A DNA stretch of 43,350 bases. Source: Patescibacteria group bacterium (GTDB lineage: Bacteria > Patescibacteriota > Minisyncoccia > Minisyncoccales > UBA5738). Shown piece by piece: positions 1 through 43,350 of this stretch (the stretch's first letter is position 1; each line of letters opens with the position of its first letter). The stretch spans positions 140,707-184,056 of the forward strand of contig JAKLGH010000002.1 of NCBI GenBank assembly GCA_022710775.1, in the 5' to 3' direction. The notes below the pieces were generated by a model that was not told the origin of the DNA, made no database searches, and was given only the letters and a program-made list of their open reading frames with translations. Both the position numbers and the translations under genes were made by a program.

Positions 1-861
1 CTATTGTTCATTGCTTCCGGATTGAGCACCGGATCGGTAACCATCTTTAACTTTACCAACAATATCTATCTTCTGCCGGTAACCATGATCGGCGTTTCGT
101 TCGCGACGGCAGCCTTCCCTGTTTTTTCCAAACTATTCGCGGAATCGGATTTTTCGGAACTTGGAAGGAAATTTTCCTCAACGTTCCGCCAGGTTGCTTT
201 CCTGGTTATTCCCTTTGGGTTTCTGATGTGGCTGCTGCGTGATTTGATCATCGCTTTAATTTATCTCCATGGGCGGTTTTCTCCAGATGCGGCTCTGTTG
301 ATGTCGGCCTCGCTGGCGGTTGTATGCTTGGTTATTCTGTTCTTTGCCGAGATCCAGGTCATATACCGGATGTTTTTTGCTTTAAAAGACACCCTGACGC
401 CTACAGCTATTACTGCTGTTTGCGTTATCGCAACCATTTATTTCAGTTTTTTGTTTGTTGATCTGGCGGGGAAGGAGCCCCTTGAAGGGATGTTAAGCGG
501 CGCGTTTGGTTTAGGGACAATCCAAGATATCAGGATAATCGGATTATCTTTAGCTTACGTTTCGGCGATAATATTGCAATTTTTTCTGTCGATGTTTTTT
601 TTGATAAAAAGGAATCACCGCTTTGTCAGGGTTAAAGAGATATCATTGTCGGTTTTCAAGTCGTTGTTGGCCGGCCTGGTTATGGCTGTTGCGGTTTATT
701 GTTCCCATGCTACCATATTACATTTCAGGCAGCCTTTTTTGGGGTTGGCGTTTTACGGCTTATTCGGCGCGGCAGTTTACTTGGCGGCCGCGGCGATATT
801 GCGCTGCCAAGAGATTGATGCGCTAAAGGATACCGTATTCGGTTTTTTAAGAAAATCATAA
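1..861 (+). CDS. murJ: Lipid II flippase MurJ/MviN, C-terminal part (5' end outside window)
   Basis: Open reading frame runs in from the left edge and ends at TAA 859-861, so only about 286 C-terminal residues are visible. The segment is a chain of hydrophobic helices with MurJ/MviN-type sequence (NNIYLLPVTMIGVSFATAAF, then AEIQVIYRMFFALKDTLTP). In the family this region forms the later helices of the MOP-superfold flippase that moves lipid II across the inner membrane for peptidoglycan synthesis. lepA starts 3 nt after the stop, so the two are probably co-transcribed. The true start is not in the window. Confidence 0.9.
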   Translation, partial: LLFIASGLSTGSVTIFNFTNNIYLLPVTMIGVSFATAAFPVFSKLFAESDFSELGRKFSSTFRQVAFLVIPFGFLMWLLRDLIIALIYLHGRFSPDAALLMSASLAVVCLVILFFAEIQVIYRMFFALKDTLTPTAITAVCVIATIYFSFLFVDLAGKEPLEGMLSGAFGLGTIQDIRIIGLSLAYVSAIILQFFLSMFFLIKRNHRFVRVKEISLSVFKSLLAGLVMAVAVYCSHATILHFRQPFLGLAFYGLFGAAVYLAAAAILRCQEIDALKDTVFGFLRKS

Positions 862-864
862 ACC

Positions 865-2676
865 ATGGATAGCCAATTCGACCGGTCAAAAATCAGGAAT
901 TTTGTTATCATCAGCCATGTCGACCATGGCAAGTCGACTTTAGCCGACCGGTTTTTGGAATTAACAGGAACTGTTTCCAAGGAAAAACTGGGCACCCAAT
1001 ATCTTGATATGATGGATTTGGAAAAGGAGCGCGGCATAACCATCAAGCTCTCTCCGGTGCGCATAGATTACAAAGGCTATATTTTAAATCTTATCGATAC
1101 GCCCGGCCACGTTGATTTTGGATACGAGGTTTCGAGATCTCTGGCCGCGGTGGAAGGAGCCATTCTTTTGGTTGACGTTGTCCAGGGCATCCAAGCCCAA
1201 ACGCTGGCGAATTTGGAGTTGGCAAGAAAACAAGGATTGGCTATTATTCCGGCTATCAATAAGATCGATCTGGATTACGCCGATCTGCCCAAGGCCAAAC
1301 GGGAACTCGCCGATCTGCTGGGGGTAGCCCAGGAAGAAATATTTGAAATTTCAGCGCGCAAGGGAATAAATACCGATAAGTTGCTGGAAGCCGTGATCGA
1401 AAAAGTTCCCGCTCCGGTCGGTGATCCAAACAAACTTCTCCGGGCGCTGGTTTTTGACTCTAAGTACGATAGTTACCAGGGAGTGGTAGCGTTTGTTAGA
1501 ATTATCGACGGAACGGCTAAAATGAACGACAAGCTTTATCTGATTAACAATAAGGCGGAGGGATTTGTTAAAGAAACCGGATTTTTTAAGCCGCAGATGA
1601 AAAAATCTGAACGCGTGTCCGCCGGAGAAATAGGCTATATCGCGACCGGGATCAAGGATCCGGAGAAGGTGAGGGTTGGCGAAACCATTACCTTGGCCGC
1701 CGCCTGGAACGAGAAAACCAAAGTATTGAGCGTTGAACCTTTACCGGGATATTTGGAGCCAAAGCCAATGATCTTTGCTTCGGTTTATCCGGAAAATCCC
1801 GATGATTTTGATCCGTTGAAAGTCGCTTTATCGAAACTGAAATTAAATGACGCGGCCTTTTTCTTCGAACCGGAGCTGAAAGAATTTCTCGGACGCGGTT
1901 TTCGGTGCGGATTTTTGGGCACGTTGCATGCCGAGATCGTGAGCGAGCGCCTATTTCGGGAATTTGCGCTCAATCTTATCATTTCCCAGCCGTCGGTTGT
2001 TTACAAGATTAACGATACCAGAGGCAAAGAGCGCGTGATTTACACCACCAGCGACTGGCCGAACCCCGCCGAGATCAAAGATACATTTGAGCCTTGGGTA
2101 CGGTTGGAAATTGTTACACCTCTTGATTACATGGGGGCGATTTCCGACTTGATGAAGGATTATAAAGCCGAATACATCAATACTGATTATTTCGGAACCG
2201 AGAAGCTGCTTTTGATCTATAAAATACCTTTGCGGAAGGTGATCAGCGGTTTTTACAGCGACTTGAAGAACGTTAGCAGGGGGTTCGCTTCAATGAACTA
2301 TGAAGTTTTGGGATATCAGCCGGCCAAGCTGGTAAAATTGGAAATATTGATCGCCGGGAAGAAAGAGGAGGCGTTTTCCAAGATTGTTCCCGAGGAGGAT
2401 GCTTCGGCCGAAGGCCGTAAAATAGCCGCGAAACTTAAAGACGCTCTTCCTTCGCAAATGTTTGCTTTGGCCATCCAGGCGGTATTGGGAGGAAAAATTA
2501 TCGCGCGCGAGACGCTGGGCGCCAAAAGGCGCGACGTTACGGCGCCGCTTTACGGAGGGGATGTGACGCGGAAGAACAAACTGCTGCAAAAACAAAAAGA
2601 AGGCAAGAAAAAGCTGGCCGGGCGCGCCCAAGTTCGAATACCCTCGAAAGTATTCCTTGACATGTTCAAGTCGTGA
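865..2676 (+). CDS. lepA: Elongation factor 4 (LepA), ribosome back-translocating GTPase
   Basis: 603 aa, normal for EF4. The G1 motif HVDHGKST is at residues 18-25, DTPGH (G3) at about 78-82 and NKID (G4) at about 132-135. EF-G-like domains follow, then the LepA-specific C-terminal domain ending in YGGDVTRKNKLLQKQKEG and a basic tail. The usual AKCYGGD signature reads APLYGGD here. EF4 binds the ribosome and remodels stalled or mistranslocated complexes. The ATG at 865 is 3 nt after murJ. A GC-rich hairpin follows 25 nt after the stop. Confidence 0.97.
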   Translation: MDSQFDRSKIRNFVIISHVDHGKSTLADRFLELTGTVSKEKLGTQYLDMMDLEKERGITIKLSPVRIDYKGYILNLIDTPGHVDFGYEVSRSLAAVEGAILLVDVVQGIQAQTLANLELARKQGLAIIPAINKIDLDYADLPKAKRELADLLGVAQEEIFEISARKGINTDKLLEAVIEKVPAPVGDPNKLLRALVFDSKYDSYQGVVAFVRIIDGTAKMNDKLYLINNKAEGFVKETGFFKPQMKKSERVSAGEIGYIATGIKDPEKVRVGETITLAAAWNEKTKVLSVEPLPGYLEPKPMIFASVYPENPDDFDPLKVALSKLKLNDAAFFFEPELKEFLGRGFRCGFLGTLHAEIVSERLFREFALNLIISQPSVVYKINDTRGKERVIYTTSDWPNPAEIKDTFEPWVRLEIVTPLDYMGAISDLMKDYKAEYINTDYFGTEKLLLIYKIPLRKVISGFYSDLKNVSRGFASMNYEVLGYQPAKLVKLEILIAGKKEEAFSKIVPEEDASAEGRKIAAKLKDALPSQMFALAIQAVLGGKIIARETLGAKRRDVTAPLYGGDVTRKNKLLQKQKEGKKKLAGRAQVRIPSKVFLDMFKS

Positions 2677-2701
2677 TTCTTCGTTAGCCATAAACGCGAA
2701 A

Positions 2702-2730
2702 CGCCGCCCGGAGCCGGGCGGCGAATCTTT
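2702..2730 (+). terminator. Terminator-like hairpin after lepA
   Basis: Perfect 9-bp stem CGCCGCCCG / CGGGCGGCG around GAGC, followed by a short T-rich stretch (AATCTTT). It sits between lepA and the convergent small ORF at 2755-2847, so it may serve both strands. The U-tract is weak. Confidence 0.6.
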
Positions 2731-2754
2731 ACGGAAAGAATTTTTTATACTAAT

Positions 2755-2847
2755 TTAAAAAAGAGGAGCGACCAGGAACATGATCATGCTTAGCGACACG
2801 AGGGCGGTAATGATCGTCCAGATTATTTTTACGGTTTTTGGCTTCAT
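2755..2847 (-). CDS. 30-residue single-span membrane peptide (smORF)
   Basis: Minus-strand ATG at 2847 to TAA at 2755 encodes 30 residues: a basic N-terminus (MKPKTVK), one hydrophobic helix (IIWTIITALVSLSMIMFLVA), and a PLF end. The layout, with a positive N-terminus and one helix covering nearly the whole peptide, is that of a genuine small membrane protein. I recall similar 30-35 aa peptides in other CPR genomes but cannot verify this here. It is divergent from the FtsB-like gene at 2961 and convergent with lepA. No strong Shine-Dalgarno is visible, which lowers confidence. Function unknown. Confidence 0.55.
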   Translation of the reverse strand: MKPKTVKIIWTIITALVSLSMIMFLVAPLF

Positions 2848-2960
2848 TTTAGCGGCGCCGAGGCGCGGATTATGATTCTCGGATCAACCTTTTAAGCGAT
2901 TTTAAGCAATAGGTCTATTATATACGGCCAAACCAATCGCCCCGCGAGGGGTTCGATTTA

Positions 2961-3365
2961 ATGGTAGCAATATTCAAGAAAACAAAAAAGAGGGCGTCCT
3001 GGCAGACGGTTTTAATGTCGGCGGTATTGGGTGTTTTGTCTCTTTCGCTTATAGCGTTCCTGGGAATATCCAATTGGAAGATCAGCGAGAAAAGGAAAAC
3101 GCTCAAGGAAGATATCGATCGGGCCAAGGCGCAGGTGGCGATCCTTCAGGAGCGGAAAGATTCTTTGGCCGCCGGTTTGAACGAATCGGAAAAAGCGGAT
3201 TTTCAGGAAGAAAGGATCAGGGAGCAGGGCTATAAAAAGCCGGGCGAAGAAGTGATCGCGGTTCTTCAAGACAAAAAGCCGGAAAAAGAAGAAATACGGC
3301 AAGTTGTAAAAAAAAGCTTCTGGCTCGACCTCTGGGAAAAGATCAAGGATTTTGGAAATCTATAG
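2961..3365 (+). CDS. FtsB/DivIC-like septum formation initiator
   Basis: 134 aa with a short cytoplasmic basic N-terminus, one transmembrane helix (about residues 15-38), then a charged coiled coil (about 42-80). The conserved DivIC-type stretch ERIREQGYKKPGEEVIAVL follows. FtsB/DivIC proteins are bitopic divisome proteins that bridge FtsL/FtsQ to septal wall synthesis. A GAGGGG sequence lies about 10 nt before the ATG. The C-terminal extension past the conserved segment is Lys/Glu-rich and ends in an aromatic helix. Assignment rests on architecture plus the conserved segment; exact orthology (FtsB versus DivIC versus FtsL) is not resolved. Confidence 0.8.
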   Translation: MVAIFKKTKKRASWQTVLMSAVLGVLSLSLIAFLGISNWKISEKRKTLKEDIDRAKAQVAILQERKDSLAAGLNESEKADFQEERIREQGYKKPGEEVIAVLQDKKPEKEEIRQVVKKSFWLDLWEKIKDFGNL

Positions 3366-3373
3366 GGATGAAT

Positions 3374-3950
3374 GTTCGAAGCACGAATATTCGAAACAAT
3401 GTCCAAAATAAAAATTTTTAAATGAGCGAAACCGATCAAAAGGAATGCAAAATGGAAATGCTTGAAAACTGAATATTTAAACAATGTTTAAATAATAAAA
3501 CAGAAAAATGATTGAAACGGACGGAAAACAATATGATTTGGAAAAGAGGACGTTTGAATTTGCTAAAAGAGCAAGAAAATTTGTTAAAATACTGCCGAAA
3601 TCAGTTGTGAACATTGAAGATGGAAAGCAGCTTGTAAGATCTTCTGGCTCGGTAGGGGCTAATTATATTGAAGCCAATGAAAGTTTGAGCAAGAAAGATT
3701 TTTTCATGAGGATAAAAATTTGCCGCAAAGAAGCGAAAGAATCAAGATATTGGCTCGAATTGATCGAATCCGATAATCCGGAAAAAGAAGTTCTTTTAAG
3801 CGAAGCAAAAGAGTTGACGAATATTTTCGGCGCGATAGTGCGCAATGCCAAATAATGAGTTTCTTTTGAAGCTTGAATTTTGCCTTTTTTTTCGAATATT
3901 TGAGTTTCGATGTTCCCATTTCGAACATTCGAACTTCGAACATTCGAATA
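3374..3950. repeat. TTCGAA-rich flanks around the S23 gene
   Basis: Left flank: TGTTCGAAGCACGAATATTC at 3374 onward. Right flank, 3889-3950: several TTCGAACATTCGAA-type units in a row. The two sides are partly inverted relative to each other and enclose only the S23 gene. Low-complexity palindromic flanks like these could be transposition or recombination scars; that is inference. Confidence 0.4.
3508..3855 (+). CDS. Four-helix-bundle protein of the S23 / 23S-rRNA intervening-sequence family
   Basis: 115 aa with the family hallmarks LEKRTFEFAKRARKFVKILPKS, RSSGSVGANYIEANE and SKKDFFMRIKICRKEAKESRYWLELI. The first protein of this kind was found encoded in intervening sequences of some 23S rRNA genes. 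Free-standing copies are common and their function is unknown. This one is not inside an rRNA gene. It sits immediately upstream of tRNA-Gly, between AT-rich DNA on both sides full of TTCGAA and ATTCGAA motifs (3374-3398 and 3889-3950), which suggests that the gene and its flanks travel as a unit. Confidence 0.88.
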   Translation: MIETDGKQYDLEKRTFEFAKRARKFVKILPKSVVNIEDGKQLVRSSGSVGANYIEANESLSKKDFFMRIKICRKEAKESRYWLELIESDNPEKEVLLSEAKELTNIFGAIVRNAK

Positions 3951-3969
3951 TTTCCCCGATTCGGGGTTC

Positions 3970-4041
3970 GCGGGTGTCGTATAATGGCCATTATGGTTCC
4001 TTCCCAAGGAACAGACGAGGGTTCGATTCCCTTCACCCGCT
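3970..4041 (+). tRNA. tRNA-Gly(CCC)
   Basis: Cloverleaf: acceptor GCGGGTG/CACCCGC; anticodon arm GTTCC-TTCCCAA-GGAAC with anticodon CCC; T arm GAGGG-TTCGATT-CCCTT; discriminator T. The gene is followed by CAT, not CCA. Its 3' end is the insertion point of the element at 4038-10768. When the two element edges are joined in silico the tRNA regains ...CCCGCTCCA, so integration appears to have removed an encoded CCA tail. The minus-strand recombinase gene ends inside the acceptor stem. Confidence 0.93.
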
Positions 4042-5493
4042 CATAGAGATAAATTCGGCTTTTTTCGCCGACAACGACCACGGATTTTGAAGCGAAATCA
4101 AGGGTTTTTGACCGGTAATGCGGAAGTCCGAGCCGATCTTTTTAAGCAAGCTCCGTTTTTCCTCCAAATTTTCACTTTCCGCGATGGAATTGGCTTGAAA
4201 AGCCTGTAAGATCCACTCTTTAAAGAGTCCGAGCCGAACATTTCCCTTCCGTCCAAAATTTTCGACCTCCTCGTTGATCTCAACCCTGCGGTTGAGAAGT
4301 TTTTGCTTTTTGGCGGCGTATTCTTCGCGGTTGATAGCTTGGTCAACGTAAATATCCAAAAGACGGTTCAGTTTTGCCTCAATGATTTTCAATTCCGCTT
4401 TTAAATTTTGGGCGGAAGCATTGGCGTTAGTTGAAAAATCTTTAAAATCTTTTTCCCATCTGTTAAGAAAATAATTTTTCAACTCAACGCTTAAAGCAAC
4501 TTTTTGAAAAAGTTTATTCAATTGCTGGGTTAGGTTCTGCTCGCTGATATATTTTTGCGCGCAAACTCTATTTTTCTTGGTACAACGGTAATAGGTATAG
4601 GTTTTGCCGGAAGGCTTAATTTTTGTTTCGGCAGTGATCTGGCGGCCACATTCGCCGCATTTAAACACGCCTTTAAAAGTATAAGATTTCAAACTCTTTT
4701 TCTGCGGTTTTCCCCGTTCCTGCATTACGCGCTGAACTTTTTCAAAAAGTTGTTTGGAAATGATCGGCTCGTGATTTCCTTGATAAAGTTCGCCTTTAAA
4801 GCGAAACAGGCCGTAATAAAACGGATTTTTTAGCAGGGTCTGGATTTTGGATAGGGTAATGGCTTTGCCCTTCCTCTGACCGGCCAAGCCCATTGCAAAA
4901 GACAGCTCATGCAAATCTTCAAAAGTGTATTTTCCCGAAGAGTAAAGCTGAAAAATCTTTCTGACTATCTCTGCTCTTTGCGGATCTTTGATAATGGTGT
5001 GATGGCGCAACTCGTTTAAATATCCGATAGGGGCGAAGGCCGGATAATCTCCTTTTCTTAACTTTTGGCGCAGGCCGCGCTTTACATTCTCGCTAAGGTT
5101 GTCAATGTAATACTTTGATTGGCCGAAAGCGATATTAAGCATAAACTTTCCTTGCGGCGTTGCGTCAAACCAAAAGGTAGGGAATTTTAAGCCGCCGATC
5201 TTGCCGGTGTCCACAAGGTAGATGATTTTACCGCCATCAACAGAATTGCGGGCCAGCCTGTCCGGGTGCCAGCTTAAAATTCCAAAAGGCCCGTCAGCTT
5301 CTATTCTGGCGATCATCTGGTTGAATATCGGACGGCCCGGAACTTTGGCGGTTTTAGCCTCGATAAATTCATCGGCAATCTCCAATCCTTCTTTAGAGGC
5401 AAACTCTTTTAGCTCCGTTAACTGGGCTTCAATGCTTAGGATTTGGCGATCATCTTCGTCCGTGCTTTTTCTGGCGTATATAAGATATTTCAT
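4033..5493 (-). CDS. Large serine recombinase/integrase
   Basis: 486 aa. N-terminal resolvase catalytic domain with YARKSTDEDDRQ (nucleophile Ser10) and the SWHPDRLARNS motif. Recombinase domain follows (about 165-270), then a zinc ribbon CGECG...YYRC...C (about 275-310) and a long C-terminal coiled-coil region. This is the large serine integrase layout; such enzymes join short attP/attB sites through a 5'-phosphoserine link. The last codons (MSG-stop) are supplied by the tRNA-Gly acceptor stem. The related 3' end at 5519-5711 shows a longer native tail, SDFYEKVRTFFLDGNS. The attachment core GAGCG therefore lies inside the coding sequence, and integration has replaced the tail. Probably the integrase of this island. 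Confidence 0.93.
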   Translation of the reverse strand: MKYLIYARKSTDEDDRQILSIEAQLTELKEFASKEGLEIADEFIEAKTAKVPGRPIFNQMIARIEADGPFGILSWHPDRLARNSVDGGKIIYLVDTGKIGGLKFPTFWFDATPQGKFMLNIAFGQSKYYIDNLSENVKRGLRQKLRKGDYPAFAPIGYLNELRHHTIIKDPQRAEIVRKIFQLYSSGKYTFEDLHELSFAMGLAGQRKGKAITLSKIQTLLKNPFYYGLFRFKGELYQGNHEPIISKQLFEKVQRVMQERGKPQKKSLKSYTFKGVFKCGECGRQITAETKIKPSGKTYTYYRCTKKNRVCAQKYISEQNLTQQLNKLFQKVALSVELKNYFLNRWEKDFKDFSTNANASAQNLKAELKIIEAKLNRLLDIYVDQAINREEYAAKKQKLLNRRVEINEEVENFGRKGNVRLGLFKEWILQAFQANSIAESENLEEKRSLLKKIGSDFRITGQKPLISLQNPWSLSAKKAEFISMSG

Positions 5494-5518
5494 TTCCTTT
5501 TTAAAAATAAAAATGAAT

Positions 5519-5711
5519 TGTGAAAATTTGGAGGAAAAAATCGGCTCCCGTCTTTTTAAAAATAATTCAGTCAGACTTCCGCATTGCCGGCCAAAAACCC
5601 TTGATTTCGCTTCAAAATCCGTGGGCGCTGTCGGTGAAAAAAGCCGAATTTATCTCTATGAGCGACTTCTACGAAAAAGTTCGGACTTTCTTTCTTGACG
5701 GAAACAGCTAA
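5519..5711 (+). pseudogene. Recombinase 3' fragment carrying an attP-like site and the native C-terminal tail
   Basis: Matches the 3' end of the recombinase at 4033-5493 in inverted orientation: ENLEEK, then SDFRIAGQKPLISLQNPWAL and KKAEFISMS, with small indels at the 5' side. It continues past the core GAGCG (5660-5664) into DFYEKVRTFFLDGNS and TAA 5709-5711. It has no catalytic domain. Its start lies 26 nt from the start codon of the intact gene, so the recombinase is enclosed by an imperfect inverted repeat (about 4041-4175 versus 5519-5660). It is the best available record of the uninterrupted recombinase C-terminus. Confidence 0.75.
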
Positions 5712-5895
5712 AAGCTGTCTAAAATTGCTCTGTGTTTTTGTTGTATCTCTTTCAAGCCAAAGACGCAACTTTATGCCCCCGACTAGGCTTCGCTTGGCCC
5801 TCTCTGGCGTACCTCCGAGGGCCGGCGCTCGCAGACCGGCAGCCGGCTTGGGAATCGGGCTTGGCACAACGCATTTTAGCCGAAAAGATGGGGGG
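5660..5895 (+). repeat. 236-bp inverted repeat, left copy (structured repeat A)
   Basis: Essentially identical, reverse-complemented, to 10538-10773. It starts exactly at the attachment core GAGCG and ends in a run of six G. It contains the recombinase tail codons, a spacer, then the structured-repeat core (about 5771-5895: GCCCCCGACTAGG, GGCCCTC/GAGGGCC arm, GGCTTGGGAATCGGGCTT, GCACAACGCATTTTAGCCG). With the right copy it encloses the defence genes. The rest of this interval up to 6025 is an AT-rich promoter region. Confidence 0.88.
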
Positions 5896-5969
5896 AAAGG
5901 GGGAAATTGGTCAATTTTTGTAAGAAAATTATATATTTAATCGAATTTTAAACAAAATATTGTTAAATA

Positions 5970-5999
5970 TTGACATATAATACTATATTCTGGTAGTAT
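5970..5999 (+). promoter_or_regulatory. Sigma70-type promoter for the AAA/RloB/DpnI operon
   Basis: TTGACA at 5970-5975 and TAGTAT at 5994-5999 with an 18-nt spacer, in AT-rich DNA 26 nt before the ATG at 6026. A TATAAT also lies directly after the -35 but is too close to pair with it. Confidence 0.7.
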
Positions 6000-6025
6000 T
6001 AAAGCATAAAAGGTAAATAACGAAT

Positions 6026-7240
6026 ATGATACATTCATTTTCATGCAAAAATTTTTATTCGTTTAAAGATTTAGCAACAGTAAATTTTGTTGTTAATGAA
6101 AATGCGCCCAAAGATAATGGGTATTTTGTGTCATCTGCAGAAGAAAGACTCTCAAAGGTGGAAGTAGTTATTGGGCCAAATGCTTCGGGGAAAACCAATT
6201 TACTCAAAGTATTACCATTTTTAAAATGGCTTATTGTTGATTCTTTCAAACTTAATCCTACGGCGCCCATAACCGTAAAACCTTTTTTGTCCAATGTGGG
6301 TAAAGACAAGCCCATTGAATTATCTGTTGAGTTTGAAATTGAGGGCAAAGTTTATGTTTATAGTTTCAAATTGAATGAAAAAATAATATTGTCTGAAGAA
6401 CTGAAGCTTAAAAGTAAAACAAAAAAGAAAACTACAAGCAAAAAAATATTTTCTCGCGAATGGATAGAAGCTGATAAAAAATATAAATTCATAGATCAAA
6501 AATTTAATGCTCCCAAGGGAATAGAAGACCTTTTAAGAACTAATGCAAGCGTGATTGAAAGCGCTATCAGGTTAAACCATAAAGAGAGCCAAGATATAGC
6601 TAGATATTGGCAACAGATAGCAACGAATGTAATCGAGGCAGGATGGGTGGGGGATTTTGTAGGGATGCCGAGCCCAATGGTTCAATTAGTGGAAACATCC
6701 ATCTTTTTTAGTGAAAATGAGAAATTGAAAAAAGCGGCAGAAACCCTTCTCTCTAAATTTGATTTGGGGTTAGAGGCAATAGATATAAAAAAAGAAAAAG
6801 TAGAGGATCGTCTCAATATCGAAATTAAAGGAGTCCATTCCTTTAACGGCCAAAAACAGTCTTTGCTCTTTCAATATGAATCGTCTGGAACGAGGCAGCT
6901 TTTCGTTTTGTTAAAATCAATCTTGCAAGTTCTTGATCGGGGCGGCATTGCTATTCTGGACGAATTGGATGTTAACCTTCATCCGGAAATGGTTTCTTCG
7001 CTTTTGGATTTGTTTATTAACCCAGATACAAATCCAAAAAATTCTCAGATATTATTTAGTACTCATAGTCATCAAATATTAAACAGATTAGATAAATACC
7101 AAATTGTTCTTGTCGAGAAAAACGAAAATGGTTCAAGCGATTCTTGGAGGTTAGATGAAATGGCTGGAGTTCGCGCAGACGATAACTACTTTACTAAATA
7201 TATAGCGGGTGCGTACGGGGCGGTTCCGAAAATTAAATAA
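6026..7240 (+). CDS. AAA-family ATPase, RloA/AbiLi-type defence ATPase
   Basis: 404 aa. Walker A GPNASGKTN at about residues 48-57, a middle insertion, an ESSGTRQ signature-like segment (about 287), Walker B AILDELDVNLHP (about 308) and an STHSHQIL H-loop (about 345). The tail FTKYIAGAYGAVPKI is typical of ABC/AAA15-21 ATPases that pair with RloB proteins. The next gene is such a partner, 8 nt downstream. ATPase + RloB pairs occur in phage-defence operons (AbiL, RloAB) and are thought to gate a TOPRIM-like nuclease by ATP hydrolysis. It opens a run of tightly spaced genes ending with the DpnI homologue. Specific AbiL assignment is tentative. Confidence 0.82.
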   Translation: MIHSFSCKNFYSFKDLATVNFVVNENAPKDNGYFVSSAEERLSKVEVVIGPNASGKTNLLKVLPFLKWLIVDSFKLNPTAPITVKPFLSNVGKDKPIELSVEFEIEGKVYVYSFKLNEKIILSEELKLKSKTKKKTTSKKIFSREWIEADKKYKFIDQKFNAPKGIEDLLRTNASVIESAIRLNHKESQDIARYWQQIATNVIEAGWVGDFVGMPSPMVQLVETSIFFSENEKLKKAAETLLSKFDLGLEAIDIKKEKVEDRLNIEIKGVHSFNGQKQSLLFQYESSGTRQLFVLLKSILQVLDRGGIAILDELDVNLHPEMVSSLLDLFINPDTNPKNSQILFSTHSHQILNRLDKYQIVLVEKNENGSSDSWRLDEMAGVRADDNYFTKYIAGAYGAVPKIK

Positions 7241-7248
7241 AAATTATT

Positions 7249-7788
7249 ATGTCCCAACATCCGCCCGCAAAAAAGAATAGAGCTTCGAAAAGTACTTTTT
7301 TGATTGTTGGTGAGGGGTCACGTGATGTATTTTTTTTGAAATACCTCGATTCTCTGTATCTCCACAAGGATATTGTTTGGACGAAAATACTTGACGGTAA
7401 GGGCGGTACGGCTGACGGTATTGTAGATTATGCTAAGAGGCAATTAGGAGATTATCATAAAAAGATTGTAATGGTCGATAACGACAAGAAAGAGTCGGAA
7501 ATGCTGAAGGCCCGTAAAAAAGCATTGGAAGGAGGCATGGATTTAATCGAGAATACTCCTTGCTTGGAGGCATTGTTGCTTTCCATATTGAATGGCGGAA
7601 TTAGTTTTGAGGATAAAGGATCTCGTTGGTGCAAGAAAGAATTTGAATCTAAATATATAGACAAAAATAACCGACAAATCGTGCAGGAATTTGAAAAGAA
7701 ATTCCCTAAAAAACTTTTAAGCAAATTACGGAAAAAGATTCCAAAATTAAATCGTTTGATTTCTGTTTTTGAAGGGAAATATAAATGA
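7249..7788 (+). CDS. RloB/TOPRIM-like partner of the AAA ATPase
   Basis: 179 aa. The N-terminal strand-Glu motif FLIVGEGSRDVFFLKYL is followed by a DGKGG segment and MVDNDKK (Glu then Asp-x-Asp spacing as in TOPRIM folds). NTPCLEALLLSIL then matches the position of the RloB NPCFE-type motif. In ATPase/RloB pairs this subunit is the likely nuclease effector. The sequence ends in a basic region. Family membership is by motif and neighbour; catalysis is inferred. Confidence 0.68.
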   Translation: MSQHPPAKKNRASKSTFLIVGEGSRDVFFLKYLDSLYLHKDIVWTKILDGKGGTADGIVDYAKRQLGDYHKKIVMVDNDKKESEMLKARKKALEGGMDLIENTPCLEALLLSILNGGISFEDKGSRWCKKEFESKYIDKNNRQIVQEFEKKFPKKLLSKLRKKIPKLNRLISVFEGKYK

Positions 7789-7806
7789 TTAAGGTTAACA
7801 GATGAA

Positions 7807-8901
7807 ATGCAACAAGAAGAAGGCAAAGAAAATAAAATAAATGAAATTTATAATACCGGGTTTGTCGGTAAAGAATTAGAAAATTTAGCTGATAGCGCCA
7901 GCTCTTTTGTATCGCAAATAAAAATTCCTCACTCTTTAATTGATAGCTTAAATACGGCTAACGCCATTTCTCAAAGCTTAAGCGTGGCAATGCCTGACCC
8001 AAAATTATTCGAGAGCTATAATGGGGCCTTGGCACTTCAAAAAACCGCTTTAGAAAATTTTAGCTGTATTAATAAGGAATTAGAACCAATTAATGGTGCA
8101 TTTGCTAACATAATTGCGTCAGCAAGTGTTCCGATTGCGGAAATCGGTTTAGTTACTGCAAATGCAAATAGACTTTTAGACTTCGGTACTATCAGCGAAG
8201 ATAATTTTCTAGCTCTAGGGAAGGTGTCAAATTTGTGCTTAGATGCAATTAAAACGCAGCAAGAATCGTTAATTTTCGGATTACAGCAGATAAATGATTT
8301 TGCCAAAGTAACAGGAGGCACAGTTAGTAGCTTAACTTTACCTTTCCAGACAGTGAACAGTGGGATAGATCAGATTATGAGATCTGTCGATGGCTTCCCT
8401 GCAAATGTCTTGCCAGATTTTCAGGTTATAAGGCGGGAGACCTCCGTATCGGAAGAAGATTATCAGAGTTTGCTAGATCAACAATTAGAGGAAATAGATC
8501 CATCGCTGGCTAAATGTCGCCATGGATGTTGGAGTACTTTTGAAGCAAAAAAAGATGATTATATTGGGCAAGCGACCAGTTCTATGAGAAGATTGGTTGA
8601 TAAGTTTTTAAATATCGTTGCGCCTATTGAAGAGGTTAAAAAATCTTCTTATTATCAGGAAGCTGTAAAAAGTGGGGCTTCGGAAAAATCGACAAAGCGA
8701 AGAGCCAGAATATATTACGCGGTAAATTATGATTGCAAAAGAACAGAACATTTGCAGAGATTAACTAAAGGTTTTTTAGAAATTTACGATAATTTGAGCG
8801 CTTGGGATCATAATCCGACTAACGACGATCAATTTGTGCATGGCACATTTATGACAATAGAAGGTCTATTGCTTTCGATATTGTCTGAAATAAAAAAATG
8901 A
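7807..8901 (+). CDS. Protein with C-terminal pPIWI-associated-nuclease-like domain
   Basis: 364 aa. The first about 210 residues are helical, polar and unrecognised (rich in Ala/Ser/Asn). The C-terminal part, EEIDPSLAKCRHGCWSTF to QATSSMRRLVDKFLNIVAP, then the YDNLSAWDH and FVHGTFMTIEGLLLSIL segments, resembles the helical domain annotated as predicted pPIWI-associating nuclease (a HEPN-like fold). It overlaps the dpnI start by 4 nt (ATGA), implying translational coupling. The role may be an abortive effector or a partner of the upstream ATPase; this is inference. The domain name is recalled from family motifs, not searched. Confidence 0.55.
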   Translation: MQQEEGKENKINEIYNTGFVGKELENLADSASSFVSQIKIPHSLIDSLNTANAISQSLSVAMPDPKLFESYNGALALQKTALENFSCINKELEPINGAFANIIASASVPIAEIGLVTANANRLLDFGTISEDNFLALGKVSNLCLDAIKTQQESLIFGLQQINDFAKVTGGTVSSLTLPFQTVNSGIDQIMRSVDGFPANVLPDFQVIRRETSVSEEDYQSLLDQQLEEIDPSLAKCRHGCWSTFEAKKDDYIGQATSSMRRLVDKFLNIVAPIEEVKKSSYYQEAVKSGASEKSTKRRARIYYAVNYDCKRTEHLQRLTKGFLEIYDNLSAWDHNPTNDDQFVHGTFMTIEGLLLSILSEIKK

Positions 8902-9668
8902 TATTATCATTTGATAAGCAATTATCGGAAAAATACCATAGCCAATCGCAAAAAATTAGAGTTTTAACCGAAGGATGGGTTGATACTCAAATATTTTGTC
9001 CTAACTGCGGCCAAATAAAAATTGATAGGTTCAATAATAATAAACCTGTTGCGGATTTTTATTGCTCTAATTGCAAGGAGGAATACGAGTTAAAAAGTAA
9101 GAAGGATTCTATCGGCTCAAAAATTGTTGATGGTGCGTATCGCACAATGATTGAGCGTTTGTCGGAAAGCAACAATCCGAATTTTTTCTTGTTGAATTAT
9201 GATCTTGATAAATTTGAGGTAATTAATTTTTTAGTGGTTCCAAAGCATTTTTTTGTGCCGAGTATCATCGAAAAAAGAAAGCCACTTTCTGAAACCGCGC
9301 GGCGGGCTGGTTGGGTCGGTTGCAATATCTTGTTGCAAAATATTCCTCAATCGGGAAAGATATTTTTCATTAAGAATCGGGAGATTGAACCAAAGGAAAA
9401 AGTTATTTCTGAATGGAAAAAAACACTTTTCCTGCGGCAAGAGAAGGAAATTAATGCGAAAGGGTGGCTTTTGGACATAATGAACTGCGTTGAACGATAT
9501 AGAGGTAAAGAATTTTTATTGAATGATGTTTATACTTTTGAAAACGAATTAAGCATAAAACATCCAGATAACAAACATATAAAGGATAAAATCCGTCAGC
9601 AGTTGCAAGTTCTAAGAGATAACGGTTATCTCGAATTTGTCGAGAGGGGAAAATACCGCCTTCTATAA
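8898..9668 (+). CDS. dpnC: DpnI homologue: methyl-directed (Gm6ATC) type IIM restriction endonuclease
   Basis: 256 aa against 254 for pneumococcal DpnI, co-linear end to end. Zinc-site cysteines are C34, C37, C56 and C59. The PD-(D/E)XK catalytic residues are D53, E64 and K66 in VADF...YELKSKK. NPNFF and ARRAGWVGCNI follow, then the C-terminal winged helix with HIKDKIRQQLQVLRDNGYLEF. DpnI cuts GATC only when adenine is N6-methylated, so it attacks Dam-methylated invading DNA. No Dam-type methylase is seen in the window, consistent with a host that leaves GATC unmethylated. The start codon overlaps the upstream stop. One of the firmest calls here. Confidence 0.96.
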   Translation: MILSFDKQLSEKYHSQSQKIRVLTEGWVDTQIFCPNCGQIKIDRFNNNKPVADFYCSNCKEEYELKSKKDSIGSKIVDGAYRTMIERLSESNNPNFFLLNYDLDKFEVINFLVVPKHFFVPSIIEKRKPLSETARRAGWVGCNILLQNIPQSGKIFFIKNREIEPKEKVISEWKKTLFLRQEKEINAKGWLLDIMNCVERYRGKEFLLNDVYTFENELSIKHPDNKHIKDKIRQQLQVLRDNGYLEFVERGKYRLL

Positions 9669-9672
9669 ATCT

Positions 9673-9864
9673 ATGGAAATTACAATTATGCCTTTTTTGG
9701 CAAAGCTGTTTTTAAGAATTAATCCATCCAAGAAAGTTTTGATAATGTGCCGCGGTTATAGTGAAGATTTTGATAATTTTACAGAATTGGTTTGGGAGGA
9801 TGATAAATATTTGGATTTTTTCGATAAAAATTCATACCCGCAATTCCAAGTTTGGATTTTGTAA
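9673..9864 (+). CDS. Small hypothetical protein (63 aa)
   Basis: ATG 4 nt after the dpnI stop. Sequence begins MEITIMPFLAKLFLRINPSK, then a Phe/Trp/Asp-rich stretch (YSEDFDNFTELVWEDDKYLDF). No motif recognised. Position and spacing suggest it belongs to the dpnI operon, but its length and lack of family make it uncertain. Confidence 0.4.
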   Translation: MEITIMPFLAKLFLRINPSKKVLIMCRGYSEDFDNFTELVWEDDKYLDFFDKNSYPQFQVWIL

Positions 9865-9880
9865 TTTTTTAAGTGCTATT

Positions 9881-10132
9881 ATGAATATCAAAAATAAGAA
9901 AATCGCTGTTTGGGAAAAAGGCCAAGATACTACTTATGTTAATTGTGAATTTGAAGGGGGTGATATAGGACTTTTGGATGAAGGTAAAAGAACTACTGTT
10001 ATTAACAGCAAGGCAAAAACCGCAAACAGGATAGAAAAATCGAAATGGCACGGAACATGGTGGGGAAAAATAGCCATTGGCATAATAATAGGTGTGATAC
10101 TAATACTCATAAAATTTGCCATTCCAGAATGA
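9881..10132 (+). CDS. Small membrane-anchored hypothetical protein (83 aa)
   Basis: ATG at 9881, chosen because upstream residues of the longer frame look random. N-terminal polar region (NIKNKKIAVWEKGQDTTYV), a Gly/Asp segment, then one hydrophobic C-terminal helix (WWGKIAIGIIIGVILILIKF). C-terminally anchored small proteins are frequent in defence operons; no family recognised. Last gene before the palindromic repeats. Confidence 0.55.
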   Translation: MNIKNKKIAVWEKGQDTTYVNCEFEGGDIGLLDEGKRTTVINSKAKTANRIEKSKWHGTWWGKIAIGIIIGVILILIKFAIPE

Positions 10133-10182
10133 CGAGTTTAGAGAATGGATTTTGGCCAAAATTTGAGTATTTTAGCCTTCCC

Positions 10183-10237
10183 AAACTCTGCATTCCTTAG
10201 AATGCAGAGTCAATGCAGACCTAACTCAGACTTTTGA
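10183..10237 (+). repeat. Palindromic repeat R1
   Basis: ACTCTGCATTC-CTTA-GAATGCAGAGT (11-bp stem), followed by a third, partly decayed half-site CAATGCAGAC. Belongs to a family with members at 10428, 22417, 30070, 30140 and 30234, plus a remnant at 31148. Confidence 0.75.
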
Positions 10238-10408
10238 GCGTGAACTTTAGGCAGTATCCGGCCTTTACGACCGGCAGCCGCTAGCCTCGAATAAGGCAGA
10301 AATTTGGCCTTACCACCGGCAAGGCGTTGTTTTGCCAAGGTGCCACCTCTAACCTTGCCTTACCGCCAAAACAACGCCGTAGAATGAGGCTATACCTTTG
10401 ACCTGTCA
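10238..10408. repeat. Nested inverted repeats, no gene
   Basis: GGCGTTGTTTTG and CAAAACAACGCC (about 10324-10378) enclose CCAAGGTGCC...CCTTGCC. Part of this (GCAAGGCGTT-TTTTGCCAAGG) recurs at about 30370-30393 after the helicase gene. No credible coding sequence. Confidence 0.55.
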
Positions 10409-10660
10409 GCTTGGGAATCGGGCTTCTAAAAACTCTGCATTATTCCATATACTCTGCCACCTAAAAGTCTGCATTCTAGAATGCAGACATAATGCAGAGT
10501 AAATGCAGAGTTTTTAGCTGCACAACGCACACCTTCACCCCCCATCTTTTCGGCTAAAATGCGTTGTGCCAAGCCCGATTCCCAAGCCGGCTGCCGGTCT
10601 GCGAGCGCCGGCCCTCGGAGGTACGCCAGAGAGGGCCAAGCGAAGCCTAGTCGGGGGCAT
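10409..10660 (-). repeat. Structured repeat B, full-length multi-arm copy
   Basis: Outer stem GCTTGGGAATCGGGCTT (10409-10425) pairs with 10571-10587. Arm 1 is the R2 palindrome (10428-10515; outer AAAAACTCTGCATT pairs with AATGCAGAGTTTTT, with an inner perfect GTCTGCATTC-TA-GAATGCAGAC). Arm 2 is GCACAACGCA (10520-10529) with TGCGTTGTGC (10560-10569). Beyond the outer stem lies the GC-rich arm shared with copies A, C, D and F. The last 236 bp of the element (10538-10773) form the right inverted repeat. Confidence 0.82.
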
Positions 10661-10773
10661 AAAGTTGCGTCTTTGGCTTGAAAGAGATACAACAAAAACA
10701 CAGAGCAATTTTAGACAGCTTTTAGCTGTTTCCGTCAAGAAAGAAAGTCCGAACTTTTTCGTAGAAGTCGCTC
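10538..10773 (-). repeat. 236-bp inverted repeat, right copy, ending at attR
   Basis: Reverse complement of 5660-5895, identical as far as I can read. It ends at the core CGCTC (10769-10773); beyond it the sequence is chromosomal (CAGCTATAGG). It contains the recombinase tail codons on the minus strand, which integration separated from the rest of the recombinase gene. Confidence 0.88.
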
Positions 10774-10893
10774 CAGCTATAGGCTTAAAAATCGAAACAC
10801 TGGATTAAGCGAAACGGCTTGCTTCTAAATTGAGGCAGGTTTTTTCGGTTAGCAAGAAACGCGTGTTTTAAAAGCAAACCTGCTTCTTTGCTC

Positions 10894-10922
10894 TTGACAA
10901 ATTATTTATTGTATGCTATAAT
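10894..10922 (+). promoter_or_regulatory. Perfect consensus promoter of a putative ncRNA
   Basis: TTGACA at 10894-10899, 17-nt spacer, TATAAT at 10917-10922. Predicted start is near 10929, just before three large hairpins and with no start codon or ribosome-binding site following. Between attR and here (10774-10890) is an inverted repeat around GCAGGTTT...AAACCTGC. Confidence 0.8.
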
Positions 10923-10928
10923 TATTTA

Positions 10929-11135
10929 TTAGAACAATCGTTTGAACTGCGATCCGGTTGAAGTCCTTAAAAATAATTTATTGAAGGACTTCCCGGATCG
11001 CCGTTCAACCCATATTCACGGGTTACTTGACCGGCGATCTAGCGAGCCGTCTGCGCGGCTCCCTAGATTACCGTTCAATATTGATAATGTTAAAAACATA
11101 GCTGTTGAGGTTAAACCTCAACAGCTATGTTTGAC
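10929..11135 (+). ncRNA. Putative ncRNA of three tandem stem-loops
   Basis: Hairpin 1 (10942-11008) has TTGAAC, GCGATCCGG and GAAGTCCTT on the 5' side and their complements on the 3' side, about 24 bp. A small AACCC/GGGTT hairpin follows. Hairpin 2 (11027-11078) has ATCTAG and GAGCCG arms. Hairpin 3 (11094-11132) is a perfect 18-19 bp stem around TTAAA and may terminate transcription, although its T-tract is weak. A second consensus promoter begins at 11131, so this looks like a separate transcript rather than a leader. The frame at 10942-11145 lies across these stems and looks non-coding. Function unknown. Confidence 0.6.
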
Positions 11136-11159
11136 TTATCATTAAAATTGACGTATAAT
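11131..11159 (+). promoter_or_regulatory. Promoter of the orphan gene at 11191
   Basis: TTGACT at 11131-11136, 17-nt spacer, TATAAT at 11154-11159. AAGGAGAGG lies just before the ATG. Confidence 0.75.
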
Positions 11160-11190
11160 AAAAAAGTTATTCAAAGCAAGGAGAGGTTTC

Positions 11191-11826
11191 ATGGATAGCA
11201 TGGATAAGCAAGCGACGGCGCTTGATGAACCTGGTATAGCTTCAATTAAGTTGACGGTTGAGGAAATAAGTATATTGCGCGCTTATTTTCCAAACGGCTT
11301 AGGCATATGCTGGAAGCCCGAATTAAACGAAGTGGTCAGGCAAAAACTTGCGGTCGTTGATTTAGGCCGCAATGAGCCTGTCGTAACGTTTAATTTGTCG
11401 GTCGAAGAAGAAGCTAGCGCGTATAAGCTGTTTCCCGCTTTGTTGAGGATGATAGCTCGCGGTTTGGCCGATAATCAAGTAAAGCTCGCTGACGCGATCG
11501 GGAAATTAATCGCAAAAGAACTTATTGCGGGCGTGATTTATTTTCCTTTTCGGAGTCTGGCGGCCTTGGCTTATTGTTTTGAAGGCCGGGATTGCCCCGA
11601 CGGCTTCCTAACAACCATTGAGCCTCAAGCTAAACAGGCGATGCTGGAAAAAATTGAAGGCATCTTACGAATTGGAGGAAAAGATTGCTTAGCTTGGACG
11701 GATTTCGGATCGGGTACCAATGCCTTAAGGCGCATGGAAGCCTTGAACGCGGTTATGATCTATTTGATCAGCTGCCTGGGCGTTATAGCGGAAAAGTTTG
11801 ATAAATGCCAAGCCATTAAAAGATAG
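11191..11826 (+). CDS. Hypothetical protein (211 aa)
   Basis: ATG preceded by AAGGAGAGG at good spacing; own promoter and own terminator, so a monocistronic unit. Soluble, mixed alpha/beta composition with a few Cys (CWKPEL, YCFEGRDCPDG) and no transmembrane helix or recognised motif. The C-terminal half is helical. No neighbour suggests a role. It is the first of several similar orphan units in 10.9-14.3 kb. I do not recognise the family. Confidence 0.7.
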   Translation: MDSMDKQATALDEPGIASIKLTVEEISILRAYFPNGLGICWKPELNEVVRQKLAVVDLGRNEPVVTFNLSVEEEASAYKLFPALLRMIARGLADNQVKLADAIGKLIAKELIAGVIYFPFRSLAALAYCFEGRDCPDGFLTTIEPQAKQAMLEKIEGILRIGGKDCLAWTDFGSGTNALRRMEALNAVMIYLISCLGVIAEKFDKCQAIKR

Positions 11827-11861
11827 GCCAGCCGGAAAATTTATCGGACAGTAGTTATAGC

Positions 11862-11888
11862 AAGGAGCGGTCAAAACGCTTCTTTTTT
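11862..11888 (+). terminator. Rho-independent terminator
   Basis: AAGGAGCG / CGCTTCTT stem (one G-T pair) with loop GTCAAAA, followed by a run of T. Confidence 0.75.
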
Positions 11889-11908
11889 AATAAGAGCCCC
11901 AATATCTA

Positions 11909-11938
11909 TTGACAAATATAAATATTGTGTGTTATAAT
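11909..11938 (+). promoter_or_regulatory. Promoter of the orphan gene at 11957
   Basis: TTGACA at 11909-11914, 18-nt spacer, TATAAT at 11933-11938. The open frame extends through it, which shows that the coding start must lie downstream. Confidence 0.75.
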
Positions 11939-11956
11939 AATAACAATAAGAAATTG

Positions 11957-12445
11957 ATGGATGTGAAAGCGATGGAAGAGGAAATATTTCCAATTTTACG
12001 CGACGTGGGCGCAGAAAGGCCCACGGCGCGACTGCGCTCGCTTCAGAGCGCAAACAGGGAATGCGGTCCAGACCTCAATATTTGGCAGAGAAGAGCCAGT
12101 GGGGTTTTGGCCAGGTATCTAATTCGCCGCGGACTCATAGTCGCGGCGACCGAGGAGCAGGAAGAGGAAAACGCTGGGATTGTGGCGGCCCAGATTGTTA
12201 GTTGGCTGAATATTCGATTCAGCCATCGCGAAATTGGCCATGCCGCGGTCTGGCTGGCTTGCTCCTGGGAGGAAGGGTTTGACCCGGAGACGACCTGGGA
12301 CCATCTTCTTAGCATCGAAGGGAAGATGGTTCACCTGGCTGAAATCGGGCTCGCGATTTTGCGGGCAATTGATCTGGTCTTCGGACTGGGAATCAGCCAA
12401 TCTTTGGAAAAGACTTATGTGGGGAGAGAACAGGCGATAGCTTGA
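11957..12445 (+). CDS. Hypothetical protein (162 aa)
   Basis: Start placed at ATG 11957 (alternative ATG 11972), because any earlier start would lie in the promoter. Soluble, helical, acidic and Trp-rich (IWQRRASGVLARYL, AAVWLACSWEEGFDP, TTWDHLLSIEGK). No motif recognised. Monocistronic. The stop is followed by an AACAAGGTCTTTTTTT sequence that recurs after the next gene (13386), an odd shared 3' flank that hints at common origin of the two units. Confidence 0.62.
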   Translation: MDVKAMEEEIFPILRDVGAERPTARLRSLQSANRECGPDLNIWQRRASGVLARYLIRRGLIVAATEEQEEENAGIVAAQIVSWLNIRFSHREIGHAAVWLACSWEEGFDPETTWDHLLSIEGKMVHLAEIGLAILRAIDLVFGLGISQSLEKTYVGREQAIA

Positions 12446-12606
12446 TCCTCCCTAAACAAGGTCTTTTTTTCTTTAAAATTTTTGTCTAAAGACAAAATAT
12501 CAGAAAAACCATTTAACAGAGACCGGGACTCTGTAAGTTGTTTTTAGATTAATATTAACCAAAATCTGATTTTTAAAAAGTGTGGGTGCTCTAGGGCTAT
12601 TAGCCC

Positions 12607-12636
12607 TTGACAGAATAGATAAAATTATAGTATAAT
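12607..12636 (+). promoter_or_regulatory. Promoter of the coiled-coil orphan gene
   Basis: TTGACA at 12607-12612, 18-nt spacer, TATAAT at 12631-12636. The gap 12446-12606 also holds a small palindrome, ACAGAG-ACCGGGA-CTCTGT (about 12516-12534), related to the pair at 13425-13483. Confidence 0.75.
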
Positions 12637-12682
12637 AATAACAATTAAAAAATACCGGGAGTTTTCCGGTCAAAGGAATTTG

Positions 12683-13375
12683 GTGAGAACGATGAATTCC
12701 AAGAGGCCCATGAATGACAAGAACGCCATGATTAAGGCGTACAAAGAGAGAAACGGCGAATTGAACAATCAGAATCAGGAGCTTAAGACTACTGTTCGGG
12801 AGCTCAAGGGCACTGTTGCGGCGTTGATCAAACAGCGCGATGAGGCCATAGAGCTGGCAAGGAAAAGAGGAGAAGAGCTTGAAGACCTTCGGGCCAGGGT
12901 GAAGAAACTTGAGCGGCCTAGCCGTGCCGCGGTGCCGGAAGTTTCCGCACCCGAGGGAGCGGTTGCCACGGTGAGGGCAGTTACTCGCCCCACAGCTAGG
13001 AAAGAGAAGGAGTTGCCGCTTGGACAGCGGGTTCAGGCCGCGGTTGCGCATTTCTTGAGAGATTGGGAACTTTCTCCCCGCGAACCGATGAGGGTTGCCT
13101 GGGATGCCGCCTACCACATCAACGGCATTTTAATGAACGAGGGTAATTTTTCCCTCGATGAGATTTTGGCCGCGGTGGACTGGCTCAAGTTTACCTTGGG
13201 GGAGAAGAGGCATTCAGTCGAGGGCACCAGAAAGTATTTGGCAAAGCTGGATGAGACCGAAGAAGGGGACTTACAACGCGCTGCCCAGTGCGAGCTGGCA
13301 TTCCTGAACCTGGTATTTCCGCCAGAACAAGAACAACAGAAGACCAATGACGGAAGGGTTGAGGCGACAGCCTAA
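12683..13375 (+). CDS. Coiled-coil hypothetical protein (about 230 aa)
   Basis: GTG at 12683 has AAAGGAA 5-6 nt upstream; ATG 12692 is an alternative start. Residues about 15-80 form a strongly charged coiled coil (KERNGELNNQNQELKTTVRE and onward, RKRGEELEDLRARVKKLE). A Pro/Ala linker follows, then a helical domain with Trp (HFLRDWELSPREPM, AAVDWLKFTLGEKRH). No family recognised. The coiled coil suggests a dimer or a partner-binding role. Own promoter; 3' flank shared with the previous gene. Confidence 0.65.
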   Translation: MRTMNSKRPMNDKNAMIKAYKERNGELNNQNQELKTTVRELKGTVAALIKQRDEAIELARKRGEELEDLRARVKKLERPSRAAVPEVSAPEGAVATVRAVTRPTARKEKELPLGQRVQAAVAHFLRDWELSPREPMRVAWDAAYHINGILMNEGNFSLDEILAAVDWLKFTLGEKRHSVEGTRKYLAKLDETEEGDLQRAAQCELAFLNLVFPPEQEQQKTNDGRVEATA

Positions 13376-13600
13376 CCCTTCTGAAACAAGGTCTTTTTCT
13401 TTTTGCCAAATTAAGGCCAGCGTTCCCAGAGTCCGGGACTCTGGGAGCTCCCAGAGCGTTCCCAGAGTCCCGGACTCTGGGAATCTTGATAAAGATTAAA
13501 CAAAGCGGCGCTTGTTTGCGAACATTAAAATCATATGTTATTATCTTTTTGCGTCCCTAATTGTTTTATCTTATTTTACTTACTAGCTTATTAGCTTTTT
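13376..13600. repeat. Gene-free stretch with two head-to-head palindromes
   Basis: CCCAGAGTC-CGG-GACTCTGGG at 13425-13445 and TTCCCAGAGTC-CCG-GACTCTGGGAA at 13459-13483, separated by AGCTCCCAGAGCG. The two centres are reverse complements of each other. The rest is AT-rich with no reading frame I can support. Confidence 0.6.
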
Positions 13601-13698
13601 GTGTGCCGAGGTAGCCCTTCGTTGGGCTCAGGACTGCCTTTGCCAGCTTAGCTGGCAGCCCCTCGCACATATGCTCGGGACGAGCATGGTTAACGCGT
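13601..13698 (+). other. tRNA-like three-way structure upstream of tRNA-Thr
   Basis: TGCCGAGGTAGC matches the 5' end of tRNA-Thr at 13731 exactly. The segment closes as GTG-CGAGG with CCTCG-CAC and holds two inner hairpins (AGCCC/GGGCT and TGCCAGC/GCTGGCA). ATGCTCG-GGA-CGAGCAT follows. It lacks an anticodon arm, so it is either a decayed tRNA copy or a structured element mimicking one. Confidence 0.4.
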
Positions 13699-13731
13699 AA
13701 GTTGTAATCCATCTTAGTGAAGATTATTTCT

Positions 13732-13804
13732 GCCGAGGTAGCTCAGTTGGCAGAGCGGCGGTATCGTAAACCGCAGGCCGGAGGTTCGAAGCCTCTCCTC
13801 GGCT
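13732..13804 (+). tRNA. tRNA-Thr(CGT)
   Basis: Acceptor GCCGAGG/CCTCGGC, D arm GCTC...GAGC, anticodon arm GCGGT-ATCGTAA-ACCGC with anticodon CGT, T arm GGAGG-TTCGAAG-CCTCT. Discriminator T, and the sequence continues CCC, so no encoded CCA. Confidence 0.93.
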
Positions 13805-13885
13805 CCCTGTAGTAGAAGTTTGAAAGACCCTGTAAAGCAGGGTTTTTCGTTTCGCTTGGCTTAACGTTCAAACTTCACTACAGGG
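13805..13885 (+). terminator. Terminator nested in a long inverted repeat after tRNA-Thr
   Basis: Outer arms CCCTGTAGT-a-GAAGTTTGAA (13805-13824) and 13867-13885 pair with one bulged A. Inside is ACCCTG-TAAAG-CAGGGT followed by TTTTT (13827-13847), a standard intrinsic terminator. Confidence 0.8.
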
Positions 13886-13897
13886 CGATGCCTTTGA

Positions 13898-13926
13898 TTG
13901 ACTTTTATATTTATTTATGTTATAAT
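13898..13926 (+). promoter_or_regulatory. Promoter of the orphan gene at 13991
   Basis: TTGACT at 13898-13903, 17-nt spacer, TATAAT at 13921-13926. Confidence 0.75.
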
Positions 13927-13990
13927 TCTTTTAAGTACCTTCGCATGTTTATGAAGAGGGGGAATAGGCTTAAAGAAAGATATTGTCTAT

Positions 13991-14320
13991 GTGTTGCCGG
14001 ACGGCAGGGAAATGCATATTGAAAACCCCGGATATCCGGCCGTGTCGGCTCCGTTTAGCCCGATATTCTGGATGGGAAACAGCACCGGCGTTGTGATCGG
14101 TTCGCCCGTTGTGATCCCGGATCCCGAGCGGTTTCCGGGAATCGTAGCGGAAACGGAGGGCGGGCTTTGCCGCCTTTTACCCGAAAGCCAATGGCCGATG
14201 CTTGGCGCTGAAACGCCGCTGGTTCACGGACTGGCGGGCCAAGTGGATTACGGTAAAGATGCCATGAAAGCCTATTTAAACCGGCTTCATGTGCTAGGAG
14301 TAGCGGTAAGGAGGGAATAA
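13991..14320 (+). CDS. Hypothetical protein (109 aa)
   Basis: Frame starts at GTG 13991 with no clear Shine-Dalgarno; a purine-rich GAAGAGGGGG lies 29-38 nt upstream, so the true start may differ (the frame is open back to 13955). Pro/Gly-rich beta-type sequence (LPDGREMHIENPGYPAVSAP, VVIPDPERFPGIV) ending in a helix. No transmembrane segment and no family recognised. Monocistronic, with an upstream promoter and a terminator 26 nt downstream. Confidence 0.6.
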   Translation: MLPDGREMHIENPGYPAVSAPFSPIFWMGNSTGVVIGSPVVIPDPERFPGIVAETEGGLCRLLPESQWPMLGAETPLVHGLAGQVDYGKDAMKAYLNRLHVLGVAVRRE

Positions 14321-14345
14321 TAAAATAATATATTTTTAGAGCAAT

Positions 14346-14374
14346 AAGGGGGCAAACCCCTTTTATCTTTTTTC
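14346..14374 (+). terminator. Rho-independent terminator
   Basis: AAGGGG-GCAAA-CCCCTT stem followed by TTATCTTTTTT. Confidence 0.8.
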
Positions 14375-14472
14375 GCGCATTTTTGTTCCCTTTTTTTCAA
14401 AAAAGCGGGTGCTTCACTTTTGGCTTTCTTTATGGTAATTCTTATGTATAGAAGCGGTCATGATAAAAGAAA

Positions 14473-15544
14473 ATGACTGAATTGTCCGAGCATATCAAAG
14501 AGTTTCAGAATAAGCTCCATCAGTTGATGGACTGCCTTTGACTTTGCTTCAAAAAAGCAGAAACTTAAAGAACTGGAAGCCAAGATGGCGCGCCCGGATT
14601 TTTGGGGATTGCCCGATATCGCCGCCCAAACCAGCGAGGAGTACGCCGACCTGAAGAAAGAGGTTGGCGAGCTGGATGATCTGGAAGCAGAGCTGGCAAT
14701 GATCGAGGAAAGCGGCACGGAAACGGATTTGGCACAGTTTGAAAAAAAATTCAAAGAAAAGGAAATAGTTATTTTTCTTAAGGGCAAATATGATAAAGAA
14801 AATGCCATTCTGACTATCCATTCCGGGGCGGGCGGGTTCGACGCTCAGGATTGGGGCGCGATGCTTCTGCGGATGTACGAGCGTTATTGCCAAAGGAAAA
14901 ATTTTAAATTTTACATCCTTCATGAATCTTTTGGGGAAGGGAATGGCCCGGAAGGAAGGTCCGGAATAAAGGAAGTAACGGTTCTGATAAAGGGACCGAT
15001 GGCCTTCGGTCTGTTAAAAAAGGAAAACGGAGTGCACCGGCTGGTGCGCATGTCGCCATTTTCGGCCAAGCAATTGAGGCATACGTCGTTCGCGCTGGTT
15101 GAGGTGTTGCCGGAGTTTCCCAAACAGCATTTGAAAGAAATGGTTTTAAAACCCGAGGATTTAAAGTTTGAATTTTATGGCGCTTCGGGTCCGGGCGGCC
15201 AATACGTGAACAAGCGGGAATCGGCAGTGCGGGTGATCCATGTTCCCACGGGTGTTTCGGCGACGTGCCAGGTTGAAAGGCTGCAGGGCCAAAACAAGGA
15301 AAGGGCGATCGAACTGTTAAAAATGAAATTATTCAGTTTGATGGAAGAATCCCAGCTCAAAGAGCTGTCGAGCATTAAAGGAGACCGTGTTTCAGCCAGC
15401 TGGGGCAACCAGATACGTTCTTACGTCCTTGACCCTTACAAGCTGGCTAAGGATTTGCGGACGGATGTGGAGACAAGCAGCGTAAATGATGTGTTGGACG
15501 GCGATTTGGACCAGTTTATCGAGGCCGAGATAAAGATCAAGTAA
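14473..15544 (+). CDS. prfB: Peptide chain release factor 2, with programmed +1 frameshift
   Basis: Zero frame: ATG 14473 to TGA 14539 (22 codons). A +1 shift at CTT-TGA-C then reads GAC at 14540 and continues to TAA at 15544, giving 356 aa. The SPF tripeptide (about residue 193, RLVRMSPF) reads UGA/UAA, and GPGGQYVNKRESAV (about 240) is the catalytic GGQ loop. The frameshift makes RF2 limit its own synthesis, since efficient UGA termination stops the short frame. The strong AGGGGG booster usual upstream of this site is absent; the upstream sequence is GTTGATGGACTGC. Presence of RF2 argues against UGA recoding here. ftsE follows. Confidence 0.96.
14536..14542 (+). promoter_or_regulatory. Programmed +1 ribosomal frameshift site CTTTGAC
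   Basis: The slippery CUU codon is followed by in-frame UGA and C, the canonical prfB arrangement. Both frames are otherwise open and encode RF2. Confidence 0.95.
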
Positions 15545-15616
15545 GGATTGCTGCCCAAAAGTTTTCAGGCGTGCCAGCGGAAATTCGGGCCGGTACGCTA
15601 TATTAAAAAAGCTTCC

Positions 15617-16315
15617 ATGATCAGATTCAACAATATTACAAAAGTTTACCAAGTGAAAGCCGCGGGACATAAGCGCGTGGTTGCTTTGGACGGGATATCG
15701 TTTGGCGTCGAGAAGGGTGAGTTTGTTTCCGTTGTGGGGCGGTCCGGCGCCGGGAAAACCACTCTTTTTAAACTGCTTTTAATGGAAGAAAAACCCACCG
15801 GCGGCAGCGTTCTTTATAAAAACGAAAATATCTATAAATTTAAACCAAAGAATATCAATAACCTAAGGCGCAACGTCGGAGCGGTATTCCAGGATTATAA
15901 ATTGCTGCCCAATATGACCGTTACCGAAAACATCGCCTACGTCATGAAAGTGATCGGTTCAAGCGATGCCGAAATCAGGCGGGATATTCCAAAAATCCTG
16001 GAAATCGTGGAACTTGAAGACCGGGCCCAGAACTTTCCGGCGGAGCTGTCGGGAGGGGAAGCCCAGAGAGCGGCGATCGCGCGCGCTTTGATTCATCGGC
16101 CGGAAGTGGTGCTGGCGGATGAGCCGACCGGCAATCTCGATCCTTACCATACTTTGGATATTTTGAAGCTGTTTCTTAAGATCAACGAGATGGGAACAAC
16201 GGTTATTCTGGCTTCGCACAACCGCGAAATTATCAATAAACTGAAGAAGCGCGTAGTGACTCTTGATCAGGGAAAAATTGTCCGCGACGAAGCAAAAGGA
16301 AGGTTTTCGCTGTAA
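15617..16315 (+). CDS. ftsE: Cell-division ABC ATPase FtsE
   Basis: Start set at ATG 15617 (MIRFNNITKVYQ), since the upstream open frame is not FtsE-like; 232 aa, family length. Walker A GRSGAGKTT (about 41-49), Q-loop VFQDYKLLPNMTV, signature LSGGEAQRAAIARAL (about 143), Walker B VVLADEPTGNLD (about 164), H-loop ASHNRE. FtsE drives FtsX to activate periplasmic cell-wall hydrolases at the septum. The Shine-Dalgarno is weak. ftsX is the next gene, 48 nt downstream. Confidence 0.95.
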   Translation: MIRFNNITKVYQVKAAGHKRVVALDGISFGVEKGEFVSVVGRSGAGKTTLFKLLLMEEKPTGGSVLYKNENIYKFKPKNINNLRRNVGAVFQDYKLLPNMTVTENIAYVMKVIGSSDAEIRRDIPKILEIVELEDRAQNFPAELSGGEAQRAAIARALIHRPEVVLADEPTGNLDPYHTLDILKLFLKINEMGTTVILASHNREIINKLKKRVVTLDQGKIVRDEAKGRFSL

Positions 16316-16363
16316 AGTTCAATTTAAATTAGTCATTAGTAATTAAAAAACACCGAATTCATT

Positions 16364-17272
16364 ATGCTTACTTCACTTAAAAGAACGATCGGCCTGGGCT
16401 GGCAAAATATGGTTCGCGACGGCGGTATCGCCGTAGCCAATATTTTCATAATGATGATACCCATTCTTCTGGTTTCGTCGATATTTTTGCTGAAAGACAT
16501 TAGCAGGTATATGATCGATGCCCTCCAGGCCAAGGCGGATATTTCGGTATATTTCAACGAAAACACAACCGAAGACGATATTTTAAAAGTAAAACAGGAT
16601 ATAACTTCGATACCGCAAGTGAACGAAGTAAAATATATTTCCAAAGACCAAGCGCTGCTGGATTTTACCGAGCGGCACAAAGACAGCGCGACTTTAATGG
16701 AATCTTTATCGCAGGTCAACGGTAATCCTTTTCTGGCTTCGCTGAATATCAAAGCTATGGGAATGAGCGATTACGACCAAGTTGCCAGTTTCTTGGGCCA
16801 GGAGCAATACAAGGCGATGGTTAATAAGGTTAATTACAGCGAAAAGAAAAGCGTTATCGAAAAAATATTTTTTTTGACTGCCGGAGTCAGTAAAACCGGC
16901 TTGATACTGGCCGCGATCCTTGGTTTTGTTTCGGTTTTGGTGACGTTTAACACGATCCGGATGGCGATCCTCAACCGCCGGGAAGAGATAGCTATCCAGC
17001 GCCTGGTTGGGGCGTCGCACTGGTTTATCCGCGGCCAGTTTTTTGTGGAAGGGCTGATCTTCGGCCTATTGGCGGCTATTTTTTGCTTTTTGATTTCCAG
17101 CGGGATAAGCTGGTATGCCAATTCGTCCCTTGAAGCCTTGATGCCCGGTTTAAACCTTTGGAATAATTATATGGCCGGTATCGGAACGATGTTTTTGCTC
17201 CAATTCGCGACCGGTACGATTTTGGGAACCATTTCCAGTATGATCGCCACGACCAGGTATTTGAAGGTTTAG
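16364..17272 (+). CDS. ftsX: Cell-division membrane protein FtsX
   Basis: 302 aa. TM1 (about 19-42) is followed by an extracytoplasmic domain (VYFNENTTEDDILKVKQDI, then a Lys/Asp-rich loop) and three C-terminal TMs. NRREEIAIQRLVGASHWFIRGQF is the FtsX/MacB cytoplasmic coupling segment that contacts FtsE. Pairs with the preceding ftsE. Confidence 0.94.
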   Translation: MLTSLKRTIGLGWQNMVRDGGIAVANIFIMMIPILLVSSIFLLKDISRYMIDALQAKADISVYFNENTTEDDILKVKQDITSIPQVNEVKYISKDQALLDFTERHKDSATLMESLSQVNGNPFLASLNIKAMGMSDYDQVASFLGQEQYKAMVNKVNYSEKKSVIEKIFFLTAGVSKTGLILAAILGFVSVLVTFNTIRMAILNRREEIAIQRLVGASHWFIRGQFFVEGLIFGLLAAIFCFLISSGISWYANSSLEALMPGLNLWNNYMAGIGTMFLLQFATGTILGTISSMIATTRYLKV

Positions 17273-17397
17273 CAAGCTTGAATGTTGTCTTAAAAAGTAT
17301 TACTATTCGTTTGTCAGTTTTGCGGAACGTAATATCACGCTTGGGCGGGATAAACGTTCCAGCAACGTAAAATTTTTCAAAAGAAAAATTTGAACGT

Positions 17398-17468
17398 TGC
17401 GGGATCGTCTAATGGTAGGACACAGCGCTCTGGACGCTGGTATCTAGGTTCGAATCCTAGTCCCGCAG
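17398..17468 (+). tRNA. tRNA-Gln(CTG)
   Basis: Acceptor TGCGGGA/TCCCGCA, anticodon arm CAGCG-CTCTGGA-CGCTG with anticodon CTG, T arm CTAGG-TTCGAAT-CCTAG, discriminator G as expected for tRNA-Gln. Followed by CTC, not CCA. Its last five bases begin the 288-bp direct repeat that bounds the arsenic island. Confidence 0.93.
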
Positions 17469-17750
17469 CTCTTCGTCGCCACCGCTCCTCAGAGCCTGCG
17501 GCCGCAAGGCCGAATAAAAAAAGCGACGAGACCCTGAACGAAGTGAAGGGCCATAGTCTTTTTCAGAGTCTTCGATGAATAATCTTGAGGAAGCGAACGA
17601 TTTAATCAAATACCGTATCACACCTATATCCTATAATTGCCGATAGGCGTTTTTATGTTGGCTGTACCGATGATTTGGGACATCGGGTGAAACAACATAA
17701 CGATTCAAAGGGGGGGCGCGCACTATACTAAATTCGTTAGGTCTTCGGCT
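17464..17750 (+). repeat. Direct repeat, left copy, with broken GIY-YIG gene
   Basis: About 95% identical by eye to 22683-22970. It begins CGCAGCTCTTCGTCGCC at the tRNA-Gln 3' end, contains an AGACCCTGAA/TTTCAGGGTCT-type hairpin and ends AATTCGTTAGGTCTTCGGCT. The remainder up to 17811 is AT-rich and empty. Confidence 0.9.
17574..17730 (+). pseudogene. GIY-YIG endonuclease remnant, copy 1
   Basis: ACC TAT ATC CTA (TYIL) and, one frame away, ADRRFYVGCTDDLGHRVKQH followed by NDSKGGRALY give the GIY-YIG N-terminal module (YhbQ/UvrC-like). It is interrupted by a frameshift after YIL and truncated downstream. Small GIY-YIG genes just downstream of tRNA genes are familiar to me from CPR genomes. 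Confidence 0.75.
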
Positions 17751-17811
17751 TTTTTATATAAATGCGTTAATCAATTCTATTTCAACTTCTTCCAAGGCAG
17801 CTAGCAAACTA

Positions 17812-17840
17812 TTGACAATACTATAATAATGTGATATTAT
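17812..17840 (+). promoter_or_regulatory. Promoter of the gene at 17861
   Basis: TTGACA at 17812-17817, 17-nt spacer, TATTAT at 17835-17840; GGAGGTG ribosome-binding site just before the ATG. Confidence 0.8.
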
Positions 17841-17860
17841 TATCAATTGCGGAGGTGTAA

Positions 17861-18169
17861 ATGATGGATTTTACATGGGTTGCAATCGCAACATTGGGCT
17901 TGGCAATACTTTCATGGGTTTTTGTGATTTGCGATAGAGCTTGGAAATTACACAAGGATCCCGGATTGTGTGTTTGGCCTCGTATTACGCATTGCAGGGT
18001 ATGCAATAAGCCTGTATATGCTTGGCAAAGACATGAGAGGAGAAATTTTGCAGTTGAATTGGATAATCCAGATAAACTTGCAGTTTCTATTACGACAGCA
18101 AGCGGTATTGTTCATTCAGCATGCAAAGGAGTGCCAGTATTTAAAGCCGGTGTTCGCTTGGTTCATTAA
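17861..18169 (+). CDS. Small membrane protein with zinc-knuckle-like Cys pairs (102 aa)
   Basis: ATG preceded by GGAGGTG. One N-terminal transmembrane helix (WVAIATLGLAILSWVFVI, about 5-23), then a soluble domain with HCRVCNKP (about 46) and HSACKG (about 87), a possible single zinc site. No family recognised. Sits alone between the left direct repeat and the arsenic operon, with its own promoter and a hairpin terminator downstream. Confidence 0.65.
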   Translation: MMDFTWVAIATLGLAILSWVFVICDRAWKLHKDPGLCVWPRITHCRVCNKPVYAWQRHERRNFAVELDNPDKLAVSITTASGIVHSACKGVPVFKAGVRLVH

Positions 18170-18256
18170 CTAGCTTTAATGCTGCACTTTTTTATAAATT
18201 AAAAAATAGCCAAAATTGTTCTAGATAGCCAGCAATTTTCGCTCGATTGGCACAAA

Positions 18257-18286
18257 GCTTGTCTGAATGACAAGTTTTATTTTACA
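18257..18286 (+). terminator. Terminator-like hairpin
   Basis: CTTGTC-TGAAT-GACAAG followed by TTTTATTTT. The reverse strand resembles a half-decayed R-type palindrome. Confidence 0.6.
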
Positions 18287-18305
18287 TAAAGGCGAAAATT
18301 GGGCA

Positions 18306-18384
18306 GAATTTATGTGAGGACCTACACAATTTTAATTTCACCTTCTAAATTGCCGACAATCATTAAAAACAGCCAAAATTGCCC
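18306..18384 (+). repeat. Direct repeat preceding structured repeat C
   Basis: About 78 bp starting GAATTTATGTGAGGACC, essentially identical to 23093-23166 before structured repeat E. In both places it runs straight into AAAATTGCCCCC and the structured repeat. Confidence 0.8.
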
Positions 18385-18552
18385 CCCGACTGAGCTCACT
18401 TCGCCCTTCCAAACGGTAGTTTGGCCGGGCTCCGCTCGCAAAGGGGCAGCCGCCCTTTTCAAAGGCGAGCCTCGCTAAAGGCGGGCCGGGCCGGAATTGG
18501 GCAGTGCACAACGCATTTTAGCCGAAAAGATGGGGGGAAAAGGGGAGAATTT
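18381..18552 (+). repeat. Structured repeat C
   Basis: CCCCCGACTGAGC ... CCAAACGGTAGTTTGG arm, GGGCTCCGCTCG, GGGGCAGCC, GGAATTGGGC, GCACAACGCATTTTAGCC, GATGGGGGG. The first about 65 nt fold as one imperfect hairpin (GCCCCC/GGGGCA, GAGC/GCTC, GCCC/GGGC, CCAAA/TTTGG). Faces the arsenic operon, with copy D inverted at its other side. The interval 18170-18640 holds no gene. Confidence 0.8.
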
Positions 18553-18564
18553 GTTTTATTTTCT

Positions 18565-18591
18565 GCGAAGCCAGTCGGCTTCGCTTTTTTT
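18565..18591 (+). terminator. Strong terminator at the end of structured repeat C
   Basis: GCGAAGCC-AGTC-GGCTTCGC followed by seven T. The same hairpin follows copy F at 27219-27238 but without the T-run. Confidence 0.85.
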
Positions 18592-18594
18592 GAT

Positions 18595-18640
18595 TTGACA
18601 GGTGTTTAAAATAATATAAAATATCAATATAGATTGATAT
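18595..18640 (+). promoter_or_regulatory. Promoter and ArsR-type operator of the arsenic operon
   Basis: TTGACA at 18595-18600 and an AT-rich -10 region (TATAAA at 18615-18620, a short spacer). The perfect palindrome ATATCAAT-ATAG-ATTGATAT (18621-18640) directly abuts the arsR ATG at 18641. No Shine-Dalgarno fits between them, so the message may be leaderless or nearly so, and the operator may overlap the transcription start. Confidence 0.7.
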
Positions 18641-18940
18641 ATGAAACCGGATTGTTGCAAAAATAACCGCCGCAAAGAGGAGGTCGCGCAGACCGCGGCG
18701 ATTTTGAAATTGCTGGCCGAAGAGAACCGGCTTAAGATCCTTTGCATTTTGCAAGGCGGGGAGCATTGCGCTTGCCAGATCATCAAGCATCTTGGCTTGC
18801 CGCAAAACTTGGTTTCGCACCATCTAAACAAATTAAAAAAAGCGGGATTGATCGAAGGCCGTAAAGAAGGCGTTTGGATTCATTATTCGTTAAGTTTGCG
18901 AGGCAAACAAATAACAAAAGAAGTATTTAAACTCATTTAA
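18641..18940 (+). CDS. ArsR/SmtB-family metalloregulator
   Basis: 99 aa winged helix: LKLLAEENRLKILCIL, then GEHCACQIIKHLGLPQN in the place of the ArsR ELCVCDL metal motif, then LVSHHLNKLKKAGLIEGRKE. Metal ligands could come from the CxC in HCAC and the N-terminal CC pair (MKPDCCKN). Such proteins leave the operator when they bind As(III) or a thiophilic metal. It is the first gene of a six-gene same-strand operon and lies on its own palindromic operator. Confidence 0.9.
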   Translation: MKPDCCKNNRRKEEVAQTAAILKLLAEENRLKILCILQGGEHCACQIIKHLGLPQNLVSHHLNKLKKAGLIEGRKEGVWIHYSLSLRGKQITKEVFKLI

Positions 18941-18944
18941 TATT

Positions 18945-19382
18945 ATGCGCAATTTACTGATCCAATGGGTACATTTAACCATTAATGGAAAAACTTGCCA
19001 GCGTTGTTCGGATACCGGCAAAAATATAATGGAAGTAATCGGCGATTTGAAAAATGACCCCCGTTTTAAGGAAGTTGGTCTGGCTTTCGGGGAATTGGAA
19101 TTGCCGCCGGATGAAATAAGCAGTTCCAACGAGATCCTTTTCAACGGCGTACCGATAGAAAAATTTATCGGCGATGCGGCGATTGGAGAAAGTCCTTGCC
19201 GGTCGTGCTCCGATCTTTTGGGCAAGCTGGTAAATTGCCGGACGATTTGCCGCGGCCAAGAAATTTTGGAAACAATCCCCAAGGAGACCATTCGGGAAGC
19301 CATATTGAATTGGCTGGAGGGAGATAAGAATCAGGACATTTCGGGCTGTTGCCCCTGCGGCGGAGATTGCGGCTGTCTATAA
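18945..19382 (+). CDS. DUF2703 thioredoxin-fold protein with C-terminal Cys cluster
   Basis: 145 aa. IQWVHLTINGKTCQRCSDTG (Cys pair at about 18/21), ILFNGVPIEKFI and SPCRSCSDL...CRTI match DUF2703, a domain often found in arsenic gene clusters. It ends DISGCCPCGGDCGCL, a Cys-rich tail that recurs almost exactly on the next protein. The tail may bind metalloid or pass it between partners; that is inference. Starts 4 nt after arsR. Confidence 0.82.
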   Translation: MRNLLIQWVHLTINGKTCQRCSDTGKNIMEVIGDLKNDPRFKEVGLAFGELELPPDEISSSNEILFNGVPIEKFIGDAAIGESPCRSCSDLLGKLVNCRTICRGQEILETIPKETIREAILNWLEGDKNQDISGCCPCGGDCGCL

Positions 19383-19398
19383 TTTTTGAAAAAGCATT

Positions 19399-19704
19399 AT
19401 GGAAAACAAAATCAAATCTATCGAGGTTATCGGTTCGGGTTGCGCCAATTGCAAGAAATTGCATGAGCTGGCGGTTGCCGCCGTTAAAGAATTGAATCTC
19501 GGCGTTAAAGTCGGGTATTCCGACGACATTCAAAAAGCGTTGGCGATGGGGGTAATGCAACTTCCAGTTCTGGCGGTAAACGGCCAAGCGATTTTGACCG
19601 GCTCCGCGGATTTGGAGAAAATTAAAAAATCCTTAAGAGAACAAGGCGGCGAGGAGGATATTTCGGGCTGTTGCCCCTTCGGCGGCGATTGCGGCTGTCT
19701 TTAA
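19399..19704 (+). CDS. Thioredoxin-like small redox protein with the same Cys tail
   Basis: 101 aa. IEVIGSGCANCKKLHELA gives a CxxC active site (about residues 15-18), and a cis-Pro region follows at MQLPVLAVNG, as in the TM0996/MTH895 redox-disulfide family. It ends EEDISGCCPFGGDCGCL, differing from the DUF2703 tail mainly at one residue (F for C). A shared tail on two adjacent, different domains implies a common partner or duplication of the tail. Confidence 0.85.
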   Translation: MENKIKSIEVIGSGCANCKKLHELAVAAVKELNLGVKVGYSDDIQKALAMGVMQLPVLAVNGQAILTGSADLEKIKKSLREQGGEEDISGCCPFGGDCGCL

Positions 19705-19718
19705 CTTGAGATAACACT

Positions 19719-20699
19719 ATGGATATTTTTTCACCGATTCAGGCGTTTGCCGATTTGGCCGTTAATAACTGGCTTGGCATTACCAACGAATACTGGGCCA
19801 ACGCCATAAATTTTTTTATTTACGACACGATCAAGATCGGCCTGCTTCTGGTTGTCATCAACTATTTAATGGCAATCGTCCGCTATTATCTGCCGGTGGA
19901 GAAGGTGCGCGATATTTTGGCCAGCCGCAAATGGTACGGATTGGATTATTTTTTGGCGGCGATGCTGGGAACAATAACTCCGTTTTGTTCCTGTTCGTCG
20001 ATTCCGCTGTTCGTCGGATTTGTGGGAGCCGGGATACCTCTGGGAGTGACTTTTTCTTTCCTTATCGCCTCGCCTTTGGTAAATGAAGTCTCGCTATTCA
20101 TTTTTCCTTCGATATTTGGCTTGAAAATGACTGTCTTGTATAATGGCTTGGGAATTTTGGTCAGCGTTTTGGCCGGTATGGCGATCCAAAAATTAAAATT
20201 GGAAAAGAGCGTCAATCCGGCGTTTCTGCAATATAAAACCCGGCAGGACGCGATAAAGGAAAACGGCGGGCATAAAGTGCCTTTGGCAAAAAAGATCGCC
20301 ATATGGCGGCAAGACGCTTGGCATATCACCAAAGAGATCTTTCCTTATGTGCTTTTGGGAGTGGGTATCGGCGCACTTATCCACGGATTTGTACCGCGGG
20401 ATTTTGTGGAGAATAACTTGTCGGCGGCGGATTGGTGGGGCGTGCCTTTGGCAACGATCTTGGGCTTGCCGCTTTACGCCAATTCGGTGAGCGTGCTTCC
20501 AATAGTGGAGGCGTTGACCGGCAAGGGCGTGCCGCTGGGCACGGCATTGGCATTTATGACCGCCACGGTTACGCTGTCGATCCCGGGTTTGCTCATACTG
20601 AAGAAAGCGATGGACTGGAAATTACTTTCGGCATTTGTTGCGACTACCAGCATCGGCATTATTATGATGGGCTATTTCTTTAATTTAGTTAAAATTTAA
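19719..20699 (+). CDS. ArsP/DUF318-type permease
   Basis: 326 aa with about 8-9 hydrophobic helices. The first half contains TPFCSCSSIPLFVGFVGAG (about 88-106) and the second half the related LPLYANSVSVLPIVEAL. These paired motifs and the CSCS cysteines are typical of the ArsP_1 permease family, known to export trivalent organoarsenicals or related metals. Third effector gene of the operon, 14 nt after the redox protein. Confidence 0.88.
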   Translation: MDIFSPIQAFADLAVNNWLGITNEYWANAINFFIYDTIKIGLLLVVINYLMAIVRYYLPVEKVRDILASRKWYGLDYFLAAMLGTITPFCSCSSIPLFVGFVGAGIPLGVTFSFLIASPLVNEVSLFIFPSIFGLKMTVLYNGLGILVSVLAGMAIQKLKLEKSVNPAFLQYKTRQDAIKENGGHKVPLAKKIAIWRQDAWHITKEIFPYVLLGVGIGALIHGFVPRDFVENNLSAADWWGVPLATILGLPLYANSVSVLPIVEALTGKGVPLGTALAFMTATVTLSIPGLLILKKAMDWKLLSAFVATTSIGIIMMGYFFNLVKI

Positions 20700-20710
20700 C
20701 GGCAATAGAA

Positions 20711-21202
20711 ATGAAAAAATTTGCCGCAATCTTAATAATTTTGGGAATTATCGTTGCTTTAGGAGCAATGTCAGCAATTCCCAAAAAATCTGCGGAAAAT
20801 ATTTTGGATACTGTTTCAAATCCTCAACAAAAAGATACCGGTAATATGTCGATTGCTGTTACGCCTGCCCAAAAGGTGGAGGTGTTTTTATTCCATCGCA
20901 CGCAAAGATGCACCACTTGCATTGCCATTGGCAAGTTAAGCGGTCAAACAATTGAAGAACAATTTGCCCCGGAGGTTATAAACGGCAAGGTGATATTCCG
21001 GGAAGTGAATATTGACGAGCCGGAAAACAAAGCTTTGGCCGAAAAATTTCAGGCCAGCGGTTCCTCTTTATTCATCAATGCAATCCGCGGCGGAAGCGAC
21101 AACATTCAAGAAGATGTTAATGTGTGGCGTTTGACCGGCGATCAAGTTGCTTTCAAGAATTATCTGGCGGGTAAAATTAACGGCCTGTTGGGAAAACAAT
21201 AA
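20711..21202 (+). CDS. arsF: ArsF-like membrane-anchored thioredoxin-fold protein
   Basis: 163 aa. An N-terminal anchor (KKFAAILIILGIIVALGAM) and a linker are followed by VEVFLFHRTQRCTTCIAIG with a CxxC (about 71-74), and FREVNIDEPENKALAEKFQ. This matches what is annotated as the ArsF family (nitrophenyl compound nitroreductase subunit), found next to ArsG permeases. Its stop overlaps the next start by 1 nt. Confidence 0.75.
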   Translation: MKKFAAILIILGIIVALGAMSAIPKKSAENILDTVSNPQQKDTGNMSIAVTPAQKVEVFLFHRTQRCTTCIAIGKLSGQTIEEQFAPEVINGKVIFREVNIDEPENKALAEKFQASGSSLFINAIRGGSDNIQEDVNVWRLTGDQVAFKNYLAGKINGLLGKQ

Positions 21203-21900
21203 TGGATATTTTAAACGCATTGATCGATGGTAATGCTATTCCCGCGCTAACCGCTTTTTTGCTGGGCATTTTAACATCGATCAGCCCGTGTCCTTTGGCG
21301 ACCAATGTCGCCGCCGTCGCTTATCTGTCGAAAAATTTAAAAACGGTAAAAAACACTTTGGCCAATGGCGCGTATTATGCTCTTGGCCGCGCGGCCAGCT
21401 ATACCTTGCTGGCAATTTTGATCTATTACGGATTATCCGCTTTCCAAATCTCGAAATCCGTCCAAGGTTTGGGCGAAAAGCTGCTTGGTCCGCTGCTTAT
21501 ACTTATGGGCTTGGCAATGCTCGGCGTTATAAAAATCAAACTGCCGTCAACCGGTGGCAGATTGGAAAAAATCAAACTTTGGCTCACGGATAAAGGAGGT
21601 CTCGGCGCGTTTTTGCTGGGAGCATTGTTCGCCTTGGCGTTCTGCCCATACAGCGCCGTGCTTTTCTTCGGGGCGCTGATCCCGCTCGTGATGGAATCAT
21701 CCGGCGGGTTGCTTCTGCCGCCTTTGTTCGCTTTGGGAACAGGTTTGCCGGTGATCGTTTTTTCCTTCTTAATTGCTTTCAGCGCGCAAAAGCTTTTGAC
21801 GGCTTTCCAAGCGATGCAGAAAATCGAAAAAGCCATGCGCTATATAGTGGCCTTTATTTTTTTAGCGATCGGCGCTTATTGCCTTCAATTTTTGTTTTAA
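21202..21900 (+). CDS. arsG: ArsG-like CcdA/DsbD-type transporter
   Basis: 232 aa, six or more hydrophobic helices. SPCPLATNVAAVAYL (about 31-45) and LAFCPYSAVLFFGALIPL (about 146-164) are the paired Cys-Pro motifs of the CcdA/DsbD fold. In this neighbourhood it fits the ArsG family, described as exporting aromatic arsenicals with ArsEF. Electron relay to the redox proteins is the alternative function. Last gene of the operon. Confidence 0.78.
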   Translation: MDILNALIDGNAIPALTAFLLGILTSISPCPLATNVAAVAYLSKNLKTVKNTLANGAYYALGRAASYTLLAILIYYGLSAFQISKSVQGLGEKLLGPLLILMGLAMLGVIKIKLPSTGGRLEKIKLWLTDKGGLGAFLLGALFALAFCPYSAVLFFGALIPLVMESSGGLLLPPLFALGTGLPVIVFSFLIAFSAQKLLTAFQAMQKIEKAMRYIVAFIFLAIGAYCLQFLF

Positions 21901-21907
21901 ACGGCGA

Positions 21908-22005
21908 AAGGAGGTCGCCCGGCCTTGCGCTCTTTGACGATAGGAAAAGTGCGTTTTAAAAGTCCCGCCCCAAAGCGGGATTTTTAAAAGACGGGCGGCC
22001 TCCTT
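21908..22005 (+). terminator. Operon terminator nested inside a longer inverted repeat
   Basis: Inner TCCCGC-CCCAAA-GCGGGA with flanking A and T runs (21957-21986). Outer arms AAGGAGGTCGCCCG (21908-21921) and CGGGCGGCCTCCTT (21992-22005). Confidence 0.8.
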
Positions 22006-22019
22006 GAGTTGAACCCAAG

Positions 22020-22370
22020 CCGGAAATTTTCGGAAAGGCTTTTGCGATTTAGCAAAAGACTTTCGGGAAAAGCGGAGGAGCAAAAACCGTAGAGGCCGGA
22101 GGCGGAAAATATCAAGGTCCGTGATAACGGTACTTGATATATGGCAAAGCCGGTTTGCGCCGGAGGCATCGTTAAGCGGTTTTTGCGGGGGAGCGGTTTC
22201 CGGCGTGAGCTACCGCTTGCCTTGACCTTTAGGCAGGGAGTCGGGCATTTCGAGGGCAGCCGCGGAAAGGCTCAAAGCTTGGGATGGGCACAAACCAGAG
22301 GCGCTGTTTCCCTGTAAGCCCGGAGTGGGCGGTACGCCGCCCACGGAGGGGAAACAGCGCCGGAACAAGG
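22020..22370. other. Gene-free, densely self-complementary region
   Basis: Consecutive hairpins and nested pairs: 22027-22071 (CTTTTGC-GATTTA-GCAAAAG core); 22080-22089 with 22176-22185 (GCAAAAACCG/CGGTTTTTGC) enclosing ATATCAAG/CTTGATAT (22109-22140); 22300-22312 with 22348-22361 (GGCGCTGTTTCCC) enclosing GTGGGCGG/CCGCCCAC. No reading frame is supported. The pattern suits a structured RNA or a DNA-processing site such as a transfer or recombination origin. No known RNA family recognised. Confidence 0.6.
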
Positions 22371-22396
22371 TCTCAGAGCTTGGATTTGGCACTGAC

Positions 22397-22602
22397 CCGG
22401 CTCGAATTGGGCTCTTAAAAACTCGTCATTCCAGAATGTCGACTCAATGACGAGTTTTTAACCTGCCAACGCACACCTTTTTACCCCCACCTGCGGCTAA
22501 AATGCGTTGGCCTGAGCCCAATTCGAGCCCGGCTGCCCCTTTGCGAGCGCCGCCCTGGAGAACAGCAGTTCGGAAGGGCAAGCGACGCTCAGTCGGGGGT
22601 CA
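22397..22602 (-). repeat. Structured repeat D, full-length multi-arm copy
   Basis: Outer stem CTCGAATTGGGCTC with GAGCCCAATTCGAG (22514 onward). Arm 1 is the R3 palindrome (AAAAACTCGTCATT 22417-22430 with 22446-22459). Arm 2 is CCAACGCA (22466-22473) with TGCGTTGG (22503-22510). A GC-rich hairpin follows (GCCCCTTTGCGAGCGCC ... CTCAGTCGGGGG). Same architecture as copy B with different bases in the stems. Confidence 0.82.
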
Positions 22603-22682
22603 ATTTACCCTCAAATCCCGCTTCTTTACCCGATAGACAAGATTAGGTAAAATTAGCTCAAAGTTTGGTGTCATTTTACTAA

Positions 22683-22970
22683 CGCAGCTCTTCGTCGCCA
22701 TCGCTCCTCAGAGCCTGCGGCCGCAAGGCCGAATAAAAAAAGCGACGAAGACCCTGAACGAAGTGAAGGGCCATAATCTTTTTCAGGGTCTTCGATGAAT
22801 AATCTTGAGGAAGCGAACGATTTAATCAAATACCGTATCACACCTATATCCTATAATTGCCGATAGGCGTTTTTATGTTGGCTGTACCAATCATTTGGAA
22901 CATCGGGTGAAACAACATAACGATTCAAAAGGGGGACGCGCACTATAATAAATTCGTTAGGTCTTCGGCT
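22683..22970 (+). repeat. Direct repeat, right copy, with GIY-YIG remnant copy 2
   Basis: Mirror of 17464-17750 in direct orientation. The GIY-YIG remnant reads FYVGCTNHLEHRVKQHNDSK, closer to a functional family sequence than copy 1 (N and E at the usual positions), but with the same frameshift and two stops after GRAL. Together the two copies bound a 5.2-kb island containing the arsenic operon. 22603-22682 is AT-rich with no gene; 22971-23092 holds only a TTTGCTTGC-type inverted repeat. Confidence 0.88.
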
Positions 22971-23092
22971 AAATAGAAAAAACGAATAAGGTAATGAGGA
23001 ATAAAATGACGAAGCGAAAATTCCTTCCTTGCTGACTTTGCTTGCTTTAGCAAGCTTTGTTAAGTCAAAGAAAATTTAGGCCGAATTTATGT

Positions 23093-23200
23093 GAGGACCT
23101 ACACAATTTTAATTTCACCTTCTAAATTGCCGACAATCATTAAAAACAGCCAAAATTGCCCCCGACTGCGCTCAGGCCAACGCATTTTAGCCGAAAAGAT
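23093..23200 (+). repeat. Direct repeat plus internally deleted structured repeat E
   Basis: 23093-23166 repeats 18306-18384. It is followed by CCCCCGACTGCGCTCAGGCC and AACGCATTTTAGCCGAAAAGAT: the two ends of the structured repeat with the middle missing. It stops exactly where the truncated recombinase fragment begins (TTCGCAGCGG). Confidence 0.75.
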
Positions 23201-23376
23201 TTCGCAGCGGTCTCGTCTTTGAATGCTTTGAACGTTTGCGATTCAATAAGGGTTTCAACTATATTAAGTTGCTCTTTTACCGCAAACTCCTGCAATTCCG
23301 CCTTTTGAGCCTCAATAGATAAGACCTGTCTATCCGCTTCATCCGTTGATTTTCGACAATAAAGGAAATAGTTCAT
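23201..23376 (-). pseudogene. Serine recombinase N-terminal fragment
   Basis: Minus strand from ATG 23376: MNYFLYCRKSTDEADRQVLS, EAQKAELQEF, then TLIESQTFKAF. This is the start of the resolvase domain with catalytic Ser10, related to the intact recombinase at 4033. It breaks off after about 58 residues at structured repeat E; the remaining frame translates repeat DNA. A dead relic of an earlier integrase. Confidence 0.85.
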
Positions 23377-23380
23377 ATAA

Positions 23381-23437
23381 TTGACACAATTGGCAAAGGT
23401 TTGTTAAACTTTTTATAAAGTTATATTATTAAAGTTT
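23381..23437 (+). promoter_or_regulatory. Promoter and C-protein-like operator of the R-M operon
   Basis: TTGACA at 23381-23386 with a poor -10 (TTAAAC, 23404-23409, 17-nt spacer). AACTTT-TTAT-AAAGTT (23407-23422) and a further AAAGTTT at 23431-23437 lie just before the XRE gene. Repeated half-sites upstream of a controller gene are the usual C-box arrangement; the site assignment is inference. Confidence 0.5.
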
Positions 23438-23444
23438 TATCATC

Positions 23445-23654
23445 ATGTCAAAAGAAAGCTCAATTATAGGCGAGAATATAAAAAGACTTCGCCTTCAAAA
23501 AGATTTATCACAGGACAAGCTGGCGAGATTGGCCGATATTGCTTTCCCGACTCTTACAAAAATAGAATCCGGCGAAACACCGAACCCGACAATCGAAACA
23601 GTCAAAAAAATCGCAACAGCTTTAGGTGTTAGTATTGATGAACTAATGAAATAA
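23445..23654 (+). CDS. XRE-family regulator, likely R-M controller protein
   Basis: 69 aa, a single HTH_3 domain: IGENIKRLRLQKDLSQDKLARLADI, then FPTLTKIESGETPNPTIETV and KIATALGVSIDELMK. Size and position at the head of a restriction-modification operon match C proteins, which delay nuclease expression until the methylase has acted. Starts 8 nt after putative operator half-sites; the next gene begins 5 nt after its stop. Confidence 0.88.
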   Translation: MSKESSIIGENIKRLRLQKDLSQDKLARLADIAFPTLTKIESGETPNPTIETVKKIATALGVSIDELMK

Positions 23655-23658
23655 GGAT

Positions 23659-24270
23659 ATGGACGAGATTATCTACATACTTACAAACGAAGCAATGCCC
23701 GGCTATGTCAAGATTGGGAAAACAAACAATAATCTCGAACAACGAGTTCGGGAATTAAGTGCGTCTACGAGTATTCCGTTACCATTTACTGTTTTTTACG
23801 CTTGTACCGTGAAAGATGCTCATTTTGTCGAACATCAGCTTCATGATGCTTTTGACGATAGCCGCGTTAATCCAAAAAGAGAATTTTTCAGTGTCGCGCC
23901 TGAGCGTGTGGTTGCGGCTTTGAAATTGGCTGAAATCAAAAACATAACTCCACAAAAAGACATTGTTGATTCAAAAGAGGATCAGGACGCGCTTAATGAC
24001 GCGAGAAAAATACGAGGCAGGTTTAATTTCGAAATGGTGAAAATTCCTGTTGATGCGGAATTGTATTTTAGCCGCGATGAAAACATCAAGGCAAAAGTTA
24101 TTGATACGCACGGAGCGAATTCTATTGAATTTAATGGGAAGAAAACAAGCTTATCCCAGTCCGCTCAAAAAATACTTGGCTATAAATATGGAGTAGCGGG
24201 AACCGACTACTGGATGTATGACGGAGAAACACTTGATGAGCGCCGAAGACGATTTGAAAGTGGGAAATAA
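23659..24270 (+). CDS. GIY-YIG (T5orf172-type) nuclease with C-terminal DUF4357-like domain
   Basis: 203 aa. IIYILTNEAMPGYVKIGKT and EQRVRELSAST give a GIY-YIG module of the T5orf172/MUG113 type, with VEHQLHDAF as its Glu-bearing helix. The C-terminal part (KTSLSQSAQKILG, TDYWMYDGETLDERRRRF) resembles DUF4357. Proteins of this kind occur in R-M and other defence loci. It may be a nuclease of the system or an accessory binder. Flanking genes overlap or abut, so it belongs to the operon. Confidence 0.8.
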   Translation: MDEIIYILTNEAMPGYVKIGKTNNNLEQRVRELSASTSIPLPFTVFYACTVKDAHFVEHQLHDAFDDSRVNPKREFFSVAPERVVAALKLAEIKNITPQKDIVDSKEDQDALNDARKIRGRFNFEMVKIPVDAELYFSRDENIKAKVIDTHGANSIEFNGKKTSLSQSAQKILGYKYGVAGTDYWMYDGETLDERRRRFESGK

Positions 24271-24274
24271 TTTT

Positions 24275-25315
24275 ATGAAGACAAAATCTTTAAATAAAAA
24301 TTTACATTCAGCAAGGACTGCAAAAACAGATGAGTTTTATACTCAACTTGTTGATATTGAAAAAGAGCTAAAGCATTATAAAGACCAGTTTCGCGCCAAG
24401 ATTGTCTATTGCAATTGTGATGATCCGTACGAGAGCAATTTTTTTAAGTTTTTCGCTTCCAACTTCAATGCCCTTGGACTAAAGAAGCTTATCACTACAA
24501 GTTACAGCGGTTCTCCGATTGTCGGGGGGCAATTGCCGCTATTAGAGGTGGCTGGATCAAAAGGCAAACAACCTTTCAAAATTGAGATCAAAGAAGTGCC
24601 AGATTCCGACAAAAATGGAGCGATAAATCTTGATGATGTTAAGTATTTGCTCAAACACGATAAAAACACCGCTACACCGATAAAAGGCAGTGGTGATTTT
24701 CGAAGCGATGAATGCATAGAATTACTTAAGCAAGCCGATATAGTCGTAACCAACCCTCCGTTTTCTCTGTTCCGGGAATATGTTGCACAACTGATGGATC
24801 ACAAAAAGAAGTTTTTAATTCTTGGTGACCAAAACGCTATAACTTACAAAGAAACTTTTGGTTATATAAAAGATGATAAACTATGGCTTGGTTATGACAA
24901 TGGCGGTACAAAATGGTTTCAAGTACCGATGGATTACGATATTACCACAGAATCAAGAAAGAAAATTATGAATGGCGTGAAATACTTTAGTATGGGAAGA
25001 ATTTTGTGGTTTACAAATCTTGATACCACTAAACGAAACGAAAGCCTCGTTTTGTATAAAAAATACACATCAAAAGAATTTCCCAAGTATGATAATTACG
25101 ATGTAATAAATGTGGATAAGGTTTCCGATATTCCGATGGATTATAAGGGTATTATGGGTGTACCAATTACATTTGTTGATAAATATAATCCTAACCAATT
25201 TGAAATATTAGGAATAGCAAATTCTGCGAGGTGGATTGGTTATGAATGCTTTACGCTTATCCAAGGGAAAAAAATATACAATCGTATTCTAATTAGGAAT
25301 AAAAAAGTTAAATAA
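24275..25315 (+). CDS. EcoRI-family adenine-specific DNA methyltransferase
   Basis: 346 aa from ATG 24275 (MKTKSLNKNLHSARTAKTDE); the longer frame overlaps the upstream gene and lacks similarity. Conserved along its length with M.EcoRI: DEFYTQLVDIEKELKHYKDQ, YCNCDDP, FRSDECIELLKQADIVVTNPPFSLF (motif IV NPPF), YPKYDNYD-like and MGVPITFVDKYNP. It should transfer a methyl group to N6 of adenine. The recognition site cannot be read from sequence; GAATTC is only a guess from the family. A GAATTC-type mark would not create the Gm6ATC target of the DpnI homologue at 8898. Confidence 0.93.
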   Translation: MKTKSLNKNLHSARTAKTDEFYTQLVDIEKELKHYKDQFRAKIVYCNCDDPYESNFFKFFASNFNALGLKKLITTSYSGSPIVGGQLPLLEVAGSKGKQPFKIEIKEVPDSDKNGAINLDDVKYLLKHDKNTATPIKGSGDFRSDECIELLKQADIVVTNPPFSLFREYVAQLMDHKKKFLILGDQNAITYKETFGYIKDDKLWLGYDNGGTKWFQVPMDYDITTESRKKIMNGVKYFSMGRILWFTNLDTTKRNESLVLYKKYTSKEFPKYDNYDVINVDKVSDIPMDYKGIMGVPITFVDKYNPNQFEILGIANSARWIGYECFTLIQGKKIYNRILIRNKKVK

Positions 25316-25323
25316 TATCTTTA

Positions 25324-25716
25324 ATGAAAAATAAGAAATCGAAATTACACATTTCAATAAGTAGGGAGCATAAAGAAAATTTGAACGAAATTAAAGAAAT
25401 TTTTAATGATTTTGAAATAGAAGCAGACGCAGGCTTGATGAGATTTTCTGCTGAAGATTTACCGATGCAAATTGTAATTAATATTGGGGGAGCTATTGCC
25501 AGCGGAATAACTTGGGATTTACTTAAGGCGGCCATCAAAAAAACTTACCAAAAATTTTCAAAATCTGGAATCACGATTAGAGATAACGATTCGATTATGT
25601 ATGCAGTAAAAAGTGATCTTACGGTTGTGGTTATAGTGGTGCCCGACAGGCAAAAAGAATTTGAACATATAAGAAAATTCGACGATTTGGCCAAACATAT
25701 AGAGCAAAAAAAATAA
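25324..25716 (+). CDS. Hypothetical protein in the R-M operon (130 aa)
   Basis: ATG 8 nt after the methylase stop and 1 nt before the DUF262 gene. Basic N-terminus (MKNKKSKLHISISREHKENL), a mixed central region (IVINIGGAIASGITWDLLKAAIKKTYQKF), a beta hairpin with hydrophobic VVVIVVPD, then a charged tail. Conserved-looking, but I do not recognise a family. Its place between methylase and nuclease suggests a role in the system. Confidence 0.75.
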   Translation: MKNKKSKLHISISREHKENLNEIKEIFNDFEIEADAGLMRFSAEDLPMQIVINIGGAIASGITWDLLKAAIKKTYQKFSKSGITIRDNDSIMYAVKSDLTVVVIVVPDRQKEFEHIRKFDDLAKHIEQKK

Positions 25717-25717
25717 T

Positions 25718-26827
25718 ATGAAAATTGATTTACATAAAATTCCAATTCGGAAAGTAGTAGCTGATTATAAAGACAGTGCCGAGGAGGGCGTAACGGCTTA
25801 TAGCGGCAAGCTGGATATTCGTCCAAAATATCAGCGTGAGTTTGTGTATAAAGAAAAGCAACGTAACGCCGTGATCGAAACTATTAAAAATAGCTTTCCG
25901 TTGAATGTGATGTATTGGATGATCAGGGAAGATGGAGGCTATGAAGTACTAGATGGCCAACAACGCACTATCAGTATCGGGCAATATGTTAATGGCGATT
26001 TTTCGCTGAACGATCGTTTCTTTCATAACCTGACTAAAGAGGAACAGGATAAAATCTTGGATTATGAGTTAATGATTTATTTCTGCGAAGGTACGGACAA
26101 AGAACGGTTAGACTGGTTTAGAATTATTAATATCGCCGGAGAAAAATTAACCGACCAAGAAATTCGCAATGCCGTTTATACCGGGCCGTGGCTTTCCGAC
26201 GCTAAATTGAAATTTAGCAAAACTCACTGTGCTGCATATTTATTGGCAAATGACGGAGGCCAATTAGTCAGCGGTTCGCCAATACGGCAGGAGTATTTAG
26301 AAACTGCGCTCGCTTGGATAAATGATGGAAAAATAGAGGATTATATGGCCAAGCACCAGCATAATAAAAATGCTGATGAGTTGTGGAATTATTTTCAAGA
26401 GGTAATCGCGTGGGTTCGTAAGATATTTACGAATTATCGCAAAGAGATGAGCGATGTTCAGTGGGGCGAGTTGTATAACCAATTTAAAGACAAAAAAGTA
26501 AACACTGCCAAGCTAGAAACCGAAATAAAAGAGTTAATGCAAGACGAAGATGTTACCAAAAAATCCGGCATTTATCCGTATGTTTTGACGAGGCAAGAAA
26601 GATACCTTTCCATCCGTGCCTTTACCGATAAAATGAAGCGCGAAGCATACGAACGACAAAAAGGAATTTGCCCGTGGTGCAAAAAAGAGAAAAAAGAAAA
26701 ACAAAAGTGGAATATTGAAGAAATGGAAGCCGACCACATTACACCTTGGCACGAAGGCGGAAAAACAATTGTAGATAATTGCCAAATGCTATGCAGGGAA
26801 CACAATCGGACTAAATCTGGTAAGTGA
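25718..26827 (+). CDS. DUF262-HNH (GmrSD-like) endonuclease
   Basis: 369 aa. Residues 1 to about 200 form a DUF262/ParB-like domain with RPKYQREFVY and the DGQQR motif (79-83), the nucleotide-hydrolysing GmrS-type site. The C-terminal HNH has CPWCKKEK (about 318), MEADHITPWHEGGKTIVDNC and LCREHNRTK, with zinc cysteines and the catalytic His. GmrSD-type enzymes usually attack modified phage DNA; here the gene is operonic with an adenine methylase and seems to take the place of a classical type II nuclease. A modification-dependent (type IV) role independent of the methylase is the alternative. Confidence 0.85.
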   Translation: MKIDLHKIPIRKVVADYKDSAEEGVTAYSGKLDIRPKYQREFVYKEKQRNAVIETIKNSFPLNVMYWMIREDGGYEVLDGQQRTISIGQYVNGDFSLNDRFFHNLTKEEQDKILDYELMIYFCEGTDKERLDWFRIINIAGEKLTDQEIRNAVYTGPWLSDAKLKFSKTHCAAYLLANDGGQLVSGSPIRQEYLETALAWINDGKIEDYMAKHQHNKNADELWNYFQEVIAWVRKIFTNYRKEMSDVQWGELYNQFKDKKVNTAKLETEIKELMQDEDVTKKSGIYPYVLTRQERYLSIRAFTDKMKREAYERQKGICPWCKKEKKEKQKWNIEEMEADHITPWHEGGKTIVDNCQMLCREHNRTKSGK

Positions 26828-26883
26828 GGTTTAGTTGAGCTACGGAATATTTAACTTTGCTGGCATTTAGAAACTAAATAGTT

Positions 26884-27069
26884 TTGTCGGGCAGAAAGAT
26901 CGAATTCGTTTTCAACCAATCGTGGGATTTAATCGCAAATTCGGCCGATTTAACCGACAGCGCCACGCGAAGCGCGGCGAAATTTCCAGCTAAAGTTGAC
27001 GATTATACTTGCGTGCTGGCGCTCTTAAACGAAATTAGAACTTATTACCAACAGAATCTGCCCAATTGA
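26884..27069 (+). pseudogene. Serine recombinase C-terminal fragment
   Basis: Frame KIEFVFNQSWDLIANSADLT ... LLNEIRTYYQQNLPN-stop resembles the C-terminal ends of CPR serine recombinases (compare YEKVRTFFLDGNS at 5711). No catalytic part is present. The stop codon overlaps the first bases of structured repeat F, so recombinase end and repeat are physically joined here as well. 26828-26883 has no gene. Confidence 0.5.
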
Positions 27070-27238
27070 CCCCCGACTGAGCTCACTTCGCCATTCCAAA
27101 CGGTAATTTGGCAGGGCTTCGCTCGCAAAGGGGCAGCCGGGCCCGGAATTGGGCATTGCACAACGCATTTTAGCCGAAAAGATGGGGGGGGAAAAGGGGA
27201 GAATTTACGTTATTTTATGCGAAGCCAGCAGGCTTCGC
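27068..27238 (+). repeat. Structured repeat F with trailing hairpin
   Basis: CCCCCGACTGAGCTCACTTC, CCAAACGGTAATTTGG arm, GGGGCAGCCGGGCCCGG, GGCATTGCACAACGC, ATTTTAGCCGAAAAGATGGG, then GCGAAGCC-AGCA-GGCTTCGC (27219-27238). Very similar to copy C, including the trailing hairpin. 27239-27337 is AT-rich upstream DNA of the helicase gene. Confidence 0.8.
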
Positions 27239-27337
27239 TGAAATTGAAGATTGAAGTTAAAAGAGCTAAGCTACGCACAATAGGAAGTGTGGAACATATG
27301 GCAAACGGCAATTTTGCATATGAATGACACATAAACT

Positions 27338-30052
27338 ATGAGAAATGTAGATGAACAAATTAATATCTCAAACGAAGCAATATGCAAACTGATTGATACG
27401 TTTGGGGCAGAGGAGCGAGGTTTTTTGTCACAAAATATTTTAGATAAACTTAGAACTTTCGTTGAAGCTGTTTCTGTTAAAGCGGCGGGTGAGACAGAAT
27501 ATAGTTATGACATTTTCCAAGATAAAGCAAAGCATTATGTTGCAGCAAGGGCTGATCTAAGATTTTTAAGCAAATTTCACAGACGCCTTCAAGAGTCGAA
27601 ATCGCATTATGCTAGCAACGAAGAGGCTTCAGAAAGATTAATGTTGAAATACTATGAATATTTGCTTAAAACTAAGTCTTTTTTAAAGACGGTTCATGGT
27701 TTTGATGTTTTACATAATATTGATAAATTTCCTTTAAATACAGATCGGACACTTAATGAGTATTACGAAAAAATAACCAAAAAAATAAATGAGCTTGAGC
27801 CAACAAGGGCAGGCAAGTATGAAGGGAGATTTTATGTACAGAAAATAAAGCCCTTCTTCGTAGATCAGAAAGTATTTTATGAGGTGACTTTTAGGATTGC
27901 CGATGACAAAATTAGTAAATTTGATAGACTCATTGCTTTTACAAAGTTAGAGATTACCGTGAATTACGCGGTAGATTTTTTTATTAGTAAGGACTATATA
28001 GAGGTCTCAAATAAAAAAATGCCGATTCGAATTATCGATAATTGGAAAGTTTCGATTCGTCCATGTGAATTTAAAAATTTTGAAAAAATTTTTAATCATG
28101 GCGCCAAAGAATATAACAAGACAGTTGAATACTTTGAGATAATGTCTTTTCTGACGGAAACGGGTTTGAATCTAATTGAGATTGTTAATTTTCCTGACAG
28201 TTATTACATTAGATTTAAACAAAGGATTGCCCAAAGGGTAGAAACGCATCGCATACTTGATTTATTGGATAAAAGCCGTGAATTTCTAAAAAATAGTAAT
28301 CCTGGGAGTAATATACTTAGGTATTTACTTTACAATCTCAACAATAGAATTATTAAAGGACAATATGATAGGCGTGGCAATGCTAAACTGTCAAACTTAA
28401 ACCTTTCGTATAAGTGCATCCCGTTTGATGAAATGCCATTTGCCACTTTTCCCGTAAATCATACTCCCGTTATTTCTGATTTGTTGGATTGTATAGATTC
28501 TACTGGCAGAGAGCACGAATTTCTTGCTAGGCATATAACAAATAACGCGGAAATAAAAGGATGGTTATATTCACCAATAGAAGATCTTGATCATTTTGAT
28601 AAAATTGACGAGCTTATAGAAAAATTCAATGGTTTACTTTATCAAAATGCGGAAACCCAGAGAGGGCGTAAGCTTGAGAAATATAAAGACTTTGTTTACA
28701 TAGTTGGATACGAAAATGCTGTTGTTGAAATTGTCAGAAAATTAAAAGATTTATCGACATCGGGTATAAGAAATTATTCAAATTCTATTAATGCTTGGTT
28801 ATCTTCGCCAGATTCGAGAGATATTGATTGCCCACAAAAAAAAGAGGTGCTCAGGGGAATGTTTACGACGTCGAAAGTGTCGTTAATTTATGGTGCTGCC
28901 GGGACCGGAAAAACAAAGTTGATAGAGCATATTTCTAAATTTCACAACGAAAGATCTAAACTTTATTTAGCGAATACGCATTCTGCAGTCAGTAATTTAA
29001 AAAGTAGAATTACCGCCCAAAATACTGAATTTAAAACGATAAGAAGTTTTTTGAATGGAAATATAGAAAAAACAGCGTTCGATATCTTAATTATCGATGA
29101 ATGTAGTGTTGTGAGCAATCTAGACATGCGCGACATACTTAGGAAAGCATCATTTGGCGCACTAATTCTCGTCGGAGATATATTTCAGATAGAGTCAATT
29201 CGGTTTGGGAATTGGTTTTATATTGCAAAAAGTTTTATTTCAGATTTGTCGGTTATAGAATTAACTACTCCCTGGCGCGCAAAAGATAACAGAGATTTAT
29301 TAAATTTGTGGAGTAAAGTTCGAAACCTTGAAGAAGATATTGTTGAGCATATTACGCAAAATAAATATTCTACCAGATTGGATAATTCAATCTTTGAACA
29401 TTCAGAAAATGACGAGATTATTTTATGCTTAAATTACGATGGTTTTTACGGAATAAACAACATTAATAGATTTTTGCAGGAAAGCAATGAGGATCAGCCA
29501 GTAACTTGGGGTGTCCATACATATAAAGTTCATGATCCTATTTTATTCAATGAATCCAATAGATTCGGATCGGCAATCCATAATAATCTTAAGGGAAAAA
29601 TATTAGACATTCAAACTTTCGGAGACAGAATTCAGTTCGATATTCAAATCGATAAATCAATTTCTGAGCTAGATATTCTTGGTTACCCAGATATAGAATT
29701 GCTAGACAGTATCGAAGAGGCTAAATCTGTTATTCGGTTTAGTGTTAATGAACTTAAAAATACAGATGAAGACGACGATGATTCTGCGTCGGATATTGTG
29801 CCCTTCCAAGTTGCTTATGCTGTTTCTATTCATAAGGCGCAAGGTCTCGAGTATGATTCTGTAAAAGTTGTTATTACAAATGAAATAGAAGAAAGAATTT
29901 CACACAATATATTTTATACGGCAATTACGAGAGCAAAAAAGAAATTAAAAATATATTGGTCGCCCGAAACAGAGAAAAAAATATTAGATAATCTGGAAAA
30001 GAAATTTGATAAAAGAGATGCCTGTTTATTAAAGGAAAAGTTTAATTTATAG
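27338..30052 (+). CDS. Superfamily 1 (RecD/UvrD-like) helicase with large unknown N-terminal region
   Basis: 904 aa. Residues 1 to about 500 are helical, charged and unrecognised. The motor follows: Walker A YGAAGTGKTK (about 516), IIDECS (motif II, about 583), VGDIFQIESI (motif III, about 611), and HKAQGLEYDSVKVV (about 828) with FYTAITRAKKKL (motifs V/VI). DECS in motif II and the UvrD_C_2-type end suggest an SF1B RecD-like enzyme. It lies between structured repeat F and three R palindromes, in a defence-rich stretch, with a nuclease gene next. A defence role is inferred from context only. GC content is lower than in the housekeeping genes, consistent with transfer. Confidence 0.8.
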   Translation: MRNVDEQINISNEAICKLIDTFGAEERGFLSQNILDKLRTFVEAVSVKAAGETEYSYDIFQDKAKHYVAARADLRFLSKFHRRLQESKSHYASNEEASERLMLKYYEYLLKTKSFLKTVHGFDVLHNIDKFPLNTDRTLNEYYEKITKKINELEPTRAGKYEGRFYVQKIKPFFVDQKVFYEVTFRIADDKISKFDRLIAFTKLEITVNYAVDFFISKDYIEVSNKKMPIRIIDNWKVSIRPCEFKNFEKIFNHGAKEYNKTVEYFEIMSFLTETGLNLIEIVNFPDSYYIRFKQRIAQRVETHRILDLLDKSREFLKNSNPGSNILRYLLYNLNNRIIKGQYDRRGNAKLSNLNLSYKCIPFDEMPFATFPVNHTPVISDLLDCIDSTGREHEFLARHITNNAEIKGWLYSPIEDLDHFDKIDELIEKFNGLLYQNAETQRGRKLEKYKDFVYIVGYENAVVEIVRKLKDLSTSGIRNYSNSINAWLSSPDSRDIDCPQKKEVLRGMFTTSKVSLIYGAAGTGKTKLIEHISKFHNERSKLYLANTHSAVSNLKSRITAQNTEFKTIRSFLNGNIEKTAFDILIIDECSVVSNLDMRDILRKASFGALILVGDIFQIESIRFGNWFYIAKSFISDLSVIELTTPWRAKDNRDLLNLWSKVRNLEEDIVEHITQNKYSTRLDNSIFEHSENDEIILCLNYDGFYGINNINRFLQESNEDQPVTWGVHTYKVHDPILFNESNRFGSAIHNNLKGKILDIQTFGDRIQFDIQIDKSISELDILGYPDIELLDSIEEAKSVIRFSVNELKNTDEDDDDSASDIVPFQVAYAVSIHKAQGLEYDSVKVVITNEIEERISHNIFYTAITRAKKKLKIYWSPETEKKILDNLEKKFDKRDACLLKEKFNL

Positions 30053-30069
30053 TTAGTTGGTGATTACAT

Positions 30070-30109
30070 AAACTCGTCGTTCTAGAACGACGACTCAACG
30101 ACGACTTTT
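30070..30109 (+). repeat. Palindromic repeat R4
   Basis: AACTCGTCGTTC-TA-GAACGACGACT followed by a third half-site CAACGACGACTTTT. Confidence 0.75.
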
Positions 30110-30139
30110 GGGCCCGAATTTTACCCAAATTTGTCCTCC

Positions 30140-30193
30140 AAAAAGTCTGCATTCTAGAATGCAGACTTAATGTAGAGTAAATGCAGACTTTTT
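30140..30193 (+). repeat. Palindromic repeat R5
   Basis: AAAAAGTCTGCATT (30140-30153) pairs with AATGCAGACTTTTT (30180-30193); inside is a second partner half-site, GAATGCAGACT. Same design as R2 and R3. Confidence 0.8.
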
Positions 30194-30233
30194 GACCTTG
30201 TTTTTGGTCAGATTTTGCCAATTTTGACCCTCC

Positions 30234-30275
30234 AAAACTCGACATTCCAGAATGTCGACCTAATATCGACTTTTG
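30234..30275 (+). repeat. Palindromic repeat R6
   Basis: AAAACTCGACATTC-CA-GAATGTCGACC followed by a third half-site, AATATCGACTTTT. The rest of the gap to 30443 contains GCAAGGCGTTATTTTGCCAAGG (about 30371), shared with 10318 onward, and no gene. Confidence 0.75.
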
Positions 30276-30443
30276 ACCCACAAATTTACCCTGTTTTTGA
30301 GATAAAACCGGCCGTTCGGATCGGGCAGCCGGGCAGCCTTCCAAAAGGGTAGGGGCTATGATTTACCACTGCAAGGCGTTATTTTGCCAAGGTATAGCCT
30401 TAAATATCCGATAATTTACTTTTTAATATTTAAAAAATAATTT

Positions 30444-30983
30444 ATGAATCAAAACAATTTTGATCCGGAGAGTATGCTTAAGGGCCGGATGGCGGAGACA
30501 TTAATTGAGGATTTGCTTAAGCAATCCGGCAATAAAGTGTATCGCTTTGGATATGAGGCAATTCTTCAGAACCTTACGCAAATCCAGCAGAATTTTTCTA
30601 GGCACACCGATGTAGGCGAAAGGATTAGAACGATCCCAGACTTTATAGTAATTGACGTAAAAGGGGACCCTGTCTTTCTTGAAGTAAAATTCCGCTGGGA
30701 TGGGAAATCCCACACTAATGATAAGGAAAAACTTAGTTTAATCGGTGAGTTTTGGAAGGCTAAAATTATCATTGTCAATCGAACAGAAAAACCGTATTTC
30801 AGAGTAATCGCTCCGCCGTACTTTGATAAAAACGGGATACTCGTTGGAAATCCTTTGGTTGAAGAAAACTCGTGGAAAATAGATAAAGACGTCTATGACA
30901 AATTTGAAACTCTAGTGGAAAAATATTTAACCCCAACACTTATTCCGCAAAACAATAATGAGATAGGATTTAAAGAAAAATAA
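30444..30983 (+). CDS. PD-(D/E)XK-type nuclease domain protein
   Basis: 179 aa. KGRMAETLIEDLLKQSGNKVYRFGYE (helix with Glu), then TIPDFIVIDVKGDPVFLEVKFRW: the spacing PD...ExK (about residues 72, 84 and 86) is that of a restriction-like or Holliday-junction-like fold. The remainder is alpha/beta with no extra motif. It may be a stand-alone nuclease or the partner of the upstream helicase. Its flanks are recombined, so operonic linkage is not certain. Confidence 0.68.
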   Translation: MNQNNFDPESMLKGRMAETLIEDLLKQSGNKVYRFGYEAILQNLTQIQQNFSRHTDVGERIRTIPDFIVIDVKGDPVFLEVKFRWDGKSHTNDKEKLSLIGEFWKAKIIIVNRTEKPYFRVIAPPYFDKNGILVGNPLVEENSWKIDKDVYDKFETLVEKYLTPTLIPQNNNEIGFKEK

Positions 30984-31147
30984 ATAATAAAGAGAAATGG
31001 GCCAGCTATTATTTATGATAAAGTAGAAAGATGTTAGCTGGAAAAGAAAAGCAGTTAAAAATTTCGGGCTTGAGCAGTGCATCGCGAAAAGCGGGGAGAT
31101 CGAGAAGCGGCTGGCTTCATTAGCGGCTGGAAAAATAGGGCTATTAC

Positions 31148-31327
31148 GTTAACGACGGTTCAACGACGAATTTTTAGCTTGGCCAAGATAAGAATGCGGA
31201 TGAAATTTCAGTTGATCTTAACAATGATTTGGTTAAATTCCATTGGGTTAGCTTGAACGCATTGGCGAATTTAAAACTAACCCCGCCGTCATGGGAATTG
31301 TTTCAGAAGCTGGGTTATGTAAAATAA
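31148..31327 (+). pseudogene. Gene remnant, probably a NUDIX hydrolase C-terminus, behind an R-type remnant
   Basis: 31148-31180 is a decayed R palindrome (AACGACGGTTCAACGACGAA). The frame after it, GQDKNADEISVDLNNDLVKF, then HWVSLNALANLKLTPPSWEL and FQKLGYVK-stop at 31325-31327, resembles the tail of NUDIX enzymes. It has no NUDIX box and no start. The gap 30984-31392 also has a short frame at about 31030-31143 with no recognised identity, and an AT-rich promoter-like region (TATAAT near 31371) before the next gene. Confidence 0.4.
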
Positions 31328-31392
31328 AATTAAATAGAATTAAAGTTTAAATTGGTCGGTTTAAGTTCTATAATATAAAATATTAATTAAAA

Positions 31393-31905
31393 ATGGATAA
31401 AAAAATATTGATACCGGCCTCGATTGCCGGAATTGCCGCGATTGTTGCCGGAGCGGCATTTCTGTTTCCCAAAAGCGCAAGCGATCAACAAAGCTTTGAT
31501 TGCGCTTCGATCTGCCAAAAAGCCAGCCAAACTTGCCCTTCGCTGGTGAATGAAACGACATGCAACAACAATTGTTCCAAATTGAGCGATGAATCGAAAA
31601 AGCATTTGTCCGATTCCAATTCTTGCCAGGAAATTTCGTCAAAACCGGAATTGATCGCCGATTTGTTAATTCCTGAAACCGCAGCGCCCGAACCGGCAAA
31701 AAACGCGGATTCCGACGACTGCCAGATGGCTTGCATGAATTACGCGATCAAGTGTTTGACTTTGGTTCCCAACGCCAGCGACCAGCTGTTGGACGAGGGC
31801 CGCGAATCGTGCGGCAAAGAATGCTCCAAGTGGAACAGTGAAAAAATCGATTGCATGATCAATGCCGCTGATTGTGAATCAATGACAAATATTTGCGGAT
31901 TATAA
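31393..31905 (+). CDS. Cys-rich signal-anchored exported protein (170 aa)
   Basis: N-terminal anchor (ILIPASIAGIAAIVAGAAFLF), then two similar Cys-rich modules: CASICQKASQTCPSL...CNNNC...C and CQMACMNYAIKCLTL...CGKECSKW...CMINAADC. The even Cys spacing suggests disulfide-bonded helical hairpins outside the membrane. No family recognised. The next gene has the same anchor design and lies 19 nt downstream. Confidence 0.72.
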   Translation: MDKKILIPASIAGIAAIVAGAAFLFPKSASDQQSFDCASICQKASQTCPSLVNETTCNNNCSKLSDESKKHLSDSNSCQEISSKPELIADLLIPETAAPEPAKNADSDDCQMACMNYAIKCLTLVPNASDQLLDEGRESCGKECSKWNSEKIDCMINAADCESMTNICGL

Positions 31906-31924
31906 AAACGGGCTCGTAAAGACT

Positions 31925-32890
31925 ATGAATAAAAATTTATTGATTGGCGCGGGAATCGTTGTGATCGGAGGGGCGGTTGCCGCAAGCACCCTGCTTAACG
32001 GCGGATCGGGTGAAAAAAATATTTTCAATATTCCCCAACAACAAGCTGATCCCCAAAGCGATGGAAAAAAAATAGAGGAACTTTATTTTGACGAATTGCA
32101 GAATGAAGACCGTTATGTTTTTTGTATTGGAAAAGAAACGATATCGGGGGATTATAAAAATACCATAGCGGGGATCGAGGAGGGAGAGATAAATTATGTT
32201 TCAAACGATTTAAGCGTTTTCGATAAAGACAGCAATAAGCTGTATATTCTTGGCCGAAGCATTGATTACCGCTATTCCGGGAATGCCGATCTTTCAAGCG
32301 GGGCAGGGCAGGGAATTTTGCAAATCAATGAAAGCGGCAATACCGTGGAATATTACAAAAAAAATTCCGCTCCGGTGAGGATCGATCATAACTCCAAAAC
32401 GCTTTTTCCCGCCCCGGAGAGAAAAAACGGCGATTGGGTGGCAATTGTAACCAAAAGCACCGGTACCGTCATGGGGGTCACCCAAACAAGCACGGAAGAG
32501 GAAACGGGAGACGCGAAAACTCTTTGTTCATATTTCAGTTTAGCGGGCGATCCGTTGAAAAACGGCGCCGTCATAACCCCGGAATTTTTTTCTTTCAAGG
32601 GCCGGTGTCCGGACTATTCGCCGAATCCCGGAATCAGTTTTTCCGGGGATTTTGAATTTGAATGCTCAAACATCGATTCCAAGCAGGGCGTGGAATTGTT
32701 AAAAGATTATAAAGAAAGAGAAGAAATGAGGGACGCTTTTAACAACATAAATAACGATCTTGAGCCGCAAGAAGACAACGATTTAAAAGACGCGATCGAT
32801 GAATCGGAGCCGGTTCAAAGCCCGGAAGACATCCAAGGAAAGCTCGACGAGCTAAAAAACGAGATGAAAGCCGACCAGCAATCCCGCTAG
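31925..32890 (+). CDS. Signal-anchored exported hypothetical protein (321 aa)
   Basis: N-terminal anchor (LLIGAGIVVIGGAVAASTLL), a beta-rich middle domain with four Cys (CIGK, LCSYF, GRCPDY, FECSN), and an acidic helical tail (EDNDLKDAIDESEPVQSPED). No family recognised. Likely a surface or periplasmic-space protein co-expressed with the preceding Cys-rich protein. Confidence 0.7.
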   Translation: MNKNLLIGAGIVVIGGAVAASTLLNGGSGEKNIFNIPQQQADPQSDGKKIEELYFDELQNEDRYVFCIGKETISGDYKNTIAGIEEGEINYVSNDLSVFDKDSNKLYILGRSIDYRYSGNADLSSGAGQGILQINESGNTVEYYKKNSAPVRIDHNSKTLFPAPERKNGDWVAIVTKSTGTVMGVTQTSTEEETGDAKTLCSYFSLAGDPLKNGAVITPEFFSFKGRCPDYSPNPGISFSGDFEFECSNIDSKQGVELLKDYKEREEMRDAFNNINNDLEPQEDNDLKDAIDESEPVQSPEDIQGKLDELKNEMKADQQSR

Positions 32891-32961
32891 GATTTGGCAA
32901 CAGCAACATATGCCGTACCCTAATCCTAATCCGGAAATATTACCGTTTAAAGAGAAATAAT

Positions 32962-33750
32962 TTGCCTCGTTTTAATTTTTTTAAAAATATGAAAAATATA
33001 TTTATCAAAATTTTCGCGGCGGCGGCTTATGTTGCCATGGTAGGAGTGAATTTTTTAGCCAATGGCCTGCCCATTAACAACCGCACCACCGGGGCGGTAT
33101 CGGAAGCCTATCCCAATCTTTTTGCGCCGGCCGGGCTGACTTTTTCCATTTGGGGATTGATCTACCTTCTGCTTGGCGGGTATGTTGTTTATCAGTTTAC
33201 GAAAGGCAGCCGGCAAAAAGAAGAATTATTAAGTAAGATCAATTTGCTTTTTATCGCTACCTCGCTGGCCAATATTTCATGGATATTTGCCTGGCATTAC
33301 GATTTAATCGGTTTGTCCGTGATCATTATGGCGGCACTGCTCGCGCTTCTTATTAAGATCGCCGATATTCTCCGCCCGGAAAAATTAGCATCAAGGGAAA
33401 GGTTTGTTATTTCTACTCCCTTTGGCGTTTACTTTGGCTGGATCACGGTCGCGGCAATCGCCAATATCACGGTATTTTTGGTAAGCATTGGATGGGACGG
33501 ATTTGGAATTGCCGATTTTGCCTGGACCGTCATTATATTGCTTATTGGGGCGTTGATCGGAATTTTGCGCCTGCGTAAAGATAAAAACATTGCCTATGGA
33601 CTGGTACTGGTTTGGGCTTATTCCGGGATATTGTTCAAACATTTGTCCGCGGACGGTTTTGGCGGCCAATATCCGGCCGTAATCGCAGCGGTTACCGCGT
33701 GTCTGGCGCTATTTGTATTTTTTACCGTGCAGATTATTAATAAAAGCTAG
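32962..33750 (+). CDS. TspO/MBR-like tryptophan-rich membrane protein
   Basis: Start uncertain: TTG 32962 has AAAGAGA at good spacing; ATG 32989 (MKNIFIKIFAAAAYV) has none. About 253-262 aa, six or more helices. The stretch NGLPINNRTTGAVSEAYPNL then FAPAGLTFSIWGLIYLLLGG is typical of the TspO-related family (WGIIYLLL motif). Members bind tetrapyrroles or act as stress sensors, but this distant branch is uncharacterised. A hairpin AAAAATCA/TGATTTTT (33783-33807) follows and may terminate it. Confidence 0.78.
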   Translation: MPRFNFFKNMKNIFIKIFAAAAYVAMVGVNFLANGLPINNRTTGAVSEAYPNLFAPAGLTFSIWGLIYLLLGGYVVYQFTKGSRQKEELLSKINLLFIATSLANISWIFAWHYDLIGLSVIIMAALLALLIKIADILRPEKLASRERFVISTPFGVYFGWITVAAIANITVFLVSIGWDGFGIADFAWTVIILLIGALIGILRLRKDKNIAYGLVLVWAYSGILFKHLSADGFGGQYPAVIAAVTACLALFVFFTVQIINKS

Positions 33751-33867
33751 ACAGGTTGTTACGAATCGCTTAGGCTGACAGAAAAAATCACCTCTTGGAT
33801 GATTTTTCGCAGAATATTGCAGAATACGAGGTTTTTTGTCTTAAGCGGGGGGAGCGCCGAATTAAAA

Positions 33868-33893
33868 ATTCGGTTTTTTTAAATAGTAAATCA
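33868..33893 (+). terminator. Rho-independent terminator
   Basis: CCGAATT-AAA-AATTCGG followed by seven T. The gap 33751-34054 holds this, the hairpin at 33783-33807, a GCGGTTTTTAAAATGAACCGC hairpin and the promoter below; no gene. Confidence 0.85.
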
Positions 33894-33968
33894 AGCGCCG
33901 TTTTGGCTTTTTTTAACATCGGGCTTGCGCGATCACGGGAGCGGTTTTTAAAATGAACCGCCGTTTGC

Positions 33969-33997
33969 TTGACAGGGAACTATTATGGGTCTATATT
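33969..33997 (+). promoter_or_regulatory. Promoter of the redox cluster
   Basis: TTGACA at 33969-33974, 17-nt spacer, TATATT at 33992-33997, 58 nt before the rubrerythrin-like gene. Confidence 0.75.
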
Positions 33998-34054
33998 CAT
34001 AATATAAGGCAATAAAAGGCCGGAGTTTACCATCATAAAAGAGCAGGGCAAAAT

Positions 34055-34333
34055 ATGTTATCACAAATACCGATACGCATTAAGGAAGTCAAAAAAGAGG
34101 ATATCGACAAGGAAATTTTGCGGGCCGGGATAATCGCGGAACTAGACGCGATAAACCTCTATGAACAAATGGCCGCGCTTTCAGAGGATGAAAAGATCAA
34201 AAAAATGCTTTTAGATATCGCCCGGGAAGAAAAAACCCACGTGGGAGAATTCCAATCCATGCTTTTGCAAAAAGATTCCGAGCAGGAAGCCGAGATGGAG
34301 AAAGGGCGGAAAGAAATCGAAGAAATGAGTTAA
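34055..34333 (+). CDS. Rubrerythrin/ferritin-like protein (92 aa)
   Basis: Two predicted helices carry the diiron ligands: ILRAGIIAELDAINLYEQMA (Glu) and LLDIAREEKTHVGEFQSML (Glu-x-x-His, EEKTH). At 92 aa only one helix pair is present, so the active form should be a dimer or higher oligomer, as in encapsulated-ferritin and short rubrerythrin families. Probable role: iron storage or peroxide handling. It heads the redox cluster behind a good promoter. Confidence 0.82.
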   Translation: MLSQIPIRIKEVKKEDIDKEILRAGIIAELDAINLYEQMAALSEDEKIKKMLLDIAREEKTHVGEFQSMLLQKDSEQEAEMEKGRKEIEEMS

Positions 34334-34373
34334 TTGTAAAGGTCGTATTGATAAAAAAAAGGAAAATAAAAAT

Positions 34374-34622
34374 ATGCCACAAATGGATAAAACAGGGCCG
34401 GCCGGAGCCGGACCGGGAACAGGAAGGGGAATGGGGCCTTGCGGACGCGGATTAGCCTGGGGACGAGGCTGCGGCTGGGCACGAGGCTGGGGAATGGGCG
34501 GACGGAGATTTATTTCTCCCAAGAATGAAATGGCCGCGCTGGAAAACGAGGAAAAAATACTGGAAGAAGAATTGCAGGCCGTGCGCGAAGAAAAAGCCGC
34601 GCTAAAAAACAAGAAGATATAG
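34374..34622 (+). CDS. DUF5320-type Gly-rich/coiled-coil protein (82 aa)
   Basis: N-terminal Gly/Arg/Trp-rich half (GPAGAGPGTGRGMGPCGRG, then WGRGCGWARGWGMGGRR) with two Cys, followed by a coiled coil (MAALENEEKILEEELQAVRE). This matches DUF5320 proteins, frequently next to NifX-like and Mrp genes, as here. Function unknown; a metal or cofactor carrier is a guess. Confidence 0.8.
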   Translation: MPQMDKTGPAGAGPGTGRGMGPCGRGLAWGRGCGWARGWGMGGRRFISPKNEMAALENEEKILEEELQAVREEKAALKNKKI

Positions 34623-34630
34623 CAATCTCA

Positions 34631-34665
34631 AGCAACAACCTCTTTTTAAAAAAGAGGTTGTTGCG
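34631..34665 (+). terminator. Hairpin after the DUF5320 gene
   Basis: GCAACAACCTCTTTTT and AAAAAGAGGTTGTTGC pair perfectly around one A. No T-run follows on the plus strand, so termination strength is uncertain. Confidence 0.6.
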
Positions 34666-34726
34666 TTGGAAAGAAATTCCGATCAGAATGATAAAATATA
34701 AGATAAGAACATTTTATTAAGAGGGT

Positions 34727-35467
34727 ATGGCTAATTTAATTTGGATTACCGCGGCCTGTTTTGCTATCAGCTTGTGCGTTTGGGCGGCGCTTCTGTTTTT
34801 GTATTTCAAGAAAGAAACGCTTGATAAGCTTACGATATTTTTGGTGTCGCTTTCGGCCGGAGCTTTGATGGGCGGCGCGTTTTTACACCTTTTGCCCGAA
34901 GCGTCCGAAGAATTGGATGCTAATCCGATGTATTTCATCGTATTGGCGGCGTTTGTTTTTTTCTTTTTCATGGAAAAACTGCTGTTCTGGCGCCATTGCC
35001 ACAAAGAGAATTGCTCCATCCATTCTTTCGGGTACATGAATCTGTTCGGGGATTCCTTGCATAATTTTATTGACGGATTGGTAATTTCCGCCGCTTTTTT
35101 AACCGGACCGGAGCTGGGGATAGCTACAACATTCGCCATCGCCTTGCACGAAATACCGCAGGAAATCGGAGATTTCGGCGTGTTGATACACGCCGGATAT
35201 CATAAGACAAAAGCGCTAGCCGTGAATTACGCGGTTGCCTTGATGGTTGTATTGGGCGGAATTGCCGGCTATTTTCTTTCTTTTGCGGTTAGAGAGATAA
35301 TTCCTTATCTTTTGCCTTTTGCAGCCGGGGGTTTTATTTATATCGCTGCTTCCGATCTGATGCCGGAAATTAGAAAAGACGCTGACTTAAAGAGATCAAT
35401 CGGCTCATTCGCAGTTTTTATTTCGGGTATCGCATTGATGCTTGCCATAAAACTAATTAACCATTAA
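34727..35467 (+). CDS. ZIP-family metal transporter
   Basis: 246 aa, eight helices. The metal-path motifs HNFIDG (TM4, about 106) and HEIPQEIGDFG (TM5, about 140) are intact. HLLPEA in TM2 and a His/Cys loop (WRHCHKENCSIHSF) before TM4 are also present. ZIP proteins import Zn, Fe or Mn into the cytoplasm. AAGAGGGT lies just before the start. The following thioredoxin gene starts 4 nt after the stop. Confidence 0.92.
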   Translation: MANLIWITAACFAISLCVWAALLFLYFKKETLDKLTIFLVSLSAGALMGGAFLHLLPEASEELDANPMYFIVLAAFVFFFFMEKLLFWRHCHKENCSIHSFGYMNLFGDSLHNFIDGLVISAAFLTGPELGIATTFAIALHEIPQEIGDFGVLIHAGYHKTKALAVNYAVALMVVLGGIAGYFLSFAVREIIPYLLPFAAGGFIYIAASDLMPEIRKDADLKRSIGSFAVFISGIALMLAIKLINH

Positions 35468-35471
35468 AAAA

Positions 35472-35738
35472 ATGAAGGTATTGAAATTTGGCGCCGTATG
35501 GTGCCCGGGGTGTGTTGTTATGAAGCCGCGCTGGAAAGAAATTGAAACCGAGCTTCCGTGGCTTGAAACCGAATACCGCGATTTTGACAGCGACAAAAAG
35601 GCGGTAAGCGATTACAATATTTTGTCTCTTCCGACATTCATTTTCCTGGACAAGAACGGAGCGGAATTCGAACGCTTGACCGGTGAAATCGAAAAACAAA
35701 AACTTTTGGACATTGTTAGCCAAAATAAAGATCGCTGA
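35472..35738 (+). CDS. Thioredoxin-like protein, WCPGC active site
   Basis: 88 aa, near-minimal thioredoxin fold: FGAVWCPGCVVMKPRW (CxxC at about 11-14), YNILSLPTFIFLD with cis-Pro, then GEIEKQKLLDIV. No signal peptide, so cytoplasmic. It lies between the ZIP transporter and a DsbD-like protein and may supply that protein's reducing power. Confidence 0.9.
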   Translation: MKVLKFGAVWCPGCVVMKPRWKEIETELPWLETEYRDFDSDKKAVSDYNILSLPTFIFLDKNGAEFERLTGEIEKQKLLDIVSQNKDR

Positions 35739-35740
35739 CC

Positions 35741-36982
35741 ATGAAAAAGGGAATAAACGCAGTTATCTCGCTGTTCTTGATTGCCGCAGGCTTTCCGGAA
35801 ATAACCAATGCGGCCAATCCGCTGCCGCTATCCGCATATTTCTTTTATGGCAATGGCTGTCCGCATTGCCGGCAAGAAAGGCAATATTTGGCAGAGCTTG
35901 AAAACCGTTATCCGTCGCTTGAGATTATCGAATTTGAAATTTACGAAAGCCGGGAAAACTTGGCAATCATGAAACAAGCCGCCAAGACTCTTGGCGCCGA
36001 TATTAATGGTGTTCCGTTCCTTATTATCGGCGACCACTATTTTATCGGTTATTTGGAAGGAACAACTTCCGAAGAAATTAAAAATCGGGTCGATGAATGC
36101 ACCACGGAGCCATGTCTTGATTCAATCGCGGCAGTTGCCGGGCGCGGGCCGGAAGACAGGGAACAGGCTCTGGTTCCCGGGAAATCAGATGTAACTGAAG
36201 CGGAGGAAGCCGCGGGTGTCGCCGCGCCATATGGCATAAAGATAAATGTTCCTTTTTTCGGTAAATTGGACGCGGCATCGTTTTCGCTTCCCGCCATTAC
36301 GGTGATAATGGGAGCGCTGGACGGTTTTAATCCGTGCGCGATGTGGGCGCTGCTGTTTTTAATCAGCCTTCTTTTGGGAATCAAAAACAGGAAGAGAATG
36401 TGGATTTTCGGCAGCGCGTTTATCATTTCTTCGGCGCTGGTTTATTTCTTCTTTATGGCTGCCTGGCTAAACCTGATTTTATTTTTCGGATTTATAGTTT
36501 GGGTAAGGCTGGCCGTCGGAGGGCTGGCGCTGGCGGGAGGCGCTTACAGTATCCGGGAATTCTTTGTGAATAAAAGCGGCGGATGCAAGATTGCCGGAGA
36601 TGAAAAAAGGCGGATCGTTTTTGAAAAGCTTAAAAACTTAGTTTATCGCAAGAGTTTTTGGCTGGCGTTGGGAGGAATTATTGTATTGGCGTTTGCGGTA
36701 AACATGGTTGAGCTGATTTGCTCGGCGGGACTTCCCGCGGTTTACGCCCAGGTACTGGCAATCAACGGGGTTTCGGAAGCGCAAAGATATATTTATTTGG
36801 CGCTTTATGTTCTGGTATTCATGCTCGACGATCTTTTTGTGTTTTTTGCGGCAATGATAACCATGGAAATGACCGGGATAACCACCAAATACGCGCATTT
36901 ATCGCGTTTGGCCGGCGGAATTATTTTGTTATTGATAGGCGTTTTGTTAATATTTAAACCAGAATGGTTGATGTTTGGATAA
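35741..36982 (+). CDS. DsbD/CcdA-like membrane protein with N-terminal thioredoxin domain
   Basis: 413 aa. Signal peptide (about 1-25), extracytoplasmic thioredoxin-like domain with NGCPHCRQE (CxxC about 41-44) and NGVPFLIIGDHYFIG. A linker leads to a six-helix domain with GFNPCAMWALLFLI and NMVELICSAGLPAVY, the paired Cys of the CcdA-type electron channel. It should carry electrons from cytoplasmic thioredoxin to exported thiols. The neighbour 2 nt upstream is a thioredoxin. Confidence 0.88.
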   Translation: MKKGINAVISLFLIAAGFPEITNAANPLPLSAYFFYGNGCPHCRQERQYLAELENRYPSLEIIEFEIYESRENLAIMKQAAKTLGADINGVPFLIIGDHYFIGYLEGTTSEEIKNRVDECTTEPCLDSIAAVAGRGPEDREQALVPGKSDVTEAEEAAGVAAPYGIKINVPFFGKLDAASFSLPAITVIMGALDGFNPCAMWALLFLISLLLGIKNRKRMWIFGSAFIISSALVYFFFMAAWLNLILFFGFIVWVRLAVGGLALAGGAYSIREFFVNKSGGCKIAGDEKRRIVFEKLKNLVYRKSFWLALGGIIVLAFAVNMVELICSAGLPAVYAQVLAINGVSEAQRYIYLALYVLVFMLDDLFVFFAAMITMEMTGITTKYAHLSRLAGGIILLLIGVLLIFKPEWLMFG

Positions 36983-37022
36983 TCCATAACCGGCGTTTTT
37001 TGCGAAGCGCCGAAAAAAAATC

Positions 37023-37361
37023 ATGAAAATTGCAATCAGTTCAAACGGGCCGGATTTGGGAGATTCGATTGCCGAATTGTTCGGCAGGTGTCCGTATTTT
37101 ATTTTTGTCCAAGTTGAAGCCGGCAAAATGGGTAAAATCCAAGCGCTGGAGAATAAAAATATGGATCAGGCCGCCGGAGCCGGTATTTCTGCGGCTAAAT
37201 CCTTGGCGGAAATGGGCGCGCGCGCGGTTATCGCCCAAAATATCGGCCCCCGGGCGGTTGATGTTTTAAAGCAATTCAACATTGAAATTTATGATTTCTC
37301 CGGAACGGCCGGCGCCGCCGTTGAAAAATTCATTGCCGGGGAACTAAGCAAAAAAAATTAA
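37023..37361 (+). CDS. NifX/NifB-domain (dinitrogenase Fe-Mo cofactor biosynthesis-like) protein 1
   Basis: 112 aa: MKIAISSNGPDLGDSIAELF, GRCPYFIFV, then AGISAAKSLAEMGARAVIAQ and IGPRAVDVLKQFNIEIYDF. This is the small PF02579-type domain. No nitrogenase genes are present; in such genomes these proteins occur with Mrp ATPases and DUF134/DUF5320, probably in Fe-S or metal-cofactor handling. A paralogue follows 1 nt downstream. Confidence 0.9.
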   Translation: MKIAISSNGPDLGDSIAELFGRCPYFIFVQVEAGKMGKIQALENKNMDQAAGAGISAAKSLAEMGARAVIAQNIGPRAVDVLKQFNIEIYDFSGTAGAAVEKFIAGELSKKN

Positions 37362-37362
37362 C

Positions 37363-37722
37363 ATGAAAATAGCCATTCCCACAAACGCAAAATTAGGGTT
37401 GGATGACGAGGTTGCTGTTCATTTTGGCCGCTGCGCGACCTATACATTTATCGATGAAAACGGCAAAGTCGTTGAAATAATCGACAATACCAGCGAGCAT
37501 ATGGGAGGTAAAGGCCTGCCGCCGGAATTGCTGAAAACCCACGGCTCGGATGTTTTGCTTTGCGTTGATATCGGTCCCCGGGCCATTGATCTTTGTGCCA
37601 AATTTGGAATCGATGTTTATGTTATTAAAGAGCGAACCGTGAAAGGTATTTTTGAAGCCTGGAGGAGCAATAAAATAAAAAAAGCCGGGATCCAAAACGC
37701 TTGCGAGGAGCACCGGCGGTAA
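37363..37722 (+). CDS. NifX/NifB-domain protein 2
   Basis: 119 aa, same family: MKIAIPTNAKLGLDDEVAVH, FGRCATYTFID, DVLLCVDIGPRAIDLCAKFG. It has extra Cys (LLCVD, DLCAKF, ACEEH) that protein 1 lacks, so the pair may differ in ligand. Starts 1 nt after protein 1, clearly co-translated. Confidence 0.9.
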   Translation: MKIAIPTNAKLGLDDEVAVHFGRCATYTFIDENGKVVEIIDNTSEHMGGKGLPPELLKTHGSDVLLCVDIGPRAIDLCAKFGIDVYVIKERTVKGIFEAWRSNKIKKAGIQNACEEHRR

Positions 37723-37750
37723 AATTTAAAAAATAAAAATATATTAAAAT

Positions 37751-38464
37751 ATGGAAACAACAAATCAAGAAAACCAAAAGGAAATAATTTCTTTGCCAAG
37801 GATTGGCGATCAAGCTCCGGCTTTCAGGGCCGTCACTACGCAAGGGGAAATAGATTTTCCCAAACAATACGAGGGCAGATGGGTAATCCTTTTTTCCCAT
37901 CCGGCGGATTTCACGCCGGTCTGTACTTCGGAGTTTATGACTTTCTCCGCCATGGAAAAGCGGTTTAATGATGCCAATTGCAAGCTGATCGGGCTTTCGG
38001 TGGACGGCCTTTACAGCCATATCGCTTGGTTAAGGACCATTAAGGAAAAAATTGAATATAAGGGGATGAAAGGCGTGGAAGTTAAATTTCCGCTTATTGA
38101 AGATATTACAATGGAGGTGGCTAAAAAATACGGGATGATCCAGCCCGGGGAAAGCAACACCAAGGCTGTTCGCGCGGTGTTTTTTATCGATCCGAAAGGA
38201 ACGATCAGGGCAATGATCTATTATCCGTTGAGCATAGGCCGTAATTTTGACGAATTATACCGCGCTTTAGTTGCGATGCAGACCGCGGATAAATTTTCAG
38301 TTGCTTTGCCAGCCGATTGGAGGCCTGGCGATGACGTGATTGTTCCTCCAGCCGGTTCCTGCGGTGCGGCCAAGGATCGTATGGAGGGAAAAGATAACCT
38401 TTATTGTTATGATTGGTTCTTTTGCACCAAAAAAATCAGCAAGGAAGATATCGAAAAAAATTAA
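37751..38464 (+). CDS. Peroxiredoxin (AhpC/TSA, Prx6-type)
   Basis: 237 aa. FSHPADFTPVCTSEFMTFS contains the peroxidatic Cys (about 58) in the PxxxTxxC motif. The long C-terminal part with PADWRPGDDVIVPP is characteristic of the Prx6/archaeal group. Further Cys (GSCGAAK, LYCYDWFFC) might resolve the sulfenic acid. It reduces H2O2 and organic peroxides, which fits the rubrerythrin and thioredoxin neighbours. The gap 38465-38605 has GC-rich hairpins, including CGGGGC-AGA-GCCCCG, and no gene. Confidence 0.92.
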   Translation: METTNQENQKEIISLPRIGDQAPAFRAVTTQGEIDFPKQYEGRWVILFSHPADFTPVCTSEFMTFSAMEKRFNDANCKLIGLSVDGLYSHIAWLRTIKEKIEYKGMKGVEVKFPLIEDITMEVAKKYGMIQPGESNTKAVRAVFFIDPKGTIRAMIYYPLSIGRNFDELYRALVAMQTADKFSVALPADWRPGDDVIVPPAGSCGAAKDRMEGKDNLYCYDWFFCTKKISKEDIEKN

Positions 38465-38605
38465 ACCATCGCGTACCCAAGGCGTTATGGCATTCTTTCT
38501 GCGCCGCTAAACGCCGCGCGGCGGGAAAAATTTTATTCGCTGCCATTTATCCCCGGGGCAGAGCCCCGAGTTATTCTGGCGGTTAAATAAACATAATTAA
38601 CGTTT

Positions 38606-39478
38606 ATGAAAATATCAATAACCGGAGGAAAAGGGGGTACGGGCAAATCGATGGTGGCCGTATCTTTGGCGGTGGAGTTTGCGCGGCGCAAAAAAACTTT
38701 GCTGGCGGACGCCGATGTCGAATGTCCCAACGATCATTTGATATTGGGCGCGGAAAGAAAAAATCCGATAAAAATTTTCCAGCCGGTTCCCAAATGGGAT
38801 TTTAGCAAATGCGATAAATGCGGCAAGTGCGCGGCGATATGCAAGCAAAACGCGATCGTGTTCGTTAAAAATAAATTTCCCGCGTTTGTGAAAGAGATTT
38901 GCATTGGATGCAAAGCCTGCCTGGCAGTTTGCCCGAAGGGAGCCATATCAATCGATAAAAAAGAGATTGGCTTGATATACGTTGGCAGCAATTACAATGT
39001 TAATCTGGTTTCCGGTGAACTCAAACTTGGAGAACTGGCTTCCGGAGAAGTAGTGGCTGAAGTCAGAAGATTCGCGCAAGAAGAGGCGGAGCGGTTGGGT
39101 TCGGAAATAATTCTGATCGATTCGGCGGCCGGGGTTGGCTGCCCGGTGATCGCGTCCCTCACAGGTACCGATTATATTGTCGGAGTTACCGAGCCCACGC
39201 CATCGGCTCTGCACGATTTAAAACGGGTCCTTTATCTTGCCCGGCATTTTAAGATCAAGCACGGAATCGTTATCAATAAATTCGATTTGGAGGCTGATTT
39301 TTGCTCCCAGATCGAACGCTTCGCCCAGGAAAACGGCGCGCCGGTTATCGGCAAGATTCCTTACCGAAAAGATTTCATGGACGCGTCATTAAAAATGAAG
39401 CCGGTTGGTGAAATATATCCGGAGTATAAAAAAATATTTCGGGAAATAATCGCCAATATCGAGAAAAATTTAAAATGA
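38606..39478 (+). CDS. MinD/Mrp-type ATPase with inserted 2x[4Fe-4S] ferredoxin domain
   Basis: 290 aa. Deviant Walker A GGKGGTGKS (6-14), an inserted ferredoxin module with CDKCGKCAAICK (about 72-83) and CIGCKACLAVCPKGA (about 99-113), then LIDSAAGVGCPVIASL and VTEPTPSALHDLKR of the SIMIBI fold. Such MinD-ferredoxin ATPases are found with NifX-like proteins and probably insert or move Fe-S or other cofactors. The last codons overlap the start of the CDF gene. Confidence 0.93.
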   Translation: MKISITGGKGGTGKSMVAVSLAVEFARRKKTLLADADVECPNDHLILGAERKNPIKIFQPVPKWDFSKCDKCGKCAAICKQNAIVFVKNKFPAFVKEICIGCKACLAVCPKGAISIDKKEIGLIYVGSNYNVNLVSGELKLGELASGEVVAEVRRFAQEEAERLGSEIILIDSAAGVGCPVIASLTGTDYIVGVTEPTPSALHDLKRVLYLARHFKIKHGIVINKFDLEADFCSQIERFAQENGAPVIGKIPYRKDFMDASLKMKPVGEIYPEYKKIFREIIANIEKNLK

Positions 39479-40524
39479 AAGAAAAGATCGCGGTAATTTC
39501 AATCGCAATTAACACGGTTTTGGCCGCCGGTAAAATAGCGGCCGGCTTTTTGGCAAATTCATCGTCCGTGGTTGCCGAAGGAGTGCATTCTTTCGTCGAT
39601 ATTTTTTCTTCGGCTATCGGCTATCTCGGCATTAAGATCTCGCAAAAGCCGGTGGACCAAAAACACCCTTACGGCTATTATAAATTTGAAGTTTTGGCCG
39701 GAGGAACAATCACTTTGCTGCTTTTGGGCACGGGTGCCGGTATCGCTTACGAAGCTTTTCAGGGCTTGTTTTTGTCAAAGACGATTGAGCTTGGCTATCT
39801 GCCGCTCGGAATAATGATAATTTCAGCCACGGCCAATGAGATAATGGCCCGGTTGAAAATCCATTACGGAAAGCGGGAAAATTCCGTAGCCTTAATTTCG
39901 GATGGCATCCATTCCCGGGCGGATGTTTTTGCTTCGCTGGCGGTCTTGTGCGGCTTGGTTTTGGCCGTATATTGGAGCGCCGCCGATTCGGTTTTAGCTT
40001 TGCTAATCGGCTTTTACATTATTAAAGAGTCGTTTTCTCTCGGAAAGGAGGTGGTGGATTCGTTGTTGGATGTTTCCGCGGGCGAAGAGGTGGAAAATAA
40101 GATAAAATCCATTGCCAAAACCCGGGATATCGAGATTAATTCGTTAAAGACGCAAAAAAAAGGTTTTGTTGCGACTGCGGATTTGGCAATCGCGCTTCCG
40201 AAAAATTTGAAAATAGAGGAAGCGGAAAAAATTTCAGATGATTTAAGGAAGGCGCTCATGGCAGAAATTAATAATTTGCGCTATGTGTCCATCCAGATTT
40301 CCAGCCACGAAGTCGAAAGCGTTTACTATAAACCGGAATTCGGCAAAGGATTCGGCTGGCGGCAAAAAGGAAAATTTAAAAATAAAATCCAAGGCGCTGA
40401 AGGCAAAGGCCCGGGAGGGGATTGCGTTTGCCCGCAATGCGGGCATAAAATACAGCACGAACGGGGTACCCCTTGTTCAAAATTAAAATGTCCCGATTGT
40501 AAAATTACTTTAGAAAGAAAATAA
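39475..40524 (+). CDS. Cation diffusion facilitator (CDF) with C-terminal zinc ribbon
   Basis: 349 aa. Six-helix transport domain (AEGVHSFVDIFSSAIGYLGI in TM2 and SDGIHSRADVFASL in TM5 with H/D metal ligands), a cytoplasmic regulatory domain, then an unusual added segment ending CVCPQCGHKIQHERGTPCSK and KCPDCKITLERK, two CxxC pairs forming a zinc ribbon. CDF pumps export Zn/Fe/Mn from the cytoplasm, opposite in direction to the ZIP gene upstream. Starts inside the last codons of the preceding ATPase gene. Confidence 0.92.
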   Translation: MKEKIAVISIAINTVLAAGKIAAGFLANSSSVVAEGVHSFVDIFSSAIGYLGIKISQKPVDQKHPYGYYKFEVLAGGTITLLLLGTGAGIAYEAFQGLFLSKTIELGYLPLGIMIISATANEIMARLKIHYGKRENSVALISDGIHSRADVFASLAVLCGLVLAVYWSAADSVLALLIGFYIIKESFSLGKEVVDSLLDVSAGEEVENKIKSIAKTRDIEINSLKTQKKGFVATADLAIALPKNLKIEEAEKISDDLRKALMAEINNLRYVSIQISSHEVESVYYKPEFGKGFGWRQKGKFKNKIQGAEGKGPGGDCVCPQCGHKIQHERGTPCSKLKCPDCKITLERK

Positions 40525-40526
40525 AC

Positions 40527-40817
40527 ATGACAAGACCAAGACTTTGCCGGCGGATTGAATTTAATCCAAGCATATCGTATTTTAAGCCTCAAGGAGTTCC
40601 CTTGAGAGAACTTGAAGTTGTCGAAATATCCCTAGAAGAAATAGAAGCTTTAAGGTTGAAAAATATTGAAGGGATGGACCAAATAGGGGCGGCGGAAAAG
40701 ATGGGCACGTCGCAGAGCACCTTTCAGAGGATCCTGGCATCGGCCCATCAGAAAGTAACAGATGCGCTGATTAACGGAAAAGCGATAAAGATCATCAAAA
40801 CGGATGGAAAACGATAA
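40527..40817 (+). CDS. DUF134 DNA-binding protein
   Basis: 96 aa: RPRLCRRIEFNPSISYFKPQ, GVPLRELEVVEISLEEIEAL, then a helix-turn-helix (DQIGAAEKMGTSQSTFQRIL). This is the DUF134 family of small predicted regulators, usually next to NifX-like and Mrp genes. It probably regulates this cluster. Starts 2 nt after the CDF gene; its end overlaps the Mrp start by 14 nt. Confidence 0.93.
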   Translation: MTRPRLCRRIEFNPSISYFKPQGVPLRELEVVEISLEEIEALRLKNIEGMDQIGAAEKMGTSQSTFQRILASAHQKVTDALINGKAIKIIKTDGKR

Positions 40818-41574
40818 AATTAAAGATTATTTGCTGGTTTTTTCCGGCAAGGGAGGCGTAGGCAAATCAACCGTTGCGGCGAATCTGGCTTGGGCGCTTG
40901 CCGATAAGGGGCTGAATATCGGACTGCTCGACGTTGATATCCACGGCCCGAATCTGGCGATGATGCTTGGCGCGCAAGACAATGAAGTCATATCGTATGG
41001 AGAGGATAAAATAATGCCGGTGGAAATCCGCAAAAACCTGTTTTTGGTTTCAATGGCCTATTTCATTCAAAGAACGGACAGTCCGATAATTTGGCGCGGA
41101 CCGGCCAAAATGAAGGTTATTGAGAAATTCGTAAAAGATGTAATTTGGGGCAATTTGGATTGGCTCATAATTGATGCGCCGCCCGGTACGGGCGACGAGC
41201 CGCTTTCAATCGCCCAACTTCTGCCCGATGCCGGAGCCGTGATAGTAACCACGCCGCAAGATGTTTGTTTGCTGGATTCGACAAAAGCGATAAATTTCGC
41301 CAAGGAATTAAAACTTAAAATCCACGGCTTAATTGAAAACATGAGCGGTTTTAATTGTCCGCATTGCGGAAAAGAAATTAATTTATTCAAAAAAGGCGGC
41401 GGGAAAAAAATTGCCAAAGAATACGAAATCCCGTTTTTGGGTTCGATTCCGATCGATCAAAAAATTGTTCTTTCCAGCGATAACGGCGAACCGTTGGTTA
41501 GCGCGGGTGATTCGCCAGCCAAAAAAGCTTTTTTGTCCATTGCCGATAAGATAGCCGCGGGCAAAAGGGTTTAA
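40804..41574 (+). CDS. mrp: Mrp/NBP35-family Fe-S carrier ATPase (ApbC-like)
   Basis: 256 aa. Walker A GKGGVGKST (about 14-22), DVDIHGPNLAMMLG, WLIIDAPPGTGDEP and VTTPQDVCLLDSTKA are the Mrp signatures. NMSGFNCPHCGKEI (about 180-193) has the CxxC that holds a bridging [4Fe-4S] cluster between two subunits. It builds and transfers Fe-S clusters. Translationally coupled to DUF134. Last gene of the redox run. Confidence 0.95.
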   Translation: MENDKIKDYLLVFSGKGGVGKSTVAANLAWALADKGLNIGLLDVDIHGPNLAMMLGAQDNEVISYGEDKIMPVEIRKNLFLVSMAYFIQRTDSPIIWRGPAKMKVIEKFVKDVIWGNLDWLIIDAPPGTGDEPLSIAQLLPDAGAVIVTTPQDVCLLDSTKAINFAKELKLKIHGLIENMSGFNCPHCGKEINLFKKGGGKKIAKEYEIPFLGSIPIDQKIVLSSDNGEPLVSAGDSPAKKAFLSIADKIAAGKRV

Positions 41575-41639
41575 AGCTAAATTTTTTTAAGCAATTCGGG
41601 GCGTTGGCTGAAATCAGCCGTTGCCGGAAGGTTTTGTTC

Positions 41640-41931
41640 TCTTTGACGGCAGATCAAAAACTTTACGATCCATATAGTTACCGACATCGGCGTAATCGCC
41701 CGCTTGCCCTTACAGATACTTGATGTTGTTAAAATCACAAAACCGATGGACAATCATAAACTGCCGGATTTTTATTCAAAAATGGATCTTATAATTTTTC
41801 CGTCGCTTTTTGAAACATGAGTTAATGTGGCGATTGAAACCATTGACCTTGCTTTAAGAATGCAAATTCGGCAACAAATGGATCCGCAAAGGATATATGG
41901 ATTAGTTCTTGAGTATCTTAAATACAATTAA
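41640..41931 (+). pseudogene. Glycosyltransferase (GT4-type) C-terminal remnant
   Basis: Frame with NFTIHIVTDIG, then KPMDNHKLPDFYSKMDLIIF, PSLFET-stop-VNVAIET and a tail ending LVLEYLKYN-TAA (41929-41931). The sequence matches the GT-B sugar-nucleotide region (FPSxxEGFGNVxIEA) but has an in-frame TGA at 41818-41820, no start and no N-terminal domain. The remaining gap 41575-42026 is otherwise empty. Confidence 0.65.
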
Positions 41932-42026
41932 ACGGCGGATGATTTTTTGGTTTATCGTGTCGGCGAAATAACGGCCAAAGTTTAAAGATTTTCCTAATTA
42001 GCGGCAAATTATTGTAAAATACCATA

Positions 42027-42473
42027 ATGGACAAAATAACGCTTCGCAAACAATGGGTCATTGAAGCTTCGGTAGACGACGTGTTTAAGATAATGACCGA
42101 CTTCGAAAAATTTCCGGAGAATTTTCCAAAAGTGGCCGAATCGGTTCGGATTAATAATCGTGATGGGAATAACTTGGAGATGGAGGCAACCGTAAGATCA
42201 TTCGGTAAAAGCTTTAAGGTTAAAATGAAGACCCAAATCCTTCCGGGGAAGGGGTTTATCTCTGATAATGACAGTTATCAGTTTGGGACTTCCGGACACG
42301 AAGAGCTGTTACTTTCAAAACATATCAAAGGAACTTTGATCGATTATACCTATCAAGTTGCCATTCATAAAAAATGGCTGCGTGTGATCGCGGTACCTCT
42401 CATCCGCTGGTATTCGATGAAATACTGGGAAAAAGCAGTTATTGACCGGCTTAAAAAGATGCTTGAGAAATAA
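42027..42473 (+). CDS. SRPBCC-fold (START/coenzyme-Q-binding-like) protein
   Basis: 148 aa: ITLRKQWVIEASVDDVFKIM, TDFEKFPENFPKVAESVRI, a beta sheet, and a long C-terminal helix (WYSMKYWEKAVIDRLKKML). This is the helix-grip layout of the polyketide cyclase/CoQ10-binding/START superfamily, with a hydrophobic ligand cavity. No catalytic motif; ligand unknown. Confidence 0.82.
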   Translation: MDKITLRKQWVIEASVDDVFKIMTDFEKFPENFPKVAESVRINNRDGNNLEMEATVRSFGKSFKVKMKTQILPGKGFISDNDSYQFGTSGHEELLLSKHIKGTLIDYTYQVAIHKKWLRVIAVPLIRWYSMKYWEKAVIDRLKKMLEK

Positions 42474-42527
42474 CGGCTCCGGCGGCCGGATGCGTAGAAT
42501 TCGTACTATATCCCTTTGCCACTCATG

Positions 42528-42556
42528 TTGACACGCATTATGATAAATATTATATT
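42528..42556 (+). promoter_or_regulatory. Promoter of the gene at 42584
   Basis: TTGACA at 42528-42533, 17-nt spacer, TATATT at 42551-42556; GAGGCGG before the ATG. Confidence 0.8.
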
Positions 42557-42583
42557 CTTGGTAGTTATTTTAGAGGCGGTTAA

Positions 42584-43081
42584 ATGGAAATTCAGATATA
42601 CGTGTTAGAGCTGCGCGGGCAGAAGTCCGGCACTTTCGCCGTTTTGCCCATGGAGAATATTGCTTCAGCGGACGAATACGGAAGAATGTGGAAAAGAAAC
42701 TTGGATAATATTCTAAACGAGTTCAAACGGGACCGGGAAGGGGATAATCCTTCGATTTCTATCGACGAGTTTGAAACAAACTGGTGGTTGTTTAACGAAA
42801 AACAAGAGTTGTATCGTATTCTTCCCTTCGATGTAAGCAAAGTTGACAGGGTTCTTGATGCTTATTGCTGCCGCGGAACCCGGTTTGGCTTGCCCTATGA
42901 TACGGTTTTTGTGGAGGTTCACCAAAACATAAAAAGCAGCATGCATAGGATTTGGGCCGAGATTTATGACATTGGCGACTGCCAGATTCCTAGCGCCGTC
43001 ATTGAAGTAAAGAGCTACCGTTTGCCGATTGACCGGCATATGAAAGAAGTTCTACTTTCCTTAATGGAAGCGGAAAATTAA
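42584..43081 (+). CDS. Hypothetical protein (165 aa)
   Basis: ATG with GAGGCGG upstream, its own promoter and terminator. Soluble, beta-rich N-terminus (MEIQIYVLELRGQKSGTFAV), acidic/Trp middle (DEFETNWWLFNEKQELYRIL), Cys pair AYCCRG, then IWAEIYDIGDC. No family recognised. Same monocistronic design as the orphans at 11-14 kb. Confidence 0.7.
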   Translation: MEIQIYVLELRGQKSGTFAVLPMENIASADEYGRMWKRNLDNILNEFKRDREGDNPSISIDEFETNWWLFNEKQELYRILPFDVSKVDRVLDAYCCRGTRFGLPYDTVFVEVHQNIKSSMHRIWAEIYDIGDCQIPSAVIEVKSYRLPIDRHMKEVLLSLMEAEN

Positions 43082-43085
43082 TTGA

Positions 43086-43113
43086 AATGGCTTTTGACAG
43101 CCATTTTTTTACT
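43086..43113 (+). terminator. Rho-independent terminator
   Basis: AATGGCT-TTTGAC-AGCCATT followed by a T-run. A second one (GCGGCT-TAAACC-AGCCGC, TTTTGTTTT) lies at 43193-43219. The rest to 43350 has GC-rich hairpins (CCCCGGCC-TGAA-GGCCGGGG; ATCCCGC...GCGGGAT) and no gene. Confidence 0.85.
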
Positions 43114-43350
43114 CATTTTATTCTCGGCATTGCGAGTTTAGTTCCAGTATTGGATTTTGAGGAAAAGAAGGCTGATATATTTAAAAAATGCGCGGCTTAA
43201 ACCAGCCGCTTTTGTTTTGCAAGGAAAGAAGATGGTTGATATTGACTTAACCGGGCCGCAAGCCCCGGCCTGAAGGCCGGGGAAAAGGCCCGCCCCGGAA
43301 TCCCGCCGAACAGAGCGGGATGGAGGGTGCCTTTATCTTGGTTCCTTTGA

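Follow-up and report, generated by a model that had tools for sequence, protein, structure and literature searches.

A large serine recombinase (integrase) in the DNA analysed here probably carries out a form of integration that switches itself off. The window, i.e., the whole stretch analysed, comprised 43,350 nt from a Patescibacteria group bacterium (GCA_022710775.1, JAKLGH010000002.1:140,707-184,056, forward strand). The integrase's attP spans the final codons of the integrase gene itself, and a conserved C-terminal tail is lost when the element enters a tRNA gene; we propose that a second, inverted attP could restore the tail. Comparison of homologous loci indicates that the arrangement in the window belongs to a design shared across the family, whose hosts are very small bacteria, most of them uncultured.

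The features of the locus are listed in Table 1. The integrase ended in AEFISMSG followed by the stop, and its final GGG and TGA codons were antisense tRNA-Gly, in agreement with the preliminary description of this DNA. The 3′ end of the gene was repeated in inverted orientation (4038-4150/5552-5664; 113 nt, 87% identity). The plus strand at ~5519-5711 encoded AEFISMS followed by DFYEKVRTFFLDGNS and a stop, diverging from the integrase end at GAGCG/CGCTC (5660-5664 vs. 4038-4042). The preliminary description had recognized this reading and its point of divergence, and both held; however, the copy was not a separate neighbouring gene but an inverted one internal to the element. A third site had been overlooked: 10538-10773 was an exact inverted repeat of the 236 nt on the tail side and corresponded to attR. 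Because the chromosome restarted with CAGCTATAGG after the attR core, the empty site is predicted to have the sequence ...CACCCGCTCCAGC and to form a tRNA-Gly gene with encoded CCA. The element extended from 4038 to 10773 (~6.7 kb). On the integrase strand, the order was chromosome, T1, cargo, T2 (inverted), I′, integrase, I, tRNA, and all arms met at GAGCG. In silico joining of attL and attR gave attP I/T1 and a 500-codon integrase ORF ending AEFISMSDFYEKVRTFFLDGNS / FISMSDFYEKVRTFFLDGNS before the stop. The earlier claim that attP lies within the ORF and that integration swaps the protein tail was borne out; the tail lost is conserved, and the residues gained are target-derived. The 113-nt repeat, together with the same layout in ~128 homologous loci, indicates that the inverted-copy arrangement is not a chance product. 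With arm I′ decayed (87%), the element in the window may no longer have a working switch, even though its T1 and T2 were identical.

Table 1. Features of the tRNA-Gly element and its target (positions are those of the window)
Feature	Position	Strand	Basis or remark
tRNA-Gly(ccc), occupied target	3970..4042	+	ARAGORN; 3′ end = integrase last codons and stop, opposite strand
Large serine recombinase (integrase), integrated form, 486 aa	4033..5493	-	Resolvase 3e-19, Recombinase 8.5e-15, Zn_ribbon_recom 8.7e-08
attL core CGCTC/GAGCG, junction of integrase arm and tRNA	4038..4042	.	Sequence comparison, repeat analysis
Arm I, integrase gene 3′ end (half attP plus ~100 nt), repeated inverted at 5552-5664	4038..4150	-	Repeat search
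Arm I′, inverted copy of integrase 3′ end in integrase upstream region, somewhat decayed	5552..5664	+	Repeat search
Core GAGCG of internal uninterrupted attP copy (I′/T2)	5660..5664	.	Repeat analysis
Native tail DFYEKVRTFFLDGNS and stop after core, T2 copy	5664..5711	+	Translation; tail selection test
T2, attP tail side with flanking DNA (236 nt); T1 is its exact inverted repeat	5660..5895	+	Repeat search, 100%
T1, attP tail side at far end of element (attR); same tail, in frame with integrase after excision	10538..10773	-	Repeat search, in silico joining
attR core	10769..10773	.	Chromosome restarts with CAGCTATAGG
Cargo: AAA ATPase, AbiLi-like	6026..7240	+	AAA_21 8.6e-31; AbiLi 4.7e-75
Cargo: RloB/AbiLii-like protein	7249..7788	+	RloB 1.6e-4 (below cut-off); AbiLii 5e-09
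Cargo: predicted pPIWI-associating nuclease family protein	7807..8901	+	PF18165 4.8e-10
Cargo: DpnI-type methyl-directed restriction enzyme	8898..9668	+	DpnI 8.4e-83; mREase_II 4.7e-117
Cargo: small ORF, no family match	9761..10132	+	ORF list, domain search

The element carried anti-phage genes; its cargo included the AbiL-like pair, the nuclease-family protein and DpnI. A second island was present in the window at tRNA-Gln (17398-27240), with a direct repeat (17464-17750/22683-22970) that starts at the tRNA 3′ end. It contained T-like noncoding repeats, an integrase 5′ remnant (23227-23376, minus strand) and an attP-like tail remnant, LLNEIRTYYQQNLPN with its stop, near 27022-27069. Its cargo comprised a type II restriction-modification system and the candidates PDC-S57 and PDC-S53.

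A scan of genome contigs, samples of 380 phylum and 286 class genomes, and fetched regions yielded 166 distinct homologous integrases. Nearly all of these data came from metagenome assemblies. It is hardly credible, however, that the structure represents assembly artefacts or dead remnants. Inverted repeats do break short-read contigs, and many contigs stopped at the copies; nevertheless, the same structure was present in single-contig or near-closed genomes (L095, L100, L124, L125, L128, L140) and in the one isolate (L048, Schleiferia thermophila DSM 21410, a cultured member of Bacteroidota), and the integrase ORFs were intact. The presence of the element in this isolate (L048:4634-11442) opens the system to experiment; it had a cargo containing a methylase, as well as an inserted IS3-like gene pair. 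In the one-contig genome G167 (L124), two family integrases lay within 5 kb of each other in opposite orientation, at tRNA-Leu and tRNA-Gln.

Of the 166 integrase genes, 132 ended in antisense orientation at a tRNA or tmRNA gene, namely at its 3′ end. The targets of these 132 belonged to 19 types, i.e., 18 tRNA isotypes and tmRNA (L132, L143). Among the 94 integrases with a resolved core, none had a stop codon before the core, and the integrated tails were target-derived and arbitrary in sequence, with lengths from 0 to at least 133 codons. Thus, integrated homologues shared the core and then ran to different stops supplied by their targets, as the preliminary description had predicted. The integrated ORFs mostly remained open. 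An attR with a direct T copy and a shared core was found in 35 of the 56 elements having enough upstream sequence; the shared cores of these 35 were 2-8 bp long, and the crossover dinucleotide was not fixed. Element size ranged from 2.3 to 9.5 kb in a larger set of 41 elements, and the integrase was the sole universal gene. Three more distant paralogues in the window's own genome (C29; L152, L153, L154) also entered tRNA genes. An inverted copy of the integrase 3′ end was found for L153 alone of these, ~3 kb upstream, and for neither L152 nor L154.

The integrases showed the domain order of large serine recombinases (Resolvase N-terminal domain, Recombinase, zinc ribbon) with invariant R8, K9 and S10. 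An AF2 model of the L065 integrase contained long helices at 330-410 with a coiled-coil feature, and sequence comparison gave a match to the A118 integrase (2.5e-08; A118/LI type, PDB 4KIS, 6DNW). The zinc-ribbon motif TCGAA(C) mostly lay 17 nt past the end of the repeat in T (attP) and 12 nt past it in the antisense tRNA, where the motif corresponds to the T-loop. The attP-attB motif offset was 5 bp in 29 of 39 scored cases. In serine integrases, a 5-bp shift of the zinc-ribbon motif is the difference between attP and attB (Rutherford 2013, PMC3783163). The same shift with the tRNA T-loop serving as attB would explain why many tRNA species are targets.

The tail was encoded in frame, with its R motif present, by 82 of 86 upstream copies having sequence past the core; the preliminary description had anticipated a tail of this FYEKVRTFF type. 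In 77 of them, the R was the sixth codon past the core; the frame was closed by a stop at a median of 16 codons, and the motif resembled [AIV]RT[FYH][FY]. A helix was predicted in the tail of the L065 integrase at low confidence (pLDDT ~50). A codon-position entropy test of the tail (p 0.008 for 40 tails; 0.04-0.09 for 69 tails or thinned sets) was confounded by the att motif and was superseded by pN/pS. The latter was calculated for codons R+2 to R+8, beyond the att motif, in 65 tails, in each frame separately and with a post-stop control. The internal T2 copy was used; it is identical or nearly identical to T1 where both are known.

It is rather improbable that the tail is incidental, i.e., that attP overlaps the integrase end by chance and that tail conservation reflects only conservation of a DNA half-site. 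The most conserved tail codons, IRT/VRT, do coincide exactly with the TTCGAAC zinc-ribbon DNA motif, and inside the att motif, where the reading frame cannot be judged, the integrase frame was not favoured over frame +1 (0.70 vs. 0.61). Beyond the motif, however, constraint was confined to the integrase frame, where pN/pS was 0.34 (bootstrap 0.28-0.42); the other two frames gave 0.93 and 1.28, and the codons past the stop gave 1.07. NP[DEN] recurred in Gln, Ser, Ala and Phe elements, encoded by codons that differed in their third base. In five loci (L008, L100, L111, L119, L140) the Arg was encoded by AGA rather than CGA, so that the CGAAC motif was broken and the protein unchanged. These findings indicate that the tail is translated and is under purifying selection at the protein level. 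A functional tail is therefore lost on integration, and the free and integrated forms encode different recombinases, as had been suggested for the window. A translated, selected tail also implies that the integrase gene must at times be joined to T, whether in a circle, after inversion, or beside the T of another element.

One such junction was observed directly. Contig L055, a circle of 4585 bp whose ends overlapped by 51 bp, contained a 498-codon integrase ORF reading through the core into CFLDEVRTFFEQNDQ and a stop, in line with the circular form expected from the window; an N gap was present at the expected site of the inverted copy. Other candidates were set aside, and only L055 was counted. 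In L014, joining of the ends broke the integrase frame near the contig join. L057 and L065 were also rejected as free forms; the L065 tail belongs to another element in its genome, L060, and tandem insertion is the simplest account. These two elements of one Harrisonbacteria genome (L060, L065) provide a natural tail hybrid, one integrase with the other's tail. Searches for free copies gave no relative among INPHARED phages and one 29% match among PLSDB plasmids. In IMG/VR, one viral contig without the attP tail was found, and two degenerate core-plus-tail patterns matched nothing.

The inverted orientation of the second attP and its conservation in the family had, like attR, escaped the preliminary description; they suggest a possible inversion route to the native tail. 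In 128 of the 166 loci, the integrase 3′ end recurred inverted in the upstream region over at least 70 bp (median 119.5 bp, 98.9% identity). The upstream copy typically lay ~100 bp before the integrase start and continued in frame into the tail; where the core was resolved, most repeats overlapped the tRNA by 4-6 nt. In ~128 loci, the integrase was thus flanked by inverted I/core copies and formed a segment bounded by inverted recombination sites. Arm-I copies were closer within a locus than between loci in 504 of 516 pairs, indicating that the copies are homogenized by recombination (concerted evolution). In nine loci (L048, L050, L051, L053, L054, L055, L064, L074, L081), a 24-28 bp integrase coding stretch around GSNF was repeated inverted in noncoding DNA past the upstream attP, apart from the main repeat. 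In three distant members (L137, L143, L153), the copy was 1-3 kb upstream of the integrase rather than the usual ~100 bp, which leaves room for genes within the invertible arm.

A serious rival, to which we give a substantial chance though one short of even, is that the inverted attP is an operator at which bound integrase represses its own promoter without any inversion; tail loss may still matter in that case. The position of the copy close upstream of the integrase start, in examples between the integrase gene and a divergent XRE regulator gene, is consistent with an operator, and so is the near absence of flipped integrated elements. The integrase's own, tail-less end was at the tRNA in 132 cases and the I′ end in two (L037, L039); under 1:1 chance, ignoring relatedness, this bias has a probability of ~4e-37. 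Several observations fit an operator less well. The repeat, at ~120 bp, is far longer than a half-site of ~25 bp, and the integrase coding copies evolve in concert. The copy lies 1-3 kb from the integrase in the three distant members, and L037 and L039 were in fact flipped. The contigs of these two end inside the integrase 3′ end, where a restored tail in the integrated state is not directly readable. The 132:2 bias would mean either that integration uses the integrase-side attP only or that the flipped, tail-keeping state does not last. We favour the second reading.

In the mechanism that we consider probable, the free circle would carry an integrase gene running through the core into arm T and ending in the conserved tail of ~15 residues. 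The integrase, which would move the element, would recombine attP with the 3′ end of a tRNA gene, its zinc-ribbon domain reading the T-loop motif TTCGAA. Antisense tRNA would then follow the core, and the enzyme would lack the tail, its last residues coming from the target. Another complete attP (I′/T2) lies inverted just upstream of the gene. Loss of the tail may inactivate the integrase or alter its direction, so that integration would switch itself off; self-inactivation is the most likely effect. A crossover at the cores or arms of the inverted copies could flip the integrase gene and give it back the native tail from T2. The tail-less state would be a sink, because the enzyme able to leave that state would be gone. 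The full cycle, in which the element becomes trapped at the tRNA gene once the tail is lost and flipping of the integrase gene between the inverted attPs re-arms the enzyme, is proposed only tentatively, and we would sooner doubt it than assert it; in such a cycle, integrase-driven flipping would end of its own accord in the tail-less state, which would explain the 132:2 bias.

The tail might instead set direction without any loss of activity, the tailed enzyme performing attP x attB and the tRNA-tailed enzyme attL x attR, with the tail replacing a directionality factor. The small elements without a universal gene other than the integrase, and the mostly open integrated ORFs, are compatible with this. 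We nevertheless regard it as unlikely, since integrated tails were so arbitrary in sequence and length (0-133+ codons) and since a small XRE-type gene, found in roughly every second element, could itself serve as directionality factor. This gene, encoding a ~70-aa HTH protein and found in 21 of 41 elements, is a candidate regulator or directionality factor; it was divergent from the integrase just past the upstream attP in both cases inspected (L138; L048:9373-9585). For that reason the apparent lack of a directionality factor was dropped as support.

Very improbable is a further alternative, that the tail is a degradation tag cut off by integration, as in the integration-dependent immunity of mycobacteriophages. 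The logic is shared, with attP in a gene and a C terminus trimmed at a tRNA gene (PMC9262239). The tail ends, however, were varied (NPDAD, FAQNL, DGNS, KASGG, KNF) and by inspection none was LAA-like, and the integrated proteins gain target-derived sequence, which goes beyond mere loss of a tag. The preliminary description had drawn this analogy. It stands for attP within a gene and a tRNA target; its degron aspect fits poorly, as the tail has no obvious ssrA-like ending.

If self-inactivating integration is correct, a widespread bacterial serine family would represent a mild form of self-disruption with a selected tail. The family would provide a natural tail-on/tail-off pair for testing what determines the direction of serine integrases, an old question whose answer is of use in genome engineering, and would offer a route to tRNA T-loops as general landing sites. 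Recombinase proteins that end in antisense-tRNA peptides would be explained. The elements are also small carriers by which anti-phage systems move among Patescibacteria.

We know of no A118/LI integrase whose attP lies inside the integrase gene or that has an inverted second attP. Domain order and the 5-bp motif shift are common to the window family and these large serine integrases (PDB 4KIS, 6DNW; PMC3783163). In archaeal suicidal integrases (SSV/pTN3/pT26-2), attP is likewise in the integrase gene and integration alters the gene; the complete gene has been called its own directionality factor, and a review stated that self-disrupting recombinases occur only in archaea (PMC8371274). Those enzymes belong to the tyrosine recombinases, and integration splits them into int(N) and int(C), whereas the present one is a bacterial serine recombinase that loses only ~15 residues after the core. 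In mycobacteriophage integration-dependent immunity, attP lies in a coding gene, the target is a tRNA gene, and a C-terminal tail is removed (PMC9262239); the gene there encodes a repressor, the tail is an ssrA-like degron and the integrase is of the tyrosine type, whereas here attP is in the serine integrase gene itself. The nearest precedent for overlap of the integrase gene and attL is DsiB of the Dehalococcoides ssrA islands. Its 3′ end always overlaps attL with the stop outside the island, and its authors suggested that full function may be confined to the circle or to a position beside another island (McMurdie 2011, PMC3146451). The Patescibacteria-family integrase similarly overlaps attL with no stop before the core, including at tmRNA targets. 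DsiB, compared here by description rather than by sequence, has a single target (ssrA) in one genus, whereas the present family is tRNA-wide. The passages of the DsiB report considered here mention no conserved tail, selection test or inverted second attP, all of which apply to the present family. A literature search, mostly without subscription papers, found none describing the Patescibacteria family, a selected tail or an inverted second attP. Thus, a tail under selection and a second, inverted attP seem to be new; the overlap of attL with a serine recombinase gene was already known from Dehalococcoides.
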